Below, one piece after another: positions 1-64,000 of a stretch of 64,000 bases of DNA; the first letter of the stretch is position 1; each line of letters begins with the position of its first letter. A program made the position numbers and the translations under genes. This stretch comes from Sanghuangporus weigelae (Eukaryota; Basidiomycota; Agaricomycetes; Hymenochaetales; Hymenochaetaceae). The notes under the pieces are model-generated. The model was not told where the DNA came from. It saw only the letters and a list, made by a program, of their open reading frames with translations, and made no database searches. Location: the NCBI GenBank assembly GCA_033182465.1, contig CP137318.1, positions 1 through 64,000 on the forward strand, in the 5' to 3' direction.

Positions 1-172
1 ACCCTAAGCCTAACCCTAAGCCTAACCCTAAGCCTAACCCTAAGCCTAACCCTAAAGCCTAACCCTAAGCCTAACCCTAAGCCTAACCCTAAGCCTAACC
101 CTAAGCCTAACCCTAAAGCCTAACCCTAAGCCTAACCCTAAGCCTAACCCTAAGCCTAACCCTAACCCAACC
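1..172. repeat. Telomeric tract (alternating TTAGGG / TTAGGC)
   Basis: The first ~170 bases are a near-perfect array of the 12-mer CCCTAAGCCTAA, with a few slipped units carrying an extra A. The C-rich strand reads 5' to 3' inward, the orientation expected at a left chromosome end. The complementary strand is TTAGGG alternating with TTAGGC. The tract ends at a sharp junction with the open frame of a zinc-finger gene. It could be true telomere or proximal variant repeat. Confidence 0.85.
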
Positions 173-1287
173 TGACATGATTTGCATATAGCCCACCTGA
201 GCTCTGAATGAACATGAATGTCCATAGCTCTAAGGATAGGAGTACTCCAAAAACATCCATCATGCTGGATAACCTGTAAATTAAAAAGAAAAGCTCCAGT
301 CTGTTCTTGATCCTGGTCCAGAGAGCCATTAGAGTCACTAGAATCACCAGAGCCATCAGAGTCATTAGAGCCAAGATCCTTCTCCTCCTCCTCTTTCTCC
401 TTCTCCTTCTCCTCCTCCTCTTCTTCATCCTGAGAGTGCTTCTCTTCTTCATCTTGGGAGTGCCCCTCTTCTTCATCCTGAGTATTCTCCTCTTCTATAT
501 CCTGAGTGTCTTTTTGTATTTGTTCCTCATCATCAGATATGTTGATTTTCTCCACTTCAGTTGGTTGATTGAGCTTGGCAAATAAGTTGGTATTTTTAAC
601 CAAAGCATTGATATCTACATCAGGAGTCTGATGTGAGGCTGATGTGATTGATGGTAGTAGTGTTTGTTGATTAGAGGGTGATAGGATGGATGGAGATTGT
701 AGAAGAGCAGATGAAGTATGTGTGAAGAGAGATTGAAACTGGACTGAGGACACAACATTAAGAGGATGATGAGCATCTAAAGTATAAGTCAGAAAAAAAA
801 ATGCAAATAGCCTAAAAGCATTAAAAAGATCATGCTTACCTGGAACTGATATCATATCTGCTCCTCTTATCTTTGTCATCCTTCCATCATGAGCCATCTT
901 CCAGTGCTCCAAAAACACATCTTTATTTGTATGAGAAAAGTTGCATGTCTCTTGAGGACAGGTGAAGCTCCCAAGCTGTCCAGCAGATCTATAGATGATC
1001 TGAGATGTGTCATCTAAAATGAAGTGAGATAAATATTCTTATATATGTAGTTCAAAAGAAAGATTTACATACTTGAGAAGATCAGATGTATGTTAGAGCC
1101 ATGGTATTTTCTTTTATGTTCATGAAGAGACTTATAGGTTGCAAAAGCCTGTAAAGACTTGCTGCAGTTTTGAATGGGGCAGATGAATCTAGAGGAGAGG
1201 TAAAAGAATAGATATGATTATTTTCTCTGTCTAAAAAAACAGAAAAAAAGAAAAAACCACTCACTTTGTATTTGATTGAGCTGACAT
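52..1287 (-). pseudogene. C2H2 zinc-finger protein gene running into the telomere (3'-truncated)
   Basis: Not recognised as a named gene. I read exons 1287-1265, 1188-1073, 1013-840 and 776 downward, joined by GT-AG introns with matching phases. The N-terminus carries two C2H2-type fingers: one begins CPIQNC with His near HEHKRKYH, the second is CPQETC followed by LEHWKMAH. Then come a Ser/Gln-rich stretch and a very acidic Glu-rich linker with repeated SQDEEE. The last gene-like segment ends WAICKSCQ, which looks like the start of another Cys-rich motif, after which the frame is simply translated telomere repeat (Gly-Leu, then Arg-Val-Arg-Leu) to a stop at 52. I infer a subtelomeric gene whose 3' end was lost and capped by telomere sequence. 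Transcription would run toward the chromosome end. Confidence 0.6.
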
Positions 1288-1410
1288 TCTTGCTAATGCT
1301 ATGTAAAAAAACAGTTAGTAGATATATTTGTGTATATGTATATCAGCAGTGTGAGAGAATGAGAAGCAGAGCAGAAGAGAGAGTGAGAAAAGAGGAAGGG
1401 CAAAGGGAAG

Positions 1411-1506
1411 AGCAGAGGGTAAGGTAGAGGGCAGGGCAGAGGGTAAGGTAGAGGGCAGGGCAGAGGGTAAGGTAGAGGGCAGGGCAGAGGGTAGGGCAGA
1501 GGGCAA
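1411..1506. repeat. Purine-rich ~25-bp minisatellite
   Basis: About four units of a ~25-bp purine-rich sequence (core AGAGGGTAAGGTAGAGGGC, then AGGGC). The strong purine/pyrimidine strand asymmetry lets both strands stay open, so translated ORFs here are repeat artefacts. It lies between the zinc-finger gene and the G-rich minisatellite. Confidence 0.85.
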
Positions 1507-1574
1507 ACAAGTCAGAGAGTTATGTGACAGTAAAAAGTGATGTTATGTCACATAAGAGAGACATAGTCATGTGG

Positions 1575-2062
1575 GAGGGGCATAGCCCTGGGGGATGCAC
1601 AGCCCTGGGGATGCACAGCCCTGGGGGGTGCACAGCCCTGGGGGGGGCACAGCCCTGGGGGGGGCACAGCCCTGGGGGGGCACAGCCCTGGGGGATGCAC
1701 AGCCCTGGGGGGGCACAGCCCTGGGGGATGCACAGCCCTGGGGGGGGCACAGCCCTGGGGGATGCACAGCCCTGGGGGGGGCACAGCCCTGGGGGATGCA
1801 CAGCCCTGGGGGATGCACAGCTCTGGGGGGGGCACAGCCCTGGGGGATGCACAGCCCTGGGGGGGGCACAGCCCTGGGGGATGCACAGCCCTGGGGGGGG
1901 CACAGCCCTGGGGGATGCACAGCCCTGGGGGATGCACAGCCCTGGGGGATGCACAGCCCTGGGGATGCACAGCCCTGGGGGATGCACAGCCCTGGGGGGG
2001 CACAGCCCTGGGGATGCACAGCCCTGGGGATGCACAGCCCTGGGGATGCACAGCCCTGGGGG
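1575..2062. repeat. G-rich 15-17 bp minisatellite (GATGCACAGCCCTGGGG)
   Basis: Roughly 30 units of CACAGCCCTGGGG followed by either GAT-G or extra Gs. Units alternate between about 15 and 17 bp, so all three frames of both strands stay open for 300-600 bp. Runs of 4-8 Gs recur every unit, making stable G-quadruplexes likely on the plus strand. A short second array of the same unit sits at 7,960-8,030 with the same downstream flank. Confidence 0.9.
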
Positions 2063-2206
2063 GTGTTGCCTAAAAAGGGTGGAGATAACCTAAGCACATT
2101 ACCCAAAGAGGGAGGGGGGCTGTTTAGGGTGGGCTGGGGGGCCCTTCCTAAAGAGGCAGGAGCCCCAGGATGTTGACCAAGATCCCAGGAGGAATATATA
2201 TAGGCT
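2060..2206. repeat. Duplicated subtelomeric flank block, copy 1
   Basis: The sequence directly after the minisatellite (starting GGTGTTGCCTAAAAAGGG and ending near GAATATATATAGG) is repeated almost exactly at 8,027-8,171. It contains inverted CTTCCTAAAGAGG / CCCAAAGAGG-like blocks and no convincing coding frame. Together with the adjacent G-rich array it behaves as one duplicated unit. Confidence 0.85.
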
Positions 2207-2244
2207 TTTCTCATTACTTTTGCAAACAGTTGTAATTTTTAATA

Positions 2245-2690
2245 TAAACAGAATGGTACTACTCTCATAATATTCCAAGTTAAACTCGTATTGTCACTAT
2301 GGCAACATGTATAACACATGTTGTAACTTGGTTTCTGAATAATATTGCTACTGGGTGTCCAATTCATTCATGTAAGCATTCTATTCCACACTGATTTTCA
2401 ATGCAAAGAAAATGGTACCACTCTCATAATATTCTGAGCTGAAATTGTATTGTTATTGCAGTAACATCTTTCACACATATTATATCTCAGTTTCTACATT
2501 ATATCGCTATCAGGTGATTGATTCATGCATGTAAGCATTCTATTCTGCATCAAATTTGGATCCAAAGAGAATGATATCACTATCATAATATTTAGATCTG
2601 ACCTCATATTGTTATTACAGTAACATACTTTACACATATTGTATCTTGGTTTCTGCATAGTATCCTTACGGAGTGTCTGATTTATGCATT
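2245..2690. repeat. Three diverged ~160-bp tandem units
   Basis: Three AT-rich units begin near 2,251, 2,408 and 2,568 with variants of GAATGGTACTACTCTCATAATATT. Each continues through a motif like TTGTTATTGCAGTAACAT and ends with GTAAGCATTCTATTC-like sequence. The same family reappears in reverse orientation at 10,360-10,610. No coding potential seen. It could be a subtelomeric satellite or the internal repeat of a decayed transposon. Confidence 0.75.
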
Positions 2691-5600
2691 GCAGTACAAC
2701 ACTTACTGAGGCTGCACCTCTTCTATTGCATGGATAAGAAAATCTACTGTCAGTCCTTCTACATCTATAGCTATCGTAAAGAAGAAGAAATAGATCAACT
2801 AATATATGTAGTTGCTCATGTGAGCAGTCTATAGTCGCATGGTTACGATGCTCTTCATGTAGTGGTCAAGTGCAGCATCGGAATGTATCGAACTATTGCT
2901 TCAAGCAGCTCAAGGCCCCACGTATCATTGATTTTGATGGGATTAGTTTCTGCTACATAACAGCTAGAATGTTTGTGAATTGTCCCGTGGTTGCTAATTC
3001 TGTGGCATCTGTACGCAAGAAAGCTTTTAGGAGCCGAACGAGACCAGGAATACTACTTTTCTGTGCCCAGCTTGATGGTTGAAGAAGGAATGGTAAAAGG
3101 GACCAGTACTTGGCAGGAATTCCTCCGCTATGTAATTCCTGCATTTGCGAGATAATCTGGACCACATAAGGAGTGAATTCAATCTGAGCAGTCAGTGTGC
3201 GATCAGGAAAATCACAGGGGTGGTGATGACTGACAGTCGATGTCCTGTTATAAGATAATCGTGAACAGTCCTAAAAGATTTTTCTCAAAGGTCAAAGGCG
3301 ACGCCAGAGATGTTGCAACGGTAAACCTACACACAGGTCTAGTACGTACGTAATCTCCATGTCCACATACCTTATTAGAGCAGATACGGTTTCATATTGG
3401 TAAAATTTTGGATTGCTCGGACTCTTTGCGATTGCTCCAAGAACGCCAATCAAACGTTGCAGAATATTTTGGTAGGTGGGGATGAGTGTCGTAGGGGCAG
3501 TAAGTATGACACGCATGACACCTACACAGAGTAATTCAGATGGAGCCGGAGGACAAAAGCCGCACACGCACACTTAATCAAGTAGTCATTTTCCGCAATC
3601 TTCTCCAGCGACCCACCTGACTCGACTCTAGAAGGTACAGCTTTTGAAACTTTGTGAATGTCTTCTTGATTAAATCTAGAAAGTCATTGAGTCGAGATGC
3701 AGTGGTGGCGAGCAAAGTATCTTACAGCAACTGGGAGTCGTGCTTGATGACGAGGATCTGTTCGATAGTTGTTGCGGCGTACATATACATGACACAATCG
3801 GAAGAACCGAGTCAGCACATGAGTGGAAGGACGGAAGCGAGCTGTTCCTTTGTCAGCTGCAAGAATTCCGTCAATGAGACTCTTCAAAGGTCAAGAGGTG
3901 CTTAATAAACCTGCCTGATTTCGAAAACAGTATAAGAAGCAAATCGAGTCGACTTGAACGATCGGATGCACGGTGTCGGACTCGGCTTATAGGTCCTCAA
4001 ACACGTTTCGTGAAAAGAAGTCTATAACATGAACCAGAGCATTTGTGCTCGTCACTCCTTGCTGCGAGATGATTAAAGAATAAGGGCAGCAAGTCGACAG
4101 AATAAAGCATCTTACCTGACCGGTAGCTCCAAGCGTTGCGACAGCAGTGAGAAGACATACACTCTGATCTTTCCGCTTCCGACCATCTTCACCTCGCAGA
4201 TCGCACGCGTACTCCTGTAAGCCTAATTTGATCCATCGGAGAACAATTTCTGTCGTAACTGCAGCATATCCGCTTGTAACAAGGGCACGCAGAACATCTG
4301 CAGCGGCTTGGCGCCGTGCCGTTCCTTCTGCAGTCGGACCGTCAGCAATTGCAGCCGAACTCGCGCTAGCAAATGTGAGATCGAGACGCACATATTCGAG
4401 AGCGTCGTCTTCAAACTGCTCTACTTCGTGAGTCCCCAGCGACACATTCACACGACAACGCCTGCAACAACGCCATCGATAGTCTCTCAGCTCTTGAAAG
4501 TTCCTCGGTAATTCCCAGAGCGGAAGGCTGTACTAAGAAAACGGAGTGACTGGCTTACGAGGCCATCATAGGCGACCCCGGACCGCCGACCGCCACTCAG
4601 AAGACGCCAGAGAGCACGAACGAAAGCTTCAACTGAATTTGAGCTAATAAGCAGCTCCGGATACCGATGAGCATACGCTTCAGTGAGCTCAAAAATACCA
4701 GTCTTTATTTGAGAAGAAACACCGGCCGTCGGTTCATCCGGATCAGTTTGCAGCTCTGCGCGGGGGGGGGTCCCATAGAAGAAACCAGATGAACATCCCG
4801 TTTTCTGCGCCGAAGAACTCGCTATGAGCATCCTCAAGCACTGGCGGGACACGGGGAGGTTTTGGCATGCAAGGTCATAGAAAATATTGAGGACAGCCAT
4901 TGCTTGCGCAACAGTCTTCGCGGTTTTGTTTGGAGGAAATGGGCTGTCGAGGAGCATCCCTGCAGTGTAACGGAGAACTTGTAGGAACGCGAACTGGGCC
5001 GGGACAAAGTTGACGACTGTGCATAACTCGTCAGTGTGCATCTCAGACCGCCATCGTCCAAATATAGAGTGCGCAGTTTCAAGAATTGAGAGATTGATTG
5101 CATATGACGCAATTGGAAGAACCGAGATGGCGCAGAAGGAGTGGAAGAACGGAAACCTGCCTGATTTCGAAAACAGTATAAGAAGCGAATCGAGTCGATT
5201 TGAAGGATCGGATGTACCACGTCGGATTCGGCTTATAGGTTCTTGAACACGTTTCGTGAAAAGAAGTCTACGACATGAACCAGAGCATTTATGCTCGTCA
5301 CAACTTGCTGCGAGATGATTAAAGAATGAGGGCAACAGGTCGATAGAATGAAGCATCTTACCTGAGCGTCGCGACAGCAGCGAGAAGATATATACACTCT
5401 GGTCTTTCCGCTTCCAGCTATCTTCACCTCGCAGATCGCACGCGTACTCCTGTAGGCCTATACCGATTCATCGGAGAACAATTTCTGTCGTAACATATCG
5501 GCTTGCAACAAGGGCACGTAGAACATCTGCAGCGGTTTGGCGCCGTGTCGTTCCTCCTGCAGTCGGACCGTCAGCAACTGCAGCCGAACTCGCACTAGCA

Positions 5601-6950
5601 AATGAGAGATCGAGACGCACATATTCAAGAGCGTTGTCTTCAAACTGCTCTACTTCATGAGCCCCCAGCGACACATTCCGCACGACAACGCCTTCAACAA
5701 GACCATCGACAGTCTCTCGGCACTCGAAAATCTCTCGATCGTTCCCGGAGCTAATAGCCGTACTAAGAAAACGGAGTGACTGGCTTACGAGGCCATATAG
5801 GCGAACGCGGGAGGTTCTGGCACACAAGGTCATCGAAAATACTGAGGAGGACGACCATTGCTCGTGCAACAGTCTCCGCGTCTTTGTTGGGAGGCGATGG
5901 GCTGTCGAGGAGCATCCCTGCAGTGCAACGGAGAATCCGCTTGCAACAAGGGCACGCAGAACATCTGCAGCGGTTTGGCGTCGTGTCGTTCCTTCTGCAG
6001 TCGGACCGTCAGCAATCGCAGCCGAACTCGCACTAGCAAATGTGAGATCAAGACGAGACGCACATATTCGAGAGCGTCGTCTTCAAACTGCTCTACTTCA
6101 ACGCCATCGATTGTCTCTCGGCACTCGAAAATCTCTCGATCGTTCCCGGAGCTAATAGCCGTACTAAGAAAACGGAGTGACTGGCTTACGAGGCCATCAT
6201 AGGCGACCCACCGCCGACCGCCACTCAGAAGAAGAAACACCAGCCGTCGGTTCATCCGGATCAGTTTGCAGCTCAGGGGGGGTCCCACAGAAGAAACCGG
6301 ATGAACATCCCGTTTTCTGCACCTTCGGTATGAGCGTCCTCAAGTACTGGAGGGATGTCCTGACACACGAGGTCATAGAAAATATTCAGGAGGATGACCA
6401 TTACTCGTGCAACAGTCTCCGCGTCTTTGTTGGGAGGCGATGGGCTGTCGAGGAGCATCCCTGCAGTGCAACGGAGAATCCGCTTGCAACAAGGGCACGC
6501 AGAACATCTGCAGCGGCTTGGCGCCGTATCGTTCCTTCTGCAGTCGGACCGTCAGCAATCGCAGCCGAACTCGCGCTAGCAAATGTGAGATCGAGACGCA
6601 CATATTCAAGAGCGTTGTCTTCAAACTGCTCTACTTCATGAGCCCCCAGCGACACATTCCGCACGACACCGCCTTCAACAAGGCCTCGATAGTCTCCCGG
6701 CTCTCGAAAATTCCTCGATAATTCCCAGAGCAGATAGCCGTACTAAGAAAACGGAGTGATTGGCTTACGAGGCCATCGTAGGCGAACCCGGATCGCCGAC
6801 CGCCACTCAGAAGACCCCAGAGAGCACGAATGAAAGCTTCAACTGAATTTGAGCTAATAAGCAGCTCCAGATACCGATGAGCACACGCTTCAGCGAGCTC
6901 AACAATACCGGTCTTTATTTGAGAAGAAACACCAGCCGTTAGGTGATTCA
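2690..6950 (-). pseudogene. Exportin-2 (CSE1/CAS) pseudogene, copy 1, internally rearranged
   Basis: Broken frames on the minus strand match the exportin-2 karyopherin, which returns importin-alpha from nucleus to cytoplasm, in the expected order from high to low coordinates. The pieces are an N-terminal HEAT region (FYDLACQNLP at ~4,860; RWRSEMHTDELC at ~5,030), the conserved LEYVRLDL segment and LGLQEYACDL (4,200-4,410), a DFFSRNVFEDL segment (~3,990), and C-terminal IPGLVRLLKAFL (~3,020). The coding sequence shifts frame repeatedly, has in-frame stops and lacks a continuous splice path. The segment from 5,430 to 6,950 repeats parts of the central module several times. Its C-terminal edge (2,690-2,870) aligns with 11,574-11,750 of the second locus. 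Family assignment is from remembered motifs; no alignment was run. Confidence 0.8.
4230..6780 (-). repeat. Partial tandem amplification inside the CSE1 pseudogene
   Basis: Blocks recur about four times: a CAAGGGCACGCAGAACATC-like block (near 4,280; 5,505; 5,945; 6,490), a CAAACTGCTCTACTTC block (near 4,410; 5,640; 6,085; 6,620) and a GTACTAAGAAAACGGAGTGA block (near 4,530; 5,760; 6,160; 6,740). Copies are 90% or more alike by eye but truncated at different points, so this is a set of overlapping partial duplications and not a clean tandem array. Confidence 0.8.
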
Positions 6951-7753
6951 TCCTTTCCTCTTTGATCGTCGTAGAATTCTTTCAGAGACAGCAGAGCTTT
7001 TGCAGGCGTAAAGATTCAGACAACAAAGTGGTGGCAAGGTCGAGGACTCACAATTCATAAACCGCTGGGCCTCCAAAGCTCGATCGAACGTAGGTAACGT
7101 CGTATATGAGATGGAGTGAAAGGATATGAAAACGTGTACATTGTTCGTGACACTCGATAGCTATTGGTCCGCTGTCTTGCTGAATCGTGAAATCGTTGCG
7201 TACAGCTCGAGAGCGATCCCGGACAAATGCCTGAGTCTCCGCGAAGCCACCTCTTGGAATGAGGTCATGGAAGAGGTAGTCGAGAGTTCCGATAGTCTAA
7301 CGCCCGCAAGCAAAATAGCAAAGTCATAAGTGCAGCTTAAAGTCAATATCATTCAGGAGTTAGCATGGACGCACGCATTCCCATTTATCAAGGTTGTTCT
7401 CCCTTTCTCGCCGGTAGCGTTCGAATTCGGGACGCATCTCTTGACAGGTTCCGACCATAGTGATAGCTTCCTCGAGTCGTTTCGGTTCGTCCATCTTGCC
7501 TTCACGTATGGCTCGAGCACGTTCTTCTTCCCGCGCTGTGACAAGCTAAAGTTAACGAAAGTAGAATTCAGCAAGCACGACAATCAAAGAAGAAACGTGT
7601 AGCACGCACCTCTTCCCATGTTTTTCCAGTACCGTTCGACGTAGGAGGAGCAGGCGTCGACAAACGCGAAGGACCTGCCTCGGAAGCTGAAGCAGCACCG
7701 TCATCTTCGTCTTCCGTTGCATTTGTCGGGGTTCCGCCTCGGTCGCCCCGCAT
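6935..7753 (-). pseudogene. SAC3/GANP-family mRNA-export factor, N-terminal fragment
   Basis: SAC3-family proteins are scaffolds of the TREX-2 complex for nuclear mRNA export. Minus-strand exons give an acidic Ser/Pro segment (from 7,753), then the signature VGTCQEMRPEFERYRRER and NNLDKWE (about 7,550-7,378), then TLDYLFHDLIPRGGFAETQ, RNDFTIQ and AIECHE (7,296 to about 7,135), FDRALEAQRFMN (about 7,065) and LLSLKEFYDDQRG (about 6,995-6,940). The usual Cys of the DMCP motif is Arg here. About 35 residues normally between the KWE and TLDYL segments are missing, and one frame change occurs near 7,090. It stops abruptly where CSE1 debris begins. A decayed fragment fused to CSE1 pieces is the best reading. 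Confidence 0.75.
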
Positions 7754-7959
7754 AACCGTCGTCCGGATCTTTCGGGGTGCAGGTGCGACGCCGTGCTTCG
7801 CCGGTGCGTAGACGCATCCTGCACGTCACGATGAGAACGTGGACCAGCGTTTATGACTACGATTTCTACTTGCAGGCTCACACGCGCAGACAAGCAGGGC
7901 TCTATATGTGATCGTGGGAACATCTTCAAAAACTCGGATGCGTACGCATCCACAGCCCG

Positions 7960-8171
7960 GGGCAGCCTGGGGGGGGCACAGCCTTGGGGGGGGGGATGCA
8001 CAGCCCTGGGGGGGGCACAGCCCTGGGGGGTGTTGCCTAAAAAGGGTGGAGATAACCTAAGCACATTACCCAAAGAGGGAGGGGGGCTGTTTAGGGTGGG
8101 CTGGGGGGCCCTTCCTAAAGAGGCAGGAGCCCCAGGATGTTGACCAAGATCCCAAGAGGAATATATATAGG
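7960..8171. repeat. Duplicated subtelomeric block, copy 2 (G-rich array plus flank)
   Basis: A short run of CACAGCCCTGGGG-type units (7,960-8,030) followed by a nearly identical copy of the 2,060-2,206 flank, ending in GAATATATATAGG. The left junction cuts into unrelated sequence after the SAC3 fragment. No gene. Confidence 0.85.
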
Positions 8172-8286
8172 TCAGGCATGCTTACTAAGCGTCACGTATC
8201 ACGGACTGTGTTTTCGGTGCAAGTCCGAGGTGCAGTCTCGTCACTCGAAGATCACGTGCATCGCCTATTTGATCCTCCGCAGCAGT

Positions 8287-9899
8287 TCGGTGTAACATCG
8301 AGTCAACCTCTTTTGGATCCGAGTCCACGAATAGAACGACTTTCGAGTCAGTGCACCGCAGTCGGTGTAACATCGAGATGTGATACTCGGACAGGGTAAC
8401 TTCGTGTTATCTGTATAACTGATTTGGAAATGATTGGTATGATAATCATCGGAATATTTGTCACTTGTTAAAAGGGCCTTCCATGTCCGTCCTTCTCGGT
8501 GCTGCACCGAGCTTCTAAATGCTGCGATCAATGGAAATTCATTTCCAACTCACCTCAAGCTATGTTTCTCGGCGTCTCTCTCCTCACGGTGTTGCACCGA
8601 GTTTCACTCCGGGACCCTTGTTCCATACAGCTACTTTGATCCTTCACCAGCTTCACTGTTTCAATTATTCACGCTTCTTCCTCTGTCAGTTGTTTTGGAG
8701 CTTTAAAAGCCATCCACATGGCCCTCTTTGTTTCCCCCAAAACTCTTTGAGCAATGCCTCGTCCTGTCGGCATCGATGAAACAACCGTCACCTTGTGCGT
8801 CCCTTTTCTCTTACTCTTGGCTTGGCAATGACCCACGGTGATGACCCAAAATACTATTAAGAACAAGTTAGGGAGCCCTGTGTTGGCTCCCTATGTCTTG
8901 ATGTTTTCCGTCTGAGCGATGAGCCTTCTTTTTTGTTGCTCTTCTGATGTTTTGTTTCTCTAGATTTTTTACAATTTTTTCTGTCGTCTTGCGCGTGAAG
9001 CTCGTCCTTTTGCGCCACCGCGTCTCCGTCAAGTTCGAGATCGATCCGAGTGCGGCTCTGCAGACGGTCCTGCCGTACTTCGGCGGTCCGCTCGCTGATT
9101 CTCAGGTCTAAGTAAGTCTGTTCAGTTCAAGCTCTATATACAGTCATTAACCGGTCCTTTAAACACCAAGAAAGTGTATACATGAACTGATATCCAAGTT
9201 TTTAAGTAAATCGGGAAAGTTGTTGGGTCAGGAAAAATTATACACTGGTCAATTTTGTTGAAACTAGCAAACATCAGTCTGATCAAATTGGTCCTGTGCA
9301 TTTTTCCGTGAACCAATATGTATTCTAAGTTTGCGAGCAAATATCTATCTATTAAAAGTGTCTCATCATATGTTTTCAAGGAGGAATATGCTCTCGGGAA
9401 ATTAATGCAAGCCAAACAAGCCAAAAATGTGACAGATGCACAGCAGTTTAATTACATAATGTGATCAATGTTGGTATGCCAAGTCGGCAAATTAGCCGAT
9501 ATTAGGCAGTTTGTAATGTCACACAGTGTTCAAAGGAGCCATTTATGTGACAGACACTTGAGAAATAGAGCAGCACATCAAACTTATCATACCTCGGTCT
9601 TATTCCGAGAGACATCTGCTGCAGTATTGGGTGTCACATGATCTGCCCGTTCTTTGGCCTGCTCTCGGTGTTACACCGAATTTACATGCATGAGTCTTGC
9701 GGCTTGCTTTGTCTCTGCCCTCTCTTCATCAGTGTTGCACTGATATTCATCTACTTATGCTTGTTTCGTAGAAAATATTTAGCACAACTGTTGCTTGTAT
9801 CTCTACGCTCTCGGTGTTACACCGATCCTTTGGTTAAGTGGACAGGCAGGTCAGGTGACTTGTGTTTTTATTGCCCTCCCCTTGTCGGTGTTACACCGA
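8287..9899. repeat. Eight dispersed 15-bp palindromes (TCGGTGTTACACCGA)
   Basis: Near-perfect inverted repeats centred on one base occur at 8,287, 8,362, 8,496, 8,586, 9,665, 9,729, 9,811 and 9,885. Within the two clusters the start-to-start spacing is 64-134 bp. Variants keep compensating symmetry: one copy is TCAGTGTTGCACTGA, with both arms changed together. The sequence between copies is not repeated. No gene seen across 8,180-8,980. Confidence 0.8.
8982..9111 (+). pseudogene. Stray coding-like 3' fragment
   Basis: A GC-rich open stretch within AT-rich surroundings gives a gene-like tail containing VKFEIDPSAALQTVLPYFGG and ending ADSQV before a TAA. There is no start codon or convincing upstream exon. 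It is probably the last exon of a gene otherwise lost. Family not recognised. Confidence 0.3.
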
Positions 9900-10120
9900 G
9901 ATTCATCCACCTGTGTGCTTCATAAATGACGATTCATGTTTTCTTTTCATATTTTCTTTCATATCTTTGTTTTTTCTTTTCTTCGTTCTACCGAGGGTAG
10001 GGTATGCACACTCCATGTTCAGCATATTTTGTATTCAGTGGAGTCATGTGGCTCCCTGTTAATTCAAACTCAATATATTTTAACATCACGTGACTCTGCC
10101 TTTTTTTTGATACACTTGAG
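9112..10120. other. AT-rich noncoding stretch
   Basis: Apart from the four palindromes at 9,665-9,899 I see no supported gene. Open frames here are short, use AT-rich codons and lack family motifs. Confidence 0.5.
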
Positions 10121-10127
10121 TAGATCT

Positions 10128-10310
10128 ATGGCCTGGCCTGGCCTGACTGCTGCTGGCCTGCATTCATGTCCTAGCCAGCCTGGCTGCTGGCCTGACCACT
10201 GCTGGCCTGCATTCATGTCCTAGCCACACACATGTCCTGTCCCAGCCGGCCTGGCTGCTGGCCTGGCCTGTGCATCAGGGCTGCTGGCCTGGCCTGTGCA
10301 TGAGGAGGCG
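10128..10310. repeat. CTGGCCTG-rich tandem repeat
   Basis: Many copies of GGCCTG and GCTGGCCTG. They include a duplicated ~48-bp unit (GGCCTGCATTCATGTCCTAG at about 10,154 and 10,204) and a duplicated GGCCTGGCCTGTGCAT unit (about 10,260 and 10,287). It separates the palindrome region from inverted copies of the 160-bp satellite. Confidence 0.8.
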
Positions 10311-10359
10311 ACCTGGCCTAGCATGAAGCCTAGAACCCCTCCTTCTAACCCAAAGGCTA

Positions 10360-10610
10360 TTCTGTTGCAGTACTGTGCAGATACCAAGTTACAAAATGTG
10401 CAATACATGTTACTGATATAACGGCATGAGTTCATCTCCAAATACTATGAGAGTAGTACCATTCTCTTCAGATCAAAAATTAGTGTGGAATAGGATATCT
10501 ACATGTGTGAATCAGCCACTCAGTTGTGGTGCTGTGCAGATACTGGGATTCAAAATATATGATATGTGTTACTGCGATAACCCCATGATCCTAGTCAGAG
10601 CCTCGAGATC
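10360..10610. repeat. 160-bp satellite units in inverted orientation
   Basis: The reverse complement of this stretch matches the 2,245-2,690 units, for example AGAGTAGTACCATTCTCTTC here against its complement near 2,410. About one and a half units are present. The two arrays therefore face each other across 8 kb of mosaic sequence. Confidence 0.7.
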
Positions 10611-10999
10611 TGGACCTACCTTGCCCTAGACTTTCTTAATAACCTGTGGCTGTCATTGTTTTGCTTTCACTCAAAAAGTCTCTGTAGGAGACACATTTCA
10701 TTCTTTGTTACTTGGTACTAAACAATTCTTTCAGTGTTTACTATGTACAAATGAACATGCTATCGACATTGCAGGAGGACACGGGGGAACGGGGAATGCA
10801 GAGCAAAACAAATAAACATACGAGCTGCGGTAACCTAACAAACGAAACATGTAAGTACGAGTACGACTCTGTGGTTGGGAGCGGCCGCAACCAAGTGTCC
10901 GTCCTCAGAGGAGGTTAGTTCCTGTCGTGAGATGAATTAATTGAGGACCGGCCCCATAAGTTAATTCAGTACAGCCTGAAGATCATTTTTCTTTTCGCG

Positions 11000-13430
11000 A
11001 GGGCAGTTCCGACATCCGCACTCAGAGCGCTGTCGCTGCCCGATCAGATCATAATGGAGTTGTGCCGCCTGGACAAACGAACTAATGCGTGGCTCTCTGT
11101 TCACGGCCGACACGAGCAATTCTCCTACAAATTCCCTGAGTCCGCTAACTTCACTAACCGGGTCTTCGGGGAGACCCTCGCTTGCAGCAAGTCCTGAGCA
11201 AGCTGTTTGGTATCCTGCACCTTACTCCTCCAAGTCAATCGTTCCCAGAACCTCATCGGGGTTTTCCGCCGCAGTGGCCTATGCACTTTGTAGATGCTTG
11301 GATTCACTGAAGAGCTTTGCGAGTTCAGCGAATGCAGCCGGCCTGGCAATTCTTATTAACAGAGTTGAAGCTATTAGTGAAAAGGCTCACCGATGCGTAA
11401 GAGCTGGTTCAGAGAGCGTAATGGCACTGCTTATTAGCATTTTCGTCATGCCAATGATGACGACTTTTTTGTCTTTGGGAAGAATTCTGTGCACTTGCGG
11501 CACGATAACGTTCCCCAGCAATTGCGACCATAATCTGAAGTGGTCAGGTCAGAAAGAAACGAGGCAGCTATTACCGTACAACACTTGCTGAGGCTGCGCC
11601 CTTCTATTGCACGGATAAGGAAGTCCGGCGTTAGCCCTTCCACATTTATAGCCATCGTAAACAAGGAGAAATATATCAGCTGATATACGTAGTTGTCCGT
11701 GCGAGCAGTTTGTAGCCTAGTCAGAAGCATGGTTACGATGCTCTTCATGTACTGGTCAAGTGCCGCTGGCGGAATGTATCGAATTATCGCTTGAAGCAGC
11801 TCAAAGGCCCAAGTATCATTGATTCTCGACGGGATTAGTTTCTGCTGCACAACGGCTAGAATGCTTGTGAATTGTCCCGTGCTTGCTAATTCTGCGGCAT
11901 CGCAAGAAAGCTTTTAGGAGGCGAACGAGATCAGGAATACTTCCTTTCTGCGCCTAGCTTGACGGTTGAAGAAGGAATGGTAATAGGAACCGGTAATCGG
12001 CAGGAATTTCTCCGCGATGTAGTTCCAGCATCTGTGATATAATTTGGAACTCGTAACACGAGCAGTCAGTATGTGGTCAGGAAAAAAGCAGGGGTGTTGA
12101 TGACTAATGGGCGATGTCCTGTTTGTAAGATGATCGTGAACGGTCCGAAAAGATTTTTCTCAAAGGTCGAAAGCGACTCCGGAGATGTTGCGACGATAAA
12201 CCTACACACAGGTCTAGTACGATTTTGCGGAATCTCTGTACCCACGTACCTCATTAGAGCAGATATGCTTTCAAATATATATTGGTAAAAAATTGGATTG
12301 CTCGGATTCTTCGCGATTGTTCCAAGGTCAAACGTTGCAGAAGATTTTGATAGACGGGGACGGGCGTCGTACAGGCAGTGAGTATGACCAGCATGACACC
12401 TACACGGAGTAATTCAGATAGAGCCGGAGGACAAAAGCCGCACACACACATTTCATCAAGTAGTCATTTTCCGCAATCTTCTCCGGCGACCCGCCTGACA
12501 CGACTCTAGAAGGTACAGCATTTAAACTTCGCGAATGTCTTCTTGATTAAACCTAGAAAGTCGTTGAGTCGAGATGCGGCGGTGGCGAACAAAGCTTCTT
12601 ACAGCAACTGGGAGTTGCGCTTGATGACGAGGATCCGTTCGATAATTGTTGCGGCGTACGTATACGTGACATAATTGTAAGAACCGAGGGAGTGGAGGGA
12701 CGGAAACAAGCCGTTTCTTTGTGAGCTGCAATGGTGCCATCAATGAAATTCTTCAAAGGCCAAGAGGTGTATAACAAATCTGCCTGGTTTCCGAAAGAGT
12801 ACAGGAAGCGAATCGAATCGACTTGAAGTATCGGATGCACGCGCCGGAATCGGCTTGTAAGTCCTGGAACATCGCGAAAAGAAATCTACGACGTCAATCA
12901 AAGTATTTGTGCTCGTCACTCCTTGCTGCGAGGTGATTAAGACTGAGGGAGGCAGGTCGACAGAATAGAGCATCTTACTACCTGAGCGGTAGCTCCGAGC
13001 GTCGCGACAGCAGTGAGAAGATATACACTCCGGTCTTTCCGTTTCCAGTTATCTTCATCCCATCCCATGGATCGGACGCGTACTCCTGTAAGCTTAATCC
13101 GATCCATCTGAGAACAATTTCTGTCGTAACTGCCGCATCTCCGCTTGCAACAAGGGCACGCAGATTATATGCAACGGCTTGGCGCCGTGTCGTTCCTTCT
13201 GCAGTCAAACTGCCAGCAATATTAATGGCAGCCGAATTTGCTCTAGCAAATGAGAGATCGAGAGGGTCGTCTTGAAACTGCTCTACTTCATGAGTCATTA
13301 AGGACACACTGGGTACGACAACGCCTTCAACAAGATTATCGATGGTCTCTCGCCTCTCGAAAATTCCTCGATAATTCTCAGAGCGAATAGGCGTGCTAAG
13401 AAAACAGAGTGACACCATCGATTGGTTCTT
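11000..13430 (-). pseudogene. Exportin-2 (CSE1/CAS) pseudogene, copy 2
   Basis: A more collinear but still broken copy of the nuclear transport receptor. From high to low coordinates it has FLSTPIRSENYRGIFERRE, a diverged LEYVRLDL segment and IGLSLQEYASD (13,400-13,070), a DVVDFFSR piece (~12,890), and the C-terminal region with WAFELLQAIIRYIPPAALDQ and MLLTRLQTARTDN (11,850-11,690). Further on are VPQVHRILPKDKK (~11,480) and a tail to about 11,030. The N-terminal third is absent, cut at ~13,430 just upstream of intact gene space. Frameshifts between 11,900 and 13,000 break the frame, so I do not think it encodes protein. Only the C-terminal exons could still be read locally. Confidence 0.75.
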
Positions 13431-13931
13431 TCATGTTGTCCATACCATACGCATGATGCGTAACACGCATTGATGCAAGAAACTACATGGATACTCGTGA
13501 ACAGTATGGCAGTGCATCATTGACGAGGTAGAGCGCATCAGATGCCAGGAGAACTATGCCGGATTGAAGGGGCGTGCATGGGAACGCTGGGTGATGAGGA
13601 TCAAAGAAGAATGTCGGAGAAGGACAAGCAGCGGGAACACGTGTGCGTGAACACGAAGATGGCGTGTGGATGAATGATTGAGGCGGGCGTCGGCGGTGGC
13701 GGCGACGTCCGCGTACAGTACAGTACTAGTGGGTACAGACAGTGGCGGGCCGCGAGTGAGAAGTTATTTACTTATATGGACAATTGTCGGGAGATGCGTC
13801 GGGCATTGGCCTCGGCATCATTAGCACCGACCGACAACGTGACTTGCGCTACTTAAGCCATCGCTCCCGCCGTTCCTCCACAGGGCCACAGCCCATCTCC
13901 CCCCTTCTCCCACCCAGTACTGGAACCACCT

Positions 13932-16900
13932 ATGTCCGCCCCTCTCCCACCTATGCCTCCCATTTCCGTCGTAAGATCTCCGGCATCCCCTCCTCACCCG
14001 GCAGCCCTCAAAGACGCAACTGCGGCATCGCAATCAACAGCACCTGTGAAAGAATCCTACAGTGCTCTTGGTCCGGGTGGATTGAAGAACAATGACAATG
14101 ATCATCCCATGCAGTCAGCGACGCCCCCTCCACCTAAACTGCCAGAGCTTGTGGTCTCTCCGAATAACTCATCAACATCATCTCCAACGACGACACCTGG
14201 CCGAGCACCAGCTCAGCTTGCTCTTATGCTCTCCAATGCTCTTGCCGACGTCGATGCGCTCAAGAGAGCTCTCGCTGATGAGAAGAGACGTACTTCCCGC
14301 GCAGAGCGACTCCTTCAGACCTTTCATCCCAATGATCTCCCTATGAATGAGCAAACCTCTGAAGGCGCTATGAAGGCAATTCTTGATGCTGAAGCTCGCG
14401 CTGATCGAGCAGAAAGGTACGATATAATCGATATTATCGTATAGATATTTTCGTTAAGATGATCCGATTTCCTTTAGAGAGCGCGATGACGCCTTACATG
14501 CGCTTCATTCGCTATCAAATCATTTCGCTGAGCTTGAGAGATACGAGTCGTCCTTATCGCTCCGCGCTGCAGATGCACGAAGCGCTTTTACACGTCTCCT
14601 TGCCGGCATTGCTGCTTCCCATCCGCCTCCGGCTTCTTCTCTGACCCTTTCGGGCTCGCCACCAGCTCTGAGCCTTCCGACACTTCCGCCTCCTTTAGCG
14701 ACCCCTTCACTAAACACTGTCCCATCTCAACATCTCAATACAACTGTACCTCCGCCACCTTCATTGTCGAGCCGTCATACTCGCAGTCTACCACAGGCAG
14801 CGCCTACCTTTCCGTCGTCATCGTACTCGCATGGAACAAGTCGTGCCCGGCAATCGTCTCTTACTCACGATTCAACTTTCAGCTGCCTTCCTCTCCCTCC
14901 CCCTCCTTCGGCATCCGGACTCGGAGCTGGATTGCTTGGAGCCTTACCAGTTCCTCCGTCATCGTCGTCATCCTCATTTTCGGTTCCAGCAAAACGCTCT
15001 CACAAACGCAGCACTCGAGGGCTGGATGACGGTTTTGCAGACGCAGGAGTGTGGGAGGATTCAAAGCGTCGGAGAATGGGAAACTGGGATATAGATGTTG
15101 ACGAACCTCACGCAAGCCACCTCGAGCAGCCGTTACCTTATCCTCCTCATCAACCATCACTGTCTGCTCAGCCTACGCAGCGCGTATTCGAGCATGATCG
15201 TGACCACTTGCAAAATCAGCAATCTTATACGAGAAGCAGTGCGCCGTATCCACCTCGTTATGAGGAGCAACGCGAGGTGAACGGAAACGGTCCTGCGAGT
15301 GCAAACGGGATGGTCCGTCTTGATGCTCGGGAACTCGTACGGGATGCAAAGGAACGCGAACGGCGTGAGAAGGGTTATCATCCTCGTCATAAAGATGGTG
15401 AGACGAACAGAAAGAGTAGACGGAGCGCTAGCCGTAGTTCATGGGGAAGTAGCCGTAGCATCGATGAAATGCTGCTCGAGACAGCAACGGATGGAGAACG
15501 CGGAAGGAGGGAGGGTGGTAAGTAATTTGTTTATCATCCAGGACGTGCATGGTCAACATTGATTTTTAGGTCCACCATCGCCTCGCGGGCAACAGAATCT
15601 TGGCAATTTCCCGACGCAGACTCATTTACAGGATGCGGGCACCGCAGTTCCACCTCTTTCTGCAACCCGAGAACACAAATCTGAAAAGATCGGTTTCCAT
15701 TCAAGTCAACCACCCAATGATTCTACGTTTGGCGTTAACGGACTTGTTGAGAAAGAAAAACCCGTTAAAGTGCCTGCGACCCAGCTCATGACACTCGGGC
15801 CCGGTGGCGTCGTCGTTAGTGGAGGTATATCTTCTGTTTATCTTATTCTCCATCGAAGACTATCTTCTGATGATATGCACGATTTTCAGGTGGACAAGCC
15901 GCATCTGCTATACCTGGCGGTGGATTCCCTCCGTACAATGAGGCCGGTCAGCGGATTTGTCGCCAGTGCGGCGTACCTGGGCGCTATAAGGATGGCAAGT
16001 GTGTGGAAAAGTGGGGACCTGGACCTGAAGGGCCGGGGACAGTTTGTGATAAGTGGGCAGCCAGCTACATGACGCACGCTACCTTCAAAACTGATGTATT
16101 GTCGATTTTAGATGCCGAAAGAAAATGAAGCGCGTAGAGCGTCGCGGAACGTTGGACGGTTCCGTGGCTGCAGCGCAACATCAGGCTTTCCTCGCCCAAC
16201 GACAACCTCAGCCTCAACTCTCTTCGCAGGGAACTGCCATAACCATGGCTCCGTCGCATTCATTATCTCACAACCAGAGTCGTACATCATTACGTTCAGA
16301 TACCCTTGTTTTAGATCCCAGTGGGCATGAGATTTCTTCAAGTTCTCAGAGTAAAAATGGACGAAAGTCGTCCTGGATAGCTGGTGAAGACCGTGCAGAG
16401 GTCAATGGAAAGCCGCGCGATTGGAGAGAGAAAGATGAAAGGAGTCGAGGCGGATCCAGGCGCTCTCATTCTCCTGCGCTATCGTATCATTCGTCTAGCT
16501 TGCGTCAAAGTCAGGGGCGAGATCACAGGCGAGTTCCGACGCCTCCGTACATTACATCCATATCCACACGCGAGCAAGACGATGAAACCGCTGAAGAGGA
16601 AGAAGAGTGCGAAAGAGATGGGAATGGTGAATTGGATGTGGACGCGGAACTCGCACATGCTGCGGACGTGGCGGACTCGAGGAAAAGTATGTCACGGACT
16701 TCTGCACACTACTCTTCGTCTTCGTCTTTATCTTTATCCTCGGATGGTACGCGTGCAGGAGCTCCGAATGGAAACAGCCGGCCATCTCGGAGTGCTAGTA
16801 GGGGATCATCGTCGTCTGCGGCAACAGCAGATGAGAATAGCGGGTCAAATAAAGGTCCAACTAATGCTGCAAATGGCGCATCGGGCTTGAGGCGCATACC

Positions 16901-17048
16901 GCTAACGAGTGACATGGCATCGCCGCACATCCGTCGACGAGATACGCAAGATGAACTCTATGAGGACGACGATGATGCAGATACTGACGCGGACCCTGAG
17001 GCAGAGATTATGGATGCTGTCGATGCTACTATGAAGATTGAAGAGTAA
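13932..17048 (+). CDS. GATA-like zinc-finger protein, Ser/Pro-rich
   Basis: Exons 13932-14416, 14478-15517, 15570-15824, 15890-16052 and 16112-17048 join in phase to 959 codons plus stop. Residues ~100-200 form a predicted coiled coil (LALMLSNALADVDALKRALA; AELERYESSLSLRAADAR). A long Ser/Pro-rich low-complexity region follows, then at about residue 620-665 a zinc finger of form CRQC-25 residues-CDKC ending RKKMKRVERRG, spliced across exons 4 and 5. GATA fingers normally have a 17-20 residue loop, so this is a GATA-like variant with an extra Cys inside the loop (GKC). The acidic C-terminus has a DDDDADTDAD-like run. Likely a nuclear DNA-binding regulator; target unknown. First intact gene inward from the subtelomeric debris. 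Confidence 0.85.
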
Positions 17049-17743
17049 CTTCGCTTTCGTACTCTTTGCGTTCTCGTTCACGTCCTCGTTCTCATGTCGT
17101 TTCTTCGTCAATTACGTTGTAGTTTACCGACGCGATCTCACTGTCTTCGTTGTATCAATATTTCCTGTTGGGTCACGGTCGGCTTTAAGTAATATTTTTG
17201 CAAATAGTTTCCATGATTTTCAATTTTTTTCGATTAGTGGAAATATTCATGGCTTTCTGTCTCCTATCACGGGCCGAGCGGGCTTTGCGCCAACTGATCC
17301 AGTCCGGTTTGTGTGGAAATTGCGCTGCGCGAATCTCGGGATCGATTTTAGTGACCTCGAGCCTCGGGCATTTCCGATCACCTTGACACCTACAAACAGG
17401 CTCTTCAGTTCCGCTCGATCAGGCAAGGCACCAGATATTTTCTGTTCGTAAACAGCGGGCCTCGCAATGATGGATCAGGCTATAATAACTGAAGCTCTCT
17501 CGCACTTGACTTGATGACAAGCAAGGACTCTTGCTACTCCTGGTACTTACTACTGACTGACCGCTGCCGGTCAATTTCACACATTCCGACGTGTTATTTT
17601 CGTCGATAGGTCATTAGCTCATTGCACAGCGAAGAACAAATTAAAGGGGGGTGATCTCGAGTTGCGGCGCAGTTCTTATGCCCTAAGAAATACGCCGTCG
17701 CGTCCTTGTCGTCCTCCATCATCGTCATCCCTTTTCATTCACC

Positions 17744-20700
17744 ATGCTTTGTCTCCTACTAGTCACCCAGTTTGTCGTTCTTCTTGCGTATGCCCTGGGC
17801 ACATTCGCTCAGAACGGACGTACCGACTGGTCAGCATCGCCCTTTAATCTACCCGCCTTTCCGCTTGCTGTTCGTTCGCCTTATTCAACTACCTGGTTGC
17901 CTCAAGGAAACAGCCCACAAACGCTTAGTGAGTCTTGGCCGAGGATCTGGAGCATCAATGCAGTAAGCAGTATTCCAATAATTTGTCAACGTTAATTGGA
18001 CAAGAAAACTCAACTGACTGGACTCATCTTGCCGAATGCCTACCATTGTTATTTAGATTATTGGCTGGTACGCTCTAGTCTCGGTTGATGGACAGGCGTA
18101 CAGAATTTCCAGAGCAACAGACGTTGCAAACGTGACAACTGCGAATCAAACTGCAGTCGAATTTATATCAACACGGACATCCTTTCTGTTTGCTACGGGG
18201 TGGAATGCAGATCAACGCATCCTTCTTCAGCCCCGTCGAGTGAAGTCTTCTTGGCTCTCGTACCTGCGATTGTATATTTAGCTTAATTCTCTGTAGCTTA
18301 TGGATCTCGTTCGGCAGTCTCTTCCGTTTTCTTACTTGACAATGTCCGCCGCCAAATCTGTCGACGGAACTGCACATATTTTAAGAATGTACTCCGATAT
18401 ATCGGGAGGTCAGCTTCTAAAGCGCTTCTTTGCCACGGCTAGCTCACCAAATGTTCCTCTTACAGAATTTATTACAGCAGATACACCTCAGCTGGCCCAA
18501 TGGTTTTCTCGGGAAGACGGGCAATACGTAATCCTGTCGATGCGACCTCTGACTCAGAAGCAGTATTCAGAGGATGCTGGGATTGCGCAGGATGCTACGG
18601 AGTATTATGCCTTCAAAAAGGTGAATCCCTTAGACCAGTTTTCTGTACCATCTTCTGATCGTCAGGGTAGATAGATGGAACGACAGTTTCATGGGCAATC
18701 TCAAACGATACAGTTAATCGCGCTACCGCAGTCAATACCAACACTACGCTTGGGAATACAACCCAACTTTCTCCTCGTCCAGTCCAAGAGCAAATCTTTT
18801 TTTTTTTTGCTAATTCCTATCGAAACTTTCTCATTTCTTGACCCACCAGGCTTAGTTCTTTGAATAATTGGACTACTCTCGGAATTTCTGTGGACTGGGG
18901 CAACATTGATTCTACTCCTCAGCCGGCCGTCTGGGCTATAAGCCTTGTGCGCAGCCCCTTGGTACAGTACAAGACTCGGTCTGGTTTAGAAGATCGGTGC
19001 CCCTACTTCTTGTCTAACTATGCCGATGCAGAATCCGCCGTCAGCTATATTCATGTCCTCCTATCGAAATCTTCGCTTACAATACTTCAGATGAAAGCAT
19101 TTCTTGATGACTTCCCTCGGGCTCAATCGGCGGCCGAGACCTTCGACTCGCAGATTCTTAATACAGGTCAACAGTTTTCAGCGGAGTACGCAGATCTACT
19201 TGCCTTGACTGTGCGCCAAGTGATGGGGTGCATGGACATCACTCTATCGAAAAGTAGCGATGGAAGCTGGAATATGAGCGATGTTAAAGTTTTCACTAAA
19301 AACATGGGCGGGATAGGAACGGATGTGCTGGGGTATGTGACAGCTTTCTAATGTGCGGTAGATCCTAGTCTTGCTACAGTGCTGACCAGATATACGCTGA
19401 GCGTAAATATCATCGATACGTTGTACTCAGCCTTTCCAGCATTCCTCTATCTGAATCCCGAACTCGGTGGCTATATGCTCTCACCGCTTCTCGAGTACCA
19501 GAATTCGCCTGCTTATACTCTGAGCTACTCAGAGAGGAATATAGGTTGCTACTTATCTACTGAACTTTGGTCCAATTCCAACCATCGCTGATTTATCCTC
19601 GTTGTAGGAACGACATATCCAAACGCGACGGCGGACGGAATCAACAACTCCCATGATTATGGCGTAGAAGGTAAAGGTATATGCAAGATATTAATGAACA
19701 GGGACTGATTATTCCGCTTTTGAGTCTAGAAACCGCCAATATGCTGATTATGACACTGGCGTATTCGCAGCGGTCAGGAAATGGAGCTTGAAGCATCATG
19801 TGCTCAGTCGTGATTAGTTAATGATTTTAATTTAATTTGATTAGTATCCGTTACTTAAGAATTGGGCGGAATATCTCGAAAACAATACATTGACACTGTC
19901 AAACCAGTGAGTAAAATTGACTGCAATAGGCACTGATTGTATTGTCCAATGAGCTTTCATTTCCTAGGAGATCAGCGGATTTCATCTCAGATGATGTCAG
20001 TCCAAAGAACAACCAGACAAATCTGGAACTGAAAGGCATCATCGGTATTGCCCGTATGGCGAAGATAGCTGAGATAGAAGGAGCTAGTACTAGTGATGAC
20101 CAAAAACGATTCAACGTCAGTCCTATATTCCAGTTTTATCAATACATCAGTCCCGACTCTGACCAAGCTCACAATTAGAATTCGGCCCTATCGTATATCT
20201 CCAAGTGGAAAGATGATGCTCTCTCCTCGGATCAGTCATATATTGAGCTCACCTACGGACAGTCAGATACGCATGGGTTGATCTACAACTTATTTGCAGA
20301 CCCTCTCCTTCAGCTCCGCCTCATTCCGGTGTCTGTCTACGGTATATTGGATTATTGTATGCTAAAATCATAAGTATGTGGAAAAGCACTCCTGAGTATA
20401 CGTATTTTGACCAGTATCGTTAGCCGAAGCACCATATGGAATTCCACTGGAAAACAGTGTACCAAACCGAACCATGACGAGTGGGTAGGATCCCCTGCTA
20501 GTTCGACCAGAACCTGACATGTATCGCAGACTGGATGGTGTTTGCTGCCTCTACGGTATCTGATCCGGCAACGCGAAACTCCATGGTCGACCTTATTCAT
20601 AAGTATGCGGCATCAAACGAAAATAACGCATCTTTTCCTTCTATATACGATCCATCATCTGGTTCCGTGTCAGCAGCTTCCAACTCGGGAATAAACAGGT

Positions 20701-21403
20701 AATGCCATTATCATTAGTCCTTTCAATACGAGTCATCGAGCTAAAGCTTGTCCACAGTCCTGCGTCTGGAGCTATTTTCTCACTCTTGGCTATGAAGTGA
20801 GTAAATTCTTCTGAATCTTTACCCCTGTTTATGTTTGATTTAACAAGTGCCTCAGCACATCTATCCATGATTCCATGATTCCATCCTTGAACACCTCTCC
20901 TAGTAAGTCCAAGTCACCTGCAGGAGCGATCGCGGGCGGGAACAATCCTACTTATCCACGCTCTTGTCGCTCGCTTTTGTTTGCGCCGATGGCGAAATGT
21001 CGAGGCCCATCTTTCACACGAAACGAGGATCACACCAATTGTATTGGGATGTAACGAATCGACATCCACGCAACCTTCGCGAATTCCTCAAATGATATCC
21101 ATGGCCGACGAAGGCACATTACATCAAACCCTCATCAACAAACGTGCTCAGGACAGCGCTCATTCGCAGTCACCCTCCGGAGGTAATGAGCAAGGACCAT
21201 CTCCAAACAGAAGTACGTCAGCAGATGTTTCCTCGATGCATCAGTTGGGCCAAAGTCGCAGCTTGACTGGCCGATGGCAGGGTGTTGGTGAGGATCGGGA
21301 ACAATTACAAGCGGATGTTTCCGGTTTGCGACGCGAGTTAGAACGCTTGCGACACGATCTTAACGATCTACCACCTTCATACTCAGATCCTGGAGTTACT
21401 TAG
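17744..21403 (+). CDS. GtaA-type glutaminase (DUF4965/DUF1793 family), membrane-anchored, possibly damaged
   Basis: Secreted or cell-surface glutaminase A family, which hydrolyses glutamine to glutamate. A signal peptide precedes FPLAVRSPYSTTWLPQG. Family blocks follow in order: MDLVRQSLPFSYL (18,300), ISVDWGNI (18,890), YADLLALTVRQVMG (19,190), NIIDTLYSAFPAFLYLNPEL (19,410), NMLIMTLAYS (19,740), NQTNLELKGIIGIARM (20,020), DTHGLIYNLFADPLL (20,270), WMVFAAS (20,533). A C-terminal GTILLIHALVARFCLRRWR segment (near 20,940) would be a membrane anchor, followed by a cytoplasmic tail ending PPSYSDPGVT. Many short introns. Oddities: near 18,196 the family reading GMQINASFFSPVE is out of frame with both neighbours, exon joints at 18,670-18,860 are unclear, and the GAIAGG to TILLI step near 20,938 needs one base fewer. 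It is either a recent pseudogene or sequence error in a real gene. Confidence 0.75.
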
Positions 21404-22052
21404 TGTAGAAAATGACTTTATGTCTCTCCAGATGTATTTTCTTCTTGCAGTTTGAACTTGTGCAACGTTATGAAAGTGAAAATGCCGATTAGACTACCTA
21501 TGTATCGTGCGAGCCTGTCTCGGTGGCATGTAATACGCATGACCCACATCTGTCAACAACACACGATTCAAAATTGGTTGCAAAAGTGCAGATACTATGA
21601 ATAATAATCCGAGTCTTTCGCAGTTTTTAATGCCTATAGAATCATGGATACGTAGCGTATAATGGCGATTTGTTCTTATTGTTATGATAGGAGGATGCTC
21701 CTTCATCAATCCGTCGCAGCTATTGGTCATTTCGTGTAACTGTTCCATTTGGTTCTGTGGACTCATTGCTTCCTTTCAATATTTAGTCTTAGGATTTCCG
21801 CTTGTTCTGACGGACACCTTAATCTACTGACGAGAACGGCAAGATAGAGTTCGGTATCACTGACTGTTCGGCACACCCAGGCGCATTGATATATGATTCA
21901 ACAGACGAATCCACCGCTGATGGCTCATTTCTTGATCAGGACTGTTGCACTCGAGCCGCGCAAGACACATTTAGTAATTGTCAGAATATCATACAGAGCT
22001 TATGACAATCGACTTTGCATTGTTTCCGACCAGTCATGTACTTGACGAAATT
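21404..22052. other. Convergent intergenic region
   Basis: About 650 bp between the 3' ends of the glutaminase and lipase genes. It is AT-rich; no convincing gene or repeat seen. Confidence 0.5.
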
Positions 22053-23229
22053 TCATTCACATACTGAGGGATTACGGCCGATTCCGATCACTAAAGACAG
22101 ATTAAGTATTAGCTAAGAATGTGCATAAATGATCTTACCCTCTCCGAAGTAGTAGATATGAGCGAGATTAATACCAGTTGTGGGTATAGAATCGCTGCAC
22201 GTCGGATCTTCCTGTCCTGTGCACACCTTGACATTATCAACGGTCGCTGCAGATGCAAGAAATTAGAACATTATGCAGTAAGAGAATACGACACGAACCG
22301 GGATCTTCAAAGTTCCAGTACTCTGTCCCACTAGGACAATTCGTGAGTAAGCATTTAGGGAAGAGTTCTTACAAAACTCACTGGTGACGAAATCCGAGGG
22401 CCTGAGGAATGAGCGTAGGAACACCGTCTATATGATGTAATGTCAGATTAATGTCACTTCTCTTATTACGAAGACAAACCATAAGCGTGAACAGCTCTAT
22501 AGATATTATCCACCCCAATAAGACTTTCTGCTAGGTCCGCGTATGCAGAATCACCAGTCCGTGGTTGACCGAAGGTGAACACTCGAAGAGGGGTGCCAGG
22601 AAAGTTCGAAGCGAGAGATACTCCACAGAGGCTTGCAAGAGATGCGCCAAGACTGTGGCCCGTCGAAATGAGAGTATAATCCGGATGTGCTTGGAGTTCT
22701 GAAGAGACGGTAGACAGGATGGTCGACGCAACACTGTTGTATGCGTCCAGAAATCCGACGTGTGCCGTAGCATCATTCGTCTCAGTTACGCCAGGGGATG
22801 AATATGGGATTCGTAGCCAGATATTATCTGCGATGTGATCATCAGCTCAACTCGTGTACTAAGTTCTCCATGATATCACAACCTCGTATAAAGTCTGCCA
22901 GCTGCTGGCTTCCGCGAAAAGTGACTATAATTTGCTTGTTGGCATCATCGCGCGCGATAAATCCTTGAGTATTCGTTGAGTCATTGTTGATCTATTAACA
23001 TCGTCCCGGTCAGCAACCCTACATAATAGCGGCAAAAGGAATAACATACCGCCAAAACAAGTTCGGTTCCTAACGGCGTAGCGCATGACGGCTGGTATGC
23101 AGCAACGGAGAGGCTAGTGAAACGAGTAAATTCGGCTAATAGCTCTTGAGATATGGTGCGTCGCTCCAGTATATTGCCGGAAATGACTTCAGCCAGGCCG
23201 CAAACTACAAGGACGAAAAGCGCAAGCAT
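22053..23229 (-). CDS. Secreted class 3 lipase (paralog 1)
   Basis: Fungal lipase of the alpha/beta-hydrolase class 3 family (triacylglycerol or feruloyl-type ester hydrolase), likely secreted. Exons 23229-23050, 22991-22883, 22827-22480, 22427-22382, 22330-22299, 22246-22139 and 22090-22053 give 286 aa. An N-terminal hydrophobic signal peptide ends near ISGNILERR, with a possible Lys/Arg-Arg propeptide site. Catalytic Ser sits in GHSLGASLAS, Asp in DGVPTLIP and His in NLAHIYYFG. FRGSQQLADF precedes a short lid region. The exon lengths 109, 348, 46 and 32 match exactly those of the two lipase genes at 37.6 and 40.0 kb, showing common descent. Confidence 0.93.
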
Positions 23230-23801
23230 GCTGGGAAGGTGAATGCCGCCTTGGTACCAGCATCAAGGAATTTATACTCATCCATGGCCACCTTCGCAGA
23301 AAGAAATTTTAATAAAACCGCTTAGAAACAACTTGTTTCATCCGAAAGAAAGGTTCGTTTGAGTTCGAGAGTTGCCCAAGTGGGCGGGTGCAGTCGTACT
23401 TATTCTCGATTGCACCCGTCGCAAGCAAGATCGTCGAGACGAGAGGTTGGTTCAATGCGTCATGAAATGTTTACGAAGTTCTGAGGGGTTTTCATGTGCT
23501 ATTTTGCGGCGTATCGTGTGTATCGCATAAACAAATTTCCGTTGTGCGCAAGTTTCGTGTGTGTGCTGTACTTGTCGTCGCAGGTGCATACCATGATGGC
23601 GAAATCAAACTATACCCAAAACCCAAAATTCCGAATCAGAACTATATTCCCACGACTAGAAAATGCATGATTAATACAATACTGATTTCAGGAATTGATT
23701 GGCGATCTTGTTGTATGTAACAAGTTACTAGGAGCTGTGGCTTTAATTTCAGTGATGAAGTCCACGCCCTCGCCGTAAGTCCACGTCCGTTATCTACCCT
23801 C
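23230..23801. other. Divergent intergenic region (shared promoter space)
   Basis: About 570 bp between divergently transcribed lipase 1 and the coiled-coil gene. A CAAG-rich and GAAAGAAA-rich stretch lies near 23,300, but I can place no specific regulatory site. Confidence 0.4.
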
Positions 23802-26661
23802 ATGTCGCCCTCTGCGGAGGTGTATTCTCGCTTCAGGGAGTAAGCATTTCTTGTTTCTTGGCTTCATTAATAATTTCTAAATGTTTTCATAGGCCGAGCA
23901 ACTTCGATAGCGATTTCGCCTCGGAGCATACTGGCACTATTCCTCAACGTTTCCCGCCAAAACCCGGCAATCGTGGTGGTGATGACGGCGACTACGATGA
24001 TGATGACGACGACGTGCTCTATACCTCAAGTGGTGGTGGGCGTTCGTACTCGCGTCCACGTCCTCAGCATTATGCGGACTACTCAGATATCGGATCCAGG
24101 TCTCGCCCCGCCAGCCTAAGTCATTCACGTACAACATCCTCGGCAAAACGCAGTCGCAAGACATCTGCTTCGACAGCGCGCGACCTCGTCCGTGCACTTC
24201 TTCACGAAAAACTCGAAGCAGATACCAGCACAGATGTACAGCTGGCGCGCGCCTACGATATCATAAAGGAGGAGTCACGTCGTGCCGCTGAAGCAGAACG
24301 TGCGGCTCTAGAAACCTCTCAGCGCCTCAAAGCTCTTGCTCTTTCGCGCGCAAGTGCTCAGAAAGATGCTTCCCGGGCCCAATCGGAACTAAGGGCATAC
24401 AAACTGCAACTCGAAAACGCACAACGACAGCTGCAAGAGGCAAACGCGATGGCTGCGGCCAGTGATGTGGAACGCGCTCGTGCCGAACAGGCTGCACGCA
24501 AGCTCAAGAATTCGGTGGAGAAGTTACGTTTGAACGACTTAATGAGACGTGCTAGGGAAGAAGGTCGGAGAGAGGGACTTCTTGAATCTCGCGGTGCCGT
24601 TCCTCCGACGAGGTCCAATCCGTTCAGTGTTCCAATCACAGAAGACGATGACGACGATGTTCTCCTCCAGACACCTGTATCGAATGTTCCGCTTCCTGTG
24701 CCCCCTCCAGATCACCCACCTATCGTGTCTCGTCGTGAACCAACTCCAACATTTCGTCGTGCGCAAACTCCAATGTCCGCACTTAGGGGCTCACAAGGAA
24801 CGAGGACGCCTGTTCCAGACGTTATTCGGCAAAGTGCAACGCCTGCGAGTAGACGTTCGCAGACGCCGTCGCATCCTGTTCTTCCACCCGCCTCTATTCC
24901 AAATCGTAGGCCTCTCGTATACAATGAGTTTGATCCAATACCAGAGAATCGAGATTTACATATCAAACCCGTTCCAGATCACATCATCATTCGCTCTCCG
25001 GATCCTGTTCGGGCATCATCTCCGGCTCCTTCAACACCATTCTTACAACCTCAACCTCGTCCTGCGTCCTCGCACGCGGACCATCCTCGCCCTACCTTTG
25101 GTTCCCAAATACATCAACAACCACGCCCGCAGCCGCCCCGTCATGCGAGGCACTACAGCATAGATGATCCAGCTGCTCGAGCATCTGCATCTGCGAGTCG
25201 TATCTATTCGCATTACAGTACTTCCACCGATTCATCGACTGGTGAAGCTCCTGCACAGCGTCCGTCATCACGTATTCTACGCCATAGAGAAGATCTGCCG
25301 CAACAGGAAACTGTAAGTCCAGCTCACTGTCGTGCATTCGATGCTCTTTCTGATAGATCTCGCGAAGATTGTTCCTCGCCCTTCAACAACAGTTTCTGGT
25401 CATCGTTTCTCTCCACCAACTCGCCCTTCCTTACCGAACGATGCTGTTCCAGACTCAGCAGCTGCTTTTGCCCGCGCTCGAGCACGACAAGGTCATCGTG
25501 CTCGGCCAGTCTCAACGAGTTCATCGTCAACTTCCTCTCCAAGGGCCTTTCCTACGCCTTCTAGCATTGCCCGACTCCAAAGATTGCCTATTGGCAACAG
25601 GAAGGGGAGCGCTGAGAGTTCATCAAGTATTCCGGGTGAGTTGCCTCTGCTTCATCTTTATTCGAGCGCACTCTTTAACCTTTATTCGCCCTGTTGTGAT
25701 AGGCATCACCATCGAACCCCCAAGCCGGCCAGAGAGTATTGATTCGATTGCAACAGGTGTAACTCTCCCATCCCACATGTCGCCATTCGTGGATTCCGAC
25801 ACCCCACTTCCTAATCAGGGCCCTGCGCCTGTTCAGACACCAGGTTGGGGCGGAATTCCCACCCAAGAGCTGCCCCAACAGCACCCGCATGCTCATGGAT
25901 CGGCTCATCCACAAAGGTCATCGTCGCGTACTGGATTCATGTATGGGCCGGTGAGCCCCACCATGGGTGGTACTATTCGTGGCTCTAGCGCTCCTACTCC
26001 GGGCATGGGGAATTTCGGAGGCCCTTCATCACCACAAATGACGCCAACATTGAACAATACAGGAGCGCCTAGATCCGTTAATCAATCCTTTATGCCGCCT
26101 TCGCGTCCAGGTAGCGCGGCGGATTACTTCACAGGTGATCATCATCGAAATCGGAATATGAACGGTCACGGCCATGGATACGGACGTGGTCACAAAAGAG
26201 AACCCGCAATCATAAGCGTAGATAATCTCGGTGCAGCACCTATCGACCCGAATGCGTTTCGCGACCCCGGTACAGACTCAGATGACGAAGCCGAGTTCCG
26301 AGCGCCTACACCTCGCGCGAATGCAATGACCCCTTTCGCATTTAGTGAGCCTCGTGGACCTCCGCCTGGTACACCGGGTACGGGAAGTCTACACCACCGA
26401 AGTGGTACTCCTGCTTCAATGGCAAATTCCTCGGGTGGCTTCATCCCTCCTCGTCCTCCTTCCTCTGCATCAGAGGGCTTTCCAGGTGCTGATTCCGTTG
26501 CCTTAGGAGCTCGAAATGGAAGGGGTGCTGTTCGTGGCGGACGGAGCCGCAAGACATCGCTGATGAGCGGAGGAGCTAATGGACCAAATGGTCGACCCGC
26601 CTCACGTACGGCATTCGGGAATACGCCTTTTATGCGTTCAAGTGGACTATATGCCGATTAA
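23802..26661 (+). CDS. Coiled-coil, Ser/Pro-rich protein of unknown function
   Basis: Exons 23802-23839, 23893-25312, 25368-25635 and 25703-26661 join to 894 aa. The start is MSPSAEVYSRF, chosen because it splices in phase into the long exon. An acidic DDGDYDDDDDD run is followed by a coiled coil from about residue 125 to 245 (AAEAERAALETSQRLKALAL; AEQAARKLKNSVEKLRL). After that come long Pro/Ser-rich, TPVPxx and SRRSQTPS-like repeats, and a Gly/Asn/His-rich C-terminus ending SSGLYAD. Not recognised. The architecture (short coiled coil inside low complexity) recalls cytoskeletal or polarity scaffolds, but that is a guess. The third exon uses an AAG acceptor at 25,367; the nearer TAG would shift frame. 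Confidence 0.85.
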
Positions 26662-27277
26662 AATCTTTACAGCATCTCTTTAACTTCTTCTATCATCATC
26701 TCATCTTCGTCTCATATCAATTTTTCTCGGCTTGGATCACCCTTGCCTGTCTTACAATTTGTCTTCGATTGCTGATCGTGCCATTCACTTCTCTGCGGAC
26801 ACTCATTGTTGTTCTCATACCCGTACCAGTGTGCTACCCCTATCCTCATCCACGAACTTATCTTATTTGCGATTGTATCGACAGTGACTCATTTTACATT
26901 TTTATGCTACCGCTTATTCTAATGTATTCTTCAAGACATTCTGAGCAGTTCGGTCGCAAGCAAATAATAGAACAAAAATCTATTGAGCTACGAGTTACAA
27001 GCACCGTGGGACGTGCGGCATCCTACTATACACATGCGTACATTCGCGCGATATCGTATACGTCAACAGATCACGACAGAGTAAGACAAATTAAAAAAAC
27101 AGCAAGCTGAGACCAAAAGGGGGTATGAAGAACCATGTTGGGTTGGGACATGGTGAGAACAACAGCGACAAGGGGTGAGGAGACAATAGTGCAATAAGAA
27201 TCGAATAGATCGATGATGCTAATTCGCATCAAGTCATTCACGGGACGCATATAGTCAAATGATTTGCACGATACCAT
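26662..27277. other. Convergent intergenic region
   Basis: About 615 bp of 3' flanks of the coiled-coil and HMG-like genes. No further gene or repeat seen. Confidence 0.5.
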
Positions 27278-27804
27278 TTACTCGTCGTCAGCCTCAGTGG
27301 GCTCCTCAGCAGGTTTTGCCTTCTTCGAACGGGGCTTCTTTGCGTTCTCCTTGTCTGCTTTGATCTTCTTGGCCTTGGGCTCAGCAGGCGCCTGGCCACG
27401 CTTGGGGTTCAAAGGCGATTCGCGCCAGAGTGCCGCAACCTAGAACGACCAAAAATGACTGAATATTGTGAAGTATACAAGCGGGGCGCAACGGCTTACA
27501 GCAGCCATACCCTCCTTGGTAGGCTTGTCGGGGTTCTTCTCCTTCCAACTCTTGAGGTTCTCACTCATGAAGTTGTTGTACGCGCTTGGGGCACGCTTTG
27601 CTTTCGCTGCCACCGAATCGATAAACTTAGACAGTTCACAGCCAAAGCAAGAGACTCACGTTCGGTATCGGCCTTCTTGGTTTTTGTATTGGCCTTACGA
27701 GTCGCGGTCTTGGTGGTTGTCTCTGAACGCCCACATAACCTCATCAGCACTGGGACATATACGCGAATAATCAGCAAATACTCACGAGTAGCAGCTTTTG
27801 CCAT
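27278..27804 (-). CDS. Small HMG/YABBY-like nuclear protein
   Basis: Exons 27804-27786, 27722-27660, 27606-27500 and 27439-27278 give 116 aa. The N-terminus is Lys/Thr-rich. The centre carries APSAYNNFMSENLKSWKEKN and PTKEGMAAVAALWRESPLNP, the pattern of the HMG-box-like YABBY fold of small fungal chromatin proteins. The C-terminus is Lys/Ala/Pro-rich with KKIKADKENAKKPRSKKAK, a likely nuclear signal, and an acidic end. Four exons for so small a protein. Likely binds DNA without sequence specificity; inferred from family resemblance only. Confidence 0.85.
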
Positions 27805-28093
27805 TTCTGTAGTTTCCGGGGAATGCGAAGAATGCTGAGAGGCGACGGATGGACAAGGGGGATGATGGAGGGACGAAACAAGGGGATGTTGTTGGAAAGG
27901 AGTCGACGCGAGCGGTTTTTGTACAGTCACCACCGTGACAAAACACGGCTTGTCACATCACAACAGTGGTCACGCGCTATGCTTCAACCAACCACCGCGC
28001 GAATCCGAATGTATGCGTCTTGTCTCGCTCCGCGCTGCCCGAGCGATCGATGAAGGGCTTTAAATAAATAATAAATTCCAATAACAACGACAG

Positions 28094-29781
28094 TCAGCAA
28101 ATGACGCAGTCCACCGACGATGCGTTTCCTGGCGGCGATGTGGTAAGTTGCACGTCGAGGACCGCGTGTAAAGACCCGTCTGACATGATATAAGGGCTCC
28201 CACTAAAAAGAGGTATGTATCGGTACTCATCCTGAGACTGGGGGCAAAAGACAAGGATTACGTACTCGTACATCAGTTCACGTCCTTTTACTTCTGGAGA
28301 AGCAGTGTTCTCTATCCCCGAAAATAACACCTTCTCTGCTAGTCTCGCGCTTTCTTGCTGGTCTTCCCACGTTCCTTGAGCCATTCTTCGTCTCCTTGAG
28401 CGAGCACGTTCTCTCCGAATTCTCTCGGTCGGAGACTTCACAGATGCGCTGTCTCCCAAAGACTGTATTGCAGTGAGAAGCCTTGAACCGGAAGAAGCAA
28501 GATTGAGAATTATTGGAGGTTTCGCACTCGAATCATTTTGTGTATTTGAAGAAAGGAGGTCCGGTGGAGGTGATTGAGCTGTGATGATCAGCCGAGTCCG
28601 AGCATAGCACTGCATGCTCTCGTCAAGAATAGCCAGAGCTACTGCCCAGGATCCTGGTGTAAGTTTTCGACCTCGCGCCGCCTCAAGAGCAGCTTCCGGT
28701 ACACCATTTGCCGCAGAATCCAAAGATGGAAGACTGGCTGCAGCATTGATTGAAGACGACGATGGTCCTGGAGGATTGGGTACGACAAAGAAAATCAAAA
28801 GCCATACTCGGCCTAGATGAATAAAGGCAATTTATTCATAACTACTTCTAGCATGTCAGGAATCGCGAGAAACATACCTCGGGCAATGAGCTCCACAGCT
28901 ACTGATCCGGATACTCGCATACGACGTTGAAACAATCTGAGCTGAAGGTCGACTCTGAATGCATCCGCTTCTGGTCCTGATCCTCCCTCGTAAACATGAG
29001 CTAGATCCTTGTAAGCTTGAATGCCTTCCTTTGCCTTGCGTCTTGTTGTCATCCGTTCCAGGTCGGGACGGCTTGCGTTCGCTGATGTATGCGATTGGAC
29101 ACCTGCCAGTAACATACGATCCGGTCCTGAGAGAGGAATGAGGCCTGGTACGGACCGCAAGCGCTGAAGCAGAGTATTGTCCGACACGGCAAGACAGGCC
29201 GCTCGGAGCTCATATATCCCTTCTGGCGACAATGGTGCAGCCCTTGACAAGAACTCCAGTAAGAACCCATCCGTCCCTGCACCATCATTCGAGCCTTGAG
29301 CAACACTTGACTTCGACACGATACACCAATATACAGCCGAGCGACCTTCGATGCTTCTCTCTTGCAGGATCGACGCAAACGAAAGCGAATGAGACATGCA
29401 TGCATTCGCACAGCTATCCAGAACGCCAATCGCCTCCATAGTATTCAGCTTCCCAGAGGTAATGTCATGCAATACGTTGAGCACGAGTCCTTGAATGGTC
29501 TTGAGTATATCGTTCTGGACTTTCAGAGTAATAGTTGCGGTGGCAGGTGGTCTGGATGGACCCGCACCGGGTGAAGGTAGAAACTGGGATCCTCCAGAAC
29601 TGCCGTGGTTTGCATGGCCAGTGCCAGTAGATGAAGATAAACTTGCCAGGGGCTTCTCGATTATAGAAGCAGCGGCCCGACTGGAACCGGATGGGTTTGG
29701 GTTAACATCGTCGTACGCTGGCGGTGCCTCAGCCGGTACATCGAACAAATCCTCGCTGTTATCCGCTTTCTTGGATGGCAT
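28094..29781 (-). CDS. PPAY-motif protein with C-terminal CVIC (paralog A)
   Basis: Exons 29781-28878, 28812-28266 and 28202-28094 give 519 aa. An ATG 48 bp upstream is also possible; this start aligns with the paralog at 32.3 kb. Near the N-terminus AEAPPAYDD matches a PPxY-type WW-domain ligand, as in adaptors of Rsp5-like ubiquitin ligases. A conserved globular part has VLDSCANACMSHSLSFASIL, YWCIVSK, ELRAACLAVSDN, LQRLRSVPGLIPLSGPDRML and FQRRMRVSG. Then comes a hydrophobic segment VWLLIFFVVPNPPGP, and the protein ends SSVDCVIC. The last four residues fit a CaaX prenylation box. Not a family I can name; a membrane-associated adaptor is inferred. Confidence 0.85.
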
Positions 29782-30130
29782 CTCGAGATAGGGAGAGGAA
29801 GAGACGTAAAGCTGTGCATTATGAGGCAATGTATTGTATTATATTACCAGAATGATTACATTAGTGCTGCGTTCATCAGTTCGCAGTCGTAGTCGTGGGA
29901 ATAATCGTTTCGTAATTGGGATGTGCCTTATGTAATAGTAATTTTATAGGAATACAAAATTAAACTCTGAGCAACAATAAAGGGCAGAGTTAAATGGATG
30001 AGAATATCGTGCACTAATTGTGATCGTATAGACAGTAATGGGTGTAGCTTAACTCGGTCATATAGATTCGAGAGGTTTGATGCTTCCGGATTTGCATTTC
30101 TGTGTTGCATAACTTTATAAACTAATAATC

Positions 30131-31551
30131 TCATACAATTGGTTCATCGCAAGTAAGCTCAGTACCTCCAGGAGCTCTAGGCTGAATCATCTCGTAGGAT
30201 CAATATAAGCAATGCAAGATAATCGACAATTTACCTTAGATGAAGCATCTCCGATGGAGGCTGCTGTTCGTGTAGAATGTAGGTTCTCGACGCGGAAGCT
30301 CATTTCGACGATTTCATTATTGAGTCTCTCACGAAGACTCGATCGGGCGTTCAACCTGTGGTCAGTGTCAATGGTGACGACAGGAACTGAATGTATGAAT
30401 TACGAACAAAGCCAGCATGCAGTTGAAGTACACTAAAGGTACTCGATGAATAGACAGTTCTGGGAATTTTTGGGACCCACTTACATTTTGGAAAGCACAA
30501 ATCTGCAGATAGGTAAATGAGAGAATGTGGTGCTGCAGCTGCGCCGATCAATGCCACAACCGCCCAAAACGCGATCACAAAACCAGAAGCGACAGTATAC
30601 ACGACCAAGCGATTTATCAAAGAATCTGTGCGACGTATCCCAGAACGTGCTTTTCGTAGTAGACATATCATCGAAACAGCAAGGAAAGTATCCGTGAAAG
30701 CGGCGGTACAGTTCATCGCAAGCTCAAAATGAACTTTCTTGGAAAGCTGTGTCATTAGGGCTATATTATAGATCTGACCGCAATAAGCTATCGTGAGCAC
30801 GAATTGTGCCAACACGGCGACGAGCAGGATTGCAGTCAAGATGCGATTCCGGTCGCTCACTTCGTAGCCATAAGCTGAAAGTCGAGAGTAAGGGACATAC
30901 GTGACTCACAATACCAGACTTTCCGGACGAAGAAAAGTTGTACCATGGAGTCAATGATTGCGATGATAAATCCATTAATAGGTATACTTCTGCCAGAACG
31001 TAAATGCCGTGTATGACGTTCTTTTAGAAAGATCAAGGATAGAATACCTAGGCAAATGTGCCAACAACGAGAGATTCTCGATACTGCTCACGAAGAATAC
31101 ATAGTTCACTTGGATGATGAGTGCCTGGTGTACCGCATCCAGAGCCCATGTCAGAAGAACATATGTCTTGAGCCAGATCTGGTCAGTCTTCCAAAATTTC
31201 TGCGAGAATAGTGGTAAGCTGAGCGAATGCCGAGTATTACAGAGGTAGAGATTGCTTACCTCGTAGTAGAAATAAAGCTGAATGCAGCCAGCACCGCATA
31301 ATCTATGAGTAAAACGAGGTTGACTAGTTTTTCTTTTTTATCTCAGTGGGGATAACATTACATTGAGCTAAACCTGGGATGCGAGCGGTCAGTTGTCGGA
31401 AGGATATTCAACGATGCGAAGGAGCCTACACTGTCCCAATAAATAGGCAACCGAACTATACAAAGTGTAAGCACGATAAATGTGGAGGACTGTTCGGGAG
31501 ACGCACGGTGGCATTCAAGTTTGAAATAGGTACGACACTTGCAGATGCCAT
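30131..31551 (-). CDS. DUF6534 multi-pass membrane protein
   Basis: Exons 31551-31507, 31455-31430, 31373-31362, 31302-31260, 31199-31048, 30989-30910, 30874-30485, 30432-30408, 30355-30235 and 30181-30131 join to 314 aa. It is a seven-helix-like protein of the basidiomycete-expanded DUF6534 family, receptor-like but without a proven ligand. Hallmarks: IGTVFSSILCGAGCIQLYFYY in the first helix, WLKTYVLLTWALDAVHQAL, NGFIIAIIDSMVQLFFVRK, then RRTDSLINRLVVYTVASGF, and LYFNCMLALLNARSSLRERL at the last helix and start of the tail. Exon 3 is only 12 bp. It sits between the two divergent PPAY...CVIC paralogs. Confidence 0.88.
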
Positions 31552-31725
31552 GGACTGAGAGTTTCGACCGAAACGAGGGCAGAGGAAAATTGGATGACAG
31601 GAGACTTTATATCCAGATCCAGACCGGCTGCCTCTTCTGACCGAAATTCGCCGTGCATTTTGTAACAGCTCCCTCCAATCTGAGTTAGAGTCCGGAACAA
31701 TTGGTTGACCAAAAATAGCGTGTTT

Positions 31726-31761
<36 letters not shown>

Positions 31762-32263
31762 TGACTATGAGCGTCCCCCTTGCCCGGAGCTCAGCCATGC
31801 CCTGTCCTCCGCTACGTCTTCCTGAGACGTCGGCCTAAACTTTCGAACGAAGAAACTGCCAATGACCGAGAAAGAGTCGAGTCCGTTCGCAAATGACAAC
31901 GCATTATTCCAAGTTGCGCGACGTCAAGGAACATCCTTGCGTTTCATATGAAATGACCATGGCGAATAAATAATGCCGCGGCACTGAGAACAAGACTCGA
32001 TGCGCATCCCGTTCTGATCGTGTAAATGGCTTCATGGATGGATGAAGCGGTGCACGGACGTATAAACCTCCGAAGACTTTGTATTCGTAAGCAGAGCGAT
32101 TGAGCATGATAATCTATTCCCACAATTACAACGCCGGTTCAAAGAAGACTTTTACTTTAGCTTTGATTAAATAAATCAGTACTAGTGATGATGGCGGGGT
32201 CTTCCACGATGCGCAGCTTGCTTTCCTTGCTCTCCTCTCCTTCATACCACCATCGACAAAGCC
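31552..32263. other. Divergent intergenic region with CTTT microsatellite
   Basis: About 700 bp between the DUF6534 gene and paralog B. A (CTTT)n run lies at about 31,725-31,763. No other feature seen. Confidence 0.6.
31725..31763. repeat. (CTTT)n microsatellite
   Basis: About nine uninterrupted CTTT units. Simple slippage repeat in the promoter-side gap of the DUF6534 gene. Confidence 0.95.
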
Positions 32264-34248
32264 ATGATTGTCGACGGCAAGATTGATTCAGTCGAGGAAC
32301 TCGAGCTACCAACAGAGGCACCGCCCGCCTACGATGAGCTTGATTTCCCCAATACACAGCTCGTCGCGTCGAATAGCTCGTCCAATCGAACTCCTAGCAA
32401 TCGACAATTGTACCGACTCTCCAGGAGAAACAGGCCTACACACACGACGAACAGAAACGCCGCTGCGAATCGCAGCACAGGCCAGAAGCTCAATCGCCCA
32501 ATTCCATCCTTCGCGCCAAGTCTGACGAAGCGAGATAAGCCTTCTTCATCTATACCTCCTTCTGCAAAGGCTCAGACTGATGTCCGCGAGACCGTTCGCG
32601 GACTTCTGCGCGATGTTGTCCAAGGCTCTTCACCCGTTCGTTCCAGTGCTTCCGCGGCTTTGGGCGTCCTTGAAAGCTGTGCAACTGCTTGCTCTACGCA
32701 TTCCATCTCCTTTGCACGTATTCTCCAAGAACGAAGCATCGAGCATCATGCACCGTTGTACTGGGCAATTGTATCAAGACCACCTGGCAATGAAGGCCCA
32801 AGCAAAGTCGACAATCGAGAGGACGACGCTTTTCTCGTCGAGCTTCTCGCGTACGCCGTACCACTCGCTCCATTCTCTGTAGACGAATTACGAGCTGCTT
32901 GCCTCGTCGTTTCAAACAATGTTCTCTTTCAACGGCTCCGATCAGTTCCAGGTGCTCTTCCGTTATCCGGAACAGATCGCATGCTGCTCTCAAGTACGAG
33001 TTTGCAAATACCGGCTGGTGCCAACCAGAATAATTTGGAGAAGGCATCTCTGAGACCAAAGACAAAACAATTCCATGGATTCAACGATACTGTGATTGTC
33101 TGTGAGGGAGAAAAAGGTTCGAATTCGAGCACGTTCAGCGTGAACTTCCAATTCAGGATGTTTCAACGGCGTATGCGAGTTTCCGGGATACTTGAGACTG
33201 AATTCATCGCTCGTGGTTAGCTCGCATTGATGCCAAGATTATCCCGTCGCGATCTAATGAACTTCATTCTAGGACGGCTATGGCAGCTTATTTTTTTCGT
33301 CGTCCCTCCGATCGCTTCTCGTGACGCCTCTCCATCGTCTTGCAAAGGCGGTCAGGCGCCAGCTAAGCTGTCTGCTGCCTCAGTGCCGCCGGCCATTCTA
33401 GCAGCAGCCCGAGCTCGGAGACTATCTCCGGGAACTTGGGCATTGGCTCTAGCTCTTCTTGGAGGCAGTGCCCAATGCTATGCAGAGGCCTGTTTCATCG
33501 TTTCACTACCAGACAAAGAGAAGGACCTTGATAGGTCTCGACATTCGCTTCCCGGCCATTCTCGTGCCACCGCGCTTTCAACGTCTGGAATCAACACACT
33601 GAATACTAACATTCATCCTTTACCTTCTTCGCATAGTTCGGATAGCCCGAACACCGAAGCCAAGCGTTCGAAGCGTTCGTTCTTCAGGAGAACTGGTAGT
33701 GACGACAAAACCAAGTCGAAAACTCGCCCACCGATTATTCTCGACCTTCGTTCTTCTATCATTAGTCCCCTCATTGCTCTTCCGACGCTATCCTGGAACG
33801 ATTCGTCGACGTTCCTCCCAGAAGAACTCAGTGACCATTCTCCAGATACTCTCAAGAGCACACAACGCAGGCCAACAAGAGAAGAGAAGCGCACTGCGCG
33901 TAAGGCTGCTGCGAAGGTACGGCGTGAAAGAGAGGGACGCGAAACGAAGAAGGATCTGAAAGAGCAAGCGAGACTAGCTGAGACTGTTATACTTGTCGGC
34001 TTTGAAGAATTATCGGCTGTAGAGAAAAGTGGGAAGAAGGAACAAATGGTGAAACCTGAAGAATTGATGTATGAGTGCGTGTAGTTTCATTGTTTGTGTG
34101 TTATTTCTCTACTGACGGAGCTTATCATGATACACTACACAGCGGATGTCCGTATGTCTCCCCTGATGGGACACTACGAGCGTCTCTTGAAGCGCGTCTT
34201 AGTAACTCCTCTATAGAGTCGAAAGATTCGGACTGTGTTATTTGCTGA
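32264..34248 (+). CDS. PPAY-motif protein with C-terminal CVIC (paralog B)
   Basis: Exons 32264-33215, 33273-34074 and 34143-34248 give 619 aa. It has the same layout and the same two intron positions as the 28.1-29.8 kb gene: TEAPPAYDELD near the start, VLESCATACSTHSISFARIL, YWAIVSR, ELRAACLVVSNN, LQRLRSVPGALPLSGTDRML, FQRRMRVSG, hydrophobic LWQLIFFVVPP, and C-terminus DSDCVIC. It carries a longer insert rich in Lys/Arg and Ser (around 33,650-33,960, including RTARKAAAKVRRERE). An inverted gene duplication around the DUF6534 gene is inferred. Function unknown; prenylated membrane adaptor inferred from PPxY plus CaaX-like end. Confidence 0.87.
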
Positions 34249-35131
34249 GACATCGAACGAAATCGCGCACTGTAGAACAGCCATTCGAAATCTGGGACAA
34301 TATAGTATTTAGTCTTTAGCAGGATACCGGACATTTTATTGTTTGCGGCAGAAACGTATTCCCCAGTCACCGAAGAGATCGTGTCTGCACAACAAGTCTA
34401 AGATTGTGTATTCTGCATTTGAAAGCCATTACCTTTCATCCCCAGCAGCTCTCTTCAAACTCGACCTATCAGTCAAATACACCATTCTCAGGCTACCTGC
34501 ATGGCGAGCGGGAGGCGTCGTCGTAGAGGGTCAAGTTTCATTTCTGCCGACCGCCCGAGTTATCGACTCAATCATGACATACGGCTCATAATGTCTTCGG
34601 TGCTGTCGGGACAAAATGGGATCTGAGAGTAATGTCCGATGCAGTAAGGATCCCCCCAATTTCGCCAACGAGCGCCCAACGCCCATGCTAATTTTAGTAT
34701 CCGTGAGCGATGGTGATCATTTGTTGCAAATCCTGCCAAACAATGATAACCATTCCATTCCACAATTGAATCCCCAAGGCCTCTGATATTTGCGATATTT
34801 TTAGAAATCTTCGCGTAATGATTTTGCACCTATCTTCCTGGTGGATTTCTCCGGCAACGCTCAGAGTATTGTTGGATGTGCTCAGGCATGATCCCCATGC
34901 CGCAATCGCTAAGGTATCAAGACTGCGCCCAATACAGTCAATGAAGTGTTTCCTCCGAAAGACATGGAAGGAGAATCCCCAAGCTGTGAAACATGGAGCA
35001 GCGTTATCGAATAGCTAGGGTATAAAGTGATTACAGTCTCCCTTCTCCTGACATCGTCAAAAGATCCGTGGCCTCGAACTTCTTAAGCTTCCGTTCTAAC
35101 TCTTTTCATTCCTGCGGCTTCTCTTTCCAAA
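34249..35131. other. Intergenic region
   Basis: About 880 bp upstream of the prenyltransferase gene. Only short ORFs without motifs; nothing supportable. Confidence 0.5.
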
Positions 35132-36252
35132 ATGTCTGTGGTTATGTCTGTGGCGAAGAGTATCTTCAGCGTTCCGTATTGGCTAGCGTATCACGCTTGG
35201 ACAGCGTTCCTTTTTACCAAATCCGACATCAAGACGACACTGATTCCGATCGTGAGTCTCGAATTTCCCTTCTTTTCGCACTACTAACGCGCAATCTTAG
35301 ACGGCTCTCGCTGCCGCCTCGGCGCCGCTAGCTTCTCTCAAGCAGCTTCCGCCGACCATGTTTTGGATCTGGCTCATACTGTTGCAATTCAACTTGTCAA
35401 ATCAGACGGTCTCGCCGGCGGAAGACCAGAATAACAAACCTGACCGCCCCCTCCCCGCGGGGCGCCTTTCCTACCGCTCTGCTCTTATTCTTCGGTGGTT
35501 GATGCCGCTCGTGTGTCTCGCTTGGAGTTATACCTACAGCAAGGAGGTTGCAGCAGCGTGCCTTGTCGGGTGCTTCCTTACATGGGTATACAATGAAGCT
35601 GGGTTTGCTTCTGGTCACTGGGCTGGGCGTAATATAGTGAATGGTCTGGGAATGGCCAGCTTCGAGACAGCCGCTAGTCTCATAGCTGGTAAGTCTTCAG
35701 TCCCTTTGTAGATTCTCCTGAAAGCCGTGCTCATAGTTCTGCAGGCAAGAGTGTCCATTCGTTGGACAAAATTACGATCTTCGCCATCATCTGCAGCGCA
35801 GCTATCTTCGCCACAACTATCCAGGTAGATTCTTCGAACACAATCATAGGTAGTATGCACCCTAATGTTTTCTCTCTACAAAGGCACAAGATTTCAAAGA
35901 CACCATTGGGGATGCACTTGTCGGGAGGCGCACACTTCCCCTTGTCCATCCATCCATTGCGCGTCCCACGCTTATGCTCGCTGTCGCTGCCTGGAGCATC
36001 GGCCTGAGCAAACTCTGGGGACTCAATATGGAGACCGCACTCATGTTCAATGCACTGGGTCTGGCTGTCGGTGGATGTTTTCTTGCGAAGAACAGTGTCA
36101 AGGCCGACCAACGGAGCTTCTATCTGTACAATGTGGGCTATGTCTGCTCTGTCATTGAACTGAACTGATTTATGAGTTGATAGGTTTGGCTATCTCTAGC
36201 ACATGCGCTTCCGGCTTATTTCCGCTTCATTGCAACTGCCCCAATGGCTTGA
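35132..36252 (+). CDS. UbiA-family prenyltransferase
   Basis: Integral membrane enzyme of the UbiA superfamily, transferring or cyclising prenyl diphosphates. Exons 35132-35251, 35301-35688, 35745-35824, 35884-36132 and 36184-36252 give 301 aa. The first Asp-rich site is NQTVSPAEDQNNKPDRPLPAG (helices flank it) and the second is QDFKDTIGDALVGRRT. Several hydrophobic helices (for example ITIFAIICSAAIFATTI) match the family's 7-9 helix fold. Substrate cannot be read from sequence. Fungal relatives include orphan and meroterpenoid enzymes, and no polyketide synthase or other partner lies nearby. A possible second Met at 35,144 is four codons inside. Confidence 0.88.
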
Positions 36253-36555
36253 AAATTTATCGATATCATGTAAAGGTCTCTAATTGCAACATAGGACCGG
36301 TGGGTGGTGGAGTGATAGTGACGCATATAAACGAGTGGATCTGAGCAAGCACTTTTATGCAAACTAACTCGCTCCGAAACTGCAATTCCTATGACATGTA
36401 GTGTCTTGTACTTAAATAATTTCAAATAAAATTCTGATAGAATTCCACTTCCTCACTTGTGATGAACGTCGTGTATGGATTTCAGGGGAGCCTGGTGATC
36501 AAAGTACATCATAATACAATTCAATAACGCGCAGTAAGTCTTCATAAGTGCGCAA

Positions 36556-37090
36556 CTACATTTCAGCCTCTAATGCTCCATAAGCCGCTTCACATTCAAT
36601 ATAGAAACTCAACGGTGTTTTGTCTTTGCGAGAAAGTCGTGTAAAATCGTTACTAGGCTGGCCACGGCCACGCAAACCTCGCACGAGCAGGTCTCGTTTG
36701 GGCATATGACTCGGTGCATATAGATGTTCGTAGGCAGGTAGCTCAGAGGCGACGGGCGTATTCGTTTCGGCGCGTCGCACTAGAAACGCCTGAAGGCGGA
36801 GATCCGTTTCTGAAACGTTTAACCAAACATTGAACTATTTCAACAATAAGAACGCGCAGACAAGGACTCGTGCGAATACCAGGTACGAGCCATTTCTTCA
36901 TTGAGTATGCAAACTGATTTTCTGAGATGTTCTGCAACAGCGATTTGTAGAGGGTCCACCGATTTCAGCAGTGTCACTAATTTTGCTGATGAGTTTGCTG
37001 AAGGAAGAGAGTGCTGCTACCTGAGTGGATCTTATTCCTAGTCGCATCCAGACGGACGTCGACTCTGGATGTTCGGTAAGCTCATGTAAG
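36556..37090 (-). CDS. Small helical protein, unknown (5' end uncertain)
   Basis: The last three exons read well: upstream to about 37,020 (DVRLDATRNKIHS), 36997-36887 (AKLVTLLKSVDPLQIAVAEH, then RKSVCILNEEMA) and 36809-36556 (LRLQAFLVRRAETNTPVASE, ending AYGALEAEM). The amphipathic helices suggest a subunit of a coiled-coil complex. The first exon and start codon were not resolved, so the upper coordinate is approximate. Family not recognised. Confidence 0.45.
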
Positions 37091-37649
37091 CAATAATTTC
37101 GGTGTCTTCCGATCACCATGTCGCCAGAGATTCAGTGGAATCGTCGCTTACCTGTCTTTCAGGAAATGCGGTGCTTTCTCGTTGGCAACATGACGGTCCC
37201 TGTAGCACAATGTATGTGTTTTGTTTCATAAATCTTTCGGGAATGCAAGTCTCTTTCCACCGACAAGCGGGCCCATTCGTGAAGACTCACTCATGTGCTA
37301 TCCGTCTCGCCATCATTTCTCACCCAGATCTGTTTTCAGGAAGCAAATCGTGAAACGTCAGTCAGTACTCATGAGCTTTTGAAAATGCCTTGATGCCAAC
37401 GTGGCTAAGCAACTCTCCAGCAAGTCTGGCAAGCAATCAAAACTGCACCCGGGACCCTCAGATATGACCTTCCATCATTAATATTGACTAGATCGGGACA
37501 CTTCGCTACGTATCTCATTCACGCAACTGATTAGCCTGTCGACTTGACGACTTGAGTGAAGCGAATGTTCCTCTTTAAAATGCGAATCATCTCGTCGGAC
37601 TGCACTTGGCCTTACACGCGCATTCTTCATCTTCTTTTTCTTTTTCTTC

Positions 37650-38847
37650 ATGTCCAAACTTACCAGCTTGCTGTTTTCCCTCGCAGTCTTCGTATCCACT
37701 TCTGCATCTCTTCCAGCTTCAAACTCCGCCCTGGACCGGCGTGAGGTTTCTCAGGACGTCTTCGATCAGCTAACTCGCTTCGCCCAGTTCTCTTCCCTTG
37801 CTTACGTTCCGACGTGCGGCAATCCACTAGGGACGACTCTTGTCCAAACGGTACGTCATTACAAAGTGAAAGTTATTCAGCCATCTAATGCGGTTTTAGA
37901 TAAACAATGCTGCGACAGATACCCAAGGCTACATCACTCGCGACGATGCGAATAAGCAGATCATCGTCGCATTCCGCGGTAGCTTATCCGTACAGGATTT
38001 TCTCATAGGTCTGTGGTTATGCAACCTTCTCACCTGCCTGTCTCATTGTTCCAATTCAGATGCCCAGGTCGCTCTTACACCGTTTGACTCGCAGGGCGTC
38101 ACTAATACGAGCAACTCTGCGGTTCATTCGGGATTTTTATCTGCCTACAATAGTGTCTCATCCGATGTTATTTCTGCTGTCTCATCACAACTCGACGCAC
38201 ACGGGGACTATGCTCTAGTCTCGACGGGCCACAGCCTTGGTGGAGCACTTGCCAGTATAGGTGGGGTTTCACTTGCAGCGAACTTTCCCGATGTTCCACT
38301 ACAAGTCTTCACGTTTGGCCAACCGCGTACCGGTAATTCGGAGTATGCCCAACTCGCGGAAGATCTGATCGGAACAGAGAACATTTTCCGGGCAGTTCAT
38401 ACGACTGGTGAGCCTTTTCATGTTCACTCATCAATGAAATCAAATGACGTATGTACTGTGCAGATGGCGTTCCTACCTCTATCCCTACGTTGCTTGACTA
38501 TCAACACCAGTAAGTACTTTTGGCTGATTCGTTTCAATCCACTCTGAGATCCCTTCATCTAGTACGACCGAGTATTGGCAGTTCCAAGATCCCTGTAAGT
38601 AAGCCGGTTTTTGTCATCCACAGCCTTGGCTAAGGCAATTCTGCGATCTTAGCCGCAGCCGATACTGTCATGCAATGCACTGGTCGAGAAGATCCAAATT
38701 GCAGCGCCGCAAATCCTCCTAGTGTCGTCAACCTAGCGCATATCACGTATTTTGGACAAAGTACGTAAGACTGTGCACAAGATTGTACCGATAATTAATC
38801 ACGGGCGTTGTTTAGCCATGGGCACAAACTTTCTTTCTTGCCTTTGA
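37650..38847 (+). CDS. Secreted class 3 lipase (paralog 2)
   Basis: Exons 37650-37850, 37900-38008, 38060-38407, 38464-38509, 38563-38594, 38653-38760 and 38816-38847 give 291 aa. A signal peptide (LLFSLAVFVSTSASLPA) is followed by LDRREVSQ, a likely dibasic processing site. Catalytic Ser in GHSLGGALASIGG, Asp in DGVPTSIP, His in NLAHITYFG. Cys pairs (PTCGNP; MQCTGREDPNCS) probably form disulfides. Heads the tandem pair with the gene at 40,036. Confidence 0.94.
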
Positions 38848-40035
38848 AAGGAAGTGATGCTACCTCCGGCTTGCTGAAATGGGATGGTGCTTTGAAAGTT
38901 ATGTTTTTATACATCTTCCTGCAAATTTGCCTGACGTGTGGCGCCGGTCGATGCTGGTTCCTTTGCGGCACCATCGGCCATGCTTCATAGCTTCGCCGTG
39001 CGGATGCTATTGATGTATACTTGCCTAGTATTATGAAAACGGAGACGATCTACGGGACGGAAGAATGTCTCGGATAAGAACAAGCACCTAAACCCTTGAA
39101 GAAAAGCTGCGCCAAACACCCTTAGAGATATTCTCCTCTCGCAGTAAGTTTTACCTTCCAATCCAACGATTGGTCGAAGAATGTTCGTAGCTGCACTAAG
39201 GCCGTTTAGCTTCTCAATTTATCTGGGACTCGTGACTTTCGCATCCAAATCGGCTATTCTGCCGTCTTATACGCAACGAAAACACATGCTTTCATCATGC
39301 TTTCATCTTACTCAACTCCAATTATTCCCTGTTCACATGGTTGTTGAAACAAATGGGAAAATCTTCTTCGCATGCCGGACTCTCTAGGTCAACGGAAGAA
39401 AACTTGTAACTTCGCCTTCAGAAGTCGAGCCGTGGCAGGTCGTGGCTGTTCTGTGGCATTTCCATTGAACGGGATTGTTGGTGATGCATGGTATATATAT
39501 ATGTTCATTCGAAGCAGCATGCTAACCTTCCGGAAGCAACTAATTTGAGCAGCTGGGAGCCTGTTCTTCCAGTAGCAACTCTGGTATTTATTCCATTAGA
39601 ATGAATTGTCCCATAAGAGACTCTGATGCCGTATGATTCGCATTCGGTTAGAAACGTTCGCTTCTAGAAGTTCTACGAACATCTTTGTCGGCAGGCTTGG
39701 ATGCCACCACCGATTCAGCATTCCATTTCTATGTGATGGATGTTCTGCATGCTGCAGTACGATCATAGGACTCCTTCGCTGGCAATGTGCCATCTCAAAT
39801 TCCCACTGTGATCTCGGACACTTTTGCGATGGCTTTTATAGTTCACAAATAAGCTGATTCCGTTGTTCTGAAGCAGGTTGAATGTTGATTCGCAACGTCG
39901 CCATCCGGGAGTGCTACTGGCCTTTCTCAACCCAATAGCAGGCTTGCTTATATATAACTGGAAAATCACACTGACTTGTTGTTCATGGCTTACCTTGGTG
40001 TTTGAACATCGCTGAAGTTCGCGAGAGTTCGCAAC
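38848..40035. other. Intergenic region between tandem lipases
   Basis: About 1.2 kb. Short ORFs only. A palindromic TATATATATA near 39,491 and A/T tracts could belong to the promoter of the next lipase, with no site I can assign firmly. Confidence 0.4.
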
Positions 40036-41273
40036 ATGCGTCGATTTGTCAGTGCACTCCTGCTCATTGCGTCGGTCGCCGTTAACGCCGCAATATTCCC
40101 AGCGTCCCGGGACTCGTCTTTGAATCGGCGTGCAATAACGCAAGACCTCATGGACCAATTCATACGTTTCACCAAAATATCCTTCGCTGCGGACGATCTC
40201 TTGCCATGCAACAGTCCACTTGGTCTTACCGTAGTCAAAACTGTGCGTATGCAGTTTCGCTATGCTTTGACAGTTATCTTACCTCGAAACTAGTTGAACG
40301 ATGCGCAAACAGACACTCAAGGATTCGTAGTGCGCGATGATTCGGAAAAGCAAATCATTGCGGCTTTCAGAGGAAGTACGTCCATTCAAGACTTCCTAAC
40401 CGGTTTGTGTCTCCTGCGTGATGCATGCTTTTCCCTTTCCTGATACCTGTGTTAGACTTTTCTATTGCTCAGGTGCCGTTTTCCTCTCCCGGGGTCACTA
40501 ATACGAATAACGCGAAAGCGCATTTCGGATTCCTCTCTGCATTCAATAGCGTTGCTTCAGACATGCTATCAGCCGTTTCGTCAGAACTTCAGGCTCACCC
40601 GGACTACGAACTTATCTCGACAGGTCATAGTCTTGGAGCAGCCCTTGCCAGCCTTGGAGGAGTTTCGCTCGCGTCGAATTTCCCTGGAGCTCCTCTCCAA
40701 GTATTCACGTTCGGACAGCCACGTACCGGGGATTCAGCTTACGCAGACCTTGCTGAACAACTGATTGGCGTCGATAAACTCTTCAGGGCTGTGCATACGT
40801 CTGGTTTGTTTCTTAGATGATCCATAAACTTCCTTTCTCTCACTTTGGGCCATACAGATGGTGTCCCTACTCTTGTTCCTCGATTCCTTGGATACGAGCA
40901 CCAGTAAGTACAAGAGGCATTTGCTAAAAGTTACTTGTCAAATCACGTTCGATCTAGTGAAACGGAGTTTTGGAACTTCCAGGATCCTTGTGAGTATGAT
41001 GACCATAGACACTCCGCAGAAATGGCACTTCGTTTGACTGACAGATCCTTACCGATCCAGCAACCGACATTAATAATGTCAAGGTCTGCTCTGGTAGAGA
41101 AGACCCGACGTGCAGCGACTCGATCCCATCTGGTGGAATTAATATTGCCCATTTGACGTATTTCGGTGAAAGTCAGTTCTCGGTTATTCCCTAGGTTTAT
41201 GATCCGGTGTTGATCCATTATTTTTTTAGATATCCTGAACACCACCTTCAATCCATCGAGCGTGTGCTTTTAA
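40036..41273 (+). CDS. Secreted class 3 lipase (paralog 3)
   Basis: Exons 40036-40242, 40294-40402, 40456-40803, 40858-40903, 40958-40989, 41061-41171 and 41230-41273 give 298 aa. It has a signal peptide, then SLNRRAITQDLMDQF. Catalytic Ser in GHSLGAALASLGG, Asp in DGVPTLVP, His in NIAHLTYFG. Compared with paralog 2 the region after PRTG is almost the same. Exon 6 starts at a CAG acceptor at 41,060, which keeps the STDINNVKVC frame; the earlier CAG at 41,044 would not. Confidence 0.93.
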
Positions 41274-42295
41274 GTCATGATGAAGCTGAGACCATAGCGG
41301 CTGGATCACAGTCTGGTGAACGAGTCTACGTGTAATCTTATTGCCTTTCGATCGGCATACTACTTATCTAGGAGTCTGAATGGGTTGGCGATTTTGTTTA
41401 GAGAATTGCTACTAGTATTTATTGGTCTATTGAAATCGAAAACTGGGTGGACATCCCATATTTGGGGAGACGACGCATATAATTGCAAAGCACTCGAAAA
41501 GAGACGTCCTATTGAACATCACGCCTCAGTTCTCTTCACGGTAGCTTCAATTGGAAGAAAAGTCACTCCTAAAGCTTTTCAAAGAAACAAGAGATAGTTA
41601 ATGCTATCTATTATGATTTCGAAAGGCCGGATCTTCTTTTGGCGATCATGCCGAAACTTGAAATTTCAACTCTGATCTCGGCCTTGCTGACATGACAAAT
41701 CACATTCCTGTGATGAAATTACTAATTTCATTTCTACTTTCGACGCCCCTGCCGAAACCAGGTTTTGCCCCCTGTGAAAACGTCAGGCTCCTCTATCCAG
41801 ACGTCAGAAGAGAGGGAAGATAGATCAATGTTAAGGAAAGAGAGGAAGTTATTATTTTTTGAGCGTGGCAGATTTCAATTGGGGCCGGGGCACTCAATTT
41901 CGCACCGGGCTCAGCCCTCTTCCTGCAACATACGTATACAATAAACCTCCTTGTCTGTCTTTCTCAATTCGAAACTATGCCAACTCATAAGGATGTTATA
42001 TAATCGCGTTGCGCGACTTTGCGAACTGGCGTTTCAGTCTGCAGCCCTGTAGCCGCAATTGAAGCCCGAAACTTCCGAAGCTCGCCATTCTATCTCAGTT
42101 GTTTCCGTTCACCGGCAAACTCACACCTTGCGTTCAAAGTCGAGCTCGTTCATCTCTTCTGATCTCTTGCTCTTAGCAGACACTGCAGCAATACTAGCAA
42201 TTCGATTCGTAGGAATCGTTATAAAAATGGCGACCAAAGACATCCCTAGGAACCTACACGAACACGCTCCTTTGGCGTTCTGTAATTAGCTGGTG
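41274..42295. other. Intergenic region
   Basis: About 1 kb with only motif-less ORFs. A TATATAATC near 41,996 lies 300 bp before the next start codon and may be promoter sequence. Confidence 0.4.
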
Positions 42296-43190
42296 ATGCA
42301 TCTCTCTACAATCTTTGGTATTTCTCTCGTTGTAACATCTCTCACGTCTGTTGTGTGGGCGTTGCCTGGTGCACCTTCTGAGCACCAATCTGGATCTGAT
42401 AGTGACGCGACCTCGACGTCGTCCAGTAGTCCTGCCGAAAGTTCTGGAGATGGATCAAGCACGGGTAGTGGCCAGTTCACAAACGCGAGGCTCACCTATT
42501 ATAGTCCTAGTGTCGGCCTGTGAGTTGTTCCCTTGTATAGTTTCACGCAACGCTAAACCATTTCAGCGGCGCGTGTGGAAAGCAAAACGATGACCAAAGC
42601 TTCGTAAGTCCAAATTTCAGTCTTGTGCGGACATCTGTTGACATGACATAGACGGTTGCGCTCAATGAGGCGGTGGGTAGTTTTTGCAGTTGATCTGACA
42701 GTACTTGACACTGCTTCGTGTAGCAATACGGTTCAGGATACCCAGGTCCACATTGTTTCCAAGAAATAACAATTAACTACAACGGAAAGTCTGCCGACGC
42801 TACGATCATGGATATGGCAAGTCGAGCATGACTTGTTGCATAGCTCCGACTAACTCAATATGATAGTGCCCTGGCTGCCCGTACGGAGGCCTCGACCTGT
42901 CGCCCGGGCTGTTCCAGCATTTTGACTCCTTGGATAAGGGAGTTCTGACCGCGTCGTGGAGTTTCAAGGATGGGAGCGGCAGCTCCTCTGGCAACTCCAC
43001 GTCAACTGGTTCAGAGTCTGGCTCTGATAACAGCAATGGCAATCAGGATCCATCTAGCACCATTAGCGGAAGCAACGGCTCGGGATCCAGTTCGGCCTCG
43101 TCTGGATCGAACACAGGAGAGAATGGACCTTCGCAGACCACGCCTCCTGATTCAACACCGAGCGACGGTGGCCATACTTGTGGAGCATAG
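42296..43190 (+). CDS. Secreted double-psi beta-barrel protein with Ser-rich tail (RAFE-like A)
   Basis: Relative of riboflavin-aldehyde-forming enzyme and barwin/RlpA-like barrel proteins; the catalytic role of most members is unproven. Exons 42296-42519, 42567-42603, 42652-42672, 42724-42816 and 42867-43190 give 232 aa. The signal peptide is followed by a Ser/Asp linker, then the barrel: ARLTYYSPSVGLGACGKQND, TVALNEAQYGSGYPGPHC, ADATIMDMCPGCPYGGLDL and ASWSFKD. A 70-residue Ser/Gly/Asn-rich tail ends HTCGA. Intron 4 uses a GC donor (GCAAGT at 42,817). Chosen ATG is 42,296, not the GTG three bases before. Confidence 0.92.
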
Positions 43191-43980
43191 ATGACTTGAT
43201 ATCGAACGAGTCGAGCATCCGTAATAATCAATGCCTTAAATAATACGATAACATGGGCTAGACGTATATCTGAGCCACGTTTAGTATATGTATCTCGAAT
43301 AGCGAGTAGAAATCTGTAATTGCATGCATACTGGAAGCATAAGTTTCCAAATATGTAAGTCAAAATTCCTTGATCGTAAGCTCGATAAACGGTTCGCAAC
43401 TTTTGTAGCGACACACGCTCTGAAGTCCGAAGAGTGAGCAGAAAAAACGAAAATTGGAAAAGACGCATAGGTTCGGAAGGAAGCGCTGTTTTCCCGCTTG
43501 CAAAAAGACAACCGGGCATTGGTTACGGCTGCAATAATAGTAAGTCAGAGAAACATGCATATGACAAAGATGTTTGAGAGAGCGAAGCGCCTCAGGAACA
43601 GTTTGCGTCCGTTGCCATCGCATTGCTCCGCAGCCGGGAGAGATACATGTAAGCACTTAATTTGCGTAATAGCGACCCTGCTTTTAGAAGTGTATTTACA
43701 AAGTTCGACAACGAAGGGAGTTGAGGTTACAGATGAACGCAGTGTGCTCATAGGAGAACGAATATAAAGACGTACCTCTGCGAATATTGCGGGAGATCAA
43801 GAATCGCAGAAGGCCTTTGCTACCGCCGAGACCAAAAAAGCGTATACATCCATAGGCAGGCGGTACTTTGAATGTGCTTCGCAGGCATTATAAGCGACGG
43901 TAATGAAGAACGTACGAATCATTATCACTTGACGGACCCTTGTAAACCCATAACCTTCTCACTCGTTTAGCCACTAAATC
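43191..43980. other. Intergenic region
   Basis: About 790 bp; no convincing gene, repeat or regulatory site. Confidence 0.45.
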
Positions 43981-44915
43981 ATGAGCCTGAACCACGTCCT
44001 CATTGTCGCCATTTGCGCATTTGCGCCGATAATTCCTGCCGCTGCTATTCCGCAGAGTGCTGGCACGACTGGCACAACTGCCATGACTTCGGCTAACCCG
44101 GCCTCAAGCTCGGGGAGTTCTGGTGGGACCTTCACAGATGCTCGCATAACGTTTTACAATGCTGGTTTGTGAGTACGATCGCATGACCGGATGATGATAA
44201 CACTCAATACAGTGAGTTCTCAGGGGCGCATGCGGTGAGACCAATAATGATTCTGAGGATGTGAGTTGTCTTGATAGGGTCTAATTCTCGGCGCTGATAC
44301 AAATCAACATAGATTCTTGCCCTGACCACAGAGGTAAGCACACAGACACTGAAAACGGCCTGACTGACGAGCATTGTCCTACAACCAGCAATGGGACAAC
44401 GGAGCGCACTGCAACCAGGTCGTAACCATCACAGCGAACGGTAAGACAAAGGATGCCGTTATCAAAGACAGAGTTAGTCTCGACTTTTTTTTCTGAAGTG
44501 ACTGAATTACGGCTCACGTAGACATTTTCTCTCCCAGTGTATGGGATGCCCTTATAAAGGACTTGATTTGACACCGACACTCTTCAGCTTTTTCGCTGAT
44601 CAGGGACTTGGTCACATTCAAGGAGAATGGAGTTTCAAAGACGGAGGCGCCACAAATGCATCGCAACCGGGCTCTGTGGCGGGCAGTACTGATCCAGCAC
44701 AGACAACGGTCGCAGGTGCGTCTTCAACAGCCACTGTTCCTTCTACGTCTGTTCCAGTCTCGAGCGCCGTATCAAGTTTGGTCTCAGTCCCAACCAACCC
44801 TCCGATACCTCCATCCGTCCAGGTCCCAGGAATTGAATCGTCCCCGACACTTGCTCCGGGTGTTACAGTCACGACCTCTCCAACGCTTGCTCCCGGCGTC
44901 ACCGCCACGACCTAA
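43981..44915 (+). CDS. Secreted double-psi beta-barrel protein with Thr/Pro tail (RAFE-like B)
   Basis: Exons 43981-44168, 44224-44260, 44313-44333, 44389-44472 and 44538-44915 give 235 aa. Signal peptide, Thr/Ser linker, then the barrel: ARITFYNAGLGACGETNND, LTTEQWDNGAHC, KDAVIKDRCMGCPYKGLDL, GEWSFKD. The long Ser/Thr/Pro tail ends with SPTLAPGVTVTT-type repeats twice, a likely O-glycosylated stalk. Exon sizes 37 and 21 match its neighbours. The central barrel has CMGCP where paralogs have CPGCP. Confidence 0.92.
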
Positions 44916-46389
44916 AGACATGTACATGAGATATCTTTCTATCAATCATTGATCACTGTGACTGAGCGCAGTCGTCTCTGCATGCATGCATGTATGATAG
45001 ATGTCGTGTGTAGAGCATACTATATATACGTATATTCTCTTTGATATGATATAAGTCGTGGAAAAGTCTGAGTCATCATCAGTTGGCCAAATTAGGACAT
45101 TCAGCCTCTCCTCCACTCACGACGAAATGCATCATGACGACAACGACACCCTGGATAAATTTAGGCGATGAGTCGTTTTCGTCATAGAGTGGTATCCTCT
45201 TTGACGACCACGTCAAATCCTATGTCCTTGGGTCGTGGGCATGAAATCGAATCCTGTCGATTGAAGACGTCGTCATCCGCACTGAAGTCGGTCGGTATTC
45301 GTTTAGAGAATATTGCCGACAGGGGAAGAGATAAAGTCCTCATGACTTCGTGTGCGGGTGCATTCACAACGTCGGCATGAGTCGTAGTGGGCTACCTCAC
45401 ACGTTACGAACATTCAGCGCGATCCCGGTTGATTGTGGATAGTGAAATTTGATGCCAGTAGTATCACAAAACGAGGGTGATCTTTCATTCCAATGGTGAC
45501 AGATGAAAGAATCTGTTATAGGCTAGTAAAATCCATCTTACAATACATAAAGTTAGAGACGAAGGTTATGCCGGGTCTCTGGTGATCTGTCGATGGAGTC
45601 CTCGATGCAAACATCACGTCCGCCAGACGTAACACTTCAGCAGTTACATAAGGAATGAGGAGTATGTTAGAACTTCATTTAATCTACATACCTCGGCACC
45701 AGTAACGTACCTTTGCTTCGATAGTAATCCAGATTTGCCAAAATGCATCTGTTCTGTTGCACCAGGGAGAGCTAAGCCCGACACTATCCCGCGTGAAAGC
45801 ATGCCGTGGCCAAAATGAGCAGAAGATGAATATAGACTTGAGCAAACAGCATCGTCAACTGTTCGGGATAAGCCTATCCAGCCTCGATTGGAACCAGTAC
45901 CACCTCTACTTGCACCTGTCCCATTACTGCTGAGCTTGATGTCGTCAGCCTGTCCTGCATGACGGACAAATATTTTCATTCTCATTTCTTGTGATGTTTT
46001 TCTAACTCGCTCCCGGGCATGGCGTATGAGTTCGCGGTGGCAGAGTTGATGAAATAACGCGGCGACTGATTTCTCTTAATGATGATAACTCAGATAAGTC
46101 GTGGAAATGTCTGAGTCAGCATATGGCCAAATTAGGGTATTCATCATTGACATCTTCGGTGACAGACGAGAACTTGAGTCGCGCCGTATATTGGCAGCAC
46201 CTACCAGTCGGACACGCCGTTTTCTTAAATTCCATGACAACATGGCTCTTTGTTTCGATTCACTGTTGCCTCAAGGAGTTCATAATGTACTTTCTGCATG
46301 AGGAGGCCAGTCTCTGATTCACACTTACCAACCCATTGGTTGGCAAGTGATGGCGTACGTTCTTCTGTACTCGAGAAGCAATCGCTCCT
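44916..46389. other. Gap with diverged direct repeats
   Basis: About 1.5 kb. A minus-strand ORF of 113 codons (45,644-45,985) has fair composition but no family match or splice partners. Two ~50-bp diverged copies of a sequence starting ATAAGTCGTGGAAA lie at 45,051-45,102 and 46,094-46,142. Confidence 0.5.
45051..46142. repeat. Pair of diverged ~50-bp direct repeats
   Basis: Copies at 45,051-45,102 and 46,094-46,142 share ATAAGTCGTGGAAA, GTCTGAGTCA and GGCCAAATTAGG in the same order and orientation. The 1-kb interior has no transposase or reverse-transcriptase frame. It could be solo remains of a small element or a local duplication. Confidence 0.65.
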
Positions 46390-46944
46390 ATGGTCACGGT
46401 GGCGATAGCCACTATGTCTGCGTTCGACTTCAAACCAGGTCACGGTCGACGTTCAAATATTACTCTTCCGCACTTTCCGACATTTTCCTCGACAGGCATG
46501 TCGTTGACGACGCTTTCAAAATCGGGTGTCTTGTTTTTCTTCTTTCTGCTATGCGCGTTTCTGTACTATTGTACATTCCGCGACTCAGCTCGAAGACGCC
46601 TGAAAATACCTTTGACGTTCTTTGTATAGTGCGTTAATCCCGCATCCGGTGAACTCTTTGCTAAACTATATGTTTGTAGTGATAGTACAACGATTCTTGG
46701 ACCCCAAGAGGCTAGGAACTTCATAGCTGAGTTTGCACTGAACCCCGTAGACACGAAGAGCTATCGCTACGACGTATCGCTTTGTCTTCGCCTCCATCTT
46801 TCGACAAGAAGACATAGTGACAGTCAGGTGAAACACCGTGTGCACGTCAGAGTAGGGTTTTTCCTGGAGAATGCCCATGAGAAGTATATGACGATGAAGG
46901 ATGAGGTGTGTTTTATGTCGATCCTGCAACCTATCGTGGAATAA
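46390..46944 (+). CDS. Single-pass membrane protein, unknown
   Basis: Exons 46390-46628 and 46680-46944 join (donor GTGCGT, acceptor TTTGTAG) to 167 aa. A second Met at 46,414 is a possible start. A short N-terminal region rich in Ser/Thr precedes a transmembrane segment GVLFFFFLLCAFLYYCTF, a positive patch SARRRLK and an outer or luminal domain with LGPQEARNFIAEFALNPVD and VGFFLENAHEKYMTMKDE. The topology suggests a type II or tail-domain protein. No family recognised. Confidence 0.5.
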
Positions 46945-47569
46945 TATGCCGCCAAACAGATTCTACGATCACACCAGGGCGAACTCTCCCTGCACCTGAT
47001 GACGGATAGGATTCCTAGAGATGCGAAGGTCTCCAATGGCTTGGTCGTGCTGTCGTTGGACCAAAAGTACGCAATCGAAGTTGAACCATCATTCATTCTA
47101 TTTGAACCACGAAGAAGACGAATTTGTGCATTATTCTGATAGATGGACTCTACACACATTCTTTGTTGTTGGTTGTGGTTTATGGATGTACTTACATTCC
47201 GTTAATATTCGACCCAGGTAGAAATGCAGCAGACGCGATTTCGTTCGTGCCGATCACTTACCTACTTTAAGGGATCTGCCTGTATAGCCACATCAGAAGA
47301 AGAACGTGGTCGTGGCCGTTGCTGCGTCTCTGAAAATACAAAGGCGATGCGTGGCCGTGGCTTCAAAATGAATTGCTTGGAAAGCCCCTAAGCGCTATTG
47401 TCTGCTCTGTGGCTCAGTCAGACATTATAAATTCGCGCCCTTCCTCTTTTCCTCCTTGCTCTTCAACCATCACATCACCGCTGCCTCCTTTCAATACTCG
47501 TGGAAGTCGCAAGGCTCCGAGATACTTACCAATTTTCACATTCGCATCAGACCCAATATATCAAACAAC

Positions 47570-47941
47570 ATGGCTCGGACCTGGAACGACGCGTGAGCAT
47601 TTCCCTCAGACTTCATATTGATTCTTTCCATGCGATGCTCACGAGTCTTTCATGTTATCAGTCTCTATGGTCCTCCACCACGCAGCAGCGCAAGACAATC
47701 AAGATCGCCTCCACCTGATGTGGACTACGAGTCAGAATCCGACTCTGGTTCCGATTCTGAAAGCGACCTGGAGTATAAAAGGTACATGCAAACGCTGGAG
47801 AATCCTCATAGATGCTTCAATCTGTGGTGCCATTGCGAGGAAAAAGCCGAACAGGAGGCCTTGACGAAGGAAAGCTCGACAGAGAAAGAAAGAAAGACAA
47901 AGAGTTCTCGACCTGCAGCTCAGAAGCGCAAAAAGACTTAA
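47570..47941 (+). CDS. Small acidic/basic nuclear-type protein, unknown
   Basis: Exons 47570-47592 and 47662-47941 give 100 aa. MARTWNDALYGPPPRS leads into SRSPPPDVDY, an acidic Ser/Asp/Glu run, ENPHRCFNLWCHCEEKAE with three Cys and a His, and a Lys-rich end RPAAQKRKKT. The basic tail suggests nuclear localisation. Not recognised. Confidence 0.6.
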
Positions 47942-48760
47942 CGAATGGAGTTATGGTTCTCTTCTCCGAATCACGACATTACGGAACAAAACATTTCTAT
48001 ATTACCTTTGGAATAAGCATAAAGTTATCTCGTTTGGCATCGCATATGCTCTTTGTGTTTTATTGTCCACGCCTGACGGCTAATTCTGTTCTTTTACGTC
48101 GTCAGTTCCCGCATCACTGCAGCCCACACAAGCCGAAGCGTGCCAATATGAACAAACCCAATTTTGCATAATTTGTATCTGGAAGTATATAAAGTAGCGC
48201 ATAGCTCGACAAAGATGATGAGCCAGTCTTCGATGTAAGCACATCACAAAAATTTGCACAGCAATATAACAGATTATGTCAAGTTTGCCAAGTATATTTT
48301 GTCAAATTAGAGGTCTAGAAACAACGTACGCGCTTATTATCTCGTGCAAATTTTTGTGATGCACATACAATAAGTATGTCATATAATAGCCCCGAGCTGC
48401 GTGTACAAGCTTGAAGAAGATCGGTACATTGCCAGCTAGCGCAACGCGTGAAATGGAGACAGCACTGCTAGTAGTGCTAGGCCGCATTTCCAACGACCTC
48501 TTGAAGATATAAGCAAAGCTGGTCTGTTCTGTATTGCCGTATCCAGATGACATGATAGCTGTAGACTGCGACTGCGCGCACATAAGAGGGCCATCGCGTC
48601 AAACAATGGTATGTTTTGTGCTTATTTCCATCGTGTGCTCAATGTCGCAAAATCAAAGGGGAAACGAAAATGCCGCAGATACAATGTAGCACACGAGTCT
48701 TCGCATTATAAGGAACATCTATAATGTCGCATCTCACTAGCTTTCCTGATTCACGAGGTG
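47942..48760. other. Intergenic region with a doubtful ORF
   Basis: About 820 bp. A 93-codon minus-strand ORF (48,302-48,583, internal start MSSGYGNTEQTS) is the only candidate and has no motif. I do not call it a gene. Confidence 0.4.
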
Positions 48761-49114
48761 ATGGCCTTTTCAATCTTGAGATCAAGAGTACTTGCTATCA
48801 CCACACTGCTTGCGTTAGCCGTTGCTAATGTTGTGGCGTTGGGTGCGCCGTGGCCTCAGCCAGAATCTGCATTAAAATTTCCCGGCTACGATGCGTTCTC
48901 GACAAACAGCACCGAGTTCGCACCGAACAGCCTATGGAACGACAACATACTCACTGGTCATATTCGACGTGATCCTCAGACCACGTCGCCGACACTTGCT
49001 CCCGGAGCGGATTCGTCCCCGACTCTAGCAGGCGCTGAGCACTCGCCCCTGGTGCAGAGCATTCACCGACTTTGCCAGCCAGAGTTTCTGGCAGCCAAGC
49101 AGCTTTTACTCTAA
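48761..49114 (+). CDS. Small secreted protein with SPTLAPG motif
   Basis: A single-exon frame of 117 aa, ATG at 48,761. A clear signal peptide (AITTLLALAVANVVALGA) is followed by a Ser/Asn-rich segment, a dibasic HIRRDPQTT and TSPTLAPGADSSPTLAGAE. The SPTLAPG motif also forms the C-terminal tail repeats of barrel protein B 4 kb away, though no barrel domain is present here. It could be a truncated relative or an effector-like protein. The C-terminus has one Cys (RLCQPE). Confidence 0.55.
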   Translation: MAFSILRSRVLAITTLLALAVANVVALGAPWPQPESALKFPGYDAFSTNSTEFAPNSLWNDNILTGHIRRDPQTTSPTLAPGADSSPTLAGAEHSPLVQSIHRLCQPEFLAAKQLLL

Positions 49115-49739
49115 TCCAACCCATGATGATGAGCGTATATGTGAATAGGTTACTTGGACAGCAACAATTTGGTGAGGACAACAGGAAAAACTCTTGCAGC
49201 GGAACCATCAGTAATCAGTTTGGTTCTAGTCGTGGGAATCAGTTTATAATACCCTTGTCTTGTAATAATCGCATTGAAGAAAAATTCGCAATATTGATCA
49301 AATTACTCAGCGAACAGCCCTTTATAATAGCCTGGTTTGATTCATTGATATGATATGAGTAGTCCGATATGAATCATGGATATTCAACATAACTGTCTCC
49401 TCATGGCAGAATCTTGATTCCTCAAGTACAAGTAACTTGCATGCAATTGTCAACCTGTGTCCAAATCTGGATGTACATGCATTTGGTTGAATGTAAACAA
49501 GTAGTATTCCGGTCCTAGATTGTACTGCTACGGGTTATTTGGACTATATTACCATGGCGTACCGCGTAGACCATAGCTCGTTGAATGCTCTATTGTCGTG
49601 TTGTTTGTTAACTGTAAGCAAAGTGAGACATGACTCAGCAGTAGGTATCAAGGGAAAACATCAACGGACTGCATTGTTAATCTGTTTATGCACGACGCAT
49701 AGGTCTATGATCAAGGAGGAAATCGTCAGTTTTCAAAAA
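49115..49739. other. Convergent intergenic region
   Basis: About 625 bp of AT-rich sequence between the secreted-protein gene and the SEC24 3' end. Nothing supported. Confidence 0.5.
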
Positions 49740-52700
49740 TTACGCTGGACGCACTTGAAAGAAAATAAGAGAGAGAAAATGATACGCACAATCGATATAG
49801 GACGTCGCACCACAGTTGGTATCTTCCGCAAGCATATCACTGAATTCGAGTTCTGCAGCATCCAAACTTTGCCGAGCAATCATTAGTCTTGATAATACTC
49901 CTGAGCGCTCAGCTATTCGATGCGCGATTACGTTGCGAACTTGTGAGGACAATCGGGTCGGCAACACAGGGAGCCCCGTCTAGTATGATGCCAAGGCTTA
50001 GCTGATTCTACGCATTCTGACTGAAAATACGACTCACGAGAGTCGGATCAACTTCATGTGGCGTACTGACTCCGAAAAGATCAGCCAGGACTTCAGACGA
50101 GACATTGGATCCAATCCATAACACCATGACTTCTTCATTGTCTACAAATAGATGAGCCATGTCTGTATAGCAAACGCAGGTCCGGATATACCTATCAGAT
50201 AAATGCCGTCTGCGCGCATCGCCATGAATGTATCGCGCATCAAGGAGGGGAGTTGTAGACGATTTGTGGGAATCGGCCTACTACCGGACGCAACATCGCC
50301 ATCAGCATACCCAGGAGGTAATGCTGTATCATCCGTAAGATCATGAAGAGCTAGAAACCGAGGGTAAAGATGATATAGTATCGTCCTGACAGGCATCATC
50401 AAAAGGCGTTGCGCGTAATAGTTACGTATGTCTGCAGGGACATTGTGAGCTATTCAAAGCATTAGCGCCATGTGCAGAGCCAGTACCGTTTGCGACGCAC
50501 CACGTAGGCTGCGATTCTTCTGCAACGCTAGCAGATACAACGGTAAAAGCTTGAATGCCTCCGGAAGGATCAACTTCGAACACGTATCTATCAACGTTTG
50601 GATATGGGCAGATAGTGACAGCAAAACATTACTTACTTGCGATGGTGACGTGGCAGCGGCGCAGTTCCGTCGATAAGCAAGAAGGATACTTGAGCATTTC
50701 TCAGTGAGAGTATCGCGAATGGTCGAAAGGGATTCATTTGACAAAGAGACCATCGCTGACACCGCAATTAGATTCAGACTTTAACATCTAATGATTAGGA
50801 GATTCACCTTCTTTCGTAAGGAAACACACTGTCGCATCTGAGTCGGCATAACGAAAAACATTTCCTGCCAGACTAGCCACTTGGAATGCCACATTCAAAA
50901 CTCGCACACGTCGACTTCCTTCTCTAGTAGTATAAAGCACTGCACATTGGAGATGTGCGTACTCTCGAGAATCAAGAAGTGTTCCTCTGCCATTAGAATG
51001 AGATAGCTCAACAGCGAATGCGGCATCCGCATGCATCACGCCGAAAGTCAACGAACCCGGAGATACAGATGATTCTGTCAATGCTCCATAGAACGCTCGT
51101 GTCTTTAATCCTCGAGAAACTCTCACCCGCGCCTGACAGGAGTATCCCGTCTCTCGGGAAAGTACGCGTCTCACATGGGATCGAACAATTGGACTATCTC
51201 GCCGAGGATCAAATCGAGAAAATAGATAAACGTCGCCACCAGAAAGCGTGCATATAACACCTATGTATTTTGAAATATCGGTCAGGTGAGTCTTATATTC
51301 TTATAAAGGGCTTCGCACCTATCGAAGCAAAGTCTACATATGATATCGGTCCAGTGCCAACGAGCATTGATACGCCGATGCCAGTCTCTGCGAGTTCTTC
51401 TGCTAGATCAGTCCACATCGGATCTCTTGGAGTGAAGAGCTGTTTCTCTTTGTCCGTATCATAGAGTTTACTCTCATCAAGCCGAACTTCAGAAACACCG
51501 GGTCCAACGGAGCACATTGATGATTGGAAGAGGATCACCTGCCCTCCTTGTCGCGAAAGAGCAGCAAGGCATCCACGCATGGCTGCCCCGAGAGCACACA
51601 GGTGTACAGGTGCATCCTCAAAACGGTCTGGGAGCGACGTTAGAAGACCTTCAATAACGTTCCTATAACAAACATCCTCAAGATTATCGCACAATCCGAG
51701 GCAGTGATATACATACCTCGCCGCCTGGGGCTCCACGAATATTTCGGTATCTTGCAGTGGGCTATACATCTCTTCCTCAATGTCAGGGACAACCAACATG
51801 GGAGCTGAGTCCCGGAAATTCTGTTCGTCATTAATTACACCGTTGTAAAAGAGAAAAATGAGACTAACTGAAAGGTCGTAAAATTGTACCGTCGTATCAA
51901 ATGTTACTACTCCGGCTAAACATTGCGCAGGAAAGCAAGGTTCGAACCTTGTTCCGTCATCCGTTTCACCGCCATAGAGTACCCCAATAATCGCCTGGCA
52001 GGCGGCTCGAATCATACCATTCTGAACAGCCTCACGTGAAACATCAATCGCGAAAAGAACACGCATTGGTTCTGGCGTGCGGCTGGAGTTCGGGGCGGGA
52101 GGAGCCTCAGGAGTCCAGAACGAGGGAACAATACGAGGAGCAGGATATGGCGCATAATATTCTGGTCCCACAGCGAAATCAATTGTGCCCTTATTAAGCT
52201 CCGGTCGTTGCAAATGATCAAGTCGCATTTGGTTGGCATCCAAGTTACAGAAATATTCAGGAAGCACTAGGTATCATCAGCAAAAACGAGCGAAGTTATG
52301 TGAATATAAGGCATACCATCTGTTAGGTGTCCACATAAGTTGCACCTCCACCTTGAACCTCCTGATACCCAAGTGCACCAAGGATTGATATATCCGCGGC
52401 ACTCTGCGCAACGCGCAGGACCACTTTCTCCGCAGTCGACAACGGGAATCTCATCCTCCCCAGTATTAAGCTCCGCAAATGGTTGAATGATAGCAGCGAG
52501 TGGTATTTTGCACGCATCAGCCAAAGCGGCAGAATGCGGCATGTGCCAAGTTGTTGCACGAACGAAGCGTGGTGACGAGTTGCCTGATGACTATTGCATA
52601 AGACAACAGCTATGCCAGTGGGATAAACGACATACCCTGATCAATGGAAACATAATCTGTTGTCGACAGAGGTGCATGGTCTCCTGGGAGAGTCATGTAA

Positions 52701-52905
52701 GGCTTTCCTTCCCAAATTTCTGCATCATATTCAGCAACATCAACGGGTGACGGAATCTGCTCTGGATCAATGCGAGTTCGTAAGCCTAAAGATCACCAAA
52801 TCAACCCAAGCTGAACATGAATTAATTATTCCAATGAGTTTTACCCTGATAAGCCTTTCCGGACGTATGGGGTGGCTGTGAGATATGCGCGCCGTGAGCG
52901 AACAT
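49740..52905 (-). CDS. SEC24: COPII coat cargo adaptor Sec24
   Basis: Sec24 selects cargo into COPII vesicles at ER exit sites, paired with Sec23. Thirteen exons join to 844 aa: 52905-52845, 52785-52636, 52583-52317, 52266-51869, 51820-51717, 51662-51319, 51260-50808, 50755-50637, 50573-50501, 50449-50192, 50141-50038, 49979-49790 and 49753-49740. Order of domains: short N-terminus, zinc finger ([26 protein letters not shown]), trunk starting LPEYFCNLD with [23 protein letters not shown] and [18 protein letters not shown], beta-sandwich ([13 protein letters not shown]), helical domain ([32 protein letters not shown]) and gelsolin-like end ([10 protein letters not shown]). The N-terminal Pro-rich tail common in Sec24 is short here. 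Apparent stops at 50,456 and 50,576 fall inside introns. Confidence 0.93.
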
Positions 52906-53356
52906 TGGCGTCTACTTCAAGAGGGACGTGGTCGTTCTCAGAGGCTCGGGATCCAATTTCTGGTCACGTGGATGGGTAACGGATCAGGTCGCCATCTTTC
53001 GTTTTCGGGATCCGAGTCTGTCTACCTCGTTGACCTTCATTGAGACCTTGTAACCTCAAATCTTGGCTCGTTGAACAGAGATCTTCGAAGGATTCTTCTC
53101 TTCTACTTAGCCCTGCCGCAGGTTTTACCCAGGTGCAAGTTCAACTTTCTTTTCCAGAAACGCCGTACGTTACTTTACATATGACCTTATTTTACTACTG
53201 ATACTACATTCCCTTCCAGCCATTGAGGCGTAGACGTACAAATAAACGATACACAAAAGACGACGCAAATCCCAAGTGAAAGATCTAGATGGGCGCTACC
53301 GTTACATGCGAGACCGTGTCTGGTCATTCGTATTTTGACTGACGAAGTTAGCTCGC
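52906..53356. other. SEC24 upstream region
   Basis: About 450 bp between the SEC24 start and the 3' end of the next barrel gene. Pyrimidine-rich near 53,100-53,160. No feature assigned. Confidence 0.4.
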
Positions 53357-53901
53357 TCAGACAAACTCCCAGGAACCGGAGAGAACACCAGTGTCGAGAG
53401 AGCCAACCTGAGAGAATAAGCCCTCGGTGAGGTCAAGACCGCCAGACGGGCAGCCAGGGCACTATAGGAGCATTACGATCAGCAATACTTTTCTCGCTTC
53501 TCGTTTCTAAAGACCTACAAGATCGGCAACCGTAGCACCAACGGTCTGGCCGTCGACTGATATAGAAATCTGCCTGCCGCAATTAGCACCCGAGGCGAAG
53601 TCGGAGCTGGCGAGAGCAACGACCTGCATAAGTCTAGAGTGAGTCTCATAAAGAGGCAAAAAGGCAAAAACAATTTTACCGCATCACTGTTAGAGTAGGT
53701 GCCGCCGCAAGCGGTGCTAGAATGGCGTCCTTCAGCATGACAAGTCGCCTGGACAACCTTTGCTCTTAGCACTCACGTTCCTACGCTGACATCGTACCAA
53801 GTGATACGAGGAGCATCAACGCGCTTATTGAGGTCACCAGGGACTGGGTTGGCGAGGACCGCCAAAGGAAGGAGAGCTCCAAGGATGACTGAGCAGCGCA
53901 T
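53357..53901 (-). CDS. Secreted double-psi beta-barrel protein (RAFE-like C)
   Basis: Exons 53901-53777, 53716-53680, 53623-53519 and 53461-53357 give 123 aa. Signal peptide (VILGALLPLAVLANPVPG), LNKR processing site, then the barrel: ITWYDVSVGTTACGGTYSN, VVALASSDFASGANCGRQ, GATVADLCPGCPSGGLDL, SGSWEFV. It lacks the Ser/Thr tail of A and B. Exons 3 and 4 of the paralogs (21 + 93) are fused here into one of 105 bp, i.e. one intron has been lost and three codons are missing. Confidence 0.92.
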
Positions 53902-54050
53902 AGTGAATGTAAACTAGTGATAGAGACCGAGGACGACGATGGGTCGATTATCTACCGACTTCACTCAGAGTTCTTGTCACTTTTATACTTTTCGTAACGT
54001 CTCGTCTCTCCATTTTCCGTTCCTATTTTTCATTGACAACTCCAGCTAGA
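53902..54050. promoter_or_regulatory. Promoter of barrel gene C (tentative)
   Basis: A TTTTATACTTTT near 53,980 lies ~80 bp upstream of the start codon on the minus strand, consistent with a TATA-like element (TATAAAA in the gene's sense). The pyrimidine run CTCTC follows upstream. Tentative. Confidence 0.3.
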
Positions 54051-55310
54051 AAAATTGTCTGTATGCATTCATGGCCATAATTGATGGGCCTCCGAATGAT
54101 CGCAACGACAAAGAATTGTCCCCATCCTTCAAGCATGTGCCTGATAGCAAGAAAAGAACACTCAAAATTCTCTGAGATAAAAATGTCAAGTCCGAAGCAC
54201 GCTCACTCAAAGCCAAGAATTCATTCGGTGCACTCTTTTTCAAGGACTTCGATGTGTCGGAGTTGCTTGCACTCAAATTTATTAAAATTTCCGTGCCTTG
54301 AAAGGAAAGGATCGGCACTTTCCGGTTCCGTTCGGGGCACGTTTTCTGGCCGCGAGGAACGCCATTGGTTCTGTTCCGGTCCGATGATTAGCGCGATCGA
54401 CGCATTTTGTAGGTCCCTCAAGTTTTTGGTGACTTTGTCGAAAATAATTAGTGCGGCCTTATTCAAACTCATCGGATACATATTCATTTGTTCTGGTCCC
54501 TCTTCGGCTGGTCCTCATGTGCGCTTGCGCCCACCGAGTTGAGGGGTAGGAAATTTGCATTAAAACATAGGAAGGGCCTCCATTGCATCTCATTGCACGC
54601 TTCGGACGCTGTCGGAGAAAGCAAAAATACCGATTACGATTAAATCTTCGGGGACAAGTCCTCACTATCAGTTCTTCCCCACCGGGGTAAGTTATTTTCT
54701 CGATTTTCAACTCTTCAATCTATTGCTTTGCGATATTCTCAATTCCCCGCAGCATCTGCGAAGTAAGGTACTTGACCTTGTCTGAAACTAGGGTGGTCTT
54801 GTAAGCATGCCTGACGTCCTCTTTGATGTCAACCTTCAAAAGTTTTCTTTTTGATTCTCATGCCTCTTCCGGAGTCATACGAAATCCGAGAAATCGGACA
54901 GGACACAGGCGTCAAGGTATCCCCATTTCTAAAAGAGATCCAGACTGAGATTCGTGTTGAGATACCTGCAAAAGGCACAAATGAAAGAATGAGCCTGTGT
55001 TGGACTCTGAAGTACGTATTAGACTCACTCGGTCAGCGGGGACAGTTATCATATGTCTATCCGGACAACCGGGGATCCCCGAGCTGAATTTCTATCGACT
55101 GACGCATTGATAAGCAATGAGTGCAAACATGGGGAAAAGACTCACTTCGCTGGCCGAAGCGAAGGTCTTGAGTATGACGCGAGTCAAGAGTATCGAAAAG
55201 GAGGTATTAGAAAAAGTTATAGCACACTGGTATGCTACGAGCCGTGCTGATATATATGTTTTTGAGAAATATAAATTTGAGGAATCAGGCATGCATTCTT
55301 AGACGATGTT
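54051..55310. other. Region with possible unresolved gene remains
   Basis: Moderately gene-like frames occur on both strands: minus 54,710-54,459 (ITYPGGEELIVRTCP) and 54,487-54,221 (AALIIFDKVTKNLRDL), and plus 54,851-55,087 (EIQTEIRVEIPAKGTNERMS) and 55,117-55,302 (VKSIEKEVLEKVIAHWYATS). I could not join them by plausible introns and recognise no family. Decayed or rapidly evolving genes are possible. Confidence 0.3.
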
Positions 55311-55583
55311 GAAATCTCAGGAATGGATCACGACAACCAGTTAGCTGTAACTGGGGACAGTAAGCTACAGAAGAGAAAAGCTACAGAAGAGAAACTTCGA
55401 TTAAGAACGCGTACAAGCATTTGTTTGATTTCATTCTCACCGCTGTAAGGTTCTCGTCGAAAGCTTACCAAAAAGATACGGAAATACAATTTTATTCCGA
55501 AATAAACAAAGCGCTATATAACTTTCTATTTTTTATTTTTTATTTATTTATTTTCAGATAACCTCGAATCCAATTTCACAGCA

Positions 55584-56225
55584 TCAGATGTAGTCCCATG
55601 ATCCCGTAATTACGTTAGCGTCGTCGAGGTCAGCGAACTGGCTGAAGAGGCCCTCGGTAAGATCGAGACCAGCATAGGGACAATCTGGGCACTTTACTAC
55701 GAATTGAATTCTGACGTCATAAACGTATGATGAAAACATATACATACCTCATCAACGATGACGGCATCCACAGACTTTCCATTGGCATCGATGCGGATCC
55801 TATGCCCACAGCTTGGTCCAGGGAATCCAGATACGAATTGCTATTAGACATATGAAATGAGAAGAACAAACTTGAATATTTATAGACGCTGTACTTGGCT
55901 ATTCAGAGCTACAATCTGCAAAATATATAAGTCTTTCTTATAGAATTTGAGAAATACAGACAAGTTCCTCAGCATTGTTTGAGAAAGTCCATCCACATGC
56001 AGTACTTGTGTATCTCGTCAGCTATCAACAAGAGTATACCACTTGAACTGACACTTACACGCCTGTGGTGATATCATAATAAGTAAACCGAGCATCATTG
56101 AACGCGTCACACTCCTCGAGACTGGCGCCTGGAACAGTAATATTGAATCTATAAGATGCTATAGACACTGCCGAAGGAAGGACAGCAAATAGCAAGGCGA
56201 AGGCGAGGGAGAAAGGGAAATGCAT
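55584..56225 (-). CDS. Secreted double-psi beta-barrel protein (RAFE-like D)
   Basis: Exons 56225-56059, 56004-55962, 55915-55895, 55840-55748 and 55691-55584 give 143 aa. Signal peptide, then ARFTYYDITTGVTACGWTF, IVALNSQQFVSGFPGPSCGH, VDAVIVDECPDCPYAGLDL, GSWDYI. Differences from siblings: exon 2 is 43 bp, not 37 (two added codons because the donor moved to GTCTGT), the last exon uses an AAG acceptor to avoid a TAA, the propeptide ends ECDAF where siblings have EKRAF so the KR site is lost, and CPDCP replaces CPGCP. Confidence 0.9.
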
Positions 56226-57503
56226 CGCAAAGACGTCTCTTGTAAGATGAAGCTAGAGCTAAAGTTAAGACTCAAGGGAGAACTATCGAAGGAAGCTATT
56301 GAAGCTGGACAGTCCATCTCTCTCGACTGTTACCATTTCGTAGATTTGCTTTCTATATGTCTCAAAGTCGTCTTAAAACCGTGATGTCCTTGTGGTAACA
56401 TCCAGTGGCCGAAATTCTAGATTCCATAGCGAACGCTAAGGATCAAGCAGCTTTGAACCAATGAGCGACATTGGCGCCAGTTCGGGAAAATAACATCAAG
56501 AAATAAAGTTGAAACATTCAACGAGTGTTTTGCAGAGAAGCTTCCTGTCGAATAATTCAGGAACAACTGAATTCGGACAGTAGACAGCGAGAGCAAAAGA
56601 CCTGATACCACAATCTTATGAAGATAATGGTGTATTATGACCAACAGTCCCTCTGCTTACGGTCCGAAGGTACAAAATATCATTGTATTCAACGACACAT
56701 TCCCCAGAACATCGCTGCTCGAGTGGCGAATGCCACAGATGCGAGAATAACGGCGTTTCATTCCACCCATATTCCTGAGAGTATGTAAGACGAGAGGAAA
56801 CATCTGGGCAAAAAAAAGTTAGGTACTGAAGATACTGGCACCTTGCAGGCATGAGCCAATTAGTTTATTCACCGGATGCGTTGATGGTGCAAATTCCGGC
56901 CAAAGCTGGAAAAGTGATGTCCTGGAGGAATACTAATTATTCCGTAACCGGCGCAAGCTTCAGCGTGAAGAATGTCGATCGGCGAGCGAGTAAAGATATC
57001 TAGCGTTGCGCAGAAAGACACTTGTCATAACAGAGCATTAACCGAGAAAAGTGATCAATGGCTGCTATAGATAGGCAATAGCATGTCTAGTTCACAGAAT
57101 AGACGAGAAAGCTATATGATTTGTTGGATACATTTTGTGAAGTCTAGTGCCAGAAAGCTTTTCCGAGTCGTCAAGTCAAATTGACAGACACAAAAAAGGC
57201 TTACGTACAGGACAGACAAACAAGAGCAAATAAACATCACGTCGACTTCCGCCGAGATCAGGCCGAAGAAACAGTGCGAGTTGATATCTGTTTAGCAGAA
57301 ACACGATCCAAATATACACGCCACACGACTGATTTCGTGTCATTTCTGAATGATTATTCTTATGAGCATCGTATTATTTGATTTTTCCATGAATCATTCC
57401 GCATCATTCAATGCGCCCTAGTGCGTATAACAGAACCTTTCTCTTCTGAGTCTGAACTTTCCATACATACATACATTTATTTCTTATACTGGAACCAGCA
57501 GAC
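56226..57503. other. Intergenic region
   Basis: About 1.3 kb. Motif-less ORFs on both strands (for example minus 56,616-56,852). No gene called. Confidence 0.4.
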
Positions 57504-58149
57504 TCAGATGAAGTCCCATGAACCGGTGAGGACACCGACACTAGGGTCAGCAAAAACGCTGAAGAGGCCCTGCGTCAGGTCAAGGCCAGCAAAGGGACAG
57601 CCCGGGCACTGCGATGATAGCAATACTAAATCAATAAACAGACATATTTATACACGGAAGGAAACTAACGTTATCAACAATCTGCGCAGTGGCAGACTTT
57701 CCACCGACTGTTATGCGGATATTTTTGCCGCAGTTCGGACCAGGGAAGCCAGAACCAAATTGCTGCTCAGATTAAAGTCAGAAGGGAAATGCAACTGGCG
57801 ACCTGAAGCCTGTTTACCTGGCTGTTCAATGCGACGACCTAATATGTAGAAGGTAAGCCTTTGATTTAATTCGTAAAGAGAAAACGCACATGATCGTTGT
57901 TTGAGAATGTCCCTCCGCAAGCCGTGCTATAATATTTGTCAGAAAGGACGGAACCGAAACTCCCCAAATATCAATCTACACTCACATGCCTACACTAGGG
58001 TCGTACCAGGTCAAGCGAGCATTGCTGAAAGCACGCTTCTCGAGGTCCGCGTTGCGAGCGGCGACATTGAACTCGAACGGAGCTGCGGATACCGCCAAGG
58101 GCACAATTGCAGAAAGGATTGAGAGGCTGGATATGTATTGGAGACGCAT
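57504..58149 (-). CDS. Secreted double-psi beta-barrel protein (RAFE-like E)
   Basis: Exons 58149-57986, 57926-57890, 57838-57818, 57762-57670 and 57608-57504 give 139 aa. Signal peptide (LSILSAIVPLAVSAAP), DLEKRAF processing site, then ARLTWYDPSVG, TACGGTFSNNDH, VVALNSQQFGSGFPGPNCGK, TAQIVDNCPGCPFAGLDL, GSWDFI. Exons 2-5 have the same sizes as in the 59.9-kb copy (37, 21, 93, 105), and the first exon is also equal (164 bp), so these two are the closest pair in the cluster. Confidence 0.93.
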
Positions 58150-59851
58150 TATAAATGTGGTGATTATTCGAAGAGAACGACGCTAGAGGCAAAGAAAGAC
58201 GAGGGCTAGGGAAGTCTCTATGGGTTAAGAAGTCTCAGTGCACTTGTTCGCCTCATAGTTCTTCATACTCTTTTTATACCATTTTGAGACCCGATTTCAT
58301 CGAGAGGGGGACGCTCTGCTCAGGAATAACAAGTAAGCGCCGGGACAGTTGAGCCGCCGAAGCGAAAGACACCGTCCTAAGGAGATCAAAGATGATGCCA
58401 GTTGCCGGCGCGCCGCCATCAACATAAGCATACCTCCATGAGAGCGGCGTTACAACATGCTAAACTTCATCTTCAAGGACCCTTTGATTCAGAATGCAAT
58501 TGCAAAGCCATGCGTGCGCCGTAAGCTCAAGCATGCTAGAAAGCCGAGCAGATGAGCCGTGCCGCCGATGACAGTACTCCGATCTCCTATCTATAAGCCG
58601 CGCCGGTCAAAAATGACTGCGAGGCACCCAAATGTCCGTCGTTCACCATCGATGAAATGTTAATCAGTGATGTTTTTCTGTGCAGCGGTCCCACATTAAT
58701 TAAAGTAGACTTATTACATAGGAAACGCTGCAGTGGATGCCATCTCTCTTTATTTCAGGAATGCGACGTCAACGGATAGTTCAATAAGCTTGCGTACCTG
58801 AATCTATGATTAGGACAAGAAACGCCTGAACATGACAACACGAAAGTGAAAACCACCAACAAGTACGGATCTTCACTTGGAGGAACGGTTAGGTATCAAC
58901 GACCAAGCAGCGCCAGACATTAATAAAGAGCGTGTAGCATCTCTGCTGATTCCCTAAGCCTGTTTGTTTAGAGACTTCCTTCTTGATCTCGAGTCAAATT
59001 CCAGTTGCCTTGTGTATGATGCCTGATGATGAACAGGGAGAAAGAGGGCAGTACATAAGTGATAGGAATGTTGACTTCATCATCTAAACTGCCTCGAGTT
59101 CTTGACGCTTACGCTCATCGGAAAATGCACGCACGGATGGAGAGGGTCGTTGGTGCGGTGCGCAAGCTGGGAACCAGCATAAGGAAAATAAATTTTCACG
59201 GTCTGAATTCTAGGAACGATGATGACACGGAGAAGACACATGCGCCGCATATTACGTAACACACACTTTACGCCCTTCGAAAAGAAAAATCTTTATGGAG
59301 AGTACATATTCTCGTGTCTTGACGGAGGGCTAAGGCATAGAGGCGATGAGTCTAGAGCGTCTATGAGTTTGGGTCTTGACCCTTGTCGACATCTCCGAAT
59401 CCACTCATTTTCTGTCCACGAGAACAGCAGATACTACCCAGTCACCGTGATCTGTTGAAACGTCCGGTCATCGCAGAGCGGCGCGCAAAAGGATGGACTA
59501 TGGAAATTTCCAACCCAGTAGTGTGTTCGCCGCCAGCTCTAAGGCAGGAAACTTGATTAAGGACTCAATATAAAATGCTCCCTGGACGGAATTGAGGAAT
59601 AAATATCTCGTTGGCAAAATACAACTCATCTTGTAGCTCGATCCATAGTCCACGTTCTTTTTCCAAGCGAACCAGTTCGGTCACAGACACTAACCAGAAG
59701 AGTGGCCGCTCCTTTGGATGTTAGATACGGAATAGGTACCAATATCTTATACTTCAATGTAATAAAAATCAATGTAGATAGTTATACTATTTAATAATCT
59801 TCATGTTTCCGAGGATCTTTGGTCTGAAATGCTATCGACTTCACGATCTGC
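58150..59851. other. Intergenic region
   Basis: About 1.7 kb separating barrel genes E and F. I see only short ORFs without motifs. The base composition is ordinary, with no repeat or RNA gene recognised. Confidence 0.45.
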
Positions 59852-60496
59852 TTAAACGTAGTCCCATGAGCCGGTAAGCACGCCGACGTCCAGACTAGCG
59901 AATTCGCTGAAGAGACCTTCCGTCAGGTCGAGACCAGCATAAGGGCAGCCCGGGCACTGAATTCACTAATAAGTATCTAGTGAACTCGAAGCCTCAATAT
60001 GAAAAGCTTCACCTTGTCCACGATATTCGCATTGTATGTTTTCCCATTCGCAGTAATACGAATCTCTTTACCGCAGTATGGACCAGGGTATCCGGATCCA
60101 AATTGCTATTTGAAAACTTGTTAGTAAAGGTATCATAAAATGTAATCCACCCAAGAGCAGCACCTCTCCGTTCAGGGCAACGACCTGTGAGCAATGAAAT
60201 TAACTCATTGTCAGTCCAAATAAGAGAAATCAAAGGATATGTACTTGAGCGCTGTTGGAGTATGTTCCTCCACAAGCCGTACTATAATAGCTGTTAGTGT
60301 TTCCAGGTCAGGATTATCAACATCTCACTTACACGCCGGTGGTAATGTCATAGTAAGTAAGACGAGCATTGTCGAAGGCACGCTTCTCAAGGTCGACAGC
60401 CGGAGCCGTCATATTGAACTCGAACGGCGCTGCAGAAACTGCCAAAGGCAGAATCGCAGATAGCAAGGCGAAACTTATGGTAGATGATACGCGCAT
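59852..60496 (-). CDS. Secreted double-psi beta-barrel protein (RAFE-like F)
   Basis: Exons 60496-60333, 60281-60245, 60184-60164, 60105-60013 and 59956-59852 give 139 aa. Signal peptide (ISFALLSAILPLAVSAAP), DLEKRAF site, then ARLTYYDITTGV, TACGGTYSNSAQ, VVALNGEQFGSGYPGPYCGK, NANIVDKCPGCPYAGLDL, GSWDYV. An in-frame upstream Met exists at 60,586, but the signal peptide right after 60,496 and the paralog starts favour 60,496. Confidence 0.93.
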
Positions 60497-62360
60497 TGTA
60501 CTGTTCGAAAAGACGAAATGAGATGAAGACGAGGCAAGAGTCTGAGCGAACTGGGAATAGAGAATCCAATGTAGCTGGTTCCTCATCCTTTCTTACGGCT
60601 CATTTTATAAGATTTACTTTCCTCGTTCAAGACTGAGAATCGTTGAGGTCTCAAATAACCCCAGCTGAATGGAGAAGCAGATTCACCGAATGGCACAGAC
60701 TCTCGGAAATGTCGAAACGTCAATACCGGCTGTGGCATGTTGAGGAGCACAGCAATGGCCACAAGTCTGAGGGAGACGCACCTAACGTGAAGACCGTATT
60801 CTTAGATAGACAATCACTATCTGCTATGTTTTCCGTTGCATTAGGAGCAGCCGTTAACACGTCTCGTCATTCTTATGTCAGCGCAGGAGATCAGCAGGCA
60901 GAACCGGAGTAAATTCTTCATAGGCCAGTACATTCGCACGGGAACACTGACAGTTGAGAAGTAATATTTCCTCTAGGATGCATAGGCAGTCGTTCGGCTC
61001 GTAGCGGGATCATCGATTGTTGGCTGCAGACATCTTCATAATGGGGAATCGCTGTCAATATCTTCGATCTTTGAATTGAACATCCAGTTCAGTAACAGTC
61101 GGTACATTCCTCTGTCTAGATGTGTTACAGACCAAAGTGGAACTGCACACTCACCCGTCGACAAAGGCCCTCTCCGTTGTACAGATCGGAATCGCCGGAT
61201 ACGTCGGAAGCGAGAGATTGCATCGGTAACCAGCGAATAATAGTGTTAGCAGTAAGCAATTTCTCAAGATTGATCAGCTAACACGAGTCACCTGTGATCA
61301 CGATCGAATAAAATACGGACTTCAAAAGCATCAAATCGACAGGACGCTAGTGTATGAAGCTAGCAGAAGCGACTGGCACTCAGAACATCCAGATCATGCC
61401 TCAGAGCTTATGGGATTCCGGGTTGGCCAGGAAGAAGCTAGCGATCGAGATTATACATACTTTGAGGATCCCTGTTGGGGAAGCGAAATAGGAAATTTGA
61501 GTATAATGTAGAATAGAAGAAACTCCAGGATTTATTATTCATCGATATTGCGCGAAAGCAGCGGATTAACCTTCTTCGACTGGTTGTAGTAACATGCTTA
61601 CCGCTATAGGTGCTTTGAAATGGACAACATCAAAGAGCTTATCGGAGTAATCATGTTGTCGGATTTGCAAATATTCGCATGTTCATGCCCAGAGATTGCA
61701 TGAGGGCAAACACTCATCCTGACTAAATCGTTAGTAACAATTCAGACAGTCACCGAGTTAAAACCTGATCACTTACAGACCATCTTTTGCAGACGGATTC
61801 GCAAACCTTTCACGCCAGAACGTCCTGCGCTTCATCGCCGACGCATGATGAAGGCGAACGGTTTTCACTCCATTTCTGCATTTCTGCGTCCGTGCCCCGA
61901 AATTAGACGGCACGAGAGAAAGAAAGTCACATTGCGGAAGTATGATCACCGCAGAGTGGATGAATGTTGCATTCAGTGGTCAGTCCTGTGGACAACATTC
62001 CGCAGTTAGCATTTTGCACCGTTGAAAGTACCTATGAGAGCCCAGAAATCAAGGAACCAACAGTGAAAGCCACCGTTCTTTTGCCGGTTACTTACAATGA
62101 AGAAATGGTTTATTGCAAATTTGACAGACTAGCTCGATAATCATGATCAGCACGAGGCCCGAAGACTTTGGGTTGAACTATCCCAAAACAGGATGCATCG
62201 GAAGTTACGGGAGCATTCAATTTTAAATGCCTTTCATTGGTTCACCACGTCGTCGCCCATACTCCGCAGGAGAGCATCCTGGATGCCAGGTGTTCGGTAC
62301 AGAAACGCCCAGCCAATATACTGTGCCAGCGTCCGTCTGTGCAGTTGGAACTGACATCAT
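60497..62360. other. Long intergenic region
   Basis: About 1.9 kb with no supported gene. Short frames such as plus 60,643-60,912 lack motifs and splice partners. Confidence 0.45.
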
Positions 62361-63308
62361 CTACGAAGTGGTGGGATTCTCTTCTACTTCATTCTCCGAT
62401 CCTTCGTTATTTCCCCCGATTTCAGCTTCAGGTATCCTCTTGTTTTTCTTCCGAGCTCTCCTTTCTTCCCTTAGATGCTCCCTGTCTGACCGAGGATTGC
62501 GCATATACGTTAGCGGTCGGATGAAGCCGTCGCCACGCACATCTTGCCACGGCCTACCGACAGCTGGTGGCTGTTGAGCTAGCATCCTCTCGTGCGGGGG
62601 AGGTGGAACACGTTCAGGCGATGGATCTCTTTCCTTCGTCTCCGATCGCGTTGAAGTCTTGGCAGGCATTGGTGCAGGGGTATATGATGCAACTGTGACA
62701 CGTTTCGTCTTGGAATTTAAAGAAAGGACTTTATGCGTTTGCGTCTGCTGAGCTTGCTGCGATTGGCTAGTGTTGTTGCCATTCAGTGACGGGAAAGCCC
62801 CAGCGGCCTGACGCGCCTCCTCCCTAGCACGATCCGCCTCTTCTTCCTCCTTCGCAATGACTTCGGCAAGATCGTTCCTTAGTCGCTCCAGCAAAAATAC
62901 TCTCCCTGCTGAAGATAACAGAGGCGAGGAGCAGTGTGGACATGCATAACAGGGAGCATTAAGCGAGCAAAGGATGAGTCCGCAATGAGTGCAGATTGGA
63001 CAGTACGCCGATAAATCATGCGTTCGGGCTAATATCCGATCATCAGCAGAAATTCAGAGAGCTAAACTAGCATAGAAATTCGCACCTAAACAGAAACATC
63101 CGTCCTTTGGGTCTCTCCGGTTTCCCGTCTCGCTTTGCAATTGGTTGATACTCGTCTCCAGAGCAAGCACAGTTAGACTCTTCGGAGCTTCCTGCGTTAG
63201 TAACTCCTTTCCCTTTCCCTTGAGTTTCGGAGAATTTGTTGCATGGTTTCTCGGCTTGACGCGGTCTGAGAGTAGAGATGCGTGAGACCAAGGCGTTTTA
63301 TGGCTCAT
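62361..63308 (-). CDS. TRIP4/Rqt4-like C2HC5 zinc-finger protein
   Basis: Exons 63308-63086 and 63028-62361 give 296 aa. The zinc-finger pattern CFCLGARTHDLSAYCPICTH followed by CGLILCS and PCYACPHC matches the C2HC5 domain of activating signal cointegrator 1 (TRIP4), the fungal Rqt4 subunit of the ribosome-quality-control trigger complex that splits collided ribosomes. It is split by an intron inside the finger. A coiled, Glu/Ala-rich helix (LAEVIAKEEEEADRAREEAR), a Pro-rich linker and a basic HLREERRARKKNKR near the end follow. The C-terminal ASCH domain of animal TRIP4 is absent, as in fungal Rqt4. Confidence 0.85.
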
Positions 63309-64000
63309 TCTTAAGTGAAGGCAACTTCGTGAAAGACGAGGTGAGAAGAGATCAACTTCCGTTGGTAGGCATGAGATTTATTGTATAAATTTATCAAATA
63401 TAGAATTCGAAATTTTGACTTCTTATTTTTGTAGAAACTATATATTCGAAATTTTGACTTCTTATTTTTGTAGAAACTATATATTCGAATCGGCCCAGGA
63501 AGTTCATATCGTTGGCTTATTGTCTTATTTGCGCTGGACTGGAATAAACTCGTCGAAAGTAAGCGTCTTCCATTGCAGTGTGCTTTCCATCTCATCACGA
63601 CATGATGGCACGCGCATCGAAAGCTGGAATGCACGACCAACTCGATCGATATGCTAGAATGGTCAAGACATTGGCGTCGGCATCGCGGGTTTGCTGTTAA
63701 CCCGAGCAACGAACAAAGGAGCTCGGGCTAATTGCAAAAGGTTATAGATCACTCTGTCGCGATAACTTCGTAGTCATCCTCCGACACCGCGCGGACGAGA
63801 CGATAATAGATTGTCTTTAACCAACCCGAACTGAGCGGCTTCACTCCTCACCAGACCTTGCCAAGGAGTGTGCCGAGTAGGAGCGTAGAAAGGCGCTCAT
63901 GGTGCACAGGTGCTTGGCGTACGGCATCATGCTACATCATAGAGCTCGGAAGGGGGATTGCGAAGCTACAGTCAAGACTGATATGCTGAACCGAGTGAAT
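63309..64000. other. Terminal noncoding stretch
   Basis: No supported gene to the window edge. Contains a two-copy 41-bp tandem repeat at about 63,408-63,489. Confidence 0.5.
63408..63489. repeat. 41-bp direct tandem duplication
   Basis: Two exact adjacent copies starting CGAAATTTTGACTTCTTATT and ending AACTATATATT. Recent duplication or assembly effect. Confidence 0.9.

Follow-up and report, generated by a model that had tools for sequence, protein, structure and literature searches.

The locus at 8,287 to 9,899 raises the question of why a palindrome of 15 bp should recur eight times in nearly the same form while most of what lies between the copies differs, and what, if anything, keeps it alike. 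The window, by which we mean the whole stretch of 64,000 nucleotides analyzed, is the left end (C1L) of contig C1 (4,491,666 bases) in a genome of 33,870,148 bases and 13 contigs. Tandem Repeats Finder identified repeats of the 12-mer CCCTAAGCCTAA at positions 1 to 172, and the identical 12-mer was present at other contig ends; thus, the window begins at a chromosome end. Here and at those ends the telomeric 12-mer alternates CCCTAA and GCCTAA; a literature search for the 12-base string gave nothing relevant, as judged by title. Among the open frames of the window, Pfam and PDB searches gave matches to Cse1 and Sec23/24.

A preliminary description of this DNA had listed eight palindromes, all of which were recovered on the forward strand. 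Pattern matching placed TCGGTGTAACATCGA at 8,287 to 8,301 and again at 8,362 to 8,376, TCGGTGCTGCACCGA (17 bp if the flanking C and G are counted) at 8,496 to 8,510, and the imperfect ACGGTGTTGCACCGA, with A opposite A at its end bases, at 8,586 to 8,600. The four others were assigned by pattern match and by alignment to an array at the left end of contig C5 (C5L): TCGGTGTTACACCGA in a-type units at 9,665 to 9,679 and 9,811 to 9,825, and, in b-type units, TCAGTGTTGCACTGA at 9,729 to 9,743 and TCGGTGTTACACCGA at 9,885 to 9,899. The 17-bp version of the palindrome reads CTCGGTGTTACACCGAG. Two decayed copies on the same strand retain TCGG-N7-CCGA, namely TCGGTGCAAGTCCGA at 8,214 to 8,228, 73 bp upstream of the copy at 8,287, and TCGGTCTTATTCCGA at 9,594 to 9,608, 71 bp upstream of that at 9,665. 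As each lies one period upstream, the palindromes of the window form two five-copy runs, of which the first contains a gap of twice the usual length; the spacings are 73, 75, 134, and 90 bp in the first run and 71, 64, 82, and 74 bp in the second.

Random occurrence was ruled out by shuffled sequences, Markov sequences, and a genome-wide control pattern. With up to three mismatches allowed, the window contained 13 matches, compared with a mean of 2.09 after shuffling (largest value 7; none of 100 shuffles reached 13), and the interval 8,160 to 9,990 contained 10, that is, the eight copies and the decayed ones at 8,214 and 9,594, compared with a mean of 0.08 in Markov sequences (largest value 2, n = 300). 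The preliminary description had proposed a genome-wide count and a check for clustering at chromosome ends, and both revealed a clear pattern: with at most one mismatch, 26 sites were found versus two for the reversed control pattern, and 24 of them lie at four contig ends (C1L, 5; C5L, 4; the right end of C5, C5R, 11; the left end of contig C10, C10L, 4), the other two being in the interior of C1. At up to three mismatches, the corresponding numbers were 1141 and 841. C5R is a contig end without a telomere and may thus lie at some distance from the actual tip of the chromosome; the contig stops there in what by eye resembles a retroelement polymerase gene (2,773,613 to 2,774,212).

Both runs of the window are contained in a subtelomeric block (8,168 to 10,358, forward strand), of which blastn and the genome DNA search revealed a duplicate, 97.4% identical, on the reverse strand of C5R. 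Among the 83 genome matches listed for this block, 81 fell on 9,171 to 9,557 or on approximately 9,122 to 9,167, and the remaining two were the block's own position and its duplicate on C5R. The frequent matches belong to a dispersed MITE-like repeat, a fragment of which (9,138 to 9,557) lies between the two runs and consists of a body (9,171 to 9,557) and a terminal-repeat-like stretch (approximately 9,137 to 9,167) for which no inverted partner was found nearby (best inverted match, 17 of 32). A 42-residue open stretch at 8,983 to 9,108, conserved at 97.6% on C5R, is perhaps a captured exon. On C5L, five palindromes occupy positions 21,552 to 21,842 in units that alternate b-a-b-a-b, and C10L carries a near-identical copy of this array some 90 bases from the telomere. 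The tandem repeat has thus been carried between chromosome ends inside larger duplicated subtelomeric blocks. At C10 1 to 300 the telomere directly abuts the upstream flank of the array, as if a break had been healed by telomere addition. C5L also contains identical direct repeats of 1,511 bp, about 11 kb apart (5,895 to 7,405 and 16,689 to 18,199), which are perhaps long terminal repeats, and, past the main array, three AT-rich palindromes (TGATAT...ATATCA) at 22,434, 22,533, and 22,605, 72 to 99 bp apart, which may be due to chance. Exact paired palindromes 50 to 78 bp apart were found neither in the viral nor in the prokaryote contigs searched.

The arrangement within the runs is that of a tandem repeat. 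The 17 within-run spacings (unit length 48 to 90 bp, mean approximately 73 bp; a + b pair on C5L approximately 136 bp) had a coefficient of variation of 0.25, compared with 0.46 to 0.57 for spacings drawn from 15 to 150 bp (P = 0.0017 for a uniform and 2e-5 for a truncated exponential distribution); this value leaves out five gaps that lie outside runs (1008, 2560, 382, 181, and 172 bp), with which it rises to 2.15. The preliminary description had considered the intervening sequence unrelated. For the second run this did not hold, as window positions 9,665 to 9,950 were collinear with C5L 21,619 to 21,885 at an alignment score of 163, versus 65.6 (SD 12.7) with shuffled spacers, none of 500 shuffles being as high (largest score 106). 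The second run is therefore a decayed tandem repeat. For the first run it stood: none of 72 comparisons of the spacers at 8,287 to 8,600 with the second run and C5L exceeded z = 3 (best value, 2.8). When flanks cut at the neighboring palindromes were compared in 462 pairs, 16 pairs exceeded z = 4, 14 of them within the second run and C5L or within C5R; the other two joined C5R 2,765,570 to C5L 21,619 (z = 5.0) and to window position 8,287 (z = 4.8). Whole tandem units on C5L were 76.5% identical, and two of the six units at C5R 2,768,693 to 2,768,998 were 80% alike over 61 bp. An ordinary tandem repeat, named in the preliminary description as one of two findings that would refute it, accordingly accounts for the spacers of the second run and not for those of the first. 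Of the four explanations offered there (sites of a dimeric protein, hairpin-forming elements, scars of a tiny mobile palindrome, or units of a decayed satellite), the last is the best supported, by the regular within-run spacing and by the collinearity of the second run with the a/b array of C5L and C10L. We are thus confident that the locus represents a tandem repeat of the subtelomere, now decayed, whose palindromic core is better conserved; the case is weakest for the first run.

Alpha satellite likewise consists of tandem units of alternating type, in which the short CENP-B box is better conserved than the rest. The array studied here shares the alternating units and the short box that outlasts its surroundings. 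It differs in forming short, decayed arrays of 5 to 17 copies near chromosome ends instead of megabase centromeric ones, and its box is a palindrome and a candidate protein site only. In Agaricus bisporus, chromosome ends differ strongly between strains and carry subtelomeric RecQ helicase genes (PMC7473861); the subtelomere passages of that paper concern these genes, not palindromic arrays. Literature searches for basidiomycete subtelomeric palindromes and for fungal palindromic subtelomeric minisatellites gave nothing on point at title level.

The better conservation of the core was evident from the older copies. Between the second run and C5L, 57 of 60 palindrome positions but 137 of 192 spacer positions were identical (Fisher p = 4.3e-5), a comparison of four copies with 49 gap columns set aside, in which optimization of the alignment would, if it had any effect, have overstated the identity of the spacers. 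In the recent pair C1L/C5R, changes affected 4 of 120 palindrome positions and 34 of 2,054 positions elsewhere, the run spacers among the latter showing 8 in 429; as the palindromes changed no less than the rest, no constraint is visible at this time scale. Transitions made up 30 of these 38 changes, 17 of them of the CpG type, and the two CpGs inside the palindrome may explain its recent change. C10L and C5L differed at three of 526 aligned positions, none of them in palindromes, which is too few to judge.

Whether symmetry as such has been kept was evaluated in a set of 22 copies that omits those of C10L, the C5R copies of the window's eight, and both decayed ones. The preliminary description had stated that the arms co-vary. 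Over the six outer pairs, one two-sided change that keeps pairing was counted versus 0.135 expected (P = 0.135), and over seven pairs three were counted versus 2.17 expected (P = 0.37), so that co-variation beyond chance was not observed. The example cited for it, at 9,729, is the only one of the copies in which both sides of any of the six outer pairs have changed. Positions 7 and 9 varied independently (TA 10, TG 7, CA 3, CG 2; Fisher p = 1.0), whereas positions 2, 4, 5, 6, 11, and 15 were invariant in 22 of 22 copies, a figure inflated by the fact that copies were found by their likeness to the pattern. Sequence, more than symmetry alone, seems to be kept, and this favors a pair of like subunits that recognize double-stranded DNA over a stem formed in RNA.

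The likeliest reason for the conservation of the core is, we infer, that TCGG-N7-CCGA is a candidate site for a homodimer. Each unit would be bound by a homodimeric DNA-binding protein reading two facing TCGGTG(Y) half-sites, for which the core would have been kept; arrayed as they are, such sites would serve to bring the protein to subtelomeric chromatin. The independent variation of positions 7 (Y) and 9 (R) is as expected of two independent half-sites. The three array regions contain TCGG-N7-CCGA at 6, 11, and 4 places, whereas 122,756 bp of adjacent sequence contain none, an enrichment that is largely built in, since the palindrome itself served to select these regions and 5 of the 11 places on C5R copy those of the window. 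Other spacings from 0 to 20 occurred at most once per array region, and 7 alone stood out. The independent part of the signal comes from the two decayed copies, in which TCGG-N7-CCGA was kept while inner bases changed. Also in favor, the first run shares its palindrome with the second run and C5L despite unrelated spacers.

Convergent CGG triplets at a fixed spacing are a hallmark of fungal zinc-cluster proteins, which the present site resembles in geometry. The genome gave at least 28 matches to the zinc-cluster domain (PF00172), versus none in 14 control genomes, and the presence of these genes was counted in favor of a binding site. The TCGG-N6-CCGA sites of the Zn2Cys6 proteins Ppr1 and UaY likewise pair inverted CGG triplets, a constant number of bases apart, in a TCGG...CCGA frame; here, in contrast, the spacing is 7, the inner TG/CA is conserved equally with the triplets, and the sites form a subtelomeric array instead of lying in a promoter. 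A literature search for a CGG-N7-CCG or TCGG-N7-CCGA site found none. Against a binding site count the palindromes of the recent copies, which are no better conserved than their surroundings, the presence of the array at only four ends, and the general abundance of zinc-cluster genes in fungi. The statement as a whole, an old subtelomeric tandem repeat whose core persists as a candidate site of a homodimeric protein, is therefore put forward as plausible but tentative.

Its main rival is a palindrome without function that is prone to amplification: by forming hairpins or cruciforms it would cause slippage, inversion, and amplification, and subtelomeric duplication would then spread the arrays. 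Evidence for this comes from a second, unrelated palindrome family. In 264,000 bases comprising the window and other ends, palindromes with perfectly matching 7-base arms around a single center base numbered 37 versus 16.1 expected, and the TCCCCGA arms that emerged from this count at the left end of contig C6 (C6L) extend to TGTCCCCGANTCGGGGACA. With up to three mismatches, the genome contained 50 such sites versus 3 for the control. Arrays account for 39 of them: C6L 9,934 to 10,967 (12 sites), C6R 2,705,182 to 2,705,775 (7), C7L 10,640 to 10,904 (4), C10 43,907 to 44,255 (5, 44 kb in), and the right end of C11, 1,798,077 to 1,799,325 (11); the other 11 are scattered and have three mismatches each. 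Four of the five places lie less than 11 kb from a contig end. A gene of the SKN1/KRE6 type, which together with the zinc-cluster genes marks the genome as that of a fungus, adjoins the C6L array, near and within which a third palindrome type, TGTCCGGATNNTCCGGACA, was observed at 9,488, 9,756, 9,818, and 10,740.

Like the present family, the TGTCCCCGANTCGGGGACA arrays consist of tandem units that carry a palindrome and lie mostly near contig ends. They differ in their unrelated sequence, in units that are still clearly alike (mostly 79 to 86 bp), and in spacers half of which are hairpins: 14 of 28 had a better z below −2, the mean being −2.49 compared with −0.46 in 40 control segments. Parts of these arrays can therefore be read as alternating inverted half-units, and on C6L the middle part of the array is inverted, which counts in favor of this rival. 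Two-sided arm changes exceeded expectation to some extent (8 versus 3.6, P = 0.01, 39 copies; 6 versus 3.9, P = 0.15, for the 26 distinct copies). Clusters of at least three like palindromes occurred in five of nine chromosome-end stretches (window 1 to 14,000, C5L, C5R, C10L, and C6L) and in none of the C1R, C2L, C3L, and C4L stretches; a single weak cluster appeared in a 50-kb control from the interior, and no cluster arose in the Markov sequences, of which 10 were generated for each stretch. Palindrome arrays, then, recur at chromosome ends in this genome.

The lack of visible constraint in the recent copies of the present family also suits a palindrome without function. What it leaves unexplained is why the same sequence, beyond symmetry, outlasted the spacers. 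Moreover, arm co-variation in the present family did not exceed chance, and its spacers showed no unusual folding on average (mean better z, −0.87, n = 15, with single values of −4.8, −2.5, and −2.4). The hairpin-forming element of the preliminary description hence found support neither in co-variation nor, on average, in spacer folding. We consider a functionless palindrome the most serious alternative, though on balance an unlikely one.

A further reading takes the palindromes as the subterminal repeats to which the transposase of a DNA transposon would bind, with C1L as a remnant and C5R as a fuller element with its gene. On C5R they indeed flank an orphan multi-exon gene-like region (C5 2,766,309 to 2,769,549, reverse strand), six at 2,768,693 to 2,768,998 and the rest at 2,763,786 to 2,766,133. 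A DDE_3 transposase fragment (C5 2,762,881 to 2,763,246, reverse strand; E = 2.4e-12) lies just past the shared block, and by the same token outside what C1L has in common with C5R. The six palindromes stand between the first two coding pieces, with an in-frame stop after the first, and by our own reading C5R has a 56-base intron, as fits a fungus. Five gene-like pieces, including two upstream, gave no significant Pfam match (best E value, 0.14) and no relative in the parts examined of C1L, C5L, C10L, and other ends (threshold, E 0.01); one piece was compared with the PDB without a match, and the two largest, the ones searched genome-wide, are single copy. Neither a terminal inverted repeat nor a target-site duplication could be shown. 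A transposon origin is, on this evidence, improbable.

Transcription of the array into RNA hairpins with a 6-bp stem and a triloop is more doubtful still. Six variants fold as hairpins (−5.0 to −9.1 kcal/mol), and in array orientation T.G (7 copies) exceeds C.A (3) at positions 7/9, as does G.T (four times at 3/13 and 4/12) over a single C.A at 2/14. However, positions 7/9 would sit in the loop, compensatory two-sided changes in the stem were not in excess, and Rfam and tRNA searches of the whole window gave no match; we regard this reading as very unlikely. The repeated insertion of a tiny mobile palindrome, as once suggested, has next to nothing to recommend it, since, although the first run shares the core with the second despite having unrelated spacers, the within-run spacing is regular, copies occupy homologous positions in the two collinear arrays, and no more than two of the 26 sites are found elsewhere than at contig ends, as many as for the control.

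Nothing in these findings requires a new kind of system. That other ends carry a second palindrome family suggests that the present array is not a one-off, and one might speculate, although we think it improbable, that several unrelated palindrome families, each in its own array of 50- to 90-bp units, are landing pads of homodimers that organize subtelomeres or tell them apart. Elsewhere, short boxes that outlast the surrounding satellite have pointed to DNA-binding proteins that set up chromatin. A symmetric 15-bp site with TCGG-N7-CCGA geometry at the chromosome ends of a fungus offers a probe with which the possibility of a subtelomere-binding protein can be tested directly.
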